Assembly: GCA_963402885.1 (NCBI GenBank) | Contig: OY727101.1 | Span: 14,918,417 to 14,982,416 of the forward strand | Reading direction: 5' to 3' | Length of the DNA: 64,000 nucleotides | DNA from: Antedon bifida | Lineage: Eukaryota; Echinodermata; Crinoidea; Comatulida; Antedonidae | Shown here: positions 1-64,000 of the stretch, piece by piece | How positions within the stretch are numbered: the first letter of the stretch is position 1 | How the letters are laid out: each line of letters begins with the position of its first letter | Program-made: the position numbers and the translations under genes | Notes under the pieces: model-generated | What the model saw: only the letters and a program-made list of their open reading frames with translations | Database searches by the model: none | Told to the model about the DNA's origin: nothing

Positions 1-131
1 GTTGCTGAAAATAGAATTACAAAGTAAAGTTTGTGAACAGTCAAATCTGGACCTTTTCGAATTTTGACAGTCTACCAAAGCCAGATTTTTATAAAAAAGA
101 ATTACAGTACATCTACCCCTCCTTTGGGATA

Positions 132-295
132 CCCCTAATCAAGGGAAAAACAATTAAGAGGACACTTTCCTGTGAAAAGAACAAGGGGAAATATAGATTT
201 AGCACTATGGCCAACCCCTAATCAAGGGACATTTAAGAGGACACTTTCCTGTGAAAAGAACAAAGAGAAATATATGTTTTAACACCCCAGCCAAT
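132..295. repeat. Tandem pair of about 83-bp units
   Basis: Two adjacent units each start with CCCCTAATCAAGGGA and contain AAGAGGACACTTTCCTGTG, at 132 and 215. Related text (TAATTTGGGGACACCC) follows to about 350. The words resemble the dispersed CTATTAAGGGGACAC elements near 2.7, 18.4 and 36.3 kb, so this is probably part of the same interspersed family. No gene is visible in positions 1-457. Confidence 0.6.
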
Positions 296-457
296 CAATA
301 TTCAAGGAACGCCTCTAATTTGGGGACACCCTTATTAGGTGGACAATTAGGTGAGTCTCAAGGGATATGGGTTCTACTGGCCAGCTGAATAATAGGGTAT
401 TTCCTATAGTTGGCAAATGGAATGTGCATATTATCGTATTGTTTATAATTAATTAAC

Positions 458-3400
458 CTATACAAAAGAATAATACATACAATCAATTTCAGTTCCTTCG
501 GTGGAACTATCTGCAGCTGCTGTAGTTTTACTTGTACTTGGTTGAGAATCTAAATCTGAAGTTGCCGAGGCTACTGGTGTTGTCACTGTACTAGTGGCGG
601 ATACCGTAACAGTAGAAGCCGTACTGCTACTAGCTGGTACATTTATTCTATCAAAAATACAAAGAAATTCAGTGATGCACATAGTGGCGTAATGCAGAGA
701 ACTAGGGCCCTGGTCACTCCAATACTGGAGGCCTCAGGCATTTTTAGCCCTTTTCAACAAATTTTAATGAATTTCTTCTTGGCACTGCTCAGGGGTTTAG
801 CCAGAGAGCGCTCAAGTCTAATAGAGTAAAATTCCTCAACTTTATTAGGTCCTGAAGGTGTCCCCTTAATAGAGGTGTTACTGTACTACAAACAAGGCAG
901 TCTAAAGATTATTTGAAGCAAGTGTATGAATACGTACCCCAGGTTTTGCATTACTGTTGTATACTGTTGTATTTGTATCATAGCTGCATCTAGGAATGTG
1001 TGTATACTACGAAGGCATTCGATCCTCGCCTCCATATGAGATCTTTCCGTACCCTCCATAGCTCGTAATTCTTCATCATTCAAGCCTTGGAAATCTGGAG
1101 GAGGTCTAGGTGGTGGAATACCTGACAAGAGAAATCAAACACAAACACATTTTTTTTTAATCGAAAAACCGTGGATAGCTACATATTATAATGAATGGTT
1201 TTGTGTGATGTTTTTCTTGTTCTTTGTCCACGTTTTTTAATATTGTATTTTTATGGAGACAAAATAAATGAAATGAATAATTAAGTCTGACCTATCTACT
1301 ACAAAAATGTGGAAAATAAAAGCAGAAAGTGCCATTACTTACTAAATGGTGGAATCATAAAAGGTGGAGGCATCATAAATGGAGGGGGCATCATTCCCTG
1401 GAACAGTGGGGGTGGTGCAGTTGTTGTACTATCTGCTTCTGATGTACTGGTAGTGCCTAAATATAAATAAAACATTTAAACAAAGGTAAAAACTGGTGAT
1501 CAACTACAGTAAATTTAATGAAGTCAGTCAGTGTTATTACTTTTTGGGCGGTAGGAAACAAAAGGTAAACTATTTTATTTCAAAAGGCGAAGATTGAATT
1601 GCAAGTTTGCGTTATGGAAATTAAAGTATCAGAGATTACCTACAAGAAATAAAGTGTTTTTGCAAGAAAAGGGAACAATCTCTGTTCAAGCCACTGGGTT
1701 GCCAAAGGCCTCTGTGGTCAGGTTGAAACCTTACCAACCGTACTGGTGGCTACGGCCCTGAGTATGCAAAATAATGTCTTATGTATAATCAATATTCGGA
1801 TACAGCAAATTCATATAGTTTAGGAAGCAAATTTATTTGAAAGTTCCAGTTACCTTGTGTGGCATCTGCATTAGCTTGAGTTTGTGCAGGCTGAGGTGGT
1901 TGTGGAAAAGCCATTCCAGGCTGTGGGAATTGACCAGGCTGCGGAAACTGTGGGAATTGGCCAGGCTGCATTGGAAAAAACGGGAAGCCAGGAAATGGTG
2001 GCATCATGCCAGGAACTGCAAAGAAAATAAACAGAATTTTAGCTGATTCTTTGCTCTGTATCTATAATTTGTACAGTATCACAGGCAAATTCTTTGATAC
2101 AGAGTCACATAGGTATCATATGTGACACATTTTCATACTTATTATACAAACCTTATTGGTACAAGTGCCACATGTGATAATGTAATATATATGTGACATT
2201 GTATTACAAAATTTGCATATGATATTGGACATATGTATAATGTCATATGTGGAGGTACAGTACAGAGACTCATGTGAATTTTTGCACACATGATTGCACA
2301 CAAGGTCACGAGGTCAGGCCTTGTCTTACCATTTTGATTAGCATTTTGCTGTTGCTGCGGTGCCTGTGCTTGCTGCTGTGTTGGTGTTGTGGGCATGCGC
2401 AATACATCCATACGGCATGTTGGACAAGACTGTTGTCTTTGGAACCATGATCGAAGGCAGCTGGTGTGAAAGATGTGGTTGCATGGTAGCTTCTTACAGT
2501 TGGTGACCATCTCTTCACGGCAGATGATGCAGACGTTATCCCCAGCTGCCAGCTCTTCTGGCGTGGCATCTGGATAACTACAGAGGAAAACATAATGACA
2601 TGAGCCATTAAAGAGCTGAAAACCAATCACACATTATTGTAGTAGAACTCTCCCTTTGGACATTGATATTCAGTGACACCTCTATTAAGGGGACACAGGG
2701 GCAATATAAATTTGAAAACTACAGCTATACAGAGGACACCCCTTAAAGGGACATTTTGTTGGGTCCCAAAAGTGTCTCTTTAATAGAGGTTCTACTATAA
2801 TTTCTCCAATATCCAATGGATACAAATGTTCTACTTACAGTGTATTCATATTTCTGATAGCTCTTCTAGACAAAACAACATCATTGAGTGCTTTTTTAAA
2901 TGACCTAGTATAAAAGCAATATGCATATTAATAAAAATAAAATCATAATTTATTAAATGTTTCATATACTCAAGGATACACTGCTAAGTAATTTCTAATT
3001 AAAGTGACTGTTCAATTTATTATCAATACCATATTAATAATCTACAATTTTATGTTTAAATCAATATGCAAAACCCTTTTACTTAACTTATTACTTATAA
3101 CGAAAGACGAAAAATTAACATGATATATATTTACTTCCCGTTTGTAAAATTGTAAAAAAATAAGTCTACGGAAGCAATTAATCACACTAACATAGTCAAT
3201 AATTTATTTTCGCACTCCCTTAAATTTTACAGAAATAAATCTGGTCCGGTTTTGTTATACATTGGAACCTAATTAAAAATGAGCATAATAAATAAAACTA
3301 CCATTAATAGTAAGTCATTTATTTTTCCCCACCCTAACATTTTATGAAATTAAATTTCCGGGTTTGTTACACATTGAAACATAGTAAAGATGAGTATATT

Positions 3401-6400
3401 GTAATAATATATATAATAATATTGGAACCTATTTATTTTCGCACTTACTTAATTTCTACAAAATATGATAATATATTATTACATTACATCATAATGTTCC
3501 CTTTCAATGTTCATTTATCTAATAATGACAGGTCCGTATATTATTTACATTTTGTTTCATTATATAGATAAAAGTTGATATTATTTATTGTATCAAGTTT
3601 TACAAATCAACCAATTTCATATTGCCTTGTTAAATTTTGATGTGAAATTATAAAAAGAATGTATTGTACTAACCTCATTGCAAGATACATTGGCCTGATC
3701 GCAAACAATGGGAAAGTGTGCACTTTAATCATAATAGCCATAAACGCTGTGTATAATATCACCTTTATGAAGCCTGACAAAAAAGTTCCATACAAAAATT
3801 ATTGTTAAATATATAAATATTTGTATAAAGCTAAACTATCAAATGAAAATTAACGTGGTGGCAAACTAAAGAATTATCTTTTGACTCAAATATTTGGGCA
3901 TAACACTACCATATTTGGGCACATCACATGATTATTATACATATATATAGCATGGTTTTACTAACACTATACTTGTAAGATAAAAATAAAATTAGATCTG
4001 CTATTATCATATGTAATTAAGAAACCACTAAAACCTGTGGTTGACAAAAACAGTGTTTGATTTTATGATTTTAAAAACAGCTTATTCAACCGTACATTCG
4101 ATACTGGGCATTTTCAGTGTTTTAGTATTTTCGTTTTCCTGATAATACACTCTTTGCTATCATTACTAAAACTGTGATTTGCAAGGAGCCTCTGTATTCT
4201 TAAATATCAATATGAATACTAAATGATAAACATCCATTACACCAAGATTATGTATGGTTAAGGTCACGAAAGCGACTACGTAGCACACTATATAGAACTA
4301 ACAGATATCTTAATTCACTCGTACCTTTTTCCATCCGTGCTTTCAATGACAAATACTGTTGAATCACCTTGTAGTTTATTTTGTATAGTGTATATCTTTC
4401 TCTTTACTTGTTATATTTATTTTACTTATATATATTTTGTATGTTATTGTAATGTTATGTGAGTGATTGTGGCTGTCATGAATTTCCACAAGGACCAAAT
4501 AAATCTGAATCTGAAACTTACCCATGACAAGCTCTGTATAGAGTAGATAAACAGCCTTATTCTCCCATGGATTCTCACTTTGTAAGTCAATTGAATGCAA
4601 GCCGTACTTCAAGAAGACATTAACTACAACACTCAATAAAATAGCATACTGTACCAAAGAAAAATTTATTATTATATTATTAAAAATTAAAAAATACAAA
4701 CAAATAAATGGTATCTAAGGCTGAGTTACATACAGTTAGTTGGTTTAACTCCTGTGTGTGGCATAGGCGGACTCAGGATTCCTGCAGTCAAACACCATCT
4801 AACCCCAAATCCCACCTCACCCCCTATTCTCACACACATTTTGGGAATTACAATAAGAAAGATAGGATGATGTCCACCCACCCCCTTCTTCTTTCTTTAA
4901 TGTGCAAACATATTAGAGTCCTTTAATGTGCAAACTCATAAGAGCATAGTAGTAGTGCATGTCTGTTGGTCACATTATGCAGCCAAGCTTCTACCTAAAT
5001 TCTTAAAATCTGTGTTCCATCCACACGTTTCATTTATTTTATTAGTTTCATTTATATCAGAGGAACATTTTTATCTAGAGGTATAAGAGAGTCAAATGAT
5101 CACTCAAACACTTACGTCAGATGTTAAAAATAAAGCCTTACCTCAAAGCCAAAAACAAGCTGAACTGAGGCGCCCTTAGTCAGCGTATAGTGGTAAGCAT
5201 TGTGAATAAACAACATATCAAGACAACACAAAACAACCATTATCACTGAAAAAAAACCAAATAATCACACATTGAATACTTTATACTAGTACCTAGCAAC
5301 AACTGAAAATTCAATAGACTCACTGCATCCATGTAAACATTGATATGATTATAATAAACATTGAATGATTTAATTAAAATTAAATGAATGATGTACTTGG
5401 TAAAAATGAGAATACTTACTAATGGCTCGAAGATGGAATATCCACGATATTATTGGGCTTCTTTCCATCTAAAAATTTTTTTTGAAAATTGCATTATTTA
5501 AATGTTATTTTATAAATTTGTTACACAAAACAAAAACAAAACAAATGTTTAATCATTCAATTAGAAATAAATTTATCATATTAAATTTTTTTTAATTTAA
5601 AATGGTAATTACATAATCTACTCTGTCTTCTGCCAGCCAATGGAAACACTTGAGGAACAAAAGAAGAGTAAACATGGCAACAAATCGCGGACTGAAATCA
5701 TCACGAAACACGGTGAAAGCAAGGCAGGTTTCTGTCACTGCATACCAAGACCGCTCTATCATGTGCTTTAAAAAAAACAAATACAGTATATAATTTAAGG
5801 TACATATAGAACACTATATTTGAAATGATTGGCATTTAGTGACTGGCGTATATGGTTGAATATTTCATTACGCTTCTCGATTACGTACTTCCATTTCTGC
5901 ATCCCGTAATTGACCGAAAAACACTTTCTTGAAAAGTTTTCCCATTAGGACAACAAACACCAAGGCTTGCGAGTATAGTACCTATAACATAAAATAAAAC
6001 ATTTATTTAATAATAGTACAGTAGTATGTAGAAAAACAAGATGTGATGTACAAGTATTAGCCTAGCCTACCTAGCACTAGATAGATGGTAGAGTATGATA
6101 AATCAAATAAACAATAATAATAAAATATTAATATTAACCATAATATAGAAAAAAGACAAGCAATCTGACTGACTGATAACATAATATATTCATACATTTA
6201 TTTCTCTAGCCTACTCGACTATTCTAGGCCTGCTCTTACAACCCGAGACAACTTCGCGAGGCAGCCAGGAGGAAGGCGGACAAGGAAGAATAGTGCTTTA
6301 CTCTAGCTAGGCCTAGGCTAGGCTTATTTATACTGTATTATCATCATCCCTTTTCATCTTCACAAACTTACCGCCATGCTTGCATTTGATTTTGTAATAT

Positions 6401-6500
6401 ACACCATTGACGGGTAAAATTGTTTCTTTTGAAAATATGCATGTCCAACGACTGCAAAAGTAAGCACAAAGCTTAAAGATGTAACAATTGCACCTCTCAT
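458..6500 (-). CDS. SYVN1: E3 ubiquitin ligase synoviolin (HRD1)
   Basis: HRD1 is the multi-pass ER ubiquitin ligase of ER-associated degradation. Thirteen coding exons were joined by splice sites: 6500-6372, 5981-5889, 5765-5613, 5468-5420, 5245-5142, 4648-4522, 3773-3674, 2904-2839, 2577-2330, 2015-1854, 1456-1343, 1121-938 and 647-458. All phases fit and give about 396 aa. The first 250 residues are hydrophobic spans with family motifs such as RSWYAVTETCLAFTVFRDDF and SENPWENKAVY. A complete RING-H2 (CIICREEM, CNHIFHTSC, CPTC) starts near residue 290. A Pro/Gln-rich linker follows, then the conserved ELRAMEG...LDAAMIQIQQY block. The protein is much shorter than vertebrate SYVN1 (about 617 aa). 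A GTATGT donor at 480-475 suggests the last exon may splice onward to exons left of the window. Confidence 0.95.
681..830. repeat. AGTGGCGTAA-ended MITE, right end degraded
   Basis: Starts AGTGGCGTAATGCAGAGA and contains CTGGAGGCCT, TTTTAGCCCTTTTCAACA and a GGGTTTAGC block, in the same order as the intact copy at 36973-37116. The right terminal repeat is not recognisable. It lies in the intron before the last coding exon of SYVN1. Confidence 0.55.
2635..2803. repeat. Inverted-repeat element of the CTATTAAGGGGACAC family
   Basis: The left end reads TTGTAGTAGAACTCTCC and the right end is TTAATAGAGGTTCTACTATAA, which are imperfect reverse complements. Inside are CCTCTATTAAGGGGACAC and its near inverse. 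It sits in an intron of SYVN1. Single ends of the family occur at 845-885, 18290-18515 and 36215-36440. Confidence 0.55.
3884..3945. repeat. Fragment of the 6-copy palindromic MITE
   Basis: Contains two CATATTTGGGCA-type units followed by ACATCACATG, as in the interior of the full copies at 9.1, 31.7 and 63.2 kb. No terminal inverted repeats are visible here. The fragment is in an intron of SYVN1. Confidence 0.5.
4376..4520 (+). mobile_element. Probable LINE 3' end
   Basis: A T-rich segment ends in CAAGGACCAAATAAATCTGAATCTGAA, with the short AATCTG tail repeat and AATAAA typical of non-LTR retrotransposon 3' ends. No protein-coding remnant is visible. It lies in a SYVN1 intron and ends beside the donor of exon 6. 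Confidence 0.4.
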
Positions 6501-7342
6501 TTTCTTGTAGGCAGTTTAGGCTAGGCTCGTCGTCGTGTAAATTCTTCTAGCGAAAAACATCGAGTTGACACGGTTTATTTGAGAAAGTTCAAAGTTCATA
6601 TTTATTACACGTCGTTTAACTTTCTAATTTACATATGCCTTATATGGTGATTCATTTGCCTTTTATAAACAATAAAGTCTATTGCGTTTATGATTGGTTG
6701 AAAAGTACACACTTGTTCCGGATGAGTAGTTACGCAGCAGCAGAGAACCAGCTGAAAAAAAACAGCAGCACAGCCCAAAAAGTTGGGAAATCATTTCAAC
6801 ATTATGTAAGTTATTACTATTTATGTTATTAAATTCGACACCCGACAGTCATTACTGTTATATATGAAGCATTGCAAAGTTGAATGCATGCTAGCCTATT
6901 TTTTATCTCTTTTATATATCTGCTGCTGACTCGGGCGGGCGAGAGCAGACGTGCGAGAGCAGACGTACGTGCTAGGCTGGACATGCTGCGGTTCATATGC
7001 GCGTAAAAAAGCAGCCGATATGTATAAACATAATACTATAGCGCCTAGAAATGACATCGTTATTCTTTTACTTTGTATTATGTTTTTTGTTTGCAATTGA
7101 AATACAATTTTATTTTAGTCGTTGTATAAATATCGTATACTTATTCCACATACGTTTACAGAATTGAGTATTTCTGTTTAAAGTTTGATATATTTTAATG
7201 TATTTCTTTGTTTAAAAAGTTTAATAGGGCCTACTCACTGTCTGTCAAAAAAGTAGTCTAGCCTAGGCCCATATACAACAAGGAACAATCATAACCATCT
7301 GTCTATGTGACCTAAATACGATTTAAGCACCAGACTTGAAAA
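6501..7342. promoter_or_regulatory. Shared SYVN1/SPDYA divergent promoter region
   Basis: The SYVN1 start (-) and the SPDYA start (+) face away from each other across about 840 bp, so both genes must be driven from this interval or just outside it. I see no clear TATA box at a useful distance. A GC-richer stretch at 6920-7020 holds repeated GAGAGCAGACGT words. Confidence 0.5.
6600..6805 (+). other. Possible 5' untranslated exon with uORF
   Basis: A good donor TAT|GTAAGT follows an open frame whose ATG at 6722 begins MSSYAAAENQLKK. Splicing this donor to an acceptor just before 7334 (CACCAG) would stop the frame at TGA 7337-7339, four bases before the SPDYA ATG. I therefore read it as a candidate non-coding first exon of SPDYA rather than an N-terminal extension. 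It could instead be an unrelated small gene. Confidence 0.3.
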
Positions 7343-9611
7343 ATGGAGGATAACGACGAACGCATCTTTGAGCCATTGAAAACATTTATTGTAACCCCAC
7401 CATCATCAAATGATGGCATCGAAAGTGGTCATCAAAAGATTGTAGAACGTGTCTTAGTAACTAGTGTACCAGATGCTAATGGATGGAAGAGAAGACACGA
7501 CTGGCAAGGGATCGATTCGGACATGATTGGTTCTCTAGCACCCATTAAAAGATTAAAGAACTCATCAATGACAGTAAAAAGCAAAGAGATGAATGCTTAT
7601 TTTAAACTTTTTGGTATGATATTTTAAATTATTAATGATTACACAGATCTTGCTATTGTATTGATCAGTCTTTCAAATTTTTGAATATGTGTTATAAAGT
7701 ATTATTATTTCAACAGAAAATGAAATAATTCAGGATTTTCTATGGATGGACAAATGTGCAAAAATAGCCGACAAGGTACGGTATATTACCAATCCCTTTC
7801 AACTTTTTCAACTACTTGGAGTATGTATTAAAACATTTTTATTTTTATGTTTAAATTGTAATTATAGTAAGAAGAAAAGTAAATAAAGTGATAATTAAGT
7901 TTTTCAACAATAAGTTAGTGTTTAATGTTTTTCTTTCTTCCAGTACCTTTTAGCAATGGTCTTTGCTTATTTTAAGAGAGCAGAATTTAAGATCAAACAG
8001 TTCACCAAAATGAATTTCTTTATTGCATTGTAAGTTTAAAAATCCTATTATTGCTTTAAATAAATGTTTATTGCATTGTAAGTTTAAAAAAAAATCCTTG
8101 CTTTAAACAAATGTTAAATAAAAAATTGTGTTTAGATTTTGTTTTTTATTTATATAAATTGTAGAGTGTGTATTTTGTACCTTGAAAGTTAAATGTAATA
8201 ACGATATGAATATGTTAATAAGATTTTACTTACAAGTTCTGAATTGTATTATTATAATTATTAGGTACCTTGCAAATGATATGGAAGAGGATGAAGAGGA
8301 TTTTAAATATGAGATCTTTCCATGGGCTCTTGGCAGAGATTGGAGACATAAATATACTAGGTTTTTACGCAAAAAGGACCTTTTCTGGAAGTCGATTAAC
8401 TTCAGAGCTGCAGTTAGTAGACGATGTTGTGAAGAGGTAGGCTTTTAATATATTACAGCCATTATTTAGGACACACAAAATGTGTATTCAGTACAAAAAA
8501 AACCCTTGATTCTCTGTACTGCATCACCACATTTGTATCACATGTGATGCCTGTATTATGTTGTTATATATGTGACACTAAGAATGTGCCAATGATTTTC
8601 ACAGCTAATTTCAATAACATAATATGCCCTAACTGCTAAGTATTAACTTTTGTAAAGGTTGCCATATTGATGGCACAAAAGAACATTACAAATATCTATT
8701 ACTATAAACTGGTAAAGGTTACCCTAATGATAACATTGCACATTTATGCTTGATATTCTATATAATACTACTTGTTTTCAGATAATGGCAATTGCCCCAT
8801 ATCATGGGATTTGGCAACGCAATAGAGCCGACCACCATGGTGGAGCTTACAGGAACTATGACACAGACGACGAATTTCTGCCCCGTGGGCCTGGTGCTTC
8901 ACCGGTCCTCTGTGAGGCTTGTGCCAAGAAAGGAACTTGCGTATATACACCATCAAGTTCTGAAGAGACAGATGATGGCTGCTTACTTCTGTATTCTTGC
9001 ACTGATACCTCAGATGAGGAGACTGACCAAGCAGTACCAAAGAGTTTTGATATGAGAGGTAATGTTTTTTTTAACATTTTCCAATTATCTAAAGCTCTGT
9101 CTACACTATCAAATTTTATGTGACAAAAAATGTGATGTGCCCATATATAGACACGATGATATCATATCACTACCATATTTGGGCATATCACTACCATATT
9201 TAGGCACACACTTTTTTTGTCACACTAGTTTGATAGTGTAGACAGGGCTTTATTCAAATTGTGAAGGACATTGAACTATCTACCTTTTGGCTCTTTTTTT
9301 AATACACTTTTACAAGTCATTTAGTTATAGAATTGTCAGGTTCTTAAAGGGCTTGTTCAGACTTAATTCTTTACCAGGCTAAGTTGGCTCTTCAGACCAA
9401 TTATTGTTAACTTTCAAGTAGGTAGTTCACCAACTTACTTGGGTAAACTAAGTGTTGAATGCGCCCACATTTAAGTTATTCTTTCACCAGCAAACCAGTT
9501 ACCACACTTTGCCTGTTTACCAATATTTGTTGTATTTTTACAGGTCTTCAGAACACATTACAAACCAGTGATGACTCCTACTCCTACTTTTGGGCTGATA
9601 AAGATGAGTAA
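7343..9611 (+). CDS. SPDYA: Speedy/RINGO cell-cycle regulator A
   Basis: Speedy/RINGO proteins bind and activate CDK1/CDK2 without cyclin, mainly in meiotic maturation and G1/S. Six exons fit in phase: 7343-7613, 7717-7775, 7944-8029, 8265-8436, 8782-9058 and 9544-9611, giving about 310 aa, close to vertebrate SPDYA. The Speedy box begins near residue 90 ([35 protein letters not shown]) and continues through [15 protein letters not shown] and [20 protein letters not shown]. These are hallmark family sequences. The C-terminal tail is acidic and Ser/Thr-rich. A polyadenylation signal AATAAA is at 9620, nine bases after the stop. Intron 5 carries two transposon copies (9091-9251 and 9349-9455). 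Confidence 0.95.
9091..9251. mobile_element. Palindromic MITE, copy 1
   Basis: The terminal inverted repeats are AAAGCTCTGTCTACACTATC and GATAGTGTAGACAGGGCTTT. The interior is palindromic (TGTGATGTGCCCATATAT and its inverse) and includes two CACTACCATATTTGGGC-type units. It encodes no protein and sits in SPDYA intron 5. Confidence 0.85.
9349..9455. mobile_element. Second MITE-like family, copy 1
   Basis: Begins GGGCTTGTTCAGACTTAA and contains ACCAGGCTAAGTTGG; the inverse CCAACTTACTTGGGTAAACT lies near the other end. The copy at 53028-53150 has the same plan. It is in SPDYA intron 5. Confidence 0.6.
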
Positions 9612-10475
9612 TATATTATAATAAAGTGGTGCATTCTTCACCAATTCTTGTTGCTGTATCTCCACATACAGCAATGTGTTTAGTATCATAAGCAACTTCC
9701 ACAATAAAGCATCACATGTGGTGCCTCTATCATGGAAGGTTAGGTAAAGGGTTAGGCTAGGGTGTATGATACAGGCATCACTTATGAATCACATCACAGA
9801 ATTTGCCTTGATACTGGACAAATTTAATACTAAGAAATGACTGGAATCTACTGTAATACAGCAATAAATAACATATGGAAGAGGAATACGAATCTTTCAA
9901 TTACGAAAAAAATTAAGTTACAATTTTGTTGAATAAGTTAACAGTTAACTTTTTAAAGAAGAGTGGGGATTTATATAATAATATTTAAAACAATATTTTT
10001 TTTCTGCTAAAATAGTATTGTATTATGTTTAGAGGTATACATGTAGAATGTATAGTACATGTAAAAAAAAAATACCAAGCAAAAAAGGTCCAGCTCTTTT
10101 TGTCCCTCTTTGTGGGTAGAGGACTGGGGTGCAAATATGACCATGACCTTTTCAAATGGGGGAGTGCAGTATTTAGGTTTCTTAACAAATAGTAAAATGA
10201 ACACGTCTTCATACATTAAACAATAGTTTTTGTTTAAAAGAGTAAAGAATAGAGTTTATTTAGTCAAAATATTTGTTTACTTTCTAATAATTCAAAGTGA
10301 TGACTTCTTTTATGTTTAGGCAAAATAGAAATAAATAAAATTAAAACTTATTTTTAATGTTTAGAACTTAATAAATTATACATAAATAGAAAAGATTTTT
10401 ACTTTAGAAGAAGTACAGATTATATATAAAAAACCTATTTATTTATTTATTGTACTATTACTGTAGTATAACCAC

Positions 10476-10505
10476 GGAAGAGTGAAATTGTAATTTTACT
10501 CTTCC
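10476..10505. repeat. Hairpin GGAAGAGT...ACTCTTCC
   Basis: Inverted repeat with 8-bp outer arms and further pairing (AAATTG/AATTT) inside. It is followed at once by CCTGG, recalling the CAGGGA hairpins nearby. Confidence 0.55.
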
Positions 10506-10556
10506 CTGGTATGGAAAATATTTTTAAAAAGATGTACTGTACCTATAGGCCTGTCC

Positions 10557-10588
10557 CTATCAGGGAGGTATTTATAACTCCCTGATAG
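10557..10588. repeat. Hairpin CTATCAGGGAG...CTCCCTGATAG
   Basis: Perfect 11-bp arms separated by 10 bp, and flanked on both sides by AGGCCT. It shares the AGGGAG/CTCCCT core with the hairpin at 34954-34978. Confidence 0.7.
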
Positions 10589-10989
10589 GCCTATTGTGTG
10601 CAAGGAGCAATGGGTTGATAAAACTGATATTTTATATAACAAAATATATCTGTTCAATCAGAGACCGATGTTCTGTTGACTAGATGACCTTTAAAATGTT
10701 TTTAATTAGTGACGTGCTGACCATATTTATTAACCTTTTTTTCTTATAGAAAAAAAGTACATAGACAAGTTAATGTATTCTATTTATCATAGTAGATGTA
10801 CCATAATAATAAATATCAGTAAATGATTTGTTTGTATGGTAAATATTACATGGTTATACTTTAATGTGATTGAATCATATTTATGTGATTGTATAAAAAA
10901 AGACAATAAAGTTATAGTTGTTATTTATTTTGCAGGTTTAAACATTTATTTACAAAACGGTATATGTTGATGGGGTCCAATTTAGAATT

Positions 10990-11101
10990 TTTGCCTACAC
11001 TATCAAGCTAGTTTGACAAAAAAAAGTGTGATGTGCCCAAATATGGTAGTGATATGACATCATTTTTTGTCACATAAAGTTTGATAGTGTAGACAGAGGT
11101 T
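10990..11101. mobile_element. Palindromic MITE, copy 2 (short)
   Basis: Runs from CCTACACTATCAAGCTAGTTTGAC to TTTGATAGTGTAGACAG, with a single AAATATGGTAGTGATATGAC interior. It is the shortest recognisable copy. Confidence 0.8.
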
Positions 11102-12159
11102 ACTAGTTAGTATCATCTTAATCATTCTCCAAAATCTGAAATTGCCTTCAAAATCAAAGTCTTTTGTTGATGAATGATTGGTGTGTTTCTCTTCTTTGAA
11201 GATTCTAAGGCTGCTTAGCTATTAAGTATTATCAATTTAAACAAACAACAACACCTTATTCATGATGACGTTGATTGAAACACCGTCTAGAAAAACCGCA
11301 ATTGGGCCAATTGGAAAACACTATTTTTTTAAAGAATCTTTTGAAAGCCAAATCAGTTGCCAAAAAGATGTTTTTATATCTCAACTCAATCTCTGATCGT
11401 TTGCATTTATCAGCTTTTAAATATCTCTAGGCTAGGCCTAGGGCCAATCTATTGCTTAATTATGTGACAAATAATTCTTAATTCAACCATGGATTCCAAT
11501 CGTGTAATGAAAATTGATCCTCCTGATGTGTTGACAAAGCTCAGAAATCTGAGTCTGGTCTTAATACATGAATGTGTTTATTTATACATAAACAATATTT
11601 GAACAGCAATACATATCACTTTTTGAAGCAAAAACAAACAAACCTCACTACTACTACTGTACTGAGATTTATTTACTCGGCTGCATGTTTTCAAAACAAA
11701 CGCACGTGTAGCGTTTAAGCAAAACTATCTTTATTATAGAGGGCGCTCATACTAAAAAAGTTAAGATCAGATCAGAACAAGAAATATTTCTTACAAAAAA
11801 CCACCGCTCGACTTTTTGACGTAACAGTTTAATTGTTTTTTCTTCATCAAATGATGCTTTTTTCAAAAATTTATATTCTATTTAATAATTTAAGAAATAA
11901 TGATTTATTATCTGAAATGCTCTATTTAATCATAAAGCACATATCGGGTATTAAATACCTAACTTTTTTTAGGATGTATTATTATAATTGGATTTAGCTT
12001 ATCAATCAATTAATTAAATTCGCAATCGGACAATCAATTTTTATTGCAGAATAAAGTCCGTGGCCTATCGATGTACTGAGAACAAAAATATAAAACTAAC
12101 TATAGTAGTACTGTTCATATTCCGGCGTAGGGACGTTACTCCCAAAGGTCGAATGACCC

Positions 12160-12342
12160 ACATACCTCCAACATTCCAATCAATTAAGGATCCCAATGGA
12201 AATAAGCTAATAAGCTTTTTGGGCTATCCTGGAAAATCTTTTATAAATGTATTATTTGTAATGTCCGTAATTTATGTTATCACTTTGTATATGTATTTTT
12301 TATGATGATTTTCCTAATAAATTCAAATCAAATCAAATCAAA
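12160..12342 (+). mobile_element. Probable LINE 3' end with AAATC tail
   Basis: Ends in CCTAATAAATTC followed by several AAATC repeats, a tail form common in non-LTR elements. The upstream open frame (12060-12302) has a hydrophobic end and resembles no protein I know. Confidence 0.4.
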
Positions 12343-12364
12343 CAATTCATCTAGCGGCACACAC

Positions 12365-12380
12365 CAGGGAAGCTTCCCTG
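12365..12380. repeat. Perfect 16-bp palindrome CAGGGAAGCTTCCCTG
   Basis: The sequence is its own reverse complement and has the same CAGGGA arm as other hairpins in the window. Confidence 0.6.
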
Positions 12381-12481
12381 ATATATACAAAACTATTTAC
12401 CATAGAGGAAGGATTTGACCCGGCGTTATTCAATGATAAATGCCTACGTTAACAGCCAGATTACCTGTCTGATCGCATAGA

Positions 12482-12796
12482 CTATCTTTCCCCAGGTTTG
12501 AGCATGCTCAGTCCGAGTTTCCAAATATCCATCTTTTCAGTCGTAGTATTGTAATAAGCTCCCGCATGTAATACAGTTCCAAGCTTTCGTCCTCTTGAAT
12601 ATAACTGCCTAAAGGCGCGGCGCAAAATGCCATATGGTTGAGAGTACAACATAATTGAAACATTTGGGCCAACATTTTGGACATAGGGGATAGGGTAACC
12701 AATAAACCGCAAAAGGAAGTTTTTCATACCGTTTTTAGGTTGTTTTCGTGGAAGTAAACCCTTTCTTAGAAAAGTTGTGATCAACGAAATTATCAT
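12482..12796 (-). CDS. Hypothetical basic protein, 104 aa
   Basis: A single open frame starting MIISLITTFLRKGLLPRKQ, with an aromatic and Arg-rich middle (GYPIPYVQNVGPNVS, YGILRRAFRQLYSRGRK). I do not recognise the family. Just upstream of the ATG is ACTTCCGTTATTTCGTC, an ETS-like promoter motif, which is why I keep this frame when most others here look random. The frame has no intron and the stop TAG is at 12482. The basic N-terminus could be a mitochondrial targeting sequence, but that is inference. It may also be an exon of a larger gene or chance. Confidence 0.4.
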   Translation of the reverse strand: MIISLITTFLRKGLLPRKQPKNGMKNFLLRFIGYPIPYVQNVGPNVSIMLYSQPYGILRRAFRQLYSRGRKLGTVLHAGAYYNTTTEKMDIWKLGLSMLKPGER

Positions 12797-12954
12797 GACG
12801 AAATAACGGAAGTAGCGGTTGATGTCACTGTCAACACCGCATCAATGATACCCTTCTTTTAGCAGTTATCTTTTTCTTAAGAGTAGAAAAGATTGAGATT
12901 CAATTTAATTAATTCCCCATTTAATCGCCAGAATTTTGCCTTAAACGATATATG

Positions 12955-13125
12955 CCCTCTTGAAACAATTTTGTTAAAATACTATTTTTGTCATAACTAG
13001 GACCTGTGACTTTGACAAAAAAAACTGAATCGAAAAACGTGCAAAACAAAATAATAATTTATGAAGGGTTTGGGTATTTTAACCGTTTATTTTGTCTTTT
13101 TATTTCTGCGAAAGTAATTTAAAAT
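12955..13125. repeat. Degraded relative of the TTAA element
   Basis: Shares interior order with the element at 14304-14645: AACAATTTTGTTA, then AAAAACTGAATCGAAAAA, then TTTTAACCGTTTATTTTGTC. Its ends are not clear. Confidence 0.4.
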
Positions 13126-13985
13126 TACCATAAATGGGATAACAAATGATGATTTCGCTTATATATACCTAGTATAAAGAAAAGACAATTACAGTTCAAT
13201 TTAACAAAAAGTACCGGTAGTATACGGTAATTGTTTAAATTCAATTTTGGTCAAATTGAATACAGTTACTATTGGTTAAAGATGCTTTAATGTTGTCGAT
13301 AAGTTCATCTGTTGTGGACGGGATTGTGGATTGAATGGGTGTCGAAACTGTGTGGTTGATGAACGTGTTCAAAATTTTTGTTTTTCCCATTCTTATTTAT
13401 AATAATTAGAGTTCTGTTCATACAACCAGCCAGTCTTATTACAATAGTGATTCTTCTGTTCTGTTTAAAGGTAATCATCGATATCAACTCATGGAAACCG
13501 CAGTTTCCAGGGACCTTCTGTCTAGTGGTCACGTGCACACCTTTGACTACAATTTCTATTTCGGAGATTCCCCTTTCATCTTAGTATGTGTCGTAGGCCT
13601 GTTCCGGATATCTCAATTTAACAGTCAGTCTATCATTTCTATTCTTCAAGGAATATAGTCCTAATACATTTCCGTTTTATATGTTTGGGAATGATACCGG
13701 ATATGATGACAGTCGTTTGAGCTGTTATTAAGAGCACGGAAAACAATTATCGGGTCTCCATAATATTGGGAGATTAGATGTAAGACTGGTGGTATATGAT
13801 TGATTTGTCAGCCCGGTTTTTGGGGTGACTTTTTTCTGAATACGTGTAATAGCTGTACAGACAGTTCATACACCTGTGCTAAAGACCACCACCCCCTGTG
13901 CGGTACACTGTGGAAAAGCAAGACTTTTGAGTACAATAGTCTGGTCTGAGACTGAAAGTACAGACGTGTAACTGGAGGCTTAAAT
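13126..13985. other. Upstream region of TMEM26
   Basis: No gene recognised. The segment probably holds the TMEM26 promoter and 5' UTR. Short open frames on both strands at 13305-13584 overlap each other and look like chance. Confidence 0.4.
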
Positions 13986-16559
13986 ATGATTCCTGACCAG
14001 GAGGAGGTGCTTGCCTTGTTTGGGACGGGCCGTCCTATGCGGAAACATGACTGGGTAAACATGTTAAGAGGCCTGGTAGCAAGACTGTTGTTTACGGGGC
14101 ATGTTGTTATCTGTGCAAAGCAATATTCTCAAGTTATTTGTGATACCAAAGCCTGGTTTATGTTGATTTTGTTAGCTGTTATATACGCTGAGTTTATACT
14201 TCTTATTGTTCTTCGTCGGGGAAAGGAATGGAAATGGTAAGTTGGTATGAGGAGAGGTAAATGGGTCACGTCTATACCACTGGGTAGAGGAAATAACATT
14301 TCTTTAAAGGTGTATTGTTCCCCTGAAAAAATAATTCTTAACAAAATTGTTGTTGAATATGCCATTTTAATGTAACATAATAGTTATCCACTTTGACCAA
14401 AAATTAGATCGAAAAAAAATGTATTTACCTGAAAAAACTGTAATTCAAAGCAACAAAATGGTCAAATTGGCTGCCAGCCAATGAGTTTTTGGTTGAATTT
14501 AACCATTTATTTTGTCATTTTATAAGTGAAAACATTTTTTTTTTCATTTTTTTAAAAACTTTATTAAAACTACAAAATAACATATTCAAAGTCTGATTTA
14601 ATTAATCTTTATTTTTCATGTTTTTGGGGGACAATACATCTTTAATTTATGACATATCTTTTGGCCTTAATTATATTCAACAATTCAGGAATTTTAAATT
14701 AAAATAATGGTCGGAAAGAATATACATTTAATATATCAGTGATCAATGGATTGATTGACTACCGACTGATACGCCATGACTACTCTATTTACACTTAAAC
14801 CACCACCAGAAATATTAACTATGGAAGCAGACATATCATTATAACATAGAGTGGTTGCATTATAAAGCCTGACAAAACTGGTTGCTTTAAATTGCAATGC
14901 AATGTTGATATGATGACTCCATGGGATATTGTTTCATGCATTCGATATGCTCACCAACCAGCATGTTAAGATTCTTTTGCATTTTTTGCAATCAAACCAA
15001 CACCTGGCCAGAAAATTATAACACTAGTAAATATTAAAACTGATTTAAAAGTTGATTTTTTTTTCTATGAGCAATTTCAACTGTCTTGACGTGTGGATTC
15101 GTCCCACTGTATTTTTATTTTGTTGGGTTTTTTTATAAGAAAAATTATCATTATCTATTGTTGTTTTGGGGTTTGTTTTTTTGTTGTTTTTTTGACATAA
15201 GTGAATAATTTTATTCAAAATGGCCTTTTTATTCATCTTTATTTGTTATGTTGTTTGGGGGACAATACATCTTTAATAATTTATATTAAAGTGAGAATTC
15301 TTTATGATATATAAACTAATTATGTTTCATATTTTGTAGGTTTTTGCTCTCGATTCTGTGTTATCTACTGGCTGTAGTTCCAACACTGTGGATATTGGAA
15401 ATTCGTTCACTCAAAATTTTGGTGGATGGTATGAATAACACTTGTGGCGATGATAGCAAGACCTCTACCGAAAACTCAACCATTTTGGGATTGCAGGTAT
15501 ATATTTTGATATATGTATATTTATAATTTATATGCTTTTTTTATGTTGTATCTCCATTGAGATCCAGCCACTGATACCCAGAGCATTGTCATTATTTTCA
15601 GTAATTTGCCTTTGGATTTGTATATACACTGATGAAGTGATAGTGTTGCCCTAAAGCTCTACAAATATTTCTGGCTGTTTTACTTTATCGTTTTGATTTA
15701 GCTTTTTGCTTATTTTATTTTGTATCGCCATTGAGATCCAGTCATTGATACCCACAGCATTGTTATTTTTACAGTAATTTTTGTCGGAGTGGGTTAGACT
15801 GCTTCCAAATAAACTGTTGCAAGTTAGGTAACTGTAACAGATTCTTACAACTGTAAATATGCAATCCTTTAATGGACTTGCATACAAATGTAAACTTTTT
15901 TTTTTAAGATGACGCACCAAGAGTGGTCTGTGACCCTTCAACAAATTCTTCTTTTCGTGCTAATAATTGGACGATGGATCCTACCGCGAGGACCAGTCAC
16001 AAGTGACCAAATATCGCAACTGCTTCTAATCCAGATCGGCATAGGAGCTGACATCCTCGAGTTCTCAACTGAGGGGTTACGACTGCCAGAAGTAGAGGCC
16101 CAAAGTAGCGTTGTGTACGTTATTCTTGCGGTGTGGACTGCCAGCTTATTCCAGTTCACGTTGTGTTTGACAGTTCGTAAGAGACGAAAACCACGGGCAA
16201 ATGATAAGGGTTTTCAAAAGTTTAAATCCTTTGCTGGTATGTGCTGTGCGACAGAAGTCTGGAGTATCATTGTGACTTCTAGTCTTCAAGACGGCCCATT
16301 TTTACTAGTCCGCATCTATCTCATCTCGATTCAAGAAACTCAAAACCAACTTCTAATCTTTTTTATGTTGAAAAATATACTTGTGCTACTCCTGCAGTGC
16401 TATAGATTATGGGTGTTGTTGAATAGGAGGCTAAACATGAGGCGTTCTCAGCGTATTGCTGTGAAGCTGGTGAAAGTTAGACATGAGGCGGGCGATGTTG
16501 GTACTTTAGATTCAAGAATGGGAACGCTGCAACCTGGCTTTATGGATACAAAAGTATAA
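13986..16559 (+). CDS. TMEM26: Transmembrane protein 26
   Basis: TMEM26 is a multi-pass membrane protein of poorly known function, used in mammals as a beige-adipocyte surface marker. Three exons fit in phase: 13986-14236, 15340-15496 and 15909-16559, for about 352 aa (human about 368). Family features are LATRLLF-like VARLLFTGHV, GKEWKWF, VPTLWILEI, LIIGRWILPRG, SQLLLIQIGIGADILEF, FLLVRIYLI and LLLQCYRLWVL. About eight hydrophobic segments are visible, and a loop with Cys and NST/NNT glycosylation sites lies near residues 110-130. The start could instead be the Met 28 codons downstream (MLRGLVARLLF), which aligns better with vertebrate N-termini. A polyadenylation signal AATAAA is at 16851. 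Confidence 0.93.
14304..14645. mobile_element. TTAA-flanked MITE in TMEM26 intron 1
   Basis: The ends are TTAAAGGTGTATTGTTCCCC and, inverted, TTAAAGATGTATTGTCCCCC, matching at 18 of 20 positions. Terminal TTAA is the target of piggyBac-type transposases, so this is probably a non-autonomous member. There is no coding capacity. Confidence 0.65.
15225..15276. mobile_element. Right-end fragment of the TTAA MITE
   Basis: GTTTGGGGGACAATACATCTTTAA repeats the right terminus of the element at 14304-14645. The T-rich sequence to its left (15050-15225) may be the rest of a diverged copy. Confidence 0.5.
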
Positions 16560-16570
16560 TCTATGCGACT

Positions 16571-16750
16571 ATTTAAATTGTGGTAAATTATTTGAATTGT
16601 GGGAAATCATTTGAATTGTGGGAAATCATTTGAATTGTGGGAAATCATTTGAATTGTGGGAAATTATTTAAATTGTGTGAGATCATGTGAACTGTGGGAA
16701 ATTATTTGAATTTTGGGAAATAATTTGAAATGTGGGAATTATTTGGATTG
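16571..16750. repeat. 19-bp minisatellite after TMEM26
   Basis: About nine imperfect copies of TTTGAATTGTGGGAAATCA start 12 bp after the TMEM26 stop codon. They therefore lie in the 3' UTR upstream of the AATAAA at 16851. Scattered relics (TTGAGAAATTAACTGAATTG) continue to about 16990. Confidence 0.85.
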
Positions 16751-17524
16751 TAATATAATAATTTATTGAAACTTCACCTTAAATCAGTAGTACGCTCTAA
16801 TAAAAAGCACACAAATTGATACAATATCAATAACATAAATAAAATAATTAAATAAAGTTTTTGAAATGAATAAAAGCTGACCGGTGTTTGGCCATATAAA
16901 TTATATTACTGAATTTTGAGAAATTAACTGAATTGGGAGAAATGATTAAATTGTGGAAAATAAATTGAATTTAACTGCGGGAAATAATAAATAATATTAA
17001 ATTCTAATTAATTTTATTACCTACATATAATAGATATATTGCTTAATTTTGATTAAAGTCTGCTATTGTTATATCTTACTTGCTAAATCTTTAACTTTTG
17101 TGTGTTGTTTTATAACACCAGAACAGGACAAAATAAATTATGATATACTATAACGAATCCAGCAATACATGGATTAGATACTAACATTAGAACACATCAA
17201 AAATGAAAGAGGAAATGTATTGTTCTCTTTTTTAATGAATCAATTGATCAATTCGACAATCATTTTTGTAAAATCCTTTTGTAATATTGCTTTTGATCTA
17301 TTTATTCGTAGCAAGGAACAAGGAAATACCTTTCATAATACAGTAATACTGTAGTAGAGTAACAGGAAATTTAACATTAAATTTGGATTTTAAAATCGCT
17401 ATTACGATTTTTCACATTTTTTCAAGGTCAAGTTCAACTCTGCTCAGAGATATACTTTTGTATATAGGACAACTACCCTAATTTAAAACAAATATTAATT
17501 TAGTGTTCCTAATAATAATAATAA

Positions 17525-18100
17525 TAACTAGAGGGTAATCCGAGAGTACAAACCTCTGCCTACTGTAAAATTCCCCAACATAAAATGTCCCCGGAAAATA
17601 AATATATTTTTTTTACATTTTTTTAAATTATTTCTAAGTGTAAATAGGCTAAATGCACACTACAAAGTTGTGGATGAGAGTTTGGTGTAATGGTTATGTA
17701 TCCAGCCTCTCACAGTTGAGATCGCTGGTTCAAGTCCTGCTGAGTTTTTTTTTTTTTTTTTTAATTTTTTTTTTTTTGTGGACCTTGATCTTTGACCCTG
17801 ACCCTTCAAAATTTAACCACAATTATATGATGAGTCATTGATCATTGTGGCTAAGTTTGCTGAGAATCGGATAAAAACTGTGGTCTCTAGGCAGTAAAAT
17901 AGTTTTTTGTTAGTTGTGATCTTGACCTATTAACTTTTTTCCCTCAAAGTCGAACTCGTCCGAGCTTTTGGGGCATAGATCATTGTGACCAAATTTGGTG
18001 AGAATCGGATAAAAACTGTGGCCTCCAGACTGTTCACAGACAGACAGACAGACACACAAACATACAGGGGTGAAAATATAACCTCCTTGGCGGAGGTAAT
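17525..18100 (+). mobile_element. tRNA-derived SINE-like composite element
   Basis: A pol III-like head has an A-box-like GTGTAATGGTTATGTATCC (17685) and B box GGTTCAAGTCC (17728). Next come a long T run and a body with two tandem blocks, each containing ATCATTGTG and GAGAATCGGATAAAAACTGTG. It ends with CAGACAGACAGACAGACAC and CCTCCTTGGCGGAGGTAAT. Bodies of this kind are widespread in marine invertebrate genomes. The segment from 17525 (CTAGAGGGTAATCCGAGAG) may be an older insertion of the same type. Confidence 0.65.
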
Positions 18101-18289
18101 GATCGTTTTGTAATAGATACTACAACTTTAATTGATTAAATCAATTATTAATACAACTTATTGACAACACATATCAAGGAAGAGTCTTCCCAGTTGTATA
18201 TTATATATTTATACTTGTATTTTTAACAGCTTGTAATATGTTTTTTATTAGATAATTGTACAGATTTTGTTTACATGTTTAGACGCTTT

Positions 18290-18515
18290 GTTTCTTTATT
18301 GTATACCCCTCATCTGTATAAAGTAAGTGCCCTTTAATAGGGGTTTCCCCAACTGAACAGGAGTTGGTATAGTTTTAAAACATATCCCTTCATTTTGTAC
18401 AATGAGCAAGTTTCTGTTTAATAAGGGTGTCCCATGGACATGGGCTTGTGTTAAGTGTATGATGGGAACATGTGCCTTATTGTGTGTCCCCTGAATGGGG
18501 GTGACCAAAGGGGGT
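18290..18515. repeat. CTATTAAGGGG-family element
   Basis: Contains CCCTTTAATAGGGGTTTCCC, TTTAATAAGGGTGTCCC and CCCCTGAATGGGGGTGACC, the stripe of TAATARGGGT/CCC words that marks this family at 2.7 and 36.3 kb. The rest of 16750-19084 shows no gene. Confidence 0.45.
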
Positions 18516-19084
18516 ACTGTAGTTGCAAACACCAAACTCACAAAACAATCATAATAATTATTAGGCATGATAAAATGTTTTTAATACTTGCCAACAGTGT
18601 ACTAATTTCAATATTGTGACAATTTTAAATAATATGGGCCTAGTGCATATTTATGGAATATTACGGTACCAATACCAAATGTAGGTCTACCCGTAAGGTG
18701 ATTACATTTTTCGACAAACTATTTATATACATATAATGCCAAGTTTTCTTCCATATTCAATTTAATATGGAAATAGAATGGAAATATTATATTAAGTGTA
18801 AGTATTTTTCGCTTTTGGTGCAAGTGATATGTTTTGAAGAAAACTGCATGCGCAGTTTGGTCGTTACGATGTTGATTAGTAGGCCTAGCCTTTGGTCTCC
18901 TGAAAAGAGAAAGTCTCTTAGGCATATACCCTATTTGTAATATATAGAACGAGCTAGCTAGGCCTATTACCTTTTTACAATAAGCAACATTATGTTTTTA
19001 ATAATGTAATATTATAACTTATATAATAAACCCATTGTAATAAAACATGATTTGTTGTACAGCACTTCGTCTCATTTTTCAAAT

Positions 19085-21791
19085 CTAATTATATTGATTT
19101 ATTTCCAGTGTTAAACTTTGTTTTTCTTTTGAAAGAATTAGGTCTTTCAGGTTAATAGCCTTCGATCCTATAAGTCTCTCCTTCGCCGAACCATCATTTA
19201 AAACCACCTTAAACGCAATCGAGTTCAACGTATTAATATCAGAAAAACGAAACTTCTCCATAAATCGCACAGTCCATCCCTCGATCTTTCGTCGGGTGTA
19301 GGCCCGCTGGTTCCTTTCTGGCATCACCACAAGATGAACACGTACGTTAGATTTCCCCCCTGTTCTCCTATCTCTTGTCGTCAATCCGTGCATCGATTTT
19401 AAAATCACGTATAGCCTTGAAGATTCAGACTTATAATCGAAGTCTAAATTTAACTTAACGCTTGACATGTTATCCTGAAACAGACAAATATGTAAAATAA
19501 TTAGACAGACATATTCAACACAAAATCCTCTGAAATCCTTCAATCGCATCATTTTGGGAGATTTCAAATTAATATGTATATTCCTTTATACAAAACAAAA
19601 TTCATATTGATATACAGATTATTAATGTTGCTTGAAGTGAAAGTGTATGGTAATAAGTACAAATACTCACGTTATAACTCCCATTGCCAAATTCCATCGT
19701 TTCAGACTCGTGCGTTTTTTCGTTGCTTGTTATAGTAGGCCAGTTTCTTCTCGATAAACTTCTGGAAGATTCCATTCTACTGGGTAAATTTGACATTGAA
19801 TTTAGTGAGCTTGTTGACGATCCAAGTGTACTGGATCTGTTGACGGCTTGTGACGACCTGTACCTTGTAAAAGACCCCGATCCTCTATTGGACTCTGCCG
19901 ATGACGAATAACTTGACAAGTTCCCTGTACTTGCGTACTTCCTTCCATTCCGATCGGCACCAGATAATCCTCGTGGTCTTGTTGATGACCTTGGTTCTCT
20001 CGTACTCCAGTGCCTCATTGAAGACCTCTCTAGACTTCCATCTGACGGAATAGACCAGTGCGTACGTTCTGTATCAGCTCGACTGCCGCCATTCCTGGTC
20101 ATTCTGGCAGGAGTATCGATGGCAGAATCTTCTCCGCCATATGAGTACAGTCCGCCAGTCTTCTTGCTGTTTCCGTCATATGATCCGCCTGTGGCATACT
20201 CGATCGGTGTTCCAGTCCACGGATATATTGGAACACCGCTTTGGTAACTTATGCTACTGAGCCGTCGTCCGTCCAAGGATGTTCCCCTGTAATCCACGAC
20301 ACCAGAATCAAAGCTGTTAAGACTACTGAAATCTTGATGTGATTGGAACGTTGGTGTTTGTGACTGACTACGTTCTTCGTACGATCTTCTATCGTAAGGC
20401 AATGACCATAGTTTTGACTCGCTTAAAATACTGAAATTACTCTCTGATGCCGATTCTCCTGCTTCGTAACCATTTTCGGGTATCGGATCCTTAGACTCCT
20501 TTGAATCACTTAGTTTAAATAGCCGTGATAAGCTCTTTCCAAACTTCGTAAGTAGTCCCTTTTCATTCTTCTTCTCCTCCTTTTTAACCGTTCCATCTTT
20601 ACTTTTAAACGCTTTAACTTCTTCGTCTTTCTTGACTACAGGTATAACCTTCTTAGAGTATAAATTAACGTGTAAAAATTCATCAGAATCGTAAGACGTC
20701 TGAGAAATAGGCCTGGTGCCATCATTCGACCTTTCTACTCGCCCCCAACTACTAGTTGGTTGAATGTTTTCTTTTGATACCTGTGATCTTGCTACTGCGT
20801 CACTCTTTGTACCATGTGATCTGTGGTCCTCTACACCTTAATGAAAGAATAGTAAAGTTAACATTAAAGTTTATATTTTATTTTATTTTTCTTCACACTA
20901 CATGTAACCTGTATTTTAGTACTACATTACATTTCGTTTAATTTAGATACTTCAGTCATTATTACCCTTTCAGAATTGAGTTATGTTAAAAAAAATTAAA
21001 TGTTGATATATCTAATTTGTCTATAAAATCTCATAACCATGTTTTTATGACGGAAGTTATTTTTGCAATAACAGACTGTACATGATATTATATTCACTAC
21101 TCTATTTTAGACTGTTGGATTAGTTTTAAAAGGCATACTAAACAACGTATTATGGTCTATTGCTGTTCCTTTGTACAGTACGCTTTTCTTAAACACAAGT
21201 TAGCAGAGATAACAAAAGAGATATCTCATAGCTATTATTAACTGATCTCTATACTGTAGTTACTTAAAAGTCGTGACGACTATTTTTACACGTATCTAAT
21301 TATCATAACAAGTTTTAATTTACTGCTTATGTGCTGTAAAATAGCAGCCTAGAGCTGCCGACAAATTGATTTGTTTAAGGTTCCATTCTAATTGTATAAA
21401 GACATTATTTATTAATATTATTATTAATACCATAGGCTTTTACACCACAAGTTGTCTACTATATATACTAATAGTATTCAATGTCTATTTTTCATCGGAA
21501 ACAATTCTGATACTACAGTATTATAGTATATGCCTTCCGTTTCTGTCGGGCCATGCCTCTTTTGTATAAAAAATAATTGGTTTTTGCTAACAAACAAACA
21601 GTTCATTGACTATACTTACCATTCCAAGGTAAATATGGTGGATCTTCTTCATTTTCTGAGTTGTCTTTTAGCGGTTTGTCTTTTGTCGTCTGCTTCTTTT
21701 CGTCAAAGACCTTCTTCTGTAGAAGTTGATCGGCCGGTATATCGAGGAGCATCGCCGACTCTCGACAATTTTTAAAACAGACGAGGCTCAT
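19085..21791 (-). CDS. Single-C2-domain protein, SYT14-related, gene A
   Basis: Three exons fit in phase: 21791-21620 (phase 1), 20830-19671 (phase 0) and 19474-19085, giving about 573 aa. The N-terminus is MSLVCFKNC. A long second exon encodes a charged then Ser/Arg/Tyr-rich, probably disordered linker. The last exon is one C2 domain beginning SSVKLNLDFDYKSESSRLYV, with RTGGKSNVRVHLVVMPE and NQRAYTRRKIEGW. This matches the C2A pattern of SYT14/16 (RTGG-S-VHLV-LP-K-QRAKT). There is no second C2; the stop falls at the end of the domain. I see no cluster of Ca2+-binding Asp residues, so Ca2+-independent lipid or protein binding is likely. It is head-to-head with gene B. The function is unknown. 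Confidence 0.8.
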
Positions 21792-24496
21792 ATTTACACC
21801 AACTACCTGTCGAAATTATTCCAATAAACTAAACCATGATCTTGTCACTTGTATTATTTGGTAGCGCGACTATAATAAATTTGGAATGCAATTGTGTTTT
21901 CGAGGCGAGGTTGGACACGGACGAAAGCTCATCACGTTTGACGACTATTGTCTAGTCTTTTGGTCCTTTATATCTAAGCCTACTTCAACAATATTATAGT
22001 GACAATTGATTCTATTAATTTAATCTGTATTTCGTATTAATACCTATCCCAATCGCGCGCATACTTTAAATTTGACATTATTTGACCTGATGTATACTAT
22101 AATGCTCGGTTCGAAATCATTGTGCATGCCCTAAATGTTTTCACACCGCGCGTGGATTGAAATGACACTTGTGTTTTAGGCTATATAGAGCATCAAAGAA
22201 ATAAACCAATACGACACTTCTAGCCTAGAATATTGAACAGAGAGAATGATGTTCGGTCTTGCCGGACAGCAACACACGTCACTGATCAATTATTTTTTAT
22301 GCAGGGACATTATACATCAAGTATGATATTATCCCGTCGTTGACGAATCCGTTATTAATGGCATATGATCGTATATGTATATCTTACCAAGGCAATCTAA
22401 CAACAGGATGTTGAGGGCCGGAGATCAAAGGGTTTATCTGTGACTGCGACAGTTCCACAACCCTTAACAGACACCGCGCACCGCAGAGAATATGTACATG
22501 GTACAGTACTGTTGGTATTTGTCGCAGCCATACAAGATCCTATAGGCCTATTACGAGTTCCTATCTTGCCAAGGCGGGCTCAGTGTCCTGTTGTTAGGTT
22601 GCCTATATCTTACCAACTGATTCTGAATGATGTATATTGACGGAGAGAATCCCAATTCTGCCCGTTTTACTTTATTTGGGACGGAATACAACCAGCTTTC
22701 ATCTGTAGTACATAGGCTTACTGGCATATTCTAACGTGGCAATTTGCACGTGAAGTATTCGTGTTTTGAATTTTAAAGTCGGCCCGGTGTTTACTCGAGA
22801 AATAATAGATTCCTGCGATTGTTGCGTGTACTTTTATATTAGAAGTTTGTATTTTTAATCGCTTTTCTACATTTGTATGTCTTCTTGTTCATCTTCATGT
22901 ATTATGTGTTTCTGAAATATTCAGTGTAAGCAGAACGTGACCTGTGAGTTTATGTGTATTCCATATATTTTTTATTTTCGATCAATACAATAACAAATGA
23001 TTTTTTAAAAGTAAAATGTGGACTTGCGCCACCAAGTTGGTTTGAAAGTTAAGTTACAGAGTTAACTTCTTACCATATAAACGCATTTGTGCTTGTTCGA
23101 TCAACCGTGACACTATGACTATGTCTACAAAACGATGTGTTTCAACTCGGATACAATTGATATCATGACAATATAATTTTATAAGCACACTGTAACACAT
23201 TATATCCTTCAAACACAATATGTATATGTGTACAAACGTTTTTACTGTTTAAATATCACTTTTTTTCCATACGTGTTAATTAATGTTATCATTGAAACTT
23301 TAAATGGCTATAATAAAGCAAGTAATAAATGGAAAGCATCTTTTAATGGAATGCAATGTACGGTACTGTAATTACTTTTTTACATCATATTGATTGCAAA
23401 ATATATCTTTTTTTTAAATGTTAAATACAGAAGTTAATGCTGTTAATGTTGTTAGGTTGTTTACCACAAGAGGAAAAAAGAACACAAATTAATTTGCAGA
23501 TACTTCCGCCAGAATGGCGAGAGATTATGTGGTCGATCTCGAGTGTTTCTTTCTATATCTGTTAATAGCAGGGTTGCTCAAAGAGTTATTTGCCCGATTT
23601 TTAAAGATTTTAAAGGATGGTTTAATGGGAACAAGTTATTAAATGTTCATAGGCGGAAGTTTGCGCGCTCCGAGTGCCCTTCTAGTTTTTTTTATTTATT
23701 TATTTAACAACATAATTATTTATACAGGATTATACACAATCAAGTAGAGATATACTTGTTTTGCATTGTGGTCCTGTCGACAAAAACGGATACAAATTGA
23801 AATACTTATACAATTACAATTAATAATAATAGCAACAAAACATAAAACTGGAAGTTAAATGTTATGGAATTAATTAATTTATGTCCTAATTTATTAATAA
23901 ATTTAATAATTGTCCGTATCTAAATCTAATATCAAGACATGTTTGGAGCAAAGTTAGTGTATTAAATTGATCTTGAATGTTTTTTTTTTCGTTTAATAGT
24001 AGATTAAAGATTTATCTTGCTTTGGTCGTTTTTTTTTATTTTGTTAGTAGCTGGCTCCTCGCTATTGAATGTGAATTGAAATATATAAATACCAGAATGT
24101 TTGTACTTTGGCATAAAAAAAAGGAAAGAGATTATAGTCAACTTCAAGTTAATGTCAGGGGTTATGACTTAAAAAGTAGTCCTTGACTTTTAAATAGTGA
24201 CAAGTTGAGAATGCAACTATGAATAAAAACCCAGTAACCGAACCATAATCACGATTGTGCAGTGCTTCGGTAATTTTGTAGAGAAATTTGCATGAGCCAT
24301 TGTTTAAATTGTAAAGAAAGTATTAGGCAGTAGAAACCATGTCGTAAAGAATAAAGAGATTTAACAATCGCACAACGTTCGATGACGGGGTCAATGAGAC
24401 ATATGAATTGAGATTTACTTAAATAGTTTCGTATAAGTAGTGGTTGTTGAGATTCGATACAACTTTTATTCAGCAGAACATTCGTAGGCCTACAGC
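21792..24496. promoter_or_regulatory. Divergent intergenic region of C2 genes A and B
   Basis: The starts of genes A (-) and B (+) lie 2.7 kb apart and face outward, so both promoters should be inside. No clear TATA box, transposon end or gene is visible. Short open frames at 22440 and 23977 lack coding features. Paired T-rich and A-rich runs occur at 23680-24020. Confidence 0.45.
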
Positions 24497-27400
24497 ATGG
24501 CATGTCTCACTTGTTGTAAGCACTTCCCACTAGGTTTCGATGGCCTGTCTATATTTGGTAAGAAATCAACAACGGTGCGTAAACGAGCTGCTAGGCCTAG
24601 ATCTGATGATTCTGACTCAGATGGCAGCGAAATTAACTTGGAAAGTTGGATAGTGGAACCACCGTTTGAGCTTGATAATCCGGCATTGTTAAAAGATGAA
24701 GACGAGGAGGAGAAGGTATCAATCGCTACCAGTAAAGACTCAGGTCATTTTGAAGGCACGGTAGACCCGGTTACAGAGGCTACCACATCCTTTGCAGAGG
24801 ACGCGACAGGTAATCGTAATTTTTAACTTTTTTAAAGACATTTGATATTTTAGACGGTACAAATAATACTTTCGTTTTATTCAGAAAGAAAGACGGCCTA
24901 TACCTTAGGCTAGGGGCGCGCGTACAACCCCTTTTGACAGCTAAAATAAAATTAGTATGTTAGATATAGATATAAACCTATCTTTGTCTGACTATCAATA
25001 TTAAATTGTAGAGCTCCCGTTTAAAAACCCTGGATCCGCCCCGTGTATTACGCACGGGGCTACAATACTTTCAACTTAAGGCTAAAATAGTTTTAACCAC
25101 ATTGTGCTGAGTCTATTGTTTCTTATAAAAACAAAACCACCTTCTTAGGCCTAACTTTTCAATAAATCTTTAAGACAATAGTACGTTTTGCAGTCCTAGA
25201 AATGAACAACAATCACGTGCGATGAGACACGATAGGCATTCGTACTAAATATTTAAGAGAAAGTTATATTTTGTTTGTTCTCAACAAAACTTGTCAGTGA
25301 CAGCGAAGGCATCTTTCCAATACTGTATTATACCTATAGAGATCTGTTTTCATTAATCCTATAAAAATATCTATAGTAATATCCTTAAATATGGTATTAA
25401 GTATATTATATTGAACTATTAATGGATAAACAGTTCGCATTATTGTATCTACAAAAAGAAATATTTGAACTGAATTCATTTGCAAGGCCATGGCACTTTC
25501 TATTAAATAAAAACTATTTGTCTAGTTGGAAGACGGTTCGGCTCAATAAGAGTTGAAATAATAACCGTAAATTCCAGAGCTTCTGCGGTTCATATCCCGC
25601 ATTGTTGTTACTATTTCAAATCCAAAAGTCACTTTGAACACAATAACCAAACTTAAGTAATACATGCTGAGTTGGCGCAGAATTGTCTAATTAACTATAC
25701 TAACGTGAATAAATGAAAAGACGTTTACTTATAAATAAAAACAACAATATTTTCGTTCGATTTATCAGTTTTAGGAATCGTTAAAAAAACATTAAGCATA
25801 TCAAAGCAAATAAACGACCACCTTTCGCGTAAATATCACCAAACTGTAAATGTCACCAAACTATATCACCAAACGGTAAATGTCACTAAACTATATCACT
25901 AAACTGTAAATGTCACCAAAATATATCACCAAACGGTAAATGTCACCAAACTATATCACCAAACTGTAAATGTCACCAAACTATATCACCAAACTGTAAA
26001 TGTCACCAAACTATATCACCAAACTGTAAATGTCACCAAACTGTAAATGTCACTAAACTGTAAATGTCACCAAACTATATCACCAAACTGTAAATGTCAC
26101 CAAACTATATCACCAAACTCTAAATGTCACCAAACTATAAATGTCACCAAACTATATCACCAAACTGTAAATGTCACCAAACTCTAAATGTCACCAAACT
26201 ATATCACCAAACTCTAAATGTCACCAAACTATATCACCAAACTCTAAATGTCACCAAACTATATCACCAAACTCTAAATGTCACCAAACTATATCACCAA
26301 ACTTTAAATGTCACAAATTTGTAAATTTCACCAATCTACTATATGTCATCAATACAAATTATACTGTGTCTTTTTTCTCATACAATCTTGTTGGTAATTT
26401 TGTTTTTGTTTGTACCACAGCGACTGAAATAGAACCACAACCAAGACCTCGAAGTGAAACCATTAGCACCAGTACGCCCAGTTCTGAAATTACCCATACG
26501 CCACCGGTAAGGACCTCTAATCGCCATTTGACACTAAAATGTACTTTTTTTTACAAGTCATTCGTTCATAAAACTGATAATGAACTTTGCATCCTCTAAT
26601 GAAGTTTCACCTTTTAATACAGGAACCAGAAATTGTTGGAGACTTGGAAATCAAACTGGCGTATAAAGAGAAGAAGAAACGCTTAAGTGTTGCAATAATA
26701 AAGGCCACTGGTTTGCCAGCAAAAGAACATGGAGGTGCACTGGGTGTGAGGATCCAGATAGCTCTCCTACCAGATAAACTACAGCGAGGAAAGACAAGGA
26801 TACGCCTGGGACAAGACGTGTTATTCAACGAAGTGTTCCGCTTCACTAACTTGACGCCGGCGATGTTGCAGACGTACGCGTTACGGTTTAGGTTGTTCGG
26901 AAAAGACAAATCCCGTCAGCAGCTTAGGGTCATTGGAGAGAAGGTTTTTAATTTATCTTGCATAGACAAAGATTTGGCCTCACAGCTAATGTGTTTGAAA
27001 TTAAATGCAAAGAGTGCTATTGTAAGTATATATTTCAGTCTGCCGCATCTTTATCTTATAAATCAATTGTATAAGCTTGGTTCCCATGGTACAAGCAACG
27101 TAAGCGCAACGCAAGACATTTGACTTGATTTTACCAATCACGACACGATGGATCATCTGGACTGTCGCTTGTTATTGGTGAACTCACTTCTTGCGCGTAA
27201 TCCCTTATGCTATTATACGTTTAAAGCTTGGTTCCCACTAGAGAAGCAACGCAACGTAAGTGATTTGACCAATCACAAGCGATGGATTATTCGAAGAGTC
27301 ACTCGTCATTGGTCAACTCTCTTGCGTTGCGTCTACGTCATTGTCGTCCTTATTTTCTCTTTTACAGTCTGAACCAGTTCATCCATCGAGAAGATCCTTC

Positions 27401-27556
27401 TTTAAGAAGAGAACAGGTTCGTTAGATCACGATAACTCATCGTTGAAGATCAATAAAGATCCACGAAAGGCGCGCAAGTTGAGTACAGAGACGATTAAAA
27501 CAACCGGTCAAGTAGCAAGTTTGGTGGGCAATAATTTCGGAAAGGGTGTGTTATAA
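24497..27556 (+). CDS. Single-C2-domain protein, SYT14-related, gene B
   Basis: Four exons fit in phase: 24497-24809 (phase 1), 26421-26506 (phase 0), 26623-27021 (phase 0) and 27368-27556, for about 328 aa. The N-terminus MACLTCCKHFPLGFDGLSIF closely resembles alternative exon 1A of the SYT14 gene, MGCLSCCANFSF. The linker is acidic. The C2 domain (GDLEIKLAYKEKKKRLSVAI, LPDKLQRGKTRIRLGQDVLF, ALRFRLFGKDK) is of SYT14 C2A type. Where SYT14 has C2B, this gene has a 63-residue basic tail (RRSFFKKR, KARKLSTETIK). The N-terminal cysteines suggest palmitoylation. An inner donor after codon 20 (TTTG|GTAAGA) is also phase 1 and could shorten exon 1. The product's role is unknown. Confidence 0.82.
25525..25605 (+). 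repeat. tRNA-like relic in gene B intron 1
   Basis: An A-box-like GGCTCAATAAGAGTTG is followed 50 bp later by B-box-like GCGGTTCATATCCCGC. It looks like a worn tRNA-derived sequence or SINE head. Evidence is weak. Confidence 0.3.
25831..26335. repeat. 30-bp minisatellite in gene B intron 1
   Basis: About 16 units of TAAATGTCACCAAACTATATCACCAAACTG, some shortened by loss of the ATATCACC half. The 5' units read ACTGTAAATG and the 3' units ACTCTAAATG, so a variant has spread within the array. The array ends 85 bp before the acceptor of exon 2. It makes long frames (repeated CHQTISPN) that are not genes. Confidence 0.9.
27072..27335. mobile_element. AAGCTTGGTTCCCA repeat, two adjoining units
   Basis: Units start AAGCTTGGTTCCCATGG (27072) and AAGCTTGGTTCCCACTAG (27224). 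Each carries GCAACG words, TTGACCAATCACAAGCGATGG and an inverted end such as CATTGGTCAACTC and CTTGCGTTGCGT. A relative is at 31204-31382. The pair fills most of gene B intron 3. Confidence 0.6.
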
Positions 27557-29544
27557 GAACAGCATTCCGATGACGTAATGTGGAGCATGCAACTGTATCA
27601 CCACATCATACTATACTGGTTATATAGAATATATATGATATTATATACCAATAGGCAAATTATAAACAATACGGTGAATCATAATCTTGGATGATATCTT
27701 ACTAATGAGTTTTAATTTGTCAGATCATGGAGAAATCAGTTGTTTTTCTCATGGTGAGATTGCCATACCTGCATATTGAACGGTAGAAAACTTATTATTG
27801 TGTACTAACTATTGAATATAGACCTACTGTACATAGTTCGCTATCAAATACAATAATGTATTGGTTATTAGTATGCACCCTATCAACGTTAATAATTCAA
27901 TATAAAAATTATATGAATGATATTATTTAAGTACATGACCAGGAATGGCAATGTCGAATATTCAAAAGACAATCAAAGTGCATCAATTTAATAGTACAAC
28001 AAATTAGCAAGAGAATACGGATTTAAGATACCGTATTTTAAAAAATATATATAAAAAAAAAATTTTTTAAATGGGGAGGTTTCGCAACGCTACGAATACG
28101 AAAACGGATACGTCACACACATGTAGTCGTTTTTATAAGCCAGCAGAAACGGGTCTACATAAAAACAACCGATTTTAAATAAGGATTTAAAACCTCACAA
28201 TGTTAAACTGCAACGCGATCTTTTTATGAAAACGGTTTCGAAGAAAACTGTTCTTTTTCAATTTTTTGCAGCAAAACAGTTGGCCTATAAAACTCTGAGG
28301 GGTTGGTGAATGAAAGAGGTAGAGCTATAATTTAAGTATTTGAGTAGGGGGTGGGGGGTTGCCAGATCATATGATGATCAAGATGGCTAAATTCAGAGAT
28401 AGCGCGCGAACGATCTTGAATTGTTTACCGATCTGGTGTTAATGGTGGGTGAGGGGGGATGGGGGAGAGGAGTGGAGTTGGAGATTGACATCTTTGATAT
28501 GTATATAATAACTGATATGATCTTCAAATTTGTCATAGTATAGCTATTTCATGATCTAAGTGTGATTTTATAATGGCGAGCTAGAATAAAATTATAAATT
28601 GTATATATTATTATAAGAAAAGGAAATATCTAAATTGCGAATTATAGCGGAAATATTTTTATTTATATTATCCAGACATTATTCTCAAACTTGCCCTGTT
28701 TTTGTTATGTGTTATGTACTTTACATTATGGCATTATCTTATAAATGTTTATAGAATTATTAGATTATAAATATGTTCATATAATTTACCGTAGCTGGTA
28801 ATTCGACAGGAACACAAAAATAACAAGATTTTTAAAATATACTAAAAGGAGGGGCGACATAACAGTATTTAACATTTTAAAATAGTATAAACGTATTGTA
28901 TTTATTATGTTATACGGTGTCCCACCAAATTAAAAACCACGATTTCAAAGATGGTATTTAATTGGAAGGAAACTTGTATCGATAAATTCTGGTTATACTA
29001 TTTGGTTGTGATATCAATTAAATGATAATGATAAAGTTTCAATTTATTTTGTATTTTACTTTTGATAAGTCGAATATATGCAGAAATATATATTGTACAT
29101 AACAAGGTTGAATTTGCAAATTTGTTAACAAACCAATCGGAATAAAATAAAAACCCGGATGGTAAAAGTTACATTGATATATGAATGTTTTTCTTGAAGA
29201 AATTGTTAAATTAATTTATTAATCTTGACAATTATAATATTATTACATTAAATGATTAACTTCACTCTTCAATATAATCAATGAAGAGTGAAATCTCACT
29301 CCGATCACTGATATAGTGATAAACGCCCTCACACCAACAACTTACGCGTCACAACTTTTTCTCGGCTTTGCTATATCGATAAAACACGGCTGCGGCGTTG
29401 AAGCCTTTAGGGAACTATTTTTTTTCAACCGAGCATTAGAGTATATAATGACGAAATTAACATCGCATTCCTCCAATATGTACTATATTATAGCAAACAT
29501 CTTTGCTTTTGCTACGTGATTCATTCACACATCGAGAAAATGGG

Positions 29545-29605
29545 AAGTAGGCCTCCAGTATGATTCGAACGATTTACACAATCAATGCGTTACCGATAAT
29601 CCCTT
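29545..29605 (-). repeat. tRNA-like relic
   Basis: On the minus strand GGTAACGCATTGATTGTG is followed by B-box-like CGTTCGAATCATACTGG. It is too short and mismatched for a working tRNA, so it is probably a SINE head or tRNA pseudogene. Confidence 0.35.
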
Positions 29606-29986
29606 TAAACTGTGTTAAAAATCAATGTATTTATTCGACTTTATTTTAGTTAGGTTTTAGCTTGTTGTCGGCTGGCCAATCGATAATTGAAGAACTACAC
29701 CCATATTAAGCTTGTTGTTAGCAATTTGAATTCGGTGCCTAAAGGGACATTGTATGGAAAACCGCGCTCCGTTTAGAGGAGGATCAAAATAATGACCGCA
29801 ATTGAATTTGAATAAAAGGGATACAAAGCTCGTTCCCAACGTAGAAACTATATCGGTTCAAACATTTATTCACATTAACAATTAAAATACACATAATGCA
29901 AACAAAGACAGTTATATTACACAATAAAAGTTATGAACAAAATGATGGTATTCGAGCGCGTCAGTCTGTCCCTTTCTCAAGACTCT

Positions 29987-30108
29987 AAAGCTCTGTCTAC
30001 ACTATCAAACTAGTTTGACAAAAAAAGAGTGATGTGCCATCATCATGTCCATATATGGGCACATCACATTTGTTTGTCACATAAGTGTGATAGTGTAGAC
30101 AGAGTTTT
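29987..30108. mobile_element. Palindromic MITE, copy 3
   Basis: Terminal repeats AAGCTCTGTCTACACTATC and GATAGTGTAGACAGAGTTTT bracket a short interior with GTGATGTGCC and ATATATGGGCACATCACA. The internal CATATTTGGGC units are absent. Confidence 0.85.
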
Positions 30109-30436
30109 AGAATCATGTCCGCCACGACACCACCACTTGCGGAGATCGAATCCATGTTTAGTGGATGACGATACTATATAGTGATCTCATCTAATTAATA
30201 ACTTTTCAATCATTTGTGACATTCATATTCCTGGAGAGTCTAAATTCAATGGAAACCGACAGATTTTCTTCCTTGGTGCATGGAACTAGGCCGCATACCT
30301 CCAATTTTTATACCATCATCGGAAATCGAACTTCCATTAGTACATGGGCACAGTAGGCCTACATGTAACCATCAAAATCAATGCTTATTTGTTGACAAAA
30401 TGACATACATAACTTAACCAAAAGACCGAATGACCA

Positions 30437-30484
30437 AGTGACGTAGTATAGACCTACCCTAGTGACGTAGTATAGACCTACCCT
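30437..30484. repeat. 24-bp direct duplication
   Basis: AGTGACGTAGTATAGACCTA followed by CCCT occurs twice back to back, essentially without change, so the duplication is recent. The core TGACGTAG resembles a CRE half site, but no gene start is near. Confidence 0.75.
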
Positions 30485-30782
30485 TGGCATAAGAACCACG
30501 GCGACTGCTGGAAATGCACATCGCCGGTTGAAAAAAAGGAAAGCAACAGTATTACTGTTTTAAGATTATTCCGGTAACACTGTTAAGATTAGTTGGTGCT
30601 CATTACACTCCAAATGAAATAAAAGATGAGATGAATCACCTATAAATGTATTGCAATTTACTATTGTATATATACTGTATTTTTTGATAATGTAAATACA
30701 AGTAAAACAGTAACCGCACTTACTTGCAGAACAGAGGTAGCAATGCTAATATTTTATGATGTACGTGTAGGTAAAAAAAACG

Positions 30783-30850
30783 AAACCCGGGATTCGAACG
30801 CGGGTTTTTCCATCATACACCATTTGCGCAATACAGTATACAATTTCGAA
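30783..30850 (-). tRNA. tRNA-like pseudogene
   Basis: The minus strand reads GCGCAAATGGTGTATGATGG, then CCCGCGTTCGAATCCCGGG, then TTTCG and a run of eight T. The T arm, B box and terminator are therefore tRNA-like, and CGAAA at the 5' side could pair with TTTCG. The D arm and A box do not form, so I call it a relic. Alternatively it is a SINE head. Confidence 0.35.
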
Positions 30851-31203
30851 CATTCTCAACCATATTGACGTATGTATTTAATACTATGTACTGTATTCAT
30901 TAGTATGATGATCTGAAATATAAACATCATTATCATCAATCGATACAACCGCAGACAATTATTAATGTATATATTGAAGAAAAACAATGTAATTTGATAG
31001 CAATGGCAACCGTTTGAGATTATTATCGACAAATAATATTTATTTTTGAAGATTAACATACTCAGTAGACATTCAAATATGAATACGGGTTATGGTAATT
31101 ATGATTATCAAATTGAATGGAAATAAACGTAGTACGTTCGAAATGACGATTCGTGACATGATTTGAATGTGCATTCAGTATAGACGACCGTTTAGGCTAC
31201 GTA

Positions 31204-31382
31204 AAGCTTGGTTTCCACTTAGATGCAACGCAAGTGAGTTGACCAATCACAAGCAACAGTTCGGATGACCCACGCGTCGTGATTGGTCGGCGCGCTTACG
31301 TCGTGTCCAATTTTGGGAATTTAGTTTTAAGCTTGATTCCCTAGTAATTTGACCAATCACGACGCGATGATAATTTAGACTT
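31204..31382. mobile_element. AAGCTTGGTTTCCA repeat
   Basis: Same family as 27072-27335: AAGCTTGGTTTCCACTTAG, GCAACGCAAGTG, TTGACCAATCACAAGC, then GTGATTGGTCGGCGCGC and a second AAGCTTGATTCCC unit. Confidence 0.55.
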
Positions 31383-31728
31383 TATCTTCACTTTATTTTT
31401 GTTAAATTTTTCCGAACCTTTTTTGTCAGAGTTTGTAAATAAATGTTATGAAATGAAAAAAAAAATTAAAAATTTACTCCGCCGTAATTTCAGATCAAAC
31501 ATCGCATCCTCATAAGAATCCATAATACCGTACGTATGTAGTTATAATAATTTAATCAATCGCCACATATTACAAGTTAGAAACTGCATATACATATTCA
31601 GTGTATTATATTATTATTAATACAGTCATTAATGATACATAATATCTTACTGTACACGGTGAAGCTGTATGTATGGGGCACCAGAATAAAAAGGAATTGT
31701 GGGCTTTGAATTAACTACCCTATTGTAA

Positions 31729-31895
31729 TGTCTACACTATCAAAACTTTATGTGATGTGCCCATACATAGACATGATGATGTCATATTACTACCATATTT
31801 GGGTATATCACTACCATATTTGGGTATATCACTACCATATTTGGGCACATCACACTTTTTTTTGTCAAACTAGTTTGATAGTGTAGACAGAGCGT
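31729..31895. mobile_element. Palindromic MITE, copy 4 (long)
   Basis: Runs from TGTCTACACTATCAAAAC to AGTTTGATAGTGTAGACAGAG. It has three tandem ATCACTACCATATTTGGGY units, the most of any copy. Confidence 0.85.
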
Positions 31896-31989
31896 TATAG
31901 GAAGTACAGTAACTGGAAGGTTCACCCTTAAAATAGTTATCAATAGAATATTACAAAATTCCCTAAGCCAAATTGACTTGAATATTTCT

Positions 31990-32200
31990 TAACTAGTTTG
32001 ATAGAAGCCTGTCTATGCTTGGTGGTTGAGATGCTCGGCTACCAAACACAAAGTCCTGGGTCCAACTCTTGTCAGACGTCAGAACTGTTTGTCCAACTTC
32101 ACCTCCAAAGACCTATTTAAGATTTCCTTTCATCTTGTAATTTGCCACCTTTAATAGGATAGTGAGTAAAAAATAGGTAAATAAATATTAAAAGTTTTGA
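31990..32200 (+). mobile_element. tRNA-derived SINE-like copy
   Basis: Head GCTTGGTGGTTGAGATGCTC (A-box-like) and CCTGGGTCCAACTC (B-box-like), followed by a body with CCAACTTCACCTCCAAAGACC and an AT-rich tail. It is related in plan to the element at 34148-34380. Confidence 0.45.
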
Positions 32201-32847
32201 TTGTAACTCGTTGAATTTATGTAAACAAAAAAACAAATTCTAATTTTAAAATCTATACCTTAAAATCTTTTTAACCAAAATATTATCTAACCCAAATATT
32301 GACTTTGAATTGACTGATAAAACTCGAACTATGATAACATTTTTACAAAACTAAATGAATGTAAAATATAATGAATATGTATAAAACAATTTTTGGTATA
32401 GAATAAACATAAATACAAGTAATAAAAATAAGTTTAAATATGTAAATAAATTTCTACGAGGTATTTAGAAAACAATAATTCTATAAGTTCCGGGTAAAAT
32501 ATTTTAAAACCATTATATCTTTCTACTTTATTATATTAATCAATAAATATATTTGTACACATTTATAAATACATTTTTAAAAATTCCTTTATCCATGGTA
32601 TTAACCAAACGTAATTACTCCACTGAATTCTGTGAATACACAAAATGTGTCTGCAACAACTAAACACACATCTTCGCATGATGGTAATAGACGTATATGA
32701 TTAGTTGCTTACAAGCTCTTCAAACCGCTCGTTAAAGATATACCTACTCGCACTGCTCGTATAGAAACAGCGAAGAGTCCGATGAGCTAGATGTCCTCAA
32801 AACAAACCTACTGTAAAGCTGCAGTTGCTATAACACAACGATGACAG
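32201..32847. other. AT-rich intergenic stretch
   Basis: Very AT-rich, with no gene or repeat boundary recognised. The last 200 bp before the ORF at 32917 are less AT-rich and could be a promoter. Confidence 0.4.
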
Positions 32848-32916
32848 TTGACTAGTTTCGGATTGTCGAAAATTTCCGCATTAACAATTGACCGCGATTT
32901 TAACGTGTCAGAGAAA

Positions 32917-33201
32917 ATGGACACAAAATTATTCGATCCGACCGATCCTTTGCATGTACAATTTGACACGATGACAATTTTTGATTTTTTCAGAACGCTG
33001 GCAATGTGCGCGTTTACGTATTCGTCAATTTATACGATTGAAGATTTGAAAAAATATATCATAACATTATTGAACCGACATGCACAACCTGGCTATGTTT
33101 ATTATGTTATGTTGTGTGTTCTCATAAACTTACTACTTGCTGTGCATGTAGCAGTAGAGTTCTCAACTTATTCCTCAATTACTCCATCTCAAATTTGTTA
33201 A
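32917..33201 (+). CDS. Hypothetical small membrane protein, 94 aa
   Basis: The ATG in GAGAAAATGG opens a frame of 94 codons without introns. The product is acidic at the start (MDTKLFDPTDPLHVQFDTM) and has a charged middle (IEDLKKYIITLLNRH). One strong hydrophobic segment follows (YVMLCVLINLLLAVHVAVEF). The first half also has a hydrophobic stretch, FFRTLAMCAFTYSSIYT. The mixed codon use looks coding compared with the surrounding AT-rich DNA. I do not know the family. It lies tail-to-tail with the SYT14 gene, 285 bp away. It could also be chance or part of a retroposed copy. Confidence 0.4.
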   Translation: MDTKLFDPTDPLHVQFDTMTIFDFFRTLAMCAFTYSSIYTIEDLKKYIITLLNRHAQPGYVYYVMLCVLINLLLAVHVAVEFSTYSSITPSQIC

Positions 33202-33435
33202 AATATTGGTACACAAACAAATACCAACATTACCCAATTCTTATACTACAAAACAAAAACAAAATACTGTCTATATGAAGAAGGGTGGGAATAGGACATT
33301 GATTTTATAAACTTTCACCTTTGACCTCAAGTGTTAAGTAACAGTTATTGGGTATGAACTATGACCTTCACCATCAAAGGGTAAAGTATGTTATGGATAT
33401 TTTAAAGCACTTTTTTGGTTGTAGCACATGGCCTT

Positions 33436-33531
33436 TGAACTTATGGTTCAAGGACATGTCAACTGCATACTTTATGACCTTTGACCTTATGGTTCAAGAA
33501 GGGCATGCCATCTGCATACTTGATGACCTTT
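33436..33531. repeat. Tandem duplication of the SYT14 terminal codons
   Basis: The stretch encoding the last 14 residues of SYT14 and its stop (33487-33531) is followed in transcript order by a degraded copy. That copy keeps AAAGGT, AAGTATGCAG and TTGAACCATAAG. The unit is about 47 bp and lies in the 3' UTR. Confidence 0.65.
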
Positions 33532-36500
33532 AGAGTCTCTCATCTCATTCCAATGTGCCAACTCTTCCTCGCTGCTATTCTGCAGACCCATTGAGAACCA
33601 GCCTAAAGTCTCTTTACGCTTCATTGCACGTTTGTTGAAGACTGTGTAGAGTAACGTGACGTCAGGAAGCTGAAATTGAGCCACTTGAAAGATGAACGTC
33701 TCTTTGAACGTCGGGTTAGGCTGGCCTCGTCGTATCGACGTCTTGCTCTTGGTCATCTCAAACCCACTCGACGACATCAGTGACACACGCACATACGAAT
33801 CTTAATATAATAAACAGTTTACAGTTTAATTGTATATAAAATTGGTTGGATTGGAACTTCTACCCTTCTGCCCAGCATATTTCATTTAATAATCACTTAA
33901 AATATCACATTGTGACTTAAAACGCCTATATCTCACTACCAAACTTCAAGTACAAAAGTACAACACATACTTAAATTAAATATGTCATACTATTTTAGTT
34001 ATTGAAGATTATTAAACCATCAAACATTGTTCGATGACGATAAAGGAAGTCAGACGACGAGAAGTAAATAATGCAGTTATTTAATAGCATTATGAGATGG
34101 CAATAATAGTTACACAAATTAACTGACAATATGAATCAGGCATTTATGCATAAAAGTAGTGTAGAGGTAGCTTTGTGGTTAACATGCTTGCCTTCCAATC
34201 CCAAGGTCCAGGGTTCAATCCTGACCTAGCGCTCTTTCAACTCCACTCCTAAGCCTCAAAATTAGACTTGGTTTATAACCACGATAAACTATAAAATAGT
34301 TTATCCATCCTTTAATTGGCGAATTTGTGCTCGCTGTTGGATGAGTATGAAATAAAAACTAAATAATTAAAATAAAAAAACAAAAAACATACAAAAATTA
34401 AAAACATTGTTGCCAAAATTTAAAAAATATTTACCTGGTGCACGGCCTGCAGCCAAATTCTTGAAATGGCTGCCTTTGAGAATTTCAACGGATAAACGGC
34501 CAGTCGTTGAGTTATAAGAAAGTCCGACTAGAAGTTCTGGCATACCGCCATGTTGCAACGACTGCAATGACGAGTTGCTTTCACTGTGCGATAGATCTGA
34601 TGAACTAGAATATGGTGATGATGAACCGCTCTGTATAAGAAGAAAATGTTAAATTTTACAGAAGGAAAATAGAATATGAAATAACAAAGTCAATTATACT
34701 TGACTAGAGGGTGAGCTCGCTTCGCTCGCTCCCCCTCTAGGACGTGTAGACGATGGTTCGATTTCAAACAAAAGACATCAATTCTCGCGATGTCATTTTA
34801 TATAATTATTTCCCACAATTTACTCATATGTTTTATGAATATATTTAATTTGATCTTTATGTAATTACTATACCTTCACACGCGCGGTCCGAAAACAAAC
34901 AAAAAACCAAAATGGCTATCGCCACCAAACACCAACGGCCAACTTAGTTGAAACAGGGAGTTGTTTTACAACTCCCTGGTTGAAACCAACAATGCAGGGA
35001 ACTTGCAAGGTGATTGACACACCTTACCCTGAACCCGGAAATAACTTCTACCGCGTGTAGAGTTAAAATTTACCGATTGAAATCAGAAAATTTCTTATAA
35101 AACCCTTTATAATATCTTCCTAAGATAGAAATATGGAACAATAGCGTCGATGTGAAAACTAATGTTATCAAATCTACGTTTCGCGGTACATCTGAGATAG
35201 ATAAGGTAGGTATCCATGGCGGAGATTTGTACCGAAGTTTTTGCATTGTGCTCGCCTATGTCAGAATTAACCATAATTTATATATAGATTAACACACACA
35301 ACAAAAAATGTAACTGTTACATAGATTTTTCCTAATCTTATCAAGTTACAACATATACACAATTCAGTAAAATGTAAACACTGTTAAAAAACGTACATTA
35401 GAACAATATGTACATATGCGCAGATGTGACTGAGCTACCTCGAATAGCTTGTTCCGAGATTTTACATAGAGGTAACGCAGAAAAGCTTTCACACATTTGT
35501 ACCAAGGTTTGTAAAATAAAAGAATTTTGTATGTGAATTTGGTATACACTGTATTAACTAACTGCTATAATGTTCGCCTTGTTTTTACTTACAGTATCAC
35601 TCCTGGCCAGGATTGGTATCGTAATTGTCTGCGTCGTTGTTGTATTTGTATTCAGAGACGAGAACTTTGTCACACATTCGCCAATTAACTGTTCCTTTCG
35701 CATTTTCTCGGTCCCGAATAAACGAAACCTCATTGATGTGCTTGCTAATTCGTGCGGGAAGAGCCGTGTGAAGCGAAATAGTTCTTTAAATTCTGGATTC
35801 TCACCCTCGCGAATCCTTGTCTTTGCCCTTTGTCTCTTACTGGGCATGAGTGCCAAACGAACACGACAGCTTCCCGGGCCTCCTCGATCTTTGGAGGGTA
35901 CGTCAGAAACTTTAACGACTGTGATATTCATCCTGCGTGCCTCTCCGCTGTATGAGAATGCAACTTCCAATTTGCCGACTGTTGGTGGGGGTTCTCGAGG
36001 TTTTACCTGTCAAAAATTATATACAAGTCATTAATTATTCCATGTTTTACATCTCCTAATAGCAAAAAAGTGAAACTCACTCTCATTTTTGTATGTTATA
36101 ATCATAATTATCATACAGTATCATGCCATATTTTGGTGGTTGCTTTAAATTGGGTTAAGCTTTAGTCCTTAACCATAATGATATTGGTATAAACTCATTT
36201 TGAGATACAAACACCTTTATATGGATCTGGAGTGTTTTTTGTGCTCTATTGATCTTTGGTCCTCATGAAAAACTCCCTGAGGACCCTACAAAGTGTCCCC
36301 TTAAATAGTAGTGTTAACAAAATATATAGCCTTCACTTCTTTCACAGGAATGTATTTCCTTAGGGGTGTTACCTGAAAAGGATTTCCCAAATATAATATT
36401 GTACTGGAATCTACTCTATTGTACTCTACAGGGATCCTGTTGGGTTTTCCCCAAATCAAGGTTTAAAAATAGCATTTATCATGTTCTTTAATGTTATAGC

Positions 36501-39500
36501 TATAATTAGCATTGACAGTTTTTATTCATTACCACAATACCAGGCAGTTATTATATTAATTATACTTCTTGATATTATCGTAGATACACCACAAATACCT
36601 CAGATTAAATGATAGAGATACCTTCATATTCATAAAGGTCATAATACTACTACTAACTGTAAGGTTCATTAAATATTGTATCAGTGTAAACATGCCAAAA
36701 AGAAGTTCTTTTTGTATAGATAATCCTAGCTATTAAATATAACAATACTTGTGGCCACGGTTTGAATATGTATTCTATAGTACTATGGTTTTTAGGGTAA
36801 GATCAAATGCCTTTTCCATAGTACTTTGCCTTTCCATTATGTATCTATACTTCGAATACTATATTTCCAGTTTTAAAATATGCATACACTCGTCCTCGCT
36901 ACAATCTACATAACCATAGTAACAACTTTGAAAGTTGATGGTCTCATATACAGCTATGTAAATGGTATAACACCAGTGGTGTAACGCAGAGACACAAGTG
37001 GTCTTCCATTGCTGGAGGCCTTTGGCATTTTAGCCCTTTTCAACATATATCTGGGCTTGCTCCGGGGCCCCTGGGTTTAGCAAGTGAGTGCTCATACAGT
37101 AGCTGTTACGCCACTGTATTACACTTAACTTTCCCCCTCACTTTATCACCATCTAGTTACCCTTTAAAACAACTTAAAAGTTGATGGTTCCATACATGTA
37201 TGTATCTCTCTCAATCTTTGAAAAATTTACCTCTCCTCCCTCTAAACCAATTGTATCGTTTTCATCGTCCTGGTCAAAGAGTCCACCAGAAGAACCAAAA
37301 CTTCCACTGCCTACAGTGCCTTGTTCTACATCACCAAGATCTTCAGTGTGTACTATGAAAAATATTAAAAAATAAAACATTTAAAATAAAGGACACAACA
37401 CAACAATGAAGATTTAAAAAAAAACAAGTAAATAAAATTTCCATTTAAAAATTCAGCTGAACAATATTTAACAGAAATCCATCTCTCTCCTCCTCGTTCT
37501 CCGCACCAGAAGAATAAGTTTTTGAAATATTTATTCAAACTGATCGGCGCAAAAGTATAACAGACCCGAGTGCATCCTTGCCATTCAGTACAGTACTACT
37601 ATTATACGGAAAAGTGATGTTCAATGATGATATTTAATGGTACTATTGTATGATGATTTTGAGAATTTTGTGAGAACTACTACTGTTCTATTCTGTGTAC
37701 ACAATATGAACACTACCTTTTGAATGGTATAAGCATTTGATATTGATAGTGGAGTCTGTTAGGGCTGAAAAAACGGAGAATATCCCCCGACATACTCCAC
37801 TATAATTTAAGATAGAAGGAGCAGATTAACTGAATATAAGTTTACTTTAAAGCTCGGTCTACACTATCAAACTAGTTTGAGAAAAAAGTGTGATGTGCCC
37901 AAATATGGTAGTGATATGCTCAAATATGGTAGTGATATAACATCATCATGTCCATATATGGGCACATCACATCATATAAAGTTTGATGATAGTGTAAATA
38001 AGGCTTAGAACAGGATTTGGTGTGTTATAAAGAAAAAAAACGTTCCTCCTATTTAACTCAGAATCATTCATTATTTGTTGAAAATGCTGTGGAGGAAAAC
38101 AATTTATTCACTGAAATATTTGTTCAATCTACCTGTAAGTGTTGAATTGATCTTTTCCCGAACTCAAATTTACTTTAAAAGCACATGTATCAACGAAATA
38201 TTTGTTTATACCAGCAACAGTAAATTATGCTAATTGTAATTATATGCATATGGTATAACAAGGCAATATAATAATAGTATGCATTGTGTATAAATAACCT
38301 ATTTCAGAGAATAACAATACTGTTAATTAAACATTATTATTGTTGTTGTTAGTATATAATTGCCATTTATAGTTCAGATATTAAATAGTGCATCTCAAAT
38401 GGGGTTGCTGACATGTTCCTAACCACGAAACCATAGGCCTTACAAAACAATTTACAAAATAAAATAATCATTTTCCTTCCTAAAAAAACTTAGAAACCAT
38501 CGTAAAACAATCCAATACATCATTTGAAAAAAAACAAACTACAAAATAATATGAAAATAATAATTTCCATTACAACAATCAATGCAATGGATTTAGATTT
38601 TACAGCACATTTCAACTACATGCTTCTTCCTTGTCCAAGACAGTGGCTGTGTGAACTACACCCCGAGGTAACTCTTTACTTGTCTTGAAAGATGTACTAG
38701 GTTCTTTTTGAATACACATATTATCTGGGAACTTTAAAATTATGATAGATACAAAGCAATTATTCTTAGTGGTCACCATGAAAAACACCATGTTTTTTTT
38801 ATTGCTGATCTACTTTAGTTGAAGATGGAGATATAATAAAAGCCGAGTCTATTTGCTGATTAGAAAGAATGACTATCTAAAGAAATAATCAACAATTTAA
38901 TAAAATAAACCACTTCATATTTGACAGGGTCAAATTAACAATGGCATAATTATCCAGAAAAACTAGATAAAAGTATGATTTGAAAAGTATATAAAGATTG
39001 TGGTATTAATTTTACCACTTAAATAGGCTGCTGGCCATGAACTGGAAGGAACCACAAGCCGTGTATGGTGTCAAAGTCTGATTTTTCCCCATAAAAGTCG
39101 ACAGTTGGTAATCTTGCCAGACACAATCATTTAATCCATCAATACTAATACCAGTCGCTGTCCAATCATTGAAACTTCAAAAGAATCCCTCCTTTTCAAA
39201 CTAGATGCCAGCAGCATAACGTTATATAAAGTTATAAATTGTGGCTACGATACAAGCTTACGTCACGAAAGTGACCTGTAGTAGTTCATGAAACCTTGGT
39301 ATTAACTTTGTATATTTTGAATAAATAAAAAGAACTTGATTCAGCCACAACAAAGAATGAGATGCTAATCTTGGTTCATGTAGAATGTAAAAAGTTAAGA
39401 AGTAGTTTTACCCTTTAGGCTAGTTTACTGTATTTTTTGTTATGTCAATATGCATAATAAACAATCATATATTTATATTTCAAATATGGTAATAATAAAG

Positions 39501-42500
39501 GTGATTGACAGCGATGACCATGCTGTACTAGCGTTAATGAATACTAAGTGTACTGGTAGGCTAAGCCAATATGCTAAAACAAGTATAACACATTAAAACC
39601 CTCAATGATGAGTGACTCATAATCACATAACAAAAACATATTGAAAATGACATACATCAATAGATTTTGTTCATTCTGTATTCCCACGCAAAGTTCAGGC
39701 CTACCGAGTTAAGGTTTTGTATCCTACACAACATACAACTGAACTAGGAACATATTAGTGGAAGCCACCATTTACGACACTGACTTTTCGTTTGTTACAA
39801 AATCTATGGGTACAAAATTAATGTATATTGCTTACGATATGAAAGTCATGCACCAACGATTTTAATCACCTCACCCCCCCTCCCGCAACTACTGATCTGC
39901 GACACAACAGTTTTGTAAAAATAAATATTACTCAAGTCGAACACTTTTCGGTTACGATACTAATACGTGAACTGGTTGACGATACAAAAGAGAAACTTCA
40001 ATCTGAATATACTTTACTCAGCAACAAACTGACGGCCAATTTTTTTATAGAACATCATTTATACTAAAAATTATGTAATAAATCAATAAACAATCCAGAT
40101 ATATTGGGTAGGTTTATTTTACCTCTGTATACATATCCTGACCTCTCCGAACTTGTCCACGTACTACTACAAACTGACGAATCATCAGAATAATTAAAAG
40201 CAAAGCCAGCTAGTCCTGCGTGATTTTGAACAAATGACGGATTCTTTTGTAGTCCTTTCTTACTACTGGCAATTATATACTCGTCCTGTTGCTCGTCCAA
40301 AATGTTATTTACCTCTTCTGCGGTATTCACGTTAACAGAACCATTTGCCTTCGTTTCATTTGATTTCCAAAAGGTGAAAATTCCAAAACCAGGCTGTCCA
40401 AAACTAAAATTTGCACAACAACTCAAGCAACCCATGCTTTTAAGCTAACTATTCACACACAAATGAAAGAATCAGTGAATCGAGTTAAAGTCACTATGCA
40501 AATAATAGCAGGTCACATAAATTGACCTTGAATGATTTCAACCATTGTAAAGTTGAGAAAACTAAAAGCCTGTAGTATATATCGCTTTTAACTGAGAGAA
40601 TATGGGTTTATCAAATGTACAGAAACGAGCTTAAATTTGAGATTATGTTCCAATTAACATAAAACTAGATTTTCTAAGCCTAGAAACTCAATTCATAAAC
40701 ACTATCTGATAATGTCTGTATACATAACAGACTCATTTATTGATATCAATATAAATAATAATAAAACTCATAAGAAGGAAGTCATGATTTAACATTTCAA
40801 TCTCTTCATTTCAACCATTATAAATATGAACTGAAAATTATTGACAAATGAGGTCTATGATTTAAACAAATCTGGTGTTTTTTAATTATATAAAAATCTT
40901 TCTTTTCTTAATCAAATATATTATTCTGTTAATTATTTTTAAGGTGTTTCATAAGGACCAAAGTAGAAATATGTTTGGCATGGTTGTAGGGTTAAAAAAA
41001 ATCTAACCATGACACTGTTTTCCATTTCTTTTAACATTAATATTTGATAAAACATTTTTAGAAATTGAAATGATTTCATTTGGAAAACATTCTAAAACAT
41101 TTCATTTGTTCATTAAAAAACAATTAAAAAGTAAATATAAGGTTGAATTGCATTTAAATTTTCTTCAAAATATCAAATTTGTTTTGTCCAAATACAGTTT
41201 ATACTATTCATTTCATTTCTCTTTAATTGTTTTTATTTCAGACTACATATCCATATGTATAAAACCAAAAACTGTATAAGGCCTACTGTGCATGTGTTTA
41301 AATTAAATAAAATGACAAACAAAAGATTTTCTAAAAACCTTTGACTATAATATAATATATGATAATTATATGCTTATAAAGACCAGAAAAATAATAGAGA
41401 AATGGTTCACAAACCATGAATATTAATTGAGAATTATGAACACCTAATTAGTTGAAAAGGCAATTTATATGTTTATCATGTGAACACAATCAAGCACACA
41501 ATGTTAATATTCTAATGTATATTGTATGGCATAATCATTACATTATCAACTGGATTTATCCAAGAGGATCTCATTATCTTGTCATTGGTTGTAATGAATC
41601 ACCAATCATTCAGCTATCTTTTTGACACAGCTCAGATGTACCATGTTAGTTCACTGGGGTAAAGCTGCTTTCACACCGTGCCCGGATTGGAAAAAAAAAA
41701 TCATAAAATATCGTGGAAAATGGGTTCATGAAGTGGTGAAGCATAAGATCATTCTCACCAAATTTGTATGATTTGAATCATAGAATCAAATTCATAGCAA
41801 TGGATCAAGAAGCTTTGTCTTCTGAAATCATACATTTTTTTTCTTTTGTCCAATTAGCAGTGAGCATGAATGACCTTGCTTGACAACAAATAACCAAATT
41901 TGTGCTTAATGTAAAAGCACGCTCAACGCTCGCGATATTTTTCTCAGGGCGCCGGAACGAATCCGGCGCGATATGATGGCCACATGTGTACACTGAATCT
42001 CCATCCTACCCTCTGATATTTCACCCTATGATTTACTATAATTATATGTCAACTCAAATTCTACATCCTAAACCCAATTGTAAGCCTGCCTGTTCAAGGT
42101 AAGGCAATTGTACTCAAGTCATTGCTAATGTATTAACATTGAAGAATTATCCAAATGATGCAAGCAACTTTGACCTTCTACTTTCAAAGTTCAAAACCAA
42201 CCATTATCTAATTTTTCCGTAAAAAATAACTTCTTTTATTTAAGAATTACGCGATTTTTAAAAATCAAGGCAATGCAAGGTCTTAAAAACCATTGTCACA
42301 ACTGTATGCATAGAATGCCCACTGATAACAAATGCATGTGCACAAGTTTAAACCTCTTTATTTGTACATGTACAATGGATTAAAGAGACTTATATACGGA
42401 GACATATAAGAGACCGCTGAATAGAACTACACTACAACAGCAAGTGATATGGGCCAGTGAACAGCATAAAGCACCAACACCTAAAAGCTAGAACAAACTG

Positions 42501-45500
42501 TCTTCATCTATCTGCTATCTATGAATTCCTGCAACTTTGTGAAACTTTCCTAAACTTCTTTCAAAGACTATGTTAACAGACTTATTAACAATCTTAAATT
42601 CTACCTTTTACACTGCTAATTTTGATTTCTTTTTTTACTATAAATAGTTTATATAATTTGAGTTAAGGTTCACATATTTTATGTTACGGATTTGTTTCAG
42701 TTTTGTGTCCGCTGACTATCATCTAATTCTGTTTTTTGTTTGTATATTCAATGTTTTTGTCATGGGTAATAAAAGAACGAGAATATAAAAAAAAGCGAGT
42801 GAAAGCTCCCATTTTTATGCACCTAAGCAGCATTTGCTACATAGAATAATAGTCTATTTGGTTTACCAAAGAAAAAAATACAAACATAAATCATTTGAAA
42901 CCAGATGAATTTTTTTTAGAACATTTCTTAAATGTTTAACATATGCTTCACCAATAACTACTTACTATCTTCAGAACTTGTTTGAAAGTTTACAATTCTG
43001 TGCAAAAATCCAAAAGTGGGTACTGCACCACCATTCAATTCAGCTGAAGAATCCTTGTCTACTTTTGGGCTAAGTAATGCAGATTTTGCTAAACTTTTCC
43101 ACATATTTTCCTTCATTTTTGAATCAGTTACCAAGTTGCTTGTTTCCATTTTGTTATCTTCCGGGTTATGATGCGAAAAATCTGGAGCAGCTTCCGTGCC
43201 ATCATTAAACTCAGCTGAAGAGTCTTTGTTGCCTTTTAACCTATGTAATGCCGATTTTTCTAGACTTTTCCACTTATTTTTCTTCTTTTTTGAATCAGTT
43301 ACTAAATTGCTCATTTCCATTTTGTCATCTTCTGGTACGTGATGCAAAAAACCGCAGCATCTTAAAATCCAATAAATCATTTTTGTTACTGGTACTTTTA
43401 CCAACAACTCCAACATATACTGTACCTTGTAAACTTAATGTCACCATGAAATAAAAGACAAAGTAGTATAAAAAACAGCAAAATAATTGAGAATATGGAA
43501 TGTCTCCAGGTATACAAACAACACAATGTTGGCAATAAAATGTTACAACAATGTGTATGGCCCTACATTGTATAAAAACTTCTTAAAAAATAATTCTATG
43601 TCTACAAACTGAAGAACATCGACAAATACACTAACTGTATGGCTAAATAGTTAACTTTGTTTGACAAATTTTAGGTCTCGGATCAGTAGACCAAGTTCAT
43701 ATTAACAAAACTATACTAATCTACATTTGTATTAAGAGTGTATCTAAACTTAGTTTAATATAATAGGCTTTGTATTACCATTGACACTTCCCTTTACCAT
43801 TGACACTTCCCTTTGGAATAGCCCATTTTTTAACCTTTGCTATTTTAATTAATCTAAGTATTTAAAATTAGAATTTTTCTATTTCTGATTGTGAATTGTT
43901 TAGTTTAATGCCTTTACACTGAGTAGTCTTCTGACCACTCCGCCTGGGCTGCTTTGGTGTGGTTACGGATGAGATCTTATTATTAGTATACACCCAAAAA
44001 TAATGGTAAAATTCTGAATTAGTGGCCATATATATTTACCTTTACCAATAGAATGTATTAATATGATTTATACTGCAATTGGAATGTACCGCTTGACATC
44101 TTTAGGATTGTTTTTATTGTTATTTTTGCTTTAGTCTGTTTTATTTTGGCATCCCTGACCAAGCATTTACTTTCTTGATCAAGCCACCATTATTTGGAAA
44201 TAAATGTTATTTTGATTGATTGATTTAACTAATACCGAAAATTACAGGATAGACTAATTTTCCTGAAGACCTCTTTAAGAGCAGAGGTTGGAATCTATAG
44301 CTCAGATATTGGCAGATCACATATAAAGTACATTTGCTAGACTAAAAGTAACATTGTTACATTGCTTTCTAGTACTGCTGCGGTAAAGTAAATTTGACAA
44401 ACAATTACAAACACTTTAGCACATAACACACCATCGTGTATGGTGACAAAATAACAATTTAAACAAATTATCATCATCTCTTTTAGATTTGAAAACATTT
44501 AACCATAGAAATATTATATAGTGAATACCTCTATGATTAAACTAATAATTCATTTATCAATAATACATACCAGATTCTGAATCATTAACAAAAAAAGACA
44601 CAGGAGAAAATGCATTGAAGAAGCTTTTTGGTGCTTGTTTGGTAGGTGGTGGTGAAGTGGATTCTTCTGAACTACTGCTTAAAGAATGTGTACTTTCATA
44701 GCTTTTTGCTAAAGACTTGCTGCTATTGCTGTTTATCAATTTATTGATTTCCACTGATTCTTCATCATATTTTGGTGTACATTTACAACAAAAATGGAAC
44801 AACCACTCCATTGATAATACTTGGGAAAAACAGTTTCTTGGATGTAATTGGTCAAAGTACTGTATATAAAAGGAGCAATTCAAATTCAGTCACCAACATT
44901 ACCATGAGGAAACTCTTCTTGCTTAAAAAAAAGTAAAAAGTACTTGGGAGTACGACTTCAAGACAGAATCCAATGGAAGACTTTAAAGAAAAAGTTTCTT
45001 CGGTCAAAGTACTGATTAAGTAAACAGCAATTCAATGCAGTCACCAATACCATGAGGCAACTCTCGTAGCTAAAAATTGTTATCAGGTAATATTCTAGTT
45101 TTAAATTCACATCCTAAAAGTCAATGGCAAGGTTCCTTCCTGAAACAGATATTCCAGAATGATTTGTGAAACCTGAATTTTAATCTCTTAAAATGTCAGA
45201 AGTTTCCAGATTGACTATTACAAAAGTAAAAACTTCCAAATTGTTGAAGTGAGCAATTATTTCTTTATAGAATATTTTCAAAAATACATTTCAACTTTAG
45301 AAAAACAATTTAGAAGCATATGTGTAGTATACTATAATGAAGAATAGAATAGCAAAATAAAAACTATAGCTACTGCATCAAGTTGTAGACATTTTCCAAG
45401 TCCATTTGGTGACTGCATAAACTTCAGATGTTTCCAAATAAAATAACTTTTAATCAAAACAGTTTGCTAGAACAACAATACTGCATATAATTAGAATAAT

Positions 45501-48500
45501 AAGCAGTAATACTTATAGTTTAGACAATAATCAATCCGACTAAAACACAAATTCTAGTGAAATAATACTGAAAACAGCAGGTGTCAATTGTTCTTGCAGT
45601 TTTAATGGAATCTCTAAAAAGTGAACCACAAATGGAATTTTTTCCACCTTACAATGAGTTCATAATAACAACCTTGAATTGGACCAATTTTAAATGCATC
45701 AATAGTTTAAAAATGTACAATCATATCAACACTATTATTTTTAGTATTAGTTTATACAAATTGTACAATGAATTGTATGATGGTGCAGAAGAAGAAAGGT
45801 CATTAGTTCAAGTTGGCTTATTATTTGTAAGCAGCCAGTTGGTGACCATAATCTCAAGTCTGGTTTAGTAGAATTACTACAGACAAATTCTATTATGTAA
45901 GAAGACAAGTTCGAATGAGAAATGAACACTAGTAAAGTTAAGATTGGGTTACACCATGTGATTCAAAAAATCGAAATAGTGTAAGGTTGAGAATGTTGGG
46001 CTACAAAAATCATCTTCTGGAGAATGATGCAACTAATGAATAATCAAAATATGATAAAAAGAATCATTCACATAGAAATCAAATTATTATCTATTTATTC
46101 TGATAAGTTGTTTAATGTGGTATGAGCCTATAACTTTTGCTACCGATGGGTGTGGCCATGATCTTTCTAGGGAGTTGGTAGGAGAGTTTCAAATATCCAT
46201 TGCTAGTGAGTTGTGGCTAGCCTAAACTGCAATAAACATGTAATAAAGTTACAGTAGTAAAAAGCAAATAACACATCAATATATTAGAATGAAATATGGA
46301 CAAAAGGGAAGGAGAGAAAAGGCAACTACTTAACTTCCACTTAAAAATGTGTAAGTACTGAACTGAACAACACTTTAAAGACTTACCACCAGAGCAATAA
46401 CTACTGTCAACTGTATAAGTAAAACTTGGAATCTTTTTAGCCGGAGTGCAAGTAGATCCATTGGAGTAACTCGTTGATGTTGATGAACATTCTGAAGAAT
46501 TTAACTTTGATGATTTTTGTTCTTTTGCTTTTAGTAGTAACTGGCTATTTTCCAAGCATTCATCTTCAGAATCCAACTGTTCTGAACAACAACATTTTAG
46601 CACATAACACACCATAATTGTGTTTGATGACAATTTAATTATACCAATCTCAATGGTAAATAATCAAAAATTAATGTTATTATATATCTGATAACAACGC
46701 ACAAAGCCTCAATATTGAAATTTATAATCTTGACTTAAAAAGAGTATATTTAAATAAAGTCCAAACTTGCAGCAAAACATCTGTAGTATAATCTTGACTT
46801 ATACAGTCAATATATCTTTAAAGTCCAAATTGGAAACAAATCTTTTATACAGTATATTCCATAGGAGGAAAGTACTGTACTACCACAGTACCATATACAA
46901 ACATCTAAGAGTCCAATGTTACAAGCAAAATCACAGAGATTATACTGGTAGCTGCAACGATATTATGAACATCTGGAAGGATCATAAAATCTTTAAACTG
47001 TCCATTTAGAAATCAACTCCTAACAACGCTGGTATCAATTTACCTTTGGTATATTGCACCAAGATACAATAAAAAAGTTATTGATGCACTTTACTACTTT
47101 TAGCATCTAATAGTGAAAATGTATTACAGGACAGAAATATACAATTAAAACTGTCCTTCTAGAATACTGGATAAGTTTGGTTCCTCACAAGCACATAGAA
47201 AACCATACATACCCCATAAAAAAATGTACACACAAATGCCAAAAAGTATACAGTATGGTCTTACTTGTGTACTTCAAAAGAGCTGTGATCATTCAGATAA
47301 TCTTATTCATTGTTCTTCTAAAAATAGTGTTAAATACAAGCCGAGATGTATTCGCTTTAAAACAATCAGATATTGCTAGGCATAATTGCTAAAATAAAAG
47401 CCACTATGTTCAATTATAAACTCACTGAAAAAGGCTTCTTTTTAAACTACTGTAGAGAAAATAAGTGCATATATTCTAAATATATCATGGATCAAAATGT
47501 GATATTCTACCGTATTAGTTTTTTCAACGGAACAAAGGTCTATAGCAAATAGAAATAGATTTATAGGAATATGTGTACAAATATATATTTTATTTATAGG
47601 AATACGAGTGCAAATAGATATTTTATAGGAATATGTGTGCAAATAATCTCTATTATTCTAAATGCATTACAACATAATAAAAACTTAGTTTAATGACATC
47701 CATTCAGTAGTAGATAACATTAATCTCTTTATTCTAGATTATAGTACAGGTAACTGTTGGTGAAATAAGGAAGATGTAATTTTGTTATGTTTTATTAAAT
47801 GTTGAAGTTGATTAACATTTTAGACCTAAAATAGATTAAATTTGTAGAGAATGTTTTACCTGCTCTTTCTGGTTCAACGTTTTGTTCACCTTTCAGATTT
47901 GTTGGGTAGAACTCCTCTGTACCTGCACTTTTAACTGATGAGGGCCTTCTAGAATGCTCATAGTCTCTCACGCTTGGAGATCTTGAACGTCGGATCTCTT
48001 CATCTGGAATGTCTTGTGCATCGTAAGGAAAGTCAGCTAATGACCCTTTCCGATAATCTAAATCCCCAGGTTGTGCAAACTCACTGGTTGCTCCCCTGAT
48101 AACAAGCTCATCGTCAATAAGGTATTCTCCCTCATTATTTGGATCATTCTTTATTTCTACTAATCCATCTTGTTCATCATTGTTGTTATTATTCTCTCCA
48201 TTTTCTTCTGGTTTTTGCTCTTTCTTTTCCAAACCAAAGAATGTTGTCACAGATGTGAAAGAATCTCCGACAGAATCTCCTATTGAAGTGACCGTTGAAG
48301 AAACACTGTCGCCAATGGAACTAAACTTTCCACCAACAGTAGAAAAAAGATCATCCAGCGGCATAATGATGATCACAAAGTTAAAAACATTTAATAAAAC
48401 ACAACTGTTCTACTCAAAACAATAACTAAGACTATCATAGTTCCAACAGATAATGATGCGTCAGTATGCTTCCAACAAATCGGCAACAAAATTCCATATG

Positions 48501-51500
48501 AACAGAAATTTAACATCGACAGAGGTGTGAAAAATCTATAAAGTTTAACTGAATCTGTTCCAAAAGGTAAATACAGGTTCTGCACTTTTCTCCAACAGAT
48601 GTTCATTCCCAAGAAGACTACAGACAATAATACCTGAAGCTCTCCTATCTACATGCATATAATACCTGCAATCAATTAACTAGAATATTAATATGACCAT
48701 GGACCATGACGTAATCATGGATAAATAAATAGTTAGATAATGATAAAAAAAACATTGGGGGTAGTACCATCACATAAAAAAAAAGAATATATAATTTTAA
48801 AATGTATTATTTTTTTAACGTTTTTAGTTTGTTGAAGCATTTAGATATAAATAAAATGTATTGTTTCAGGTTACAGAAAAATGGAAATTTAAAAGGTGAA
48901 TGATTAATGATACATCAAAAATGTCAAATTATTCAGATATGACGGATCAATGAATATACTGTATATGCAATTATTTAAATTATCAGATCTTTTGAATGTC
49001 ATAAAATGCATATACAATAATTTCAATTATCAAATTTTTTTTGAATTTCATAAAATGCACATACAATAATTTACATTATTAGATTTTTGGATGTCATAAA
49101 ATGCATATACAATAATTTAAATTATCAGATTTTTGAATGTCATAAAATGCATATACAATAATTTAAATTATCAGATATTTTGAATAAAAATAAAAATTAG
49201 GTCAGGTAGTGTTATTCTATTTTTCCTAACTTTAAAATGTATGATTTAAACTATACTAAACAGAAAACTAATTTTCAAATACTCAAAAGTTCCTTCAATT
49301 GTTTTTCTTTAAATTATCCTTATAGTGATCAGTCAATGTATCAGAAAACTCAAGCATGGAAAACACCAAAGTGTACTGGAACAAGTTAAATAAAAGGAGT
49401 GATAAAACACAGTACTGGAATGAGTCACAAGATGAAGTGTTAAACACCAAACTGTACTGGAACAAGTTGGCACAAAATGTTTTAAAGATGCAATTTCACC
49501 AGTACACAAGTAACAATTCCAGTTGGAATCAAAAGCTTTTTCAGAATGTTTGTAGATAGTATACTGTTTTTTAAACAAATAAACTAGAATCGCATAATCC
49601 AAGGTGCAATGGTTCCAATTGAGGATATTTGCAAGTTTCATAAATTCACAGAATGTCTTCAATTTTTGAAAATTATACTCCCAATAAAGGTTTGTAATAA
49701 ATGTAACATTCAAACAAAGATAGAACTGTAAAATATGGTTGATGGTTCAGTACTTATTAACACCAACTTCTTGAAATTATATATCACATGTAGATTAGAA
49801 ACCGAGACAACGTGTATTCATGTTTGTTCTCGAAAGGCGTGCAGAGAACAAAACAGCCAATCAATGATAAAGCATAAAACACAACAAATAAATAAGGACA
49901 GAGAATCAATATTAGTTTGGAAAACAAACCGTTTATATAGTTCTTTGCTGAACTTGAAAGCAAAACAAGTTGTAAGTTTACATAATGTGTGAATCATTGA
50001 AGGGGTGTTTGTGTTGGTTGTTGAGCCGTGTGACGTGATCTAAGTTGGATCGGCTGGTGTAAAGTATGCATATATATATATATATATATATATAATAAAG
50101 AGTGGAGAACTTTAATTCAAAGAAGATGGCAATTGGTCATGTTAAAAAAGTCATTTAATTTGCTGTACTCCGATATAATTTTACTACAGTATAAAAAAAT
50201 GTCAGGTAATTCACGGGCATAACATAAACCCATGACGTTCACTAGCCTGGTGTTCCTACCTAGACCACCAATCTTTCGCTGATAGATTCAAGCCCAAGGA
50301 AGCAGCAGGTACTGCACCAACAGGATAACTTAAAATAAATTTACTTATGTATTGAAACGAAAGGGCCTCAAGAGGCCTAATGGTGGGAGTACCATATTTC
50401 ATATTTAACGCAATTCACAATTGGCTTATAAAATCATTTATTGACTTGATTGATTTTCCCTCCCTCCCTAATATCCACTACATGTACCTATTATTGTATA
50501 CATTTTAAGTTTAACAATTACAAAGCGTCACAATCAATATACATATTGATTTGCAATCTAGTATATCACAAATGATACAATGCCGTAAACACACCGAAAC
50601 AAAATGTTAACCAAATTTTTGTCTTTTATTTTCAATGTTTTATCGATACATTTTTCAACTTGTAGAATTTAAGAAAGATTAATAAAATAATTGACAGTGT
50701 AGTTAATCTAAAAGCTGTCGCTCAACTATTTTCAGCAAAATCCTGTAGGCAGGAGGTTTTTCTCCGCAAAAGTGGCAAAAATCGTGGCAAGCCATGCTAA
50801 AGACCTATTTTCCATCACTTTTGCTACTGGTCTTTTGTTTGAAAAGGGCATTTCAGGCAAAAAGGCAACTGGTTACGAGCTTGAGCTATATTTTCAAACT
50901 ATTTGAGCTCACATTCAATATAGCGACTGATTCTTACAACGGCAATCAACATTGATGAAAGTGATTAAAAGGAGTTGCAAAACTTAAATTTACTTATTCA
51001 GGATAAGTTGAAAGCAAAATTTAAAACAAAAATGTATTATATAATATCTAAAATCCTTGTAACAATATATATTAAGAAATAACTTATTAACTATGTACAT
51101 TCTTGTTTTGGTTTTTAAATATTAAATCAAATAAAAAAAATCTCTAAAAATGAAATTATATTTTATAATAAATAAGTACCATAATATTTAACAAAAGATT
51201 TAATATTTAATATTAAACTAATACCTTAAGTATACATAATTATGATAAATAAGTGGAATTAACAGTTTACAGTTTATGCATAGTCAAATAAAAAGAATTG
51301 CACTATAATTTATAATATAATTTTGTGTTTACCCGTGTCATTCAAAAAATTACTTTTTTATATGATTAATATCTATTAATATGAATTGACACAAATAATT
51401 TGTATAACAAATTGTTACTACTGATCCCCTACTTAGCCTAAAGATGGAATGATTGGTAATACACGATTTTAGTAATTTGAAAATTCGGCACCTTTTATAC

Positions 51501-54500
51501 ATCATCTTTAAGACTTTTTTTTATCGTTATGTTCTTGGAAAGGCGTCATATAAAAGCTTAATAATAGTAATAATAATATAACAACAGATCTTTTTAAATA
51601 AACTATTCAGAATTAGTTTTTTTTCTTAATAGGTAGGAGACTTTATAGTTTGTTAAATTTACTGTATAAACACTTTCTTTTTTCTTGTATTCTTCTCAAT
51701 TTTTTCTCCAACAGGATTACAGGTACTTGATTTTTTGTTTCAATTAATCTGCAAAAAAACAAAAAACATTTATAACACTGTATATGATAAAATTAATTTC
51801 TACTTAAGGTAATATAATAATATAAAATATACTGTATAAGTATCTTTAACCATTTACTACAGATGTAATTAATATAACTGTACATAACTGTAATATAACT
51901 GTACATAACTGTAATATAACTGTACATAACTGTAATATAACTGTACATAACTGTAATATAACTGTACATAACTGTAATATAACTGTACATAACTGTAATA
52001 TAACTGTACATAACTGTAATATAACTGTACATAACTGTACATATTCAAATTACTTTATTGATACATTTTGAGTAATAATATAATTGTATATACTGTATAT
52101 ATAATTAATGCCATACCTAACATTACATGAATATTCTTTCCTCAATAAAGGATAATAACTATTGTAGTATTAATTTAATATGCAATTTAATATTATTAAC
52201 TAAACGTACATTGTCAAAAAACTCAACAAGTAAAATATGCAGTAAAGAAAAATAAAAAAAATCCCCTTTCTAATGACTTTTTTTGAATATGTATAAAAAT
52301 ATTAATATATGTAAAAATTATGCAGTTGGTTGTTATTATGAGCCATAGTAGAGACCATTAAAATGCTAACATATGTTATAAAATAAATGCTATTTCACAA
52401 ATTCTAAACAACCAATCGTAAAAAGGTGCAAAAAGCAAAAAAAAAAAAAAAAGAACCAAGCAAATGGATACTTACACAAATTGGCATGCAAAAAAGGTTG
52501 ATATGCATTATGATAGTGATGATGGATGGTGGTGCTCTACAAAATGCTACAAAAAAGTTGTAAAATCTTCATCCAAAAAAACGCATGCATGCAATCCACG
52601 CGGTATCACAATGTGCGGAAAAAGATGCAAAAGAGAGTAAAATGTTTGTATTTTAAACAACTAAATTTGTTTATAATCTTGATGTCTTTTAAAAACTATT
52701 TAGAGTTTGAAAAAAATTTTATGAAATGATCCACTATATAAATTATAGCGGATAATACCATTTTACATTCATTTGTACATTTCACAAAGTATACAGTTTT
52801 GTTCAAATTGACAAAATGAATTTGAGAAAGGTTATAAAAATCACCTATTTGAATAAAAAGAAGTAATTTGATTATTTAATATAAAGAAAAACTCACATGT
52901 AAATACATCTGTTATATATAAAGAATATTTGAAAAAAAGAATAGTTTAAGTTGGATTAGAAATATAGAAAAAATTAGTATTTGATATACTGTATAATAAA
53001 GTATCCGTGCATTTATCAGAGCAAATAAGGGCCTGTTCAGACTTAAGTTATTTACCCAGGTAAGTTGGTTTCATATGCACAGTTACTGTGTAGCTGATTT
53101 TGGTAGGTAGAAACCAACTTACTCTGGTACAAATAACTAAAGTAGGCCTACAATAAGCCTGAATTTACTTAAAGTCAAAGGGTGTGATAAGTGGTTAATA
53201 TGACATATAAATAATAACACACAGCAATGCAAGTATATAGTATTTGTGCAAAAGATGAAGATAATGTCACATGACATTAATATAATAAAAGCAAACATAA
53301 ATATTAATATGAAGCTTTTATTTCGATACTATTATTTTAATGACTTGTTTTTGTATCACTGTATTTTCACTTTCTCTAAAATGATGAGCCTTGTACCCAG
53401 TGCATATTGCATTGAATACTATGTCGGTGTCAAAGAAAGGTCTGAAGGGCTGAAACAGGTACACAGGGAGACTTTTTACAGTATACACAGTACCTGTAAC
53501 ATAATATAAACCTACAAATCACAAGTTTTATATACAGTAGTACTAATAATAGCAGGCCTCAACCATAAGACTTGTTTCACCACTAGAGTCATCTACAACT
53601 TGGGCTTCCAATGGGTCAGTTGATGCTACTGTACTACAACTCGTTGATGCTATCGATTTTCTTAGGCCTCTGTCATCCTTTGGAACGGTTTACCCATCTT
53701 TATTCGTCAGGTTACCTCAATTGCTTAGTTTAAACCTGCTCTGAAAACTCACCCTTTCTCTTATTTTTTCGATTTTAATTTATTTTGTTAAGTGCAATGC
53801 TTTGCATTGTGCGCTATATAAGCCCATTTATTATTATTATGTTTTATTATCGTCCAATACACTATTATTTTGAACAATTTAAAAAAAATACAGTACTACT
53901 ATCCAATGCGACTCCTAATAATATTATTAGTATTTTAGATATTTTGTGCATTACCATACTGATTCAACTATAAGGTTACCATGAGCCACATCCCCCTTCA
54001 TCATAAACCAAACTTGACCCCGATAATTGGTATCGTAGAGGTCGTGGAGCATGACCCTATAATTTAGTTAGTATGGTTCTAGTTGTTATCACTGCAAGCT
54101 TTCATTTTGATTAGTATTCCTTTAAACCTCTTATAATATTAATTATTTTGATGTTACCTGCAGTGTAAACTTTGGACTCAGTGGTTTTTTTAAGAAGGTT
54201 ATAAAAACTTGATCCTGAAATGATTGCATTTTTATAATGGTATAAACAATAAACATAATGGATAGACAACACAAACCAGAGTGGTGCTGGTGCTGGGCGG
54301 TCTATACCTGCTGTTTATCTGGATAAACCAACATATGCCGTTTCCTCACAAAAGGGAGAACATAACTTCCCGAAAAGTACCAACAACTTTGAACACCTCT
54401 GTAACACAGTGGTATAGTCCATGAGCCAAGGCGGCAAACTTTACCATTTGAATGTACAAATAAATTATTAATGAGGACAACTTTCCAAAAAAAAAAATGA

Positions 54501-57500
54501 TGAAAATGATATGGGACAAATTTAGATACAGTATGGCGAATTAAATGATCCAGATGTAATGTAAGTAAATATAACACGCCAACTTTATGAAAAGCAGCGA
54601 GTCAATGTTTGTACTTATCCCAATAAAATCAACAAAAATGGGAATGTCTTATTGAATCAATAAGAATATCCGTATGCTATGGACTTACTTTCTAAGGGCG
54701 CTCTTGATGCAGCTGCTACAGACTTTTTCTTATAACCACTTATGCTAGGCTGACGAGAAAGGCGACCAAAGCTGAGAGACTGCTGGTACTTCAGTAACAT
54801 CTCATCATCACTATCTGATGATGATTCATCTTCATCATAGCCATAGCTTCCTTCTAAAAAATAAAATGAAGAATTAAATGAAGAACAAAATGAATGAAGA
54901 ATTAAATAAAGCATTAAATGAAGAATTAAATGAGAAGATAAACGATAAATGTCCTTGGAATCTAGTGTACATAGTATGCAACTGTTTGTGCTTTTTGTTT
55001 TAGTGTGCTGGGTCCAAATCTTGAGATTCTTCACAGCTCCAAAAAACAGTTCTACTAAGCATTCTATTTTAGTTACTGCAGTACTAAACTTATTAAATAG
55101 CAATACTGTATGATTTAATTTGCTTTATTAATTAATATTATGTAGTTAGAGGTTTATCGGTCAATCACTGCAATAAACAGTTGTGTATGATTGAAAATTG
55201 AAAATAAAGTTACTATAATTATCATACCTAAGCCTTGTTTTTGTTTTTTCTCTTTCTCCTTTTTCCCTTCCTCCATGCATGGACATCCTCCGCAATTGGC
55301 AAAACATAGTGACTTACTTAGGTACAAGAAGAACAAGATGACCATGAATAGAAGGACGACCACTACAGTGAGGAACACAATAGCCTGGTCAGGAACTGAA
55401 AATAAATAAGAATTTTTTTAATTGAGGAAAATAGAGGTTTCATTGCAGTAGATCAAAGCTATTGACAAGAATGTACCTTTGAATGTAACATGAAGGTGAG
55501 GGGAGGGAGAGAGGTGGGGAAGGGAGGGAGAGAGGTGGGGAAGGGAGGGAGAGAGGTGGGGAAGGGAGGGAGAGAGGTGGGGAAGGGAGGGAGAGAGGTG
55601 GGGAAGGGAGGGAGAGAGGTGGGGAAGGGAGGGAGAGAGGTGGGGAAGGGAGGGAGAGAGGTGGGGAAGGGAAGGAGAGAGGTGGGGAAGGGAAGGAGAG
55701 AGGTGGGGAAGGGAAGGAGAGAGGTGGGGAAGGGAAGGAGAGAGGTGGGGAAGGGAGGGAGAGAGGAGGAAGAGAGGAGGAAAAGAGGAGGAGGAAGAAG
55801 AGAGAAGGAGGAGGAAGAGAGGAGGGGGAGGGAGAGAGGAGGGATAAAAGTGGGAAGGTAGTAATAACCTCATTGACATGAATTTGATAATTAAAATTAC
55901 AGATTTACTGTAATTCCCCTACAATGACTGTTTAAATTACTACTAGTACTACAGTACATGTTTTTAGGGGTACAGTATAACATGGGTTATGAAATGGGGC
56001 AGAATTTCTCTGTTTGGTAGGCCTTCTCTATCAGAAAATATATAACATACCGATATAATTTCAAAGGGAAAAAGGGATTGATATTATACAAAAAATAAAA
56101 TGGACCAACTAGGTAAAGACATTGAACAACAAAACAGTATACATATTTCCTAACTACATACCACCAACATTAACTACGTACAGGATAGCTTACATTATAA
56201 AAGAAATATGAATATCAAATGACTAAGTTGTACATTACAGCACATTAATAATAAATAGTGTTCTACAGTATTAGGAAATGACTGAACTAAACAATGAATC
56301 TTAACATTTGGTCAAAAAAACAATACTGTTAGTTATATTTATAATCACAACATGTATTTATTTATTTCACTTAAATGATGCAGAATCTCTGTAGCATAAC
56401 AAGAACAAAAAACACCAAGAAAAAAATTATGTCAAAAAATAAAAATTGGATAACAACACTGAAAAGTACTGTACATGTAGTAAAATATCAAGAAAATCCA
56501 TTCTAAAATACTTACGTGAAAAATCTATATTTTTGAATGCGGAAATGAAAAAACAAATTTTTATATTCTTTCTTTCAGTATAATACAGGAGTGGTTACAC
56601 GTTTGAATATTAGACAAATTGGAAAAAGGACTGACCTGTTACTAAATTTAAGCAGAGCAGGCATTGAATATTTTATAGTCTGTCAGAATGGAAGAAAGTC
56701 TGGCTGTGTCAGCCATCCTCCATAATTACATACAGTATACTTTATTCATCATTCAACACTGCAAAAAGCCTAGCAATTTACTAATGTTGATAATTACTTT
56801 GATTTTAACATCTGATGTACAGTGTGTAGCATTAAATATTTTTTTTACAATCAAACAGATGGCAAAAATAAATTGGTTTCAGTATTGTATGCATGTTTAT
56901 TTCTAAAATTTAAAGTAAAAATAAGGCCTTTTAAAAAAAATAAAATTGTAGGTGTGCTACAAATTGCACTCCTCAATACATTCAGTGGTGCTGTAGGTGT
57001 ACTGTTTGTATTTTGGTGTGTAGAAGTTTACCAAATTTAAATGTAATTTGTTGTAAATCACACTCCTCTAGGGCAGTTTAGGAGTGTGTTAGGTGAGTGA
57101 TCGCACTCGCTCACCTCAAAAGAAAAGGCCTGAAATATAATAAATAAATTTAGAATTGGAAATACACCACTAGGTTATAATAAATAGTATTAATTGATGG
57201 ATTTTTTATGAATGGTGATACAGTAGTAAGGTATCTTCTAGTTTTAGACTTATATTTTACCCCTCAAACCAACAATATTGAACTACAGTAACCAAGCAAA
57301 TACTGCATACTAAAAATTATTTTAAAAAAGAGATTTGTTTGATACAAAAACAGTGAAAACATCCTACCTTTTTGATACATTTGACTAGCATATGCTTGCT
57401 ATAGTGTAATTTTAAACGATACACGGGACATTTTTATTATTAGACACCAGTGATGCATATTATCTAGATGGACTTATACTTTTACTCTCATTACAGGCCC

Positions 57501-59990
57501 ATCATATTATAAGTAGTAGTAATAAATATGCAATTATTCCTACAGATACTTGTACAATACTATGCTTGTACACAATATAAACAAAGGAAATTTATAGGCT
57601 GTAAAGTTTAATTTAATTGTAAAATCATAATGTTTAGCTGTGTTTATTCATTAAAATTAACTTTAAAAAAATGTAGTTTGTGAATAAAGTTCTTGCTATT
57701 ATCAATCAGCAATAAAACATTTCTCTAATGGGTTCACAAAAACTCTGGGAAAAAGAATCTGGGATGGATGGCAAAAGGCCCTTTTCTGTCTATGGTATTC
57801 TAATAATAATACTAATGGCATATTGTACAAGACTGGGTTGAAATTAACTTCAATTATTATTATTACATTCAAAGAATTCAGAGTCTAGATTTTATTTAAA
57901 ATTAATCTAAAAAGTGCTCTGATCTTCACAAAAAAAATATAATTGTCACAATATAAAAAAAAATAATAGAAAATAAAAAAGCATTAGAAAGAACTAGGAA
58001 AAAAATCGTAGAGCATTTAGTTGCTGAAAAGTATATTCTACTTTTCAGTAACTAAATGCTGAATGCATAGGCCTATAACTCCCTGCCTATACTATCAATG
58101 ACCACAAAGGAACCACTTTAGTGCATGCAATCCTAGCAGAGGTACGGTTGCACTACCATATGGTTGGCACTCCTTCACATAATCCCATTTAACATTTAAA
58201 AACTAATATTAAATAATATCTAGAGTACTCACAATCACTATTTTCTATGGTTACCATAATTCCTAAAAAAAATCCCTATGAAGGTATTTCATAAAGTACT
58301 ATGTAATAATATTGAATACCACCATTAGTTTTTGGTGGTTCAATAAACATAAACATAACACTGTGTTATTATTTTGTTCATTCTTTTGAATTCAACAAGT
58401 GAAAGGCAAACATAGGAATCTTCCATTTTATAATAGGTGTTCATAAAGAAATTGTAAATGGGATAAAATAATATAAAAATAAAGGTAATACTGTAGAAGG
58501 TACTTTTTCTGTATTTCAATTGTTTTTAAGTCTTGTTCATCGCCATATTTTTATGTTCCATGCAATGCTCAGTGTAAGCTGAATGCGACCTAGGATTCTA
58601 TATGTACATTTTTAAAAATTTTTAACATGGACAGTTGAATATATAATACAAGCATGGATAAGATAAGAGGTGAGTATAGTTTAATATATATGTGAGTAAA
58701 AAGTGTAGACAAGATGGATGGATGGTAAGTTGGTTATTGGCACTTGAGTGATGGTTGGCATGTGGATAGATGGGCATCTGTATAATAGTACCATAAATCT
58801 TCTAATTTGTAACCCTCGGTTATTATTCTTTGATTGTTGTTTAGGGTGGGTTACTATTAGAAGGGGGGTTACTATTAGAGTAGTGGGTTACTATTACCTT
58901 AAAATAGTAACCCACCTCAACTTTCCAGTCAGCAACTCATAGCAAAATAATAAAACAGTACAGTACTTTATTTTATAAACTCAAAAACACTCAATCCTTC
59001 CCCACTCCAGAGATCAACATGCATAATGCATAAGGAGATAATTGTCGTATTCGATTGGGAACTTTCATTGTCAACGTAAAGATTCGTTGAGTACTTTTTG
59101 TATTCGAATTGTAAATTTGTGCTCAACAGAAAGTCATTCGAATAGAAAACGTTGACAACGAAAGCTTTTTCGTTAAGAACAATCTCAACGCTCAAAATAG
59201 TCCGTTAAAAAGTACTCAACGGAAAAACTACTCAACGGTCCACTCGACAATTGATTATCTCCTTATTTTCAAAATACGGCTGCATCATAAATGACCAGTC
59301 TTCATAATGTCATTTTGTCAATAGTTTTTGTGACTTTAATACTAATAGTAACCCCTGATTTTTTTTTGGAAAACAAATTATACCCATAAAATTGTTGGGG
59401 TACTTCACTAATTTTCATTTATTACGTACTGACTTACAGTTAGGGGCCTACAATCCAAATAAAAAGGCACAATATATAGGCTAAGTTGTTATGTTATGTC
59501 AAATTTACAGTTTTACCTTTCTGTGTTGGATGTAATTTGATGTTTGTTTTTTTTTATTTATAAATTTAATTATGTATGCTGCTGAAAAAAATATATTGAA
59601 ACAAAATTTTTTAATTAATTATTAATATTAAAATTATCAACAAAATTCATAAATAATAAAATTCAAATATGTTTAGCTAGGCCTAGGCCTAAAGCTAAAC
59701 TGTTAAAATATCACTTTTTCTAAGTAGGCCTAGTACTAGTAGGCCTTTTCACAGACAGTCTATGCTACATTCATTCATTTTAAAATCGTTTGCAATACTG
59801 CTAGGCCTTGTAGGTCCTACTGGGTGGGTGGACCTAATCGTATTGCACTACCCTAGGCTTCACTCGATACCCCTTCACTCACTTCCAACTAGCAGACGAC
59901 AATTTTCTAGGTAGGCCTAGGCCCCTACTATTAACTATCCAGTCACTTACCGTTTGCTACGTCTCCTGTTGTTGGTGCTACATCAGCCAT
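33487..59990 (-). CDS. SYT14: Synaptotagmin-14/16-type protein, transmembrane form
   Basis: SYT14/16 are atypical synaptotagmins whose C2 domains do not need Ca2+. Transmembrane-form exons are 59990-59951, 55395-55228, 54853-54689, 37352-37231, 36006-35593, 34630-34435 and 33800-33487, about 472 aa. Order: a short lumenal MADVAPTTGDVAN; one transmembrane helix (VFLTVVVVLLFMVILFFLYL); a Cys-rich juxtamembrane LCFANCGGCPC; a conserved acidic block SSSDSDDEMLLKYQQSL; C2A (MPSKRQRAKTRIREGENPEF, MRFRLFGTEKM); a Ser linker; C2B (GRLSVEILKGSHFKNLAAGR, KTSIRRGQPNPTFKETF); and the C-terminus GHQVCRWHALLEP. Expected Ca2+-binding Asp residues are not evident. Five other starts feed the 37352 exon. The single invertebrate gene would be pro-orthologous to both vertebrate genes. 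Further small exons in the 17-kb intron could be missed. Confidence 0.92.
34148..34380 (+). mobile_element. tRNA-derived SINE
   Basis: A clear pol III head: TAGCTTTGTGGTTAACATGC (A box) and CCAGGGTTCAATCCTGACC (B box), 30 bp apart. A body with TTGGTTTATAACCACG and GTGCTCGCTGTTGGATGAG follows, then an A/T-rich tail. It sits in the last intron of SYT14, opposite to the gene. Confidence 0.7.
34704..34740. repeat. Hairpin CTAGAGGG...CCTCTAG
   Basis: Arms CTAGAGGG and CCCTCTAG enclose GAGCTCGCTTCGCTCGCTC, itself a near palindrome (GAGCGAGCGAAGCGAGCTC inverted). It probably marks the end of a transposon. It lies in a SYT14 intron. Confidence 0.6.
34954..34978. repeat. Perfect hairpin CAGGGAGTTGT-TTT-ACAACTCCCTG
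   Basis: An 11-bp stem with a 3-base loop, in the same SYT14 intron as the hairpin at 34704. It shares its outer arm with those at 10557 and 12365. Confidence 0.75.
36215..36440. repeat. CTATTAAGGGG-family element, degraded
   Basis: Contains TACAAAGTGTCCCCTTAAATAG, CCTTAGGGGTGTTACC and ATTGTACTCTACAGGGATCC, matching the dispersed family. It lies in the intron before the C2A exon of SYT14. Confidence 0.35.
36973..37116. mobile_element. MITE with CAGTGGYGTAAC ends, intact
   Basis: Left end CAGTGGTGTAACGCAGAG, right end GCTGTTACGCCACTG, reverse complements apart from one transition over the outer 12 bp. Inside are CTGGAGGCCTTTGGCATTTT and CTCCGGGGCCCCTGGGTTTAG. A relative is at 681-830. It is in a SYT14 intron. 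Confidence 0.7.
37353..40122. other. SYT14 intron between common exon and exon 1A
   Basis: Contains one palindromic MITE. The rest is AT-rich, with no exon or repeat that I can support. Confidence 0.4.
37848..38006. mobile_element. Palindromic MITE, copy 5
   Basis: Left end AAAGCTCGGTCTACACTATC; right end GTTTGATGATAGTGTAAATAAGGCTT is damaged. The interior has two AAATATGGTAGTGATAT units. Confidence 0.8.
40123..40435 (-). CDS. SYT14: SYT14 alternative first exon 1A (MGCLSCC)
   Basis: Opens MGCLSCCANFSFGQPGFGIF and ends in a phase-1 donor (AGAG|GTAAAA) that joins the 37352 exon as G|TA. An in-frame TAG lies 12 bases before the ATG, so this is a true initiation exon rather than an internal one. 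Gly2 with Cys3, Cys6 and Cys7 fits dual acylation (N-myristoyl plus S-palmitoyl), as in Src-family N-termini; this is inference. The other 80 residues are polar and unlike any domain I know. Its 313-bp length equals exon 1 of gene B, whose N-terminus is similar. Confidence 0.8.
40436..42965. other. SYT14 interval between exons 1B and 1A
   Basis: Should hold the promoter of exon 1A. AT-rich; the only clear structure is a hairpin at 41949-41969 (GCGCCGGA...TCCGGCGC). The T-rich segment 42600-42800, ending AATAAAAGAACGAGAATAT, looks like a retrotransposon 3' end. Confidence 0.35.
41949..41969. repeat. GC-rich hairpin GCGCCGGA/TCCGGCGC
   Basis: Perfect 8-bp arms with a 5-base loop in an otherwise AT-rich intron. 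It could be a transposon end or a structured element. Confidence 0.55.
42966..43416 (-). CDS. SYT14: SYT14 alternative first exon 1B (MIYWILRCC)
   Basis: The frame can start at 43416 (MLELLVKVPVTK) or, by analogy with exons 1C and 1D, at the Met at 43380 (MIYWILRCCGFLHH). It ends in a phase-1 donor (GATA|GTAAGT), so the join codon is A|TA. The body is a two-fold internal repeat of about 57 residues. Both copies carry HH-PED-KME-SNLVTDSK, KWKSLEKSAL/MWKSLAKSAL and KDSSAE. The hydrophobic-then-CC start suggests palmitoylation and membrane docking. No known domain is visible. Confidence 0.75.
44030..44226 (+). mobile_element. Probable LINE 3' end with TGATT tail
   Basis: TTTGGAAATAAATGTTATTT followed by TGATTGATTGATTT is a typical non-LTR tail with a short terminal repeat. 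No coding remnant is recognisable. Confidence 0.45.
44405..44434 (-). pseudogene. Vestigial copy of SYT14 exon 1D start
   Basis: Reads MVCYVLKCL then stop. The first eight codons are the same as in exon 1D (MVCYVLKC). The plus-strand TTTAGCACATAACACACCAT is shared exactly with the exon 1D start near 46595-46615, and similarity extends into the leader (TGGTGACAA against TGATGACAA). The frame is closed by TAA two codons later, so this is a dead duplicate. Confidence 0.75.
44571..44811 (-). CDS. SYT14: SYT14 alternative first exon 1C (MEWLFHFCC)
   Basis: Starts MEWLFHFCCKCTPKYDEESV, chosen because it aligns with MIYWILRCC and MVCYVLKCC of the sister exons; the open frame continues upstream to 44883. 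It ends in a phase-1 donor (TCTG|GTATGT). After the Cys cluster the sequence is Ser-rich (SSKSLAKSYESTHSLSSSSE) and then has SFFNAFSPVSFFV. Palmitoylation of CC-KC is the likely membrane anchor. Confidence 0.72.
44846..45080. repeat. Duplicated leader upstream of exon 1C
   Basis: The stretch GGTCAAAGTACTG...AGCAATTCAA...CAGTCACCAA...CCATGAGG.AACTCT occurs at 44850-44925 and again, diverged, at 45002-45070. The second copy is farther upstream in transcript order. This looks like a local duplication of the exon 1C leader or promoter. Confidence 0.6.
45081..46386. other. SYT14 interval between exons 1D and 1C
   Basis: AT-rich, with no exon that I can support. The open frame 45581-45868 on the plus strand has no coding features. 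Confidence 0.35.
46387..46615 (-). CDS. SYT14: SYT14 alternative first exon 1D (MVCYVLKCCC)
   Basis: Starts MVCYVLKCCCSEQLDSEDEC, or six codons earlier at 46633. It ends in a phase-1 donor (GGTG|GTAAGT). The N-terminus combines a short hydrophobic run with four Cys in the first ten residues. A polar Ser/Thr/Lys segment follows, including SSECSSTSTSYSNGSTC. The partial copy at 44405 shows that this exon has duplicated. Confidence 0.78.
46634..47859. other. SYT14 interval between exons 1E and 1D
   Basis: Probable exon 1D promoter. Three diverged direct units AATATGTGTGCAAATA/AATACGAGTGCAAATA lie at 47565-47650. Nothing else is recognised. Confidence 0.35.
47860..48364 (-). CDS. SYT14: SYT14 alternative first exon 1E (MPLDDLF)
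   Basis: Starts MPLDDLFSTVGGKFSSIGDS (or four codons earlier) and ends in a phase-1 donor (GCAG|GTAAAA). Residues 5-45 are a repeating Ser/Thr/Gly segment with regularly spaced hydrophobics (SIGDSV twice, SVTTFFGL). This pattern fits an amphipathic helix of the lipid-packing-sensor or 11-mer type; that reading is inference. There are no N-terminal cysteines, unlike exons 1A-1D. The rest is acidic, with NNNND, then a basic/Ser stretch EIRRSRSPSV. No acceptor in the right phase precedes it, so it is an initiation exon. Confidence 0.78.
48960..49195. repeat. Tandem repeat of about 47-50 bp
   Basis: About four and a half units built of GAATGTCATAAAATGCATAT, ACAATAATTTAAATTATCAG and a T-run. Unit lengths differ through the T-run. 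Confidence 0.85.
49356..49480. repeat. Short tandem duplication, GTACTGGAACAAGTT
   Basis: AACACCAAAGTGTACTGGAA and AACACCAAACTGTACTGGAA lie about 80 bp apart, with a third partial CAGTACTGGAATGAGT between them. Confidence 0.6.
50069..50094. repeat. TA dinucleotide microsatellite
   Basis: About 13 uninterrupted AT units. Confidence 0.9.
51470..51580 (+). mobile_element. Probable retroelement tail
   Basis: TTCTTGGAAAGGCGTCATATAAAAGC followed by AATAATAGTAATAATAATA resembles the common non-LTR 3' end in which GGCGCYATATAAA is followed by AAT repeats. Confidence 0.4.
51870..52042. repeat. 21-bp minisatellite
   Basis: Eight nearly perfect copies of AATATAACTGTACATAACTGT. Translated on the minus strand it makes a repetitive MYSYITV frame that is not a gene. 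Confidence 0.92.
53028..53150. mobile_element. Second MITE-like family, copy 2
   Basis: GGGCCTGTTCAGACTTAAGT, ACCCAGGTAAGTTGGTTT, the inverse AAACCAACTTACTCTGGTAC, then TAACTAAAGTAGGCC. Same plan as 9349-9455, with better preserved inverted arms. Confidence 0.65.
53600..53830 (+). mobile_element. LINE 3' end
   Basis: The stretch AGTTTAAACCTGCTCTGAAAACTCACC can be read as a worn FK-ALKTHL motif, typical of the end of non-LTR reverse transcriptases. It is followed by GCTTTGCATTGTGCGCTATATAA and TTATTATTAT tails. Confidence 0.5.
54689..54853 (-). CDS. SYT14: SYT14 exon 3, conserved acidic segment
   Basis: Internal exon of the transmembrane form, phase 1 at both ends. It encodes GSYGYDEDESSSDSDDEMLL and KYQQSLSFGRLSRQPS, the counterpart of the SSSESEDEALGKYHEAL segment of vertebrate SYT14. 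This is the best evidence that the 55-60 kb exons belong to the same gene as the C2 exons. Confidence 0.85.
55228..55395 (-). CDS. SYT14: SYT14 exon 2, transmembrane helix
   Basis: Internal exon, phase 1 at both ends, so it can be skipped without breaking the frame. It encodes the single membrane span, the Cys-rich juxtamembrane segment (LCFANCGGCPC) and a Lys/Glu-rich run. Synaptotagmins are usually palmitoylated just inside the membrane at such cysteines. Confidence 0.85.
55495..55857. repeat. Homopurine 21-bp minisatellite, about 12-13 units
   Basis: Units of GGGAGGGAGAGAGGTGGGGAA; the last four read GGGAAGGAGAGAGG instead. The array then decays into GAGGAGGAAGAG. The plus strand is almost all purine for 360 bp, so the SYT14 transcript carries a long CU-rich tract about 100 bases upstream of the transmembrane exon. 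Triplex and G-quadruplex formation are possible. Confidence 0.95.
58012..58060. repeat. 22-bp-arm hairpin
   Basis: AGCATTTAGTTGCTGAAAAG and its inverse CTTTTCAGTAACTAAATGCT pair with one mismatch around a 5-base loop. It could be a miRNA-like hairpin or a tiny MITE; nothing decides between them. Confidence 0.7.
58844..58918. repeat. GGGTTACTATTAG cluster with hairpin
   Basis: Three direct copies of GGGTTACTATTA are followed by the inverse AATAGTAACCCACC. A further inverse copy, TACTAATAGTAACCCC, is at 59340-59355, so an element may span about 58845-59355 with the MITE at 59030 inside. Confidence 0.55.
59030..59266. mobile_element. MITE with ATAAGGAGATAAT ends
   Basis: Left end ATAAGGAGATAATTGTCG; right end CGACAATTGATTATCTCCTTAT. 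The interior has paired AAAAAGTACTCAACG and CGTTGAGTACTTTTTG, and ACGTTGACAACGAAAGC against TTTCATTGTCAACGT. It is in SYT14 intron 1, about 700 bp from the first exon. Confidence 0.75.
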
Positions 59991-60407
59991 TTTGTTTTTC
60001 TCTTTTCAATCCCACTTTTCTACTACGATATACAATGCTTATGGTACCCAAACCAAAAACAGGTACTACTGAATACCCACAAAATCGAATTTTAAAACGA
60101 TCGAACATCTTCACACGATTTTCTCCTGTCATGCAAATTTCCCTCGCACGTTGTTTCTTTTCATGACAGAGACATGGCAAGGTCATCAAAAGTATAATTT
60201 TTTTTGCATTAAATAAAATATTTAATACAAATAAAATATGGAATTATTATTAAAATATGTGTTTTTCCTTATTGTTAGTTATTGTTATATATTAAACATA
60301 TTATTTATGAACGTAACGAATAATGCATTAATATTAAAAACAATTTCATCATCCTCGACCTCATCACACAAAAAAACAACAAAAACGGACCCACTGGTTT
60401 TTTAAAA
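59991..60407. promoter_or_regulatory. Shared SYT14/OPA3 divergent promoter region
   Basis: Only 417 bp separate the SYT14 (transmembrane form) and OPA3 start codons on opposite strands, so a bidirectional promoter is likely. No TATA box at a usual position is evident. Confidence 0.55.
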
Positions 60408-61276
60408 ATGGTTGCATTTCCGATGATAAAATTAGTCTCTTTGGCTATGAAACAAATTAGTAAACCTCTTGCTAAACGTATTCAGATTTCAGCAAAGAAC
60501 AATAGTTTTTTAAGACGATATATATGTATGCCACCAGCTCAATGTAAGCCATTTCATGTTGTCAGGCTATCGCGACCTAGGCTTAATATCATGTTTGTTT
60601 TCTATTGTTACACCATCCAAGACCATCGGCAGGTTTTATCAGCGAATCAAAGTCAATTCGTACCACCTTATTTGTTTTCAATTTCATGTAGGCCGATTCC
60701 TTTCCATTGGTTTAAAGTTTATTTAGAGGGTTTGCCCTCTTTTAAGATCATTGAAAAAAATTAATTTTAGGACAAAGTTTTTACATTTTTAATTAAAAAT
60801 AATAGCATTTTATATATGACTATTGATTCCAACCGGGTCCAACCTTGTCATGAAAAGTCGAAATGTTTACAGTGATTTTGTGTTTTTATACTGTATTTAG
60901 AAAGTACAGTACTGTCATTTTTGAGCTGTTTCTTTTTCTAGTACACCATTGGTTAGAAGTAAACTTAAAGATGAGATCTCTAGGCCTTGGAAACCCAAAG
61001 AATGTAAAGCCTTTACCAGAAGAAGCTGCTGTAGAACTTGGAGCCGAGATGCTCGGTGAGGGCATCGTCTTTTCCGTGGCTGTTGGAACAATTGTCTTTG
61101 AATATTGGCGGCAGTCGAGGAAAGAGGAGCAAAAAGAGGACGTGCAAACAGAAGGAATTAGATCATTAAATGAACGAGTTTCAGAATTGGAAATATTATT
61201 AGAACAACAAGATGCGAGGTTACGAGAAATGAACAGAATAGTTGTTACGTTACCGTCCTCATCATCCAAAAAGTGA
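60408..61276 (+). CDS. OPA3: Optic atrophy 3 protein homologue
   Basis: OPA3 is a mitochondrial membrane protein needed for normal mitochondrial shape and lipid metabolism; human mutations cause optic atrophy and 3-methylglutaconic aciduria. Two exons, 60408-60543 and 60942-61276, join in phase (T|TA) for 156 aa (human 179). Family features are MVAFPMIKLVSLAMKQISKP, RRYICMPPAQ, HHWLEVNLKMRSLGL, KPLPEEAAVELGAEMLGEG and VFEYWRQSRKEE. A predicted coiled coil (SLNERVSELEILLEQQDARL) is at the C-terminus. The two-exon structure matches the vertebrate gene. The C-terminal tail is shorter than in human. Confidence 0.95.
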
Positions 61277-62660
61277 AGTGAAAGATTTAAACAAAACCTA
61301 AGGCTGTGTTCAGACTAGCGTATAAATCGTATGCGTGACGTGTTTGCACCAATTGACAGATAATGTTATATATACTGTAGCATTGATTACAAAACTGAGC
61401 AATTTGGAAGAAACACAAAAACATATTAACATCTCATTCTAAACAGTTAGAAAATGTAAATCTCAAATATGAAAATGAATCATAGAAATATAAGTTTTAA
61501 TTTAAAAATAGGATAATAAAATATAAATTTATAACAAAAGGAACAACCATGAAATAGGGAAATTAAAGTTACTGAAAACGTTTAGATGGTGGGTACAGTA
61601 TATTGCAGACAATATACAGTAGTGCAGTTGGCAATAATATTTAACAATTGCAATACAGAATTGTTGATGTGCTGTATAGGGACTATTTTAAGTAATAAAA
61701 TATTTATAATATACAATTTTGTAAATGTTGTCTGCATACATCATGTGTTTTACATTTCTACCATGTCACTTAAAATTTATTTTTATTCCTACTTTGTATC
61801 TGTATTTAATAAAAAGTTTAGACTTTCATCTATTTATAGAAAATTATTAAATAACCATGCTTTTTTATACTGATTTTATGATTCGTGCATGACCGATTTC
61901 ACTATAATAATCCATCAGGTAATATTGACCAGGTCAGTGTTTAATGCAGCTTTGTGTGTGCAATATCCAGGTCAGCATTACGTGACAGAGGTGTCAAAGT
62001 GACAATTTTTTGGGATATACTGCAGCCTTGTCAATGGTTTGTTTAAACTAATAAATAATGGTATGTTTGGAAGTATGACATTACAAAATTTCATTTTGAT
62101 CCTTGATAAAATAATATTTTCCCCATAAATTACTATTATTGTTACACTAAATAATACTTAAAATTACAATATTAAAAATGTTTCTTTCAACATTTGGGGA
62201 TGTGTATAGGATAGGGCTTGCTCTGAAAACATGGAAATAGTGAGAGTACCTTTGAAACATGTACTGACCACCGCCCTAAACCTATCTAATGATATGAGTA
62301 AAACTATAAAACCCAATCAAGGGCTCCACATTGACACTAAGTAATAAATATATATGCAGACAATAGCTTCAACAAGTTCTGTCATTTTCCCACACAACTA
62401 TTAGTTACGTTTGAATTCATTGGAATTTTATTGATTTTACCCAAAATCAATGTCTCACTAATTGAGGGAGCTATTTATTGGATATACAGTAGTATATGGT
62501 GGTTTATGTAGAGGGCATTGGCCTTAAGTCAATTCAAGCTAATAAACCAGAATCTATTGCAAGGCCCATTTGACATTTATTGTATACAGACATAATATGC
62601 AAATGTGGTTGCATTTACATTCAAAAAGTAACTTTAAGGTCATCTAAAAGCAAAGTATTC

Positions 62661-62952
62661 TTAAAGACCCATTCCCTACAATTTGTTAAAATAAAATAAC
62701 GTTTTGTTAAAATAATGCATATATATTACTTTAAAAACATTAAACCAGGTCATTCCTTGTCTTATCAATCCGCGCGCAATGCATGTTGGGATTTATAGCG
62801 AGCCACTAAAAATATTCAAATCGACTTATTTTTCACAATTTTAACCATTTAAAGACGAAAAAGTTATCTCAATAGGACCATATAGTATGTATTTTTACAT
62901 TAAATGTAGTTTGTGATCTTAAATTAAAAAAACATAGGGAATGGGTCTTTAA
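62661..62952. mobile_element. TTAA-flanked MITE with perfect 18-bp ends
   Basis: TTAAAGACCCATTCCCTA at the left and TAGGGAATGGGTCTTTAA at the right are exact reverse complements. If the outer TTAA is the target duplication, the terminal repeat is AGACCCATTCCCTA. This fits a piggyBac-type non-autonomous element. The interior is non-coding and has GCGCGCAATGCATGTTGGGA. Confidence 0.8.
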
Positions 62953-63189
62953 GATAGCTTACATGTGGGTATGCAAAGTAGTAGATGGAACATAAGGTTT
63001 AAACATTTTTTATTTCTACTTGGTGTAAAGAGCTGCAGAAAAAAAAGTCTAAAAAAATATGACCTCATTTGAGGTCAAATTAGGTGGAGCTAGAAAAAAG
63101 GGGCAGATGTCAAGATCTTTAAACAGAAGATTCCACATGAGACCAAGTGAAAAAATACATTTTACGAAGTACAAAAAGAAAAGATATAT

Positions 63190-63347
63190 GAATGTTACTA
63201 TCAATCTTTATGTGACAAAAAAATGTGATGTGCCCATATATGGACATGGAGATGTCATATCACTACCATATTTGATCATATCAATACCATATTTGGGCAC
63301 ATCACACTTTTTTGTCAAACTAGTTTGATAGTGTAGACAGGGCTTTA
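63190..63347. mobile_element. Palindromic MITE, copy 6
   Basis: The right end, AGTTTGATAGTGTAGACAGGGCTTT, is intact. The left end is worn down to TACTATCAATCTTTATGTGAC. The interior has two CATATTTG-type units. Confidence 0.8.
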
Positions 63348-64000
63348 TGCATGGATGGAGGTTATTAAAACACAGCCACTGTCACACACAGCCACTGTGC
63401 AATTGAGACTGGACCGTTTTTAGAGGTGTTTACCACCTGTTGGTCCCGATCCCTCACTAACAGTGTTAGTGAGAAGTTGAATAAATAAAAAAAATAAAAT
63501 AAAAAATTAGCATAAGTTATAAAAAATGTTTTAAAAGATGGGGAATAAAAAAAAGGTTTCATGCAACCCAAGAAATGAAATCCAGATATATATTAGGTTG
63601 GAAAATAATACTTTAGTTTTGGTGAAACTGCACACCACAAACATTAATAGTCTCTGATAACACATAAAATGGTAAGAAATATATCTGCAAAAAAATACCT
63701 GTTAATTAAAAATATATTTACACATTGTTACCGCACTACATTGTATTACAACTTTGTCAAATGTCAGAAAAATATATTTACAATTTCTACAAACTGATAA
63801 AATTCAAAATAGTTTACAGTTGTGACAGAAGAAATTATGTACAAGTCTTGCATTATGGTTTCATATATGAAATACTGTACAAAGTTTCCAGAATTATTTG
63901 CCAACTTGAAAGAATGAAAAGTTGCGAAGCATGTCCATGCACTTTCCACTCTGCGCCAATAGCTGTATGAGAAACGTAGTGTTTGTTTTGCGTGGTCTTC

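Follow-up and report, generated by a model that had tools for sequence, protein, structure and literature searches.

A SYT14/16-type synaptotagmin gene of the crinoid Antedon bifida whose alternative first exons may exchange the membrane anchor

The closest described relatives of the gene considered here are the Syt16 transcript variants reported by Craxton (2010) from S. purpuratus and two Ciona species, which lack the transmembrane (TM) domain and differ in their N-termini; vertebrate Syt16 also has forms with and without the TM (PMC2823689). The function of SYT14/16 is hardly known, though it probably does not involve Ca2+ sensing (PMC8164606). The invertebrate Syt16 of Craxton belongs to the same family as the Antedon bifida gene, which likewise has TM-less N-terminal variants, but the available portion of that survey makes no mention of an array of five starts or of cysteine/myristoyl or 11-mer starts; invertebrate Syt13 is a different synaptotagmin, with two exons as against six starts in Antedon bifida (PMC2823689). 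Outside the family, the KChIP subunits (KCNIP1-4) of Kv4 channels swap anchors in a similar way (PMC3973911). These are unrelated EF-hand Ca2+ sensors with variants spread across several vertebrate genes; an amphipathic 11-mer class is not mentioned in the available text, and their anchors are known from biochemistry (PMC3973911), whereas those of Antedon bifida are read from sequence. The original prediction that no synaptotagmin of this kind had been described must be tempered: TM-less Syt16 variants were known (PMC2823689), but no paper title among the matches listed concerns a five-start array or acylation-type starts of a synaptotagmin. The Antedon bifida array would be an addition both to the known TM-less Syt16 variants and to KChIP-style anchor swapping. 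It differs from arrays of homologous variable first exons, in which the variable exons are alike, in that its exons 1A-1E are not recognisably homologous, no pair of them being joined by blastn within the intron.

The gene lies on the minus strand of the window, the 64,000-nucleotide stretch of Antedon bifida DNA analysed here, and a search for protein relatives identifies it as a SYT14/16-type synaptotagmin. All 37 named proteins among the best 40 of the 120 relatives listed are synaptotagmin-14 or -16 (or -like), the other three being unnamed, and the top ranks are taken by isoforms X1, X3 and X5 of A. mediterranea synaptotagmin-14-like and by Anneissia. These names, together with two Pfam C2 stretches (E 1.1e-29) that confirm a tandem C2A-C2B, bear out the SYT14-type assignment; an AlphaFold model of A. 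mediterranea X1 has two beta-strand-rich stretches consistent with C2A-C2B. The core common to the starts begins with a link exon (37231..37352, phase 1 in and phase 0 out), which needs a one-base carry-in at a phase-1 acceptor at 37352, as expected, and continues through the C2A exon (35593..36006, Pfam C2) to two further exon calls, one with the C2A-C2B linker and the start of C2B (34435..34630) and one with the rest of C2B and the stop codon (33487..33800). Alignment to Syt1, at what we take to be its Ca2+-ligand positions, indicates that most, though not all, of the ligands are replaced in both C2 domains, and the C2 pair is probably Ca2+-insensitive.

A TM N-terminal form with juxtamembrane cysteines, a SYT14/16 trait, is present. 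Its first exon, MVTIENSD (58233..58257, phase-1 donor GTGAGT), is the single minus-strand match in the window to the pattern of A. mediterranea isoform X3 (P0003). It is followed by a transmembrane exon (55228..55395) with the residues of P0003, in which the hydropathy across the 19 residues of the TM segment is 3.45, and by an acidic Ser-rich exon (54689..54853). Both exons are phase 1 in and out, and the second can be joined to 37352, in agreement with the earlier proposal; a 57-nt cassette exon at 54158..54214 is used by A. mediterranea isoform X3.

About 17 kb separate the acidic exon from the link exon, and within this intron lie five minus-strand exons, each with its own ATG preceded by an upstream in-frame stop and each ending at a phase-1 GT joinable to the acceptor at 37352. 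Their positions, ATGs and donors are as first described, except for the start of 1B. Each occurs at one place only in the genome; a DNA search of the genome with 44300-46700 found no second exon array, the 37 places returned being the segment itself and 36 short dispersed matches. Minus-strand ATG-ORFs of at least 100 codons number five between 37353 and 54688, whereas 300 simulated strands had 0.13 on average and never more than 2; four of the five contain 1A, 1B, 1D and 1E. The fifth, at 49641, belongs to none of the called exons.

Exon 1A (40123..40435) begins MGCLSCC and matches A. mediterranea isoform X5 (P0004) at 99 of 104 residues (95%), with the same junction. Exon 1E (47860..48364), an amphipathic segment of Ser/Thr/Gly-rich 11-residue repeats, is identical to A. 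mediterranea X1 at 165 of 168 aligned residues (98%) and to Anneissia at 127 of 163. X1, X3 and X5, which like the other isoforms cited are database gene models, share an identical 348 residues from VHTEDLG onward, and upstream of this point X1 has exon 1E, X3 the TM exons and X5 exon 1A; these are alternative first exons joined to one core, as in the KChIPs. Thus, both the proposed replacement of the TM segment and the presence of the same exons in related species hold for 1A and 1E (1A in A. mediterranea, 1E in A. mediterranea and Anneissia), whereas no protein record was found for 1B, 1C or 1D, though the near-identical A. mediterranea is annotated, in a database clustered at 90%, where P0003 represents a 3-member cluster.

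The start of 1A is, by the usual consensus, of the myristoylation-plus-palmitoylation type, its MGCLSC resembling the MGCxxC of Fyn among the SH4-type dual acylation signals of Fyn and Lck; acylation of 1A is putative. The amphipathic moment of 1E exceeds that of shuffled sequences (P 0.0004 at 98 degrees for residues 5-45, which were selected by eye), which supports the description of 1E as Ser/Thr-rich and probably amphipathic, and a lipid-sensing helix is a candidate role. AlphaFold gave the 1E part of A. mediterranea X1 no helix, at pLDDT 30-40 in a run on a 23-sequence alignment with a mean pLDDT of 52.

A position-specific coding model scores the exon's own frame best of six for all five exons, the lead being tiny for 1D (0.015 bits per codon). 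By the same model, 1E outscores all 41 other intron frames of at least 60 codons, and the scores of 1A-1D are equalled by one to three of them. Synonymous codon usage, judged against a reference of little power (7297 codons from the 18 usable loci among 30 GPCR loci), sets neither 1E nor 1A-1D apart from the 41 other frames; six trusted exons pooled outscore 40 of the 41. This test misses even 1E, although 1E is conserved in a second crinoid genus.

The exons, their phases and their possible junctions, the A. mediterranea models for the TM form, 1A and 1E, and the comparable choices in other echinoderms described below lead us to give a probability of about two in three to a gene in which one cytoplasmic C2A-C2B module has interchangeable membrane anchors, provided by alternative first exons. 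Transcripts would start at the alternative first exons and all would splice in phase 1 to the link exon at 37352. The anchor would be a TM helix from exons 58257-54689, a putative myristoyl-plus-palmitoyl type from 1A, putative palmitoyl-type cysteine clusters from 1B, 1C and 1D, or a putative long amphipathic segment of 11-residue repeats from 1E. Depending on its anchor, an otherwise identical C2 pair would go to a different membrane or have a different residence time.

It is somewhat unlikely that the real starts are the TM form, 1A and 1E only, with 1B-1D as chance or decayed frames, relics of unused duplicated first exons. Exon 1B ends with a phase-1 GT at 42966, as proposed, but its start is more likely to be at 43380 (MIYWILRCC; 42966..43380) than at 43416 as proposed, because the ATG at 43380 has A rather than T at -3 and gives a CC at residues 8-9 like those of 1C and 1D. 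Like 1B, exons 1C (44571..44811, MEWLFHFCCKC) and 1D (46387..46615, MVCYVLKCCC) are open to a phase-1 donor, and in all three the called donor is good and the top-scoring one of the ORF; the called donors of 1A and 1E are third in rank but are confirmed by the A. mediterranea protein models. The cysteine clusters predicted at the starts of 1A-1D are seen, that of 1B being near-terminal only with the 43380 start. A CC near the N-terminus is seen in 7 of the 188 ATG-ORFs in the window, including 1A, 1C, 1D and the first exon of a neighbouring gene; 1B enters this count only if it starts at 43380. These features, and the best own-frame scores (weakly for 1D), argue for real exons, as does the internal 171-nt tandem duplication of 1B, whose halves differ by dN 0.21 and dS 0.80, a ratio of about 0.27 that suggests modest constraint; the antisense frame is equally conserved (35 of 57 residues), with a stop in each copy.

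The missing protein records and the coding scores matched by other frames speak for relics, as does the 84-codon length of the 1C ORF, which is unremarkable beside a plus-strand maximum of 87. A 198-residue query assembled from 1C, 1D and residues 1-42 of 1B drew 80 candidates, none with E <1. There are also clear decayed copies nearby. Five local duplications occur in the intron, three of them touching exons (inside 1B, at the start of 1C and at the start of 1D): 44969..45076 (minus strand) is a decayed tandem copy, now lacking its ATG, of the sequence that runs into 1C (blastn E 4e-11 against 44928-44807), and 44410..44454 (minus strand) is a decayed copy of the 1D start with a stop at codon 10 (E 5e-5 against 46638-46591). 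It is likely that the crinoid set was enlarged by tandem duplication in the 1B-1D region. What joins 1B-1D to the common core is their splice phase and donor. The case for 1B-1D as starts is made by their open frames and donors, the CC that they have in common near the N-terminus and the relics of duplication, and they are presumably expressed.

A separate promoter for each start is probable. One or a few promoters could give the same proteins if noncoding exons upstream were alternatively spliced, and untranslated exons are not visible in protein models; however, this is unlikely, because the own ATGs, the upstream in-frame stops and the spread of the starts over about 18 kb are what alternative first exons usually show. 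That the alternative N-termini simply produce soluble isoforms, with TM removal as the function and no anchoring role for the starts, would suit the description of Craxton's variants merely as TM-less in the available text (PMC2823689) and the disorder of 1E in AlphaFold, but is improbable. Against it, near-N-terminal cysteine clusters are found not only in 1A-1D but also in starts of echinoids, asteroids and ophiuroids; two urchins and two starfish have an MGxxxS with cysteines after it, and the moments of amphipathic starts are higher than those of shuffled sequences. The start cysteines are presumably acylated.

Comparable sets of starts, at the same junction, occur in gene models of sea urchins, starfish and a brittle star, and anchor swapping therefore looks echinoderm-wide; with the crinoids, four of the five extant classes have such alternative starts in their gene models. 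TM, cysteine-cluster and amphipathic starts are all found among the echinoid, asteroid and ophiuroid models, and isoforms diverge at a matching G-V/T-R-x-D/E-D point in L. variegatus, Patiria, two Asterias species and Amphiura. The S. purpuratus isoforms diverge at the same point by eye, a one-residue downstream difference masking it in the suffix test. Five of the six non-crinoid amphipathic starts tested exceed shuffles (P <0.03, uncorrected). Profiles of the urchin, starfish and brittle-star cysteine and amphipathic starts did not pick out 1A-1E above chance, the MG-type cysteine starts of urchins and starfish failing likewise for 1A-1D; the best matches were a 1D frame (E 0.38, amphipathic profile) and a 1C frame (E 3.5, cysteine profile), and the crinoid exons appear to share a design with the other echinoderm starts, without being provably orthologous to them. 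With a mollusc/nemertean cysteine profile, built from 16 spiralian SYT14/16 N-termini of the cysteine type, 1A-1D did not rise above chance, and neither 1B nor any other array exon ranked in the top 15 among 2021 frames of the window. The idea that 1B matches the mollusc CCGFF start was therefore dropped.

An acidic dileucine motif, [DE]xxxL[LIM], which was selected post hoc, occurs in 6 of 13 echinoderm cysteine-type starts against 0.52 expected. It was rejected as a hallmark of this class, since it is also present in 4 of 7 amphipathic (0.81 expected) and 4 of 10 TM starts (1.07 expected); it occurs in 2 of 2 in genes B and C, and in 1 of 17 spiralian cysteine-type starts (0.68 expected). 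As a sequence motif it offers a lead to possible endosomal sorting only.

The set of starts is probably old in echinoderms. A tentative extension, to which we give a little less than even odds, is that anchor swapping is ancestral in echinoderm SYT14/16, where one Ca2+-insensitive C2AB module would be given any of four anchor types (transmembrane, myristoyl-palmitoyl, palmitoyl-only and amphipathic helix), that the crinoid cysteine set was tandemly duplicated to give at least six starts, and that the TM and non-TM forms of vertebrate SYT14 and SYT16 are the divided remainder. If anchors are exchanged as proposed for Antedon bifida, SYT14/16 would join the KChIPs as an instance in which alternative first exons decide the anchor, with gene models in four echinoderm classes. 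A gene with a fixed C2 pair, in which the anchor alone is exchanged, would put directly the question of what the anchor contributes, and the natural SYT14/16 anchor variants would be ready-made constructs for testing that contribution.

The SYT14/16 gene runs from 58257 to 33487 on the minus strand of the window, in a genome of 315.6 Mb (27 contigs), and its nearest protein records among the matches listed are synaptotagmin-14-like isoforms of Antedon mediterranea. Its exons, all on the minus strand, comprise the first exon of the transmembrane (TM) form (58257-58233), the TM exon (55395-55228), an acidic exon (54853-54689), a cassette exon (54214-54158), a link exon (37352-37231), the C2A exon (36006-35593), a linker exon (34630-34435) and the C2B exon (33800-33487). 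Pfam detects two C2 stretches in the product, and alignment to Syt1 indicates that most of the Ca2+ ligands of Syt1 are replaced in both. The same is stated of fly SYT14 (PMC8164606). Two 21-bp minisatellites lie in the introns, at 51870-52058 and, immediately upstream of the TM exon, at 55495-55832. An OPA3 gene on the plus strand (60408-61276; Pfam E 4.4e-26 over 60863-61276, with a probable earlier exon recognised by eye within the ORF at 60408) lies head to head with the SYT14/16 gene, facing its start.

Five further exons lie between the acidic and link exons on the minus strand: 1A (40435-40123), 1B (43380-42966, by its likelier ATG), 1C (44811-44571), 1D (46615-46387) and 1E (48364-47860). 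The arrangement described in the original prediction is real, each exon having its own ATG and a phase-1 GT donor. Five ATG-ORFs of at least 100 codons occur on the minus strand of 37353-54688 (those of 1A, 1B, 1D and 1E and an unassigned one at 49641); 300 simulated strands averaged 0.13 such ORFs, with at most 2. The longest on the plus strand is 87 codons, so that 1C, at 84 codons, is unremarkable by length. By a splice-donor matrix, the called donor is the top-scoring one in frame for 1B, 1C and 1D (3/3) and the third for 1A and 1E. The coding score is best of six in the exon's own frame in all five, by a slim margin in 1D; the scores of 1A-1D are, however, reached by one to three of the 41 remaining frames in the intron that span 60 codons or more, and 1E alone outscores them all. 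A CC pair within the first 12 residues is found in seven of the 188 ATG-ORFs in the window, among them 1A, 1C, 1D and a neighbouring relative's first exon; 1B adds to these if its start is 43380. The ORF at 49641 (49333-49641, 102 codons), in the array region upstream of 1E, contains a short internal repeat, and short stretches at about 45910-46335 (minus strand), mostly of about 75 bp, recur at 36 or more other places in the genome and are probably small mobile elements.

Other crinoids supply isoforms using two of these starts. The isoform records in all species are database gene models, and it is these that form the evidence. In A. mediterranea, isoforms X1, X3 and X5 have in common 348 residues beginning VHTEDLG (347/348 identical in A. 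bifida), preceded by exon 1E in X1, by the TM exons and cassette in X3 and by exon 1A in X5. The 1E form as a whole is 98% identical to its A. mediterranea counterpart; exon 1E matches at 165/168 aligned residues there and at 127/163 in Anneissia, and 1A at 99/104 in A. mediterranea. Starts 1A and 1E have such records in related species, but no protein or transcript record was found for 1B, 1C or 1D; protein searches with their sequences gave no independent record, the sole match, to a query that also included 1A, being the A. mediterranea 1A isoform.

Besides the frames, donors and CC pairs already described, 1B, 1C and 1D are favoured by duplications, since three of the five local ones in the array intron touch these exons. 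One lies inside 1B (E 1.4e-35), one runs into the beginning of 1C (E 4e-11; copy decayed, ATG lost) and one copies the start of 1D (E 5e-5; copy decayed, stop at codon 10). The two halves of 1B differ with dN 0.21 and dS 0.80, and 35/56 residues are identical, compared with 30.0 when the same changes are placed randomly (P 0.023). An antisense frame is equally conserved (35/57), with a stop in each copy. There is modest evidence, from sequence comparison, of coding constraint, in 1B only.

Two neighbouring relatives carry similar starts, each with one C2A-like domain and a first exon of the cysteine type that ends in phase 1. Gene B (24497-27556, plus strand) begins MACLTCC (24497-24809) and continues at 26421-26506, 26623-27021 and 27368-27556. 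Its one C2 domain shows 38% identity to the C2A region of SYT14; no C2B was found, and the gene appears to be a half-length SYT14 duplicate. Gene C (21791-19085, minus strand), a second half-length relative, has a first exon beginning MSLVCFKNC (21791-21620), followed by a long exon rich in Ser (20836-19671) and by one that is C2A-like but diverged (19474-19085; 34% identity). Among 2021 window frames, the gene B first exon is picked by A. mediterranea 1A (E 0.0077) and by a profile of the second urchin/starfish cysteine type (E 0.011); since the latter signal weakens with shorter profiles (E 0.14 and 0.3), kinship with these starts is only suggested.

Outside the crinoids, echinoderm isoforms offer comparable N-terminal choices at the matching junction. 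Besides a TM start in each, there are MGGKMSCCCC and MTCLVCLKFCP in S. purpuratus; MAFDEFTQFIGSFISSL and MGGKMSCCCC in Lytechinus variegatus; MGKKSSLCCCC, MCWKFLSLCPP, MAFDRFRQWAEEKL and one start that carries MFDSVTEWITEVVQSM beginning at residue 17 in Patiria; MGKAGSLCCCC, MLDMLTDWFGEVVQSM and another non-TM start in Asterias amurensis; and MAFGRFTEWVGETV and one start that carries CCCCCC beginning at residue 25 in Amphiura. For the sea cucumber Apostichopus, the 120 matches listed include a TM start only. Conservation is lower in these alternative N-termini than in the common part: between Patiria and an Asterias species, 36% for the MG-type and 42% for an amphipathic start against 83-84%, and between the two urchins, 57% for the MG-type against 93%. 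The second cysteine type is 70% identical within urchins and 74% within starfish. The arrangement is conserved in principle across echinoderms.

It is also partly foreshadowed in print. Craxton 2010 names invertebrate members of the SYT14/16 group Syt16 and describes Syt16 transcripts without a TM domain and with variant N-termini from C. savignyi, C. intestinalis and S. purpuratus, as well as two alternative N-terminal exons in most invertebrate Syt13 genes (PMC2823689). The statement that no synaptotagmin is known with such a promoter array calls for softening in view of these variants; a literature search of incomplete coverage, with many subscription papers outside it, found no title on such an array or on acylation-type alternative starts. 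Cysteine-type starts also occur outside echinoderms, since at least 17 non-echinoderm records among the matches listed (15 named as mollusc or nemertean, two unnamed) have a cysteine cluster replacing the TM segment; such clusters are possibly a wider bilaterian feature. A profile built from 16 of these 17 starts failed to single out the exons of the crinoid. The mollusc and nemertean SYT14/16 records include P0046, P0059, P0063, P0083 and others, those of molluscs often reading MFxKKL...CC.

The starts differ in the anchor that they would provide. The TM form has a classical synaptotagmin start. The cysteine clusters stand as MGCLSCC in 1A and as CC at residues 8-9 in 1B-1D. MGCLSCC, and the MGxxxS followed by cysteines in four starts of two urchins and two starfish, are, by consensus, putative myristoylation-plus-palmitoylation signals; 1B-1D, in which the six residues preceding CC are largely hydrophobic, would be a palmitoyl-only type. 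Exon 1E is, as proposed, Ser/Thr-rich and amphipathic: it has 54% Ser/Thr/Gly, one basic residue and 11-residue repeats. Across residues 5-45, a stretch picked by eye, its moment at 98 degrees is 0.39 (P 0.0004, 5000 shuffles). The moment of the Anneissia counterpart was reached in 0/5000 shuffles. The composition of 1E is of the kind found in lipid-packing sensors. AlphaFold predicts no helix in the 1E region; this does not conflict with folding on lipid but lends it no support.

The nearest working parallel to an anchor-swapped SYT14/16 is the KChIP family, in which one core exists as myristoylated, palmitoylated or transmembrane variants, produced through alternative promoters and first exons (PMC3973911). 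In SYT14/16 the common part is the cytoplasmic C2A-C2B pair, and the starts would place this identical pair on different membranes.
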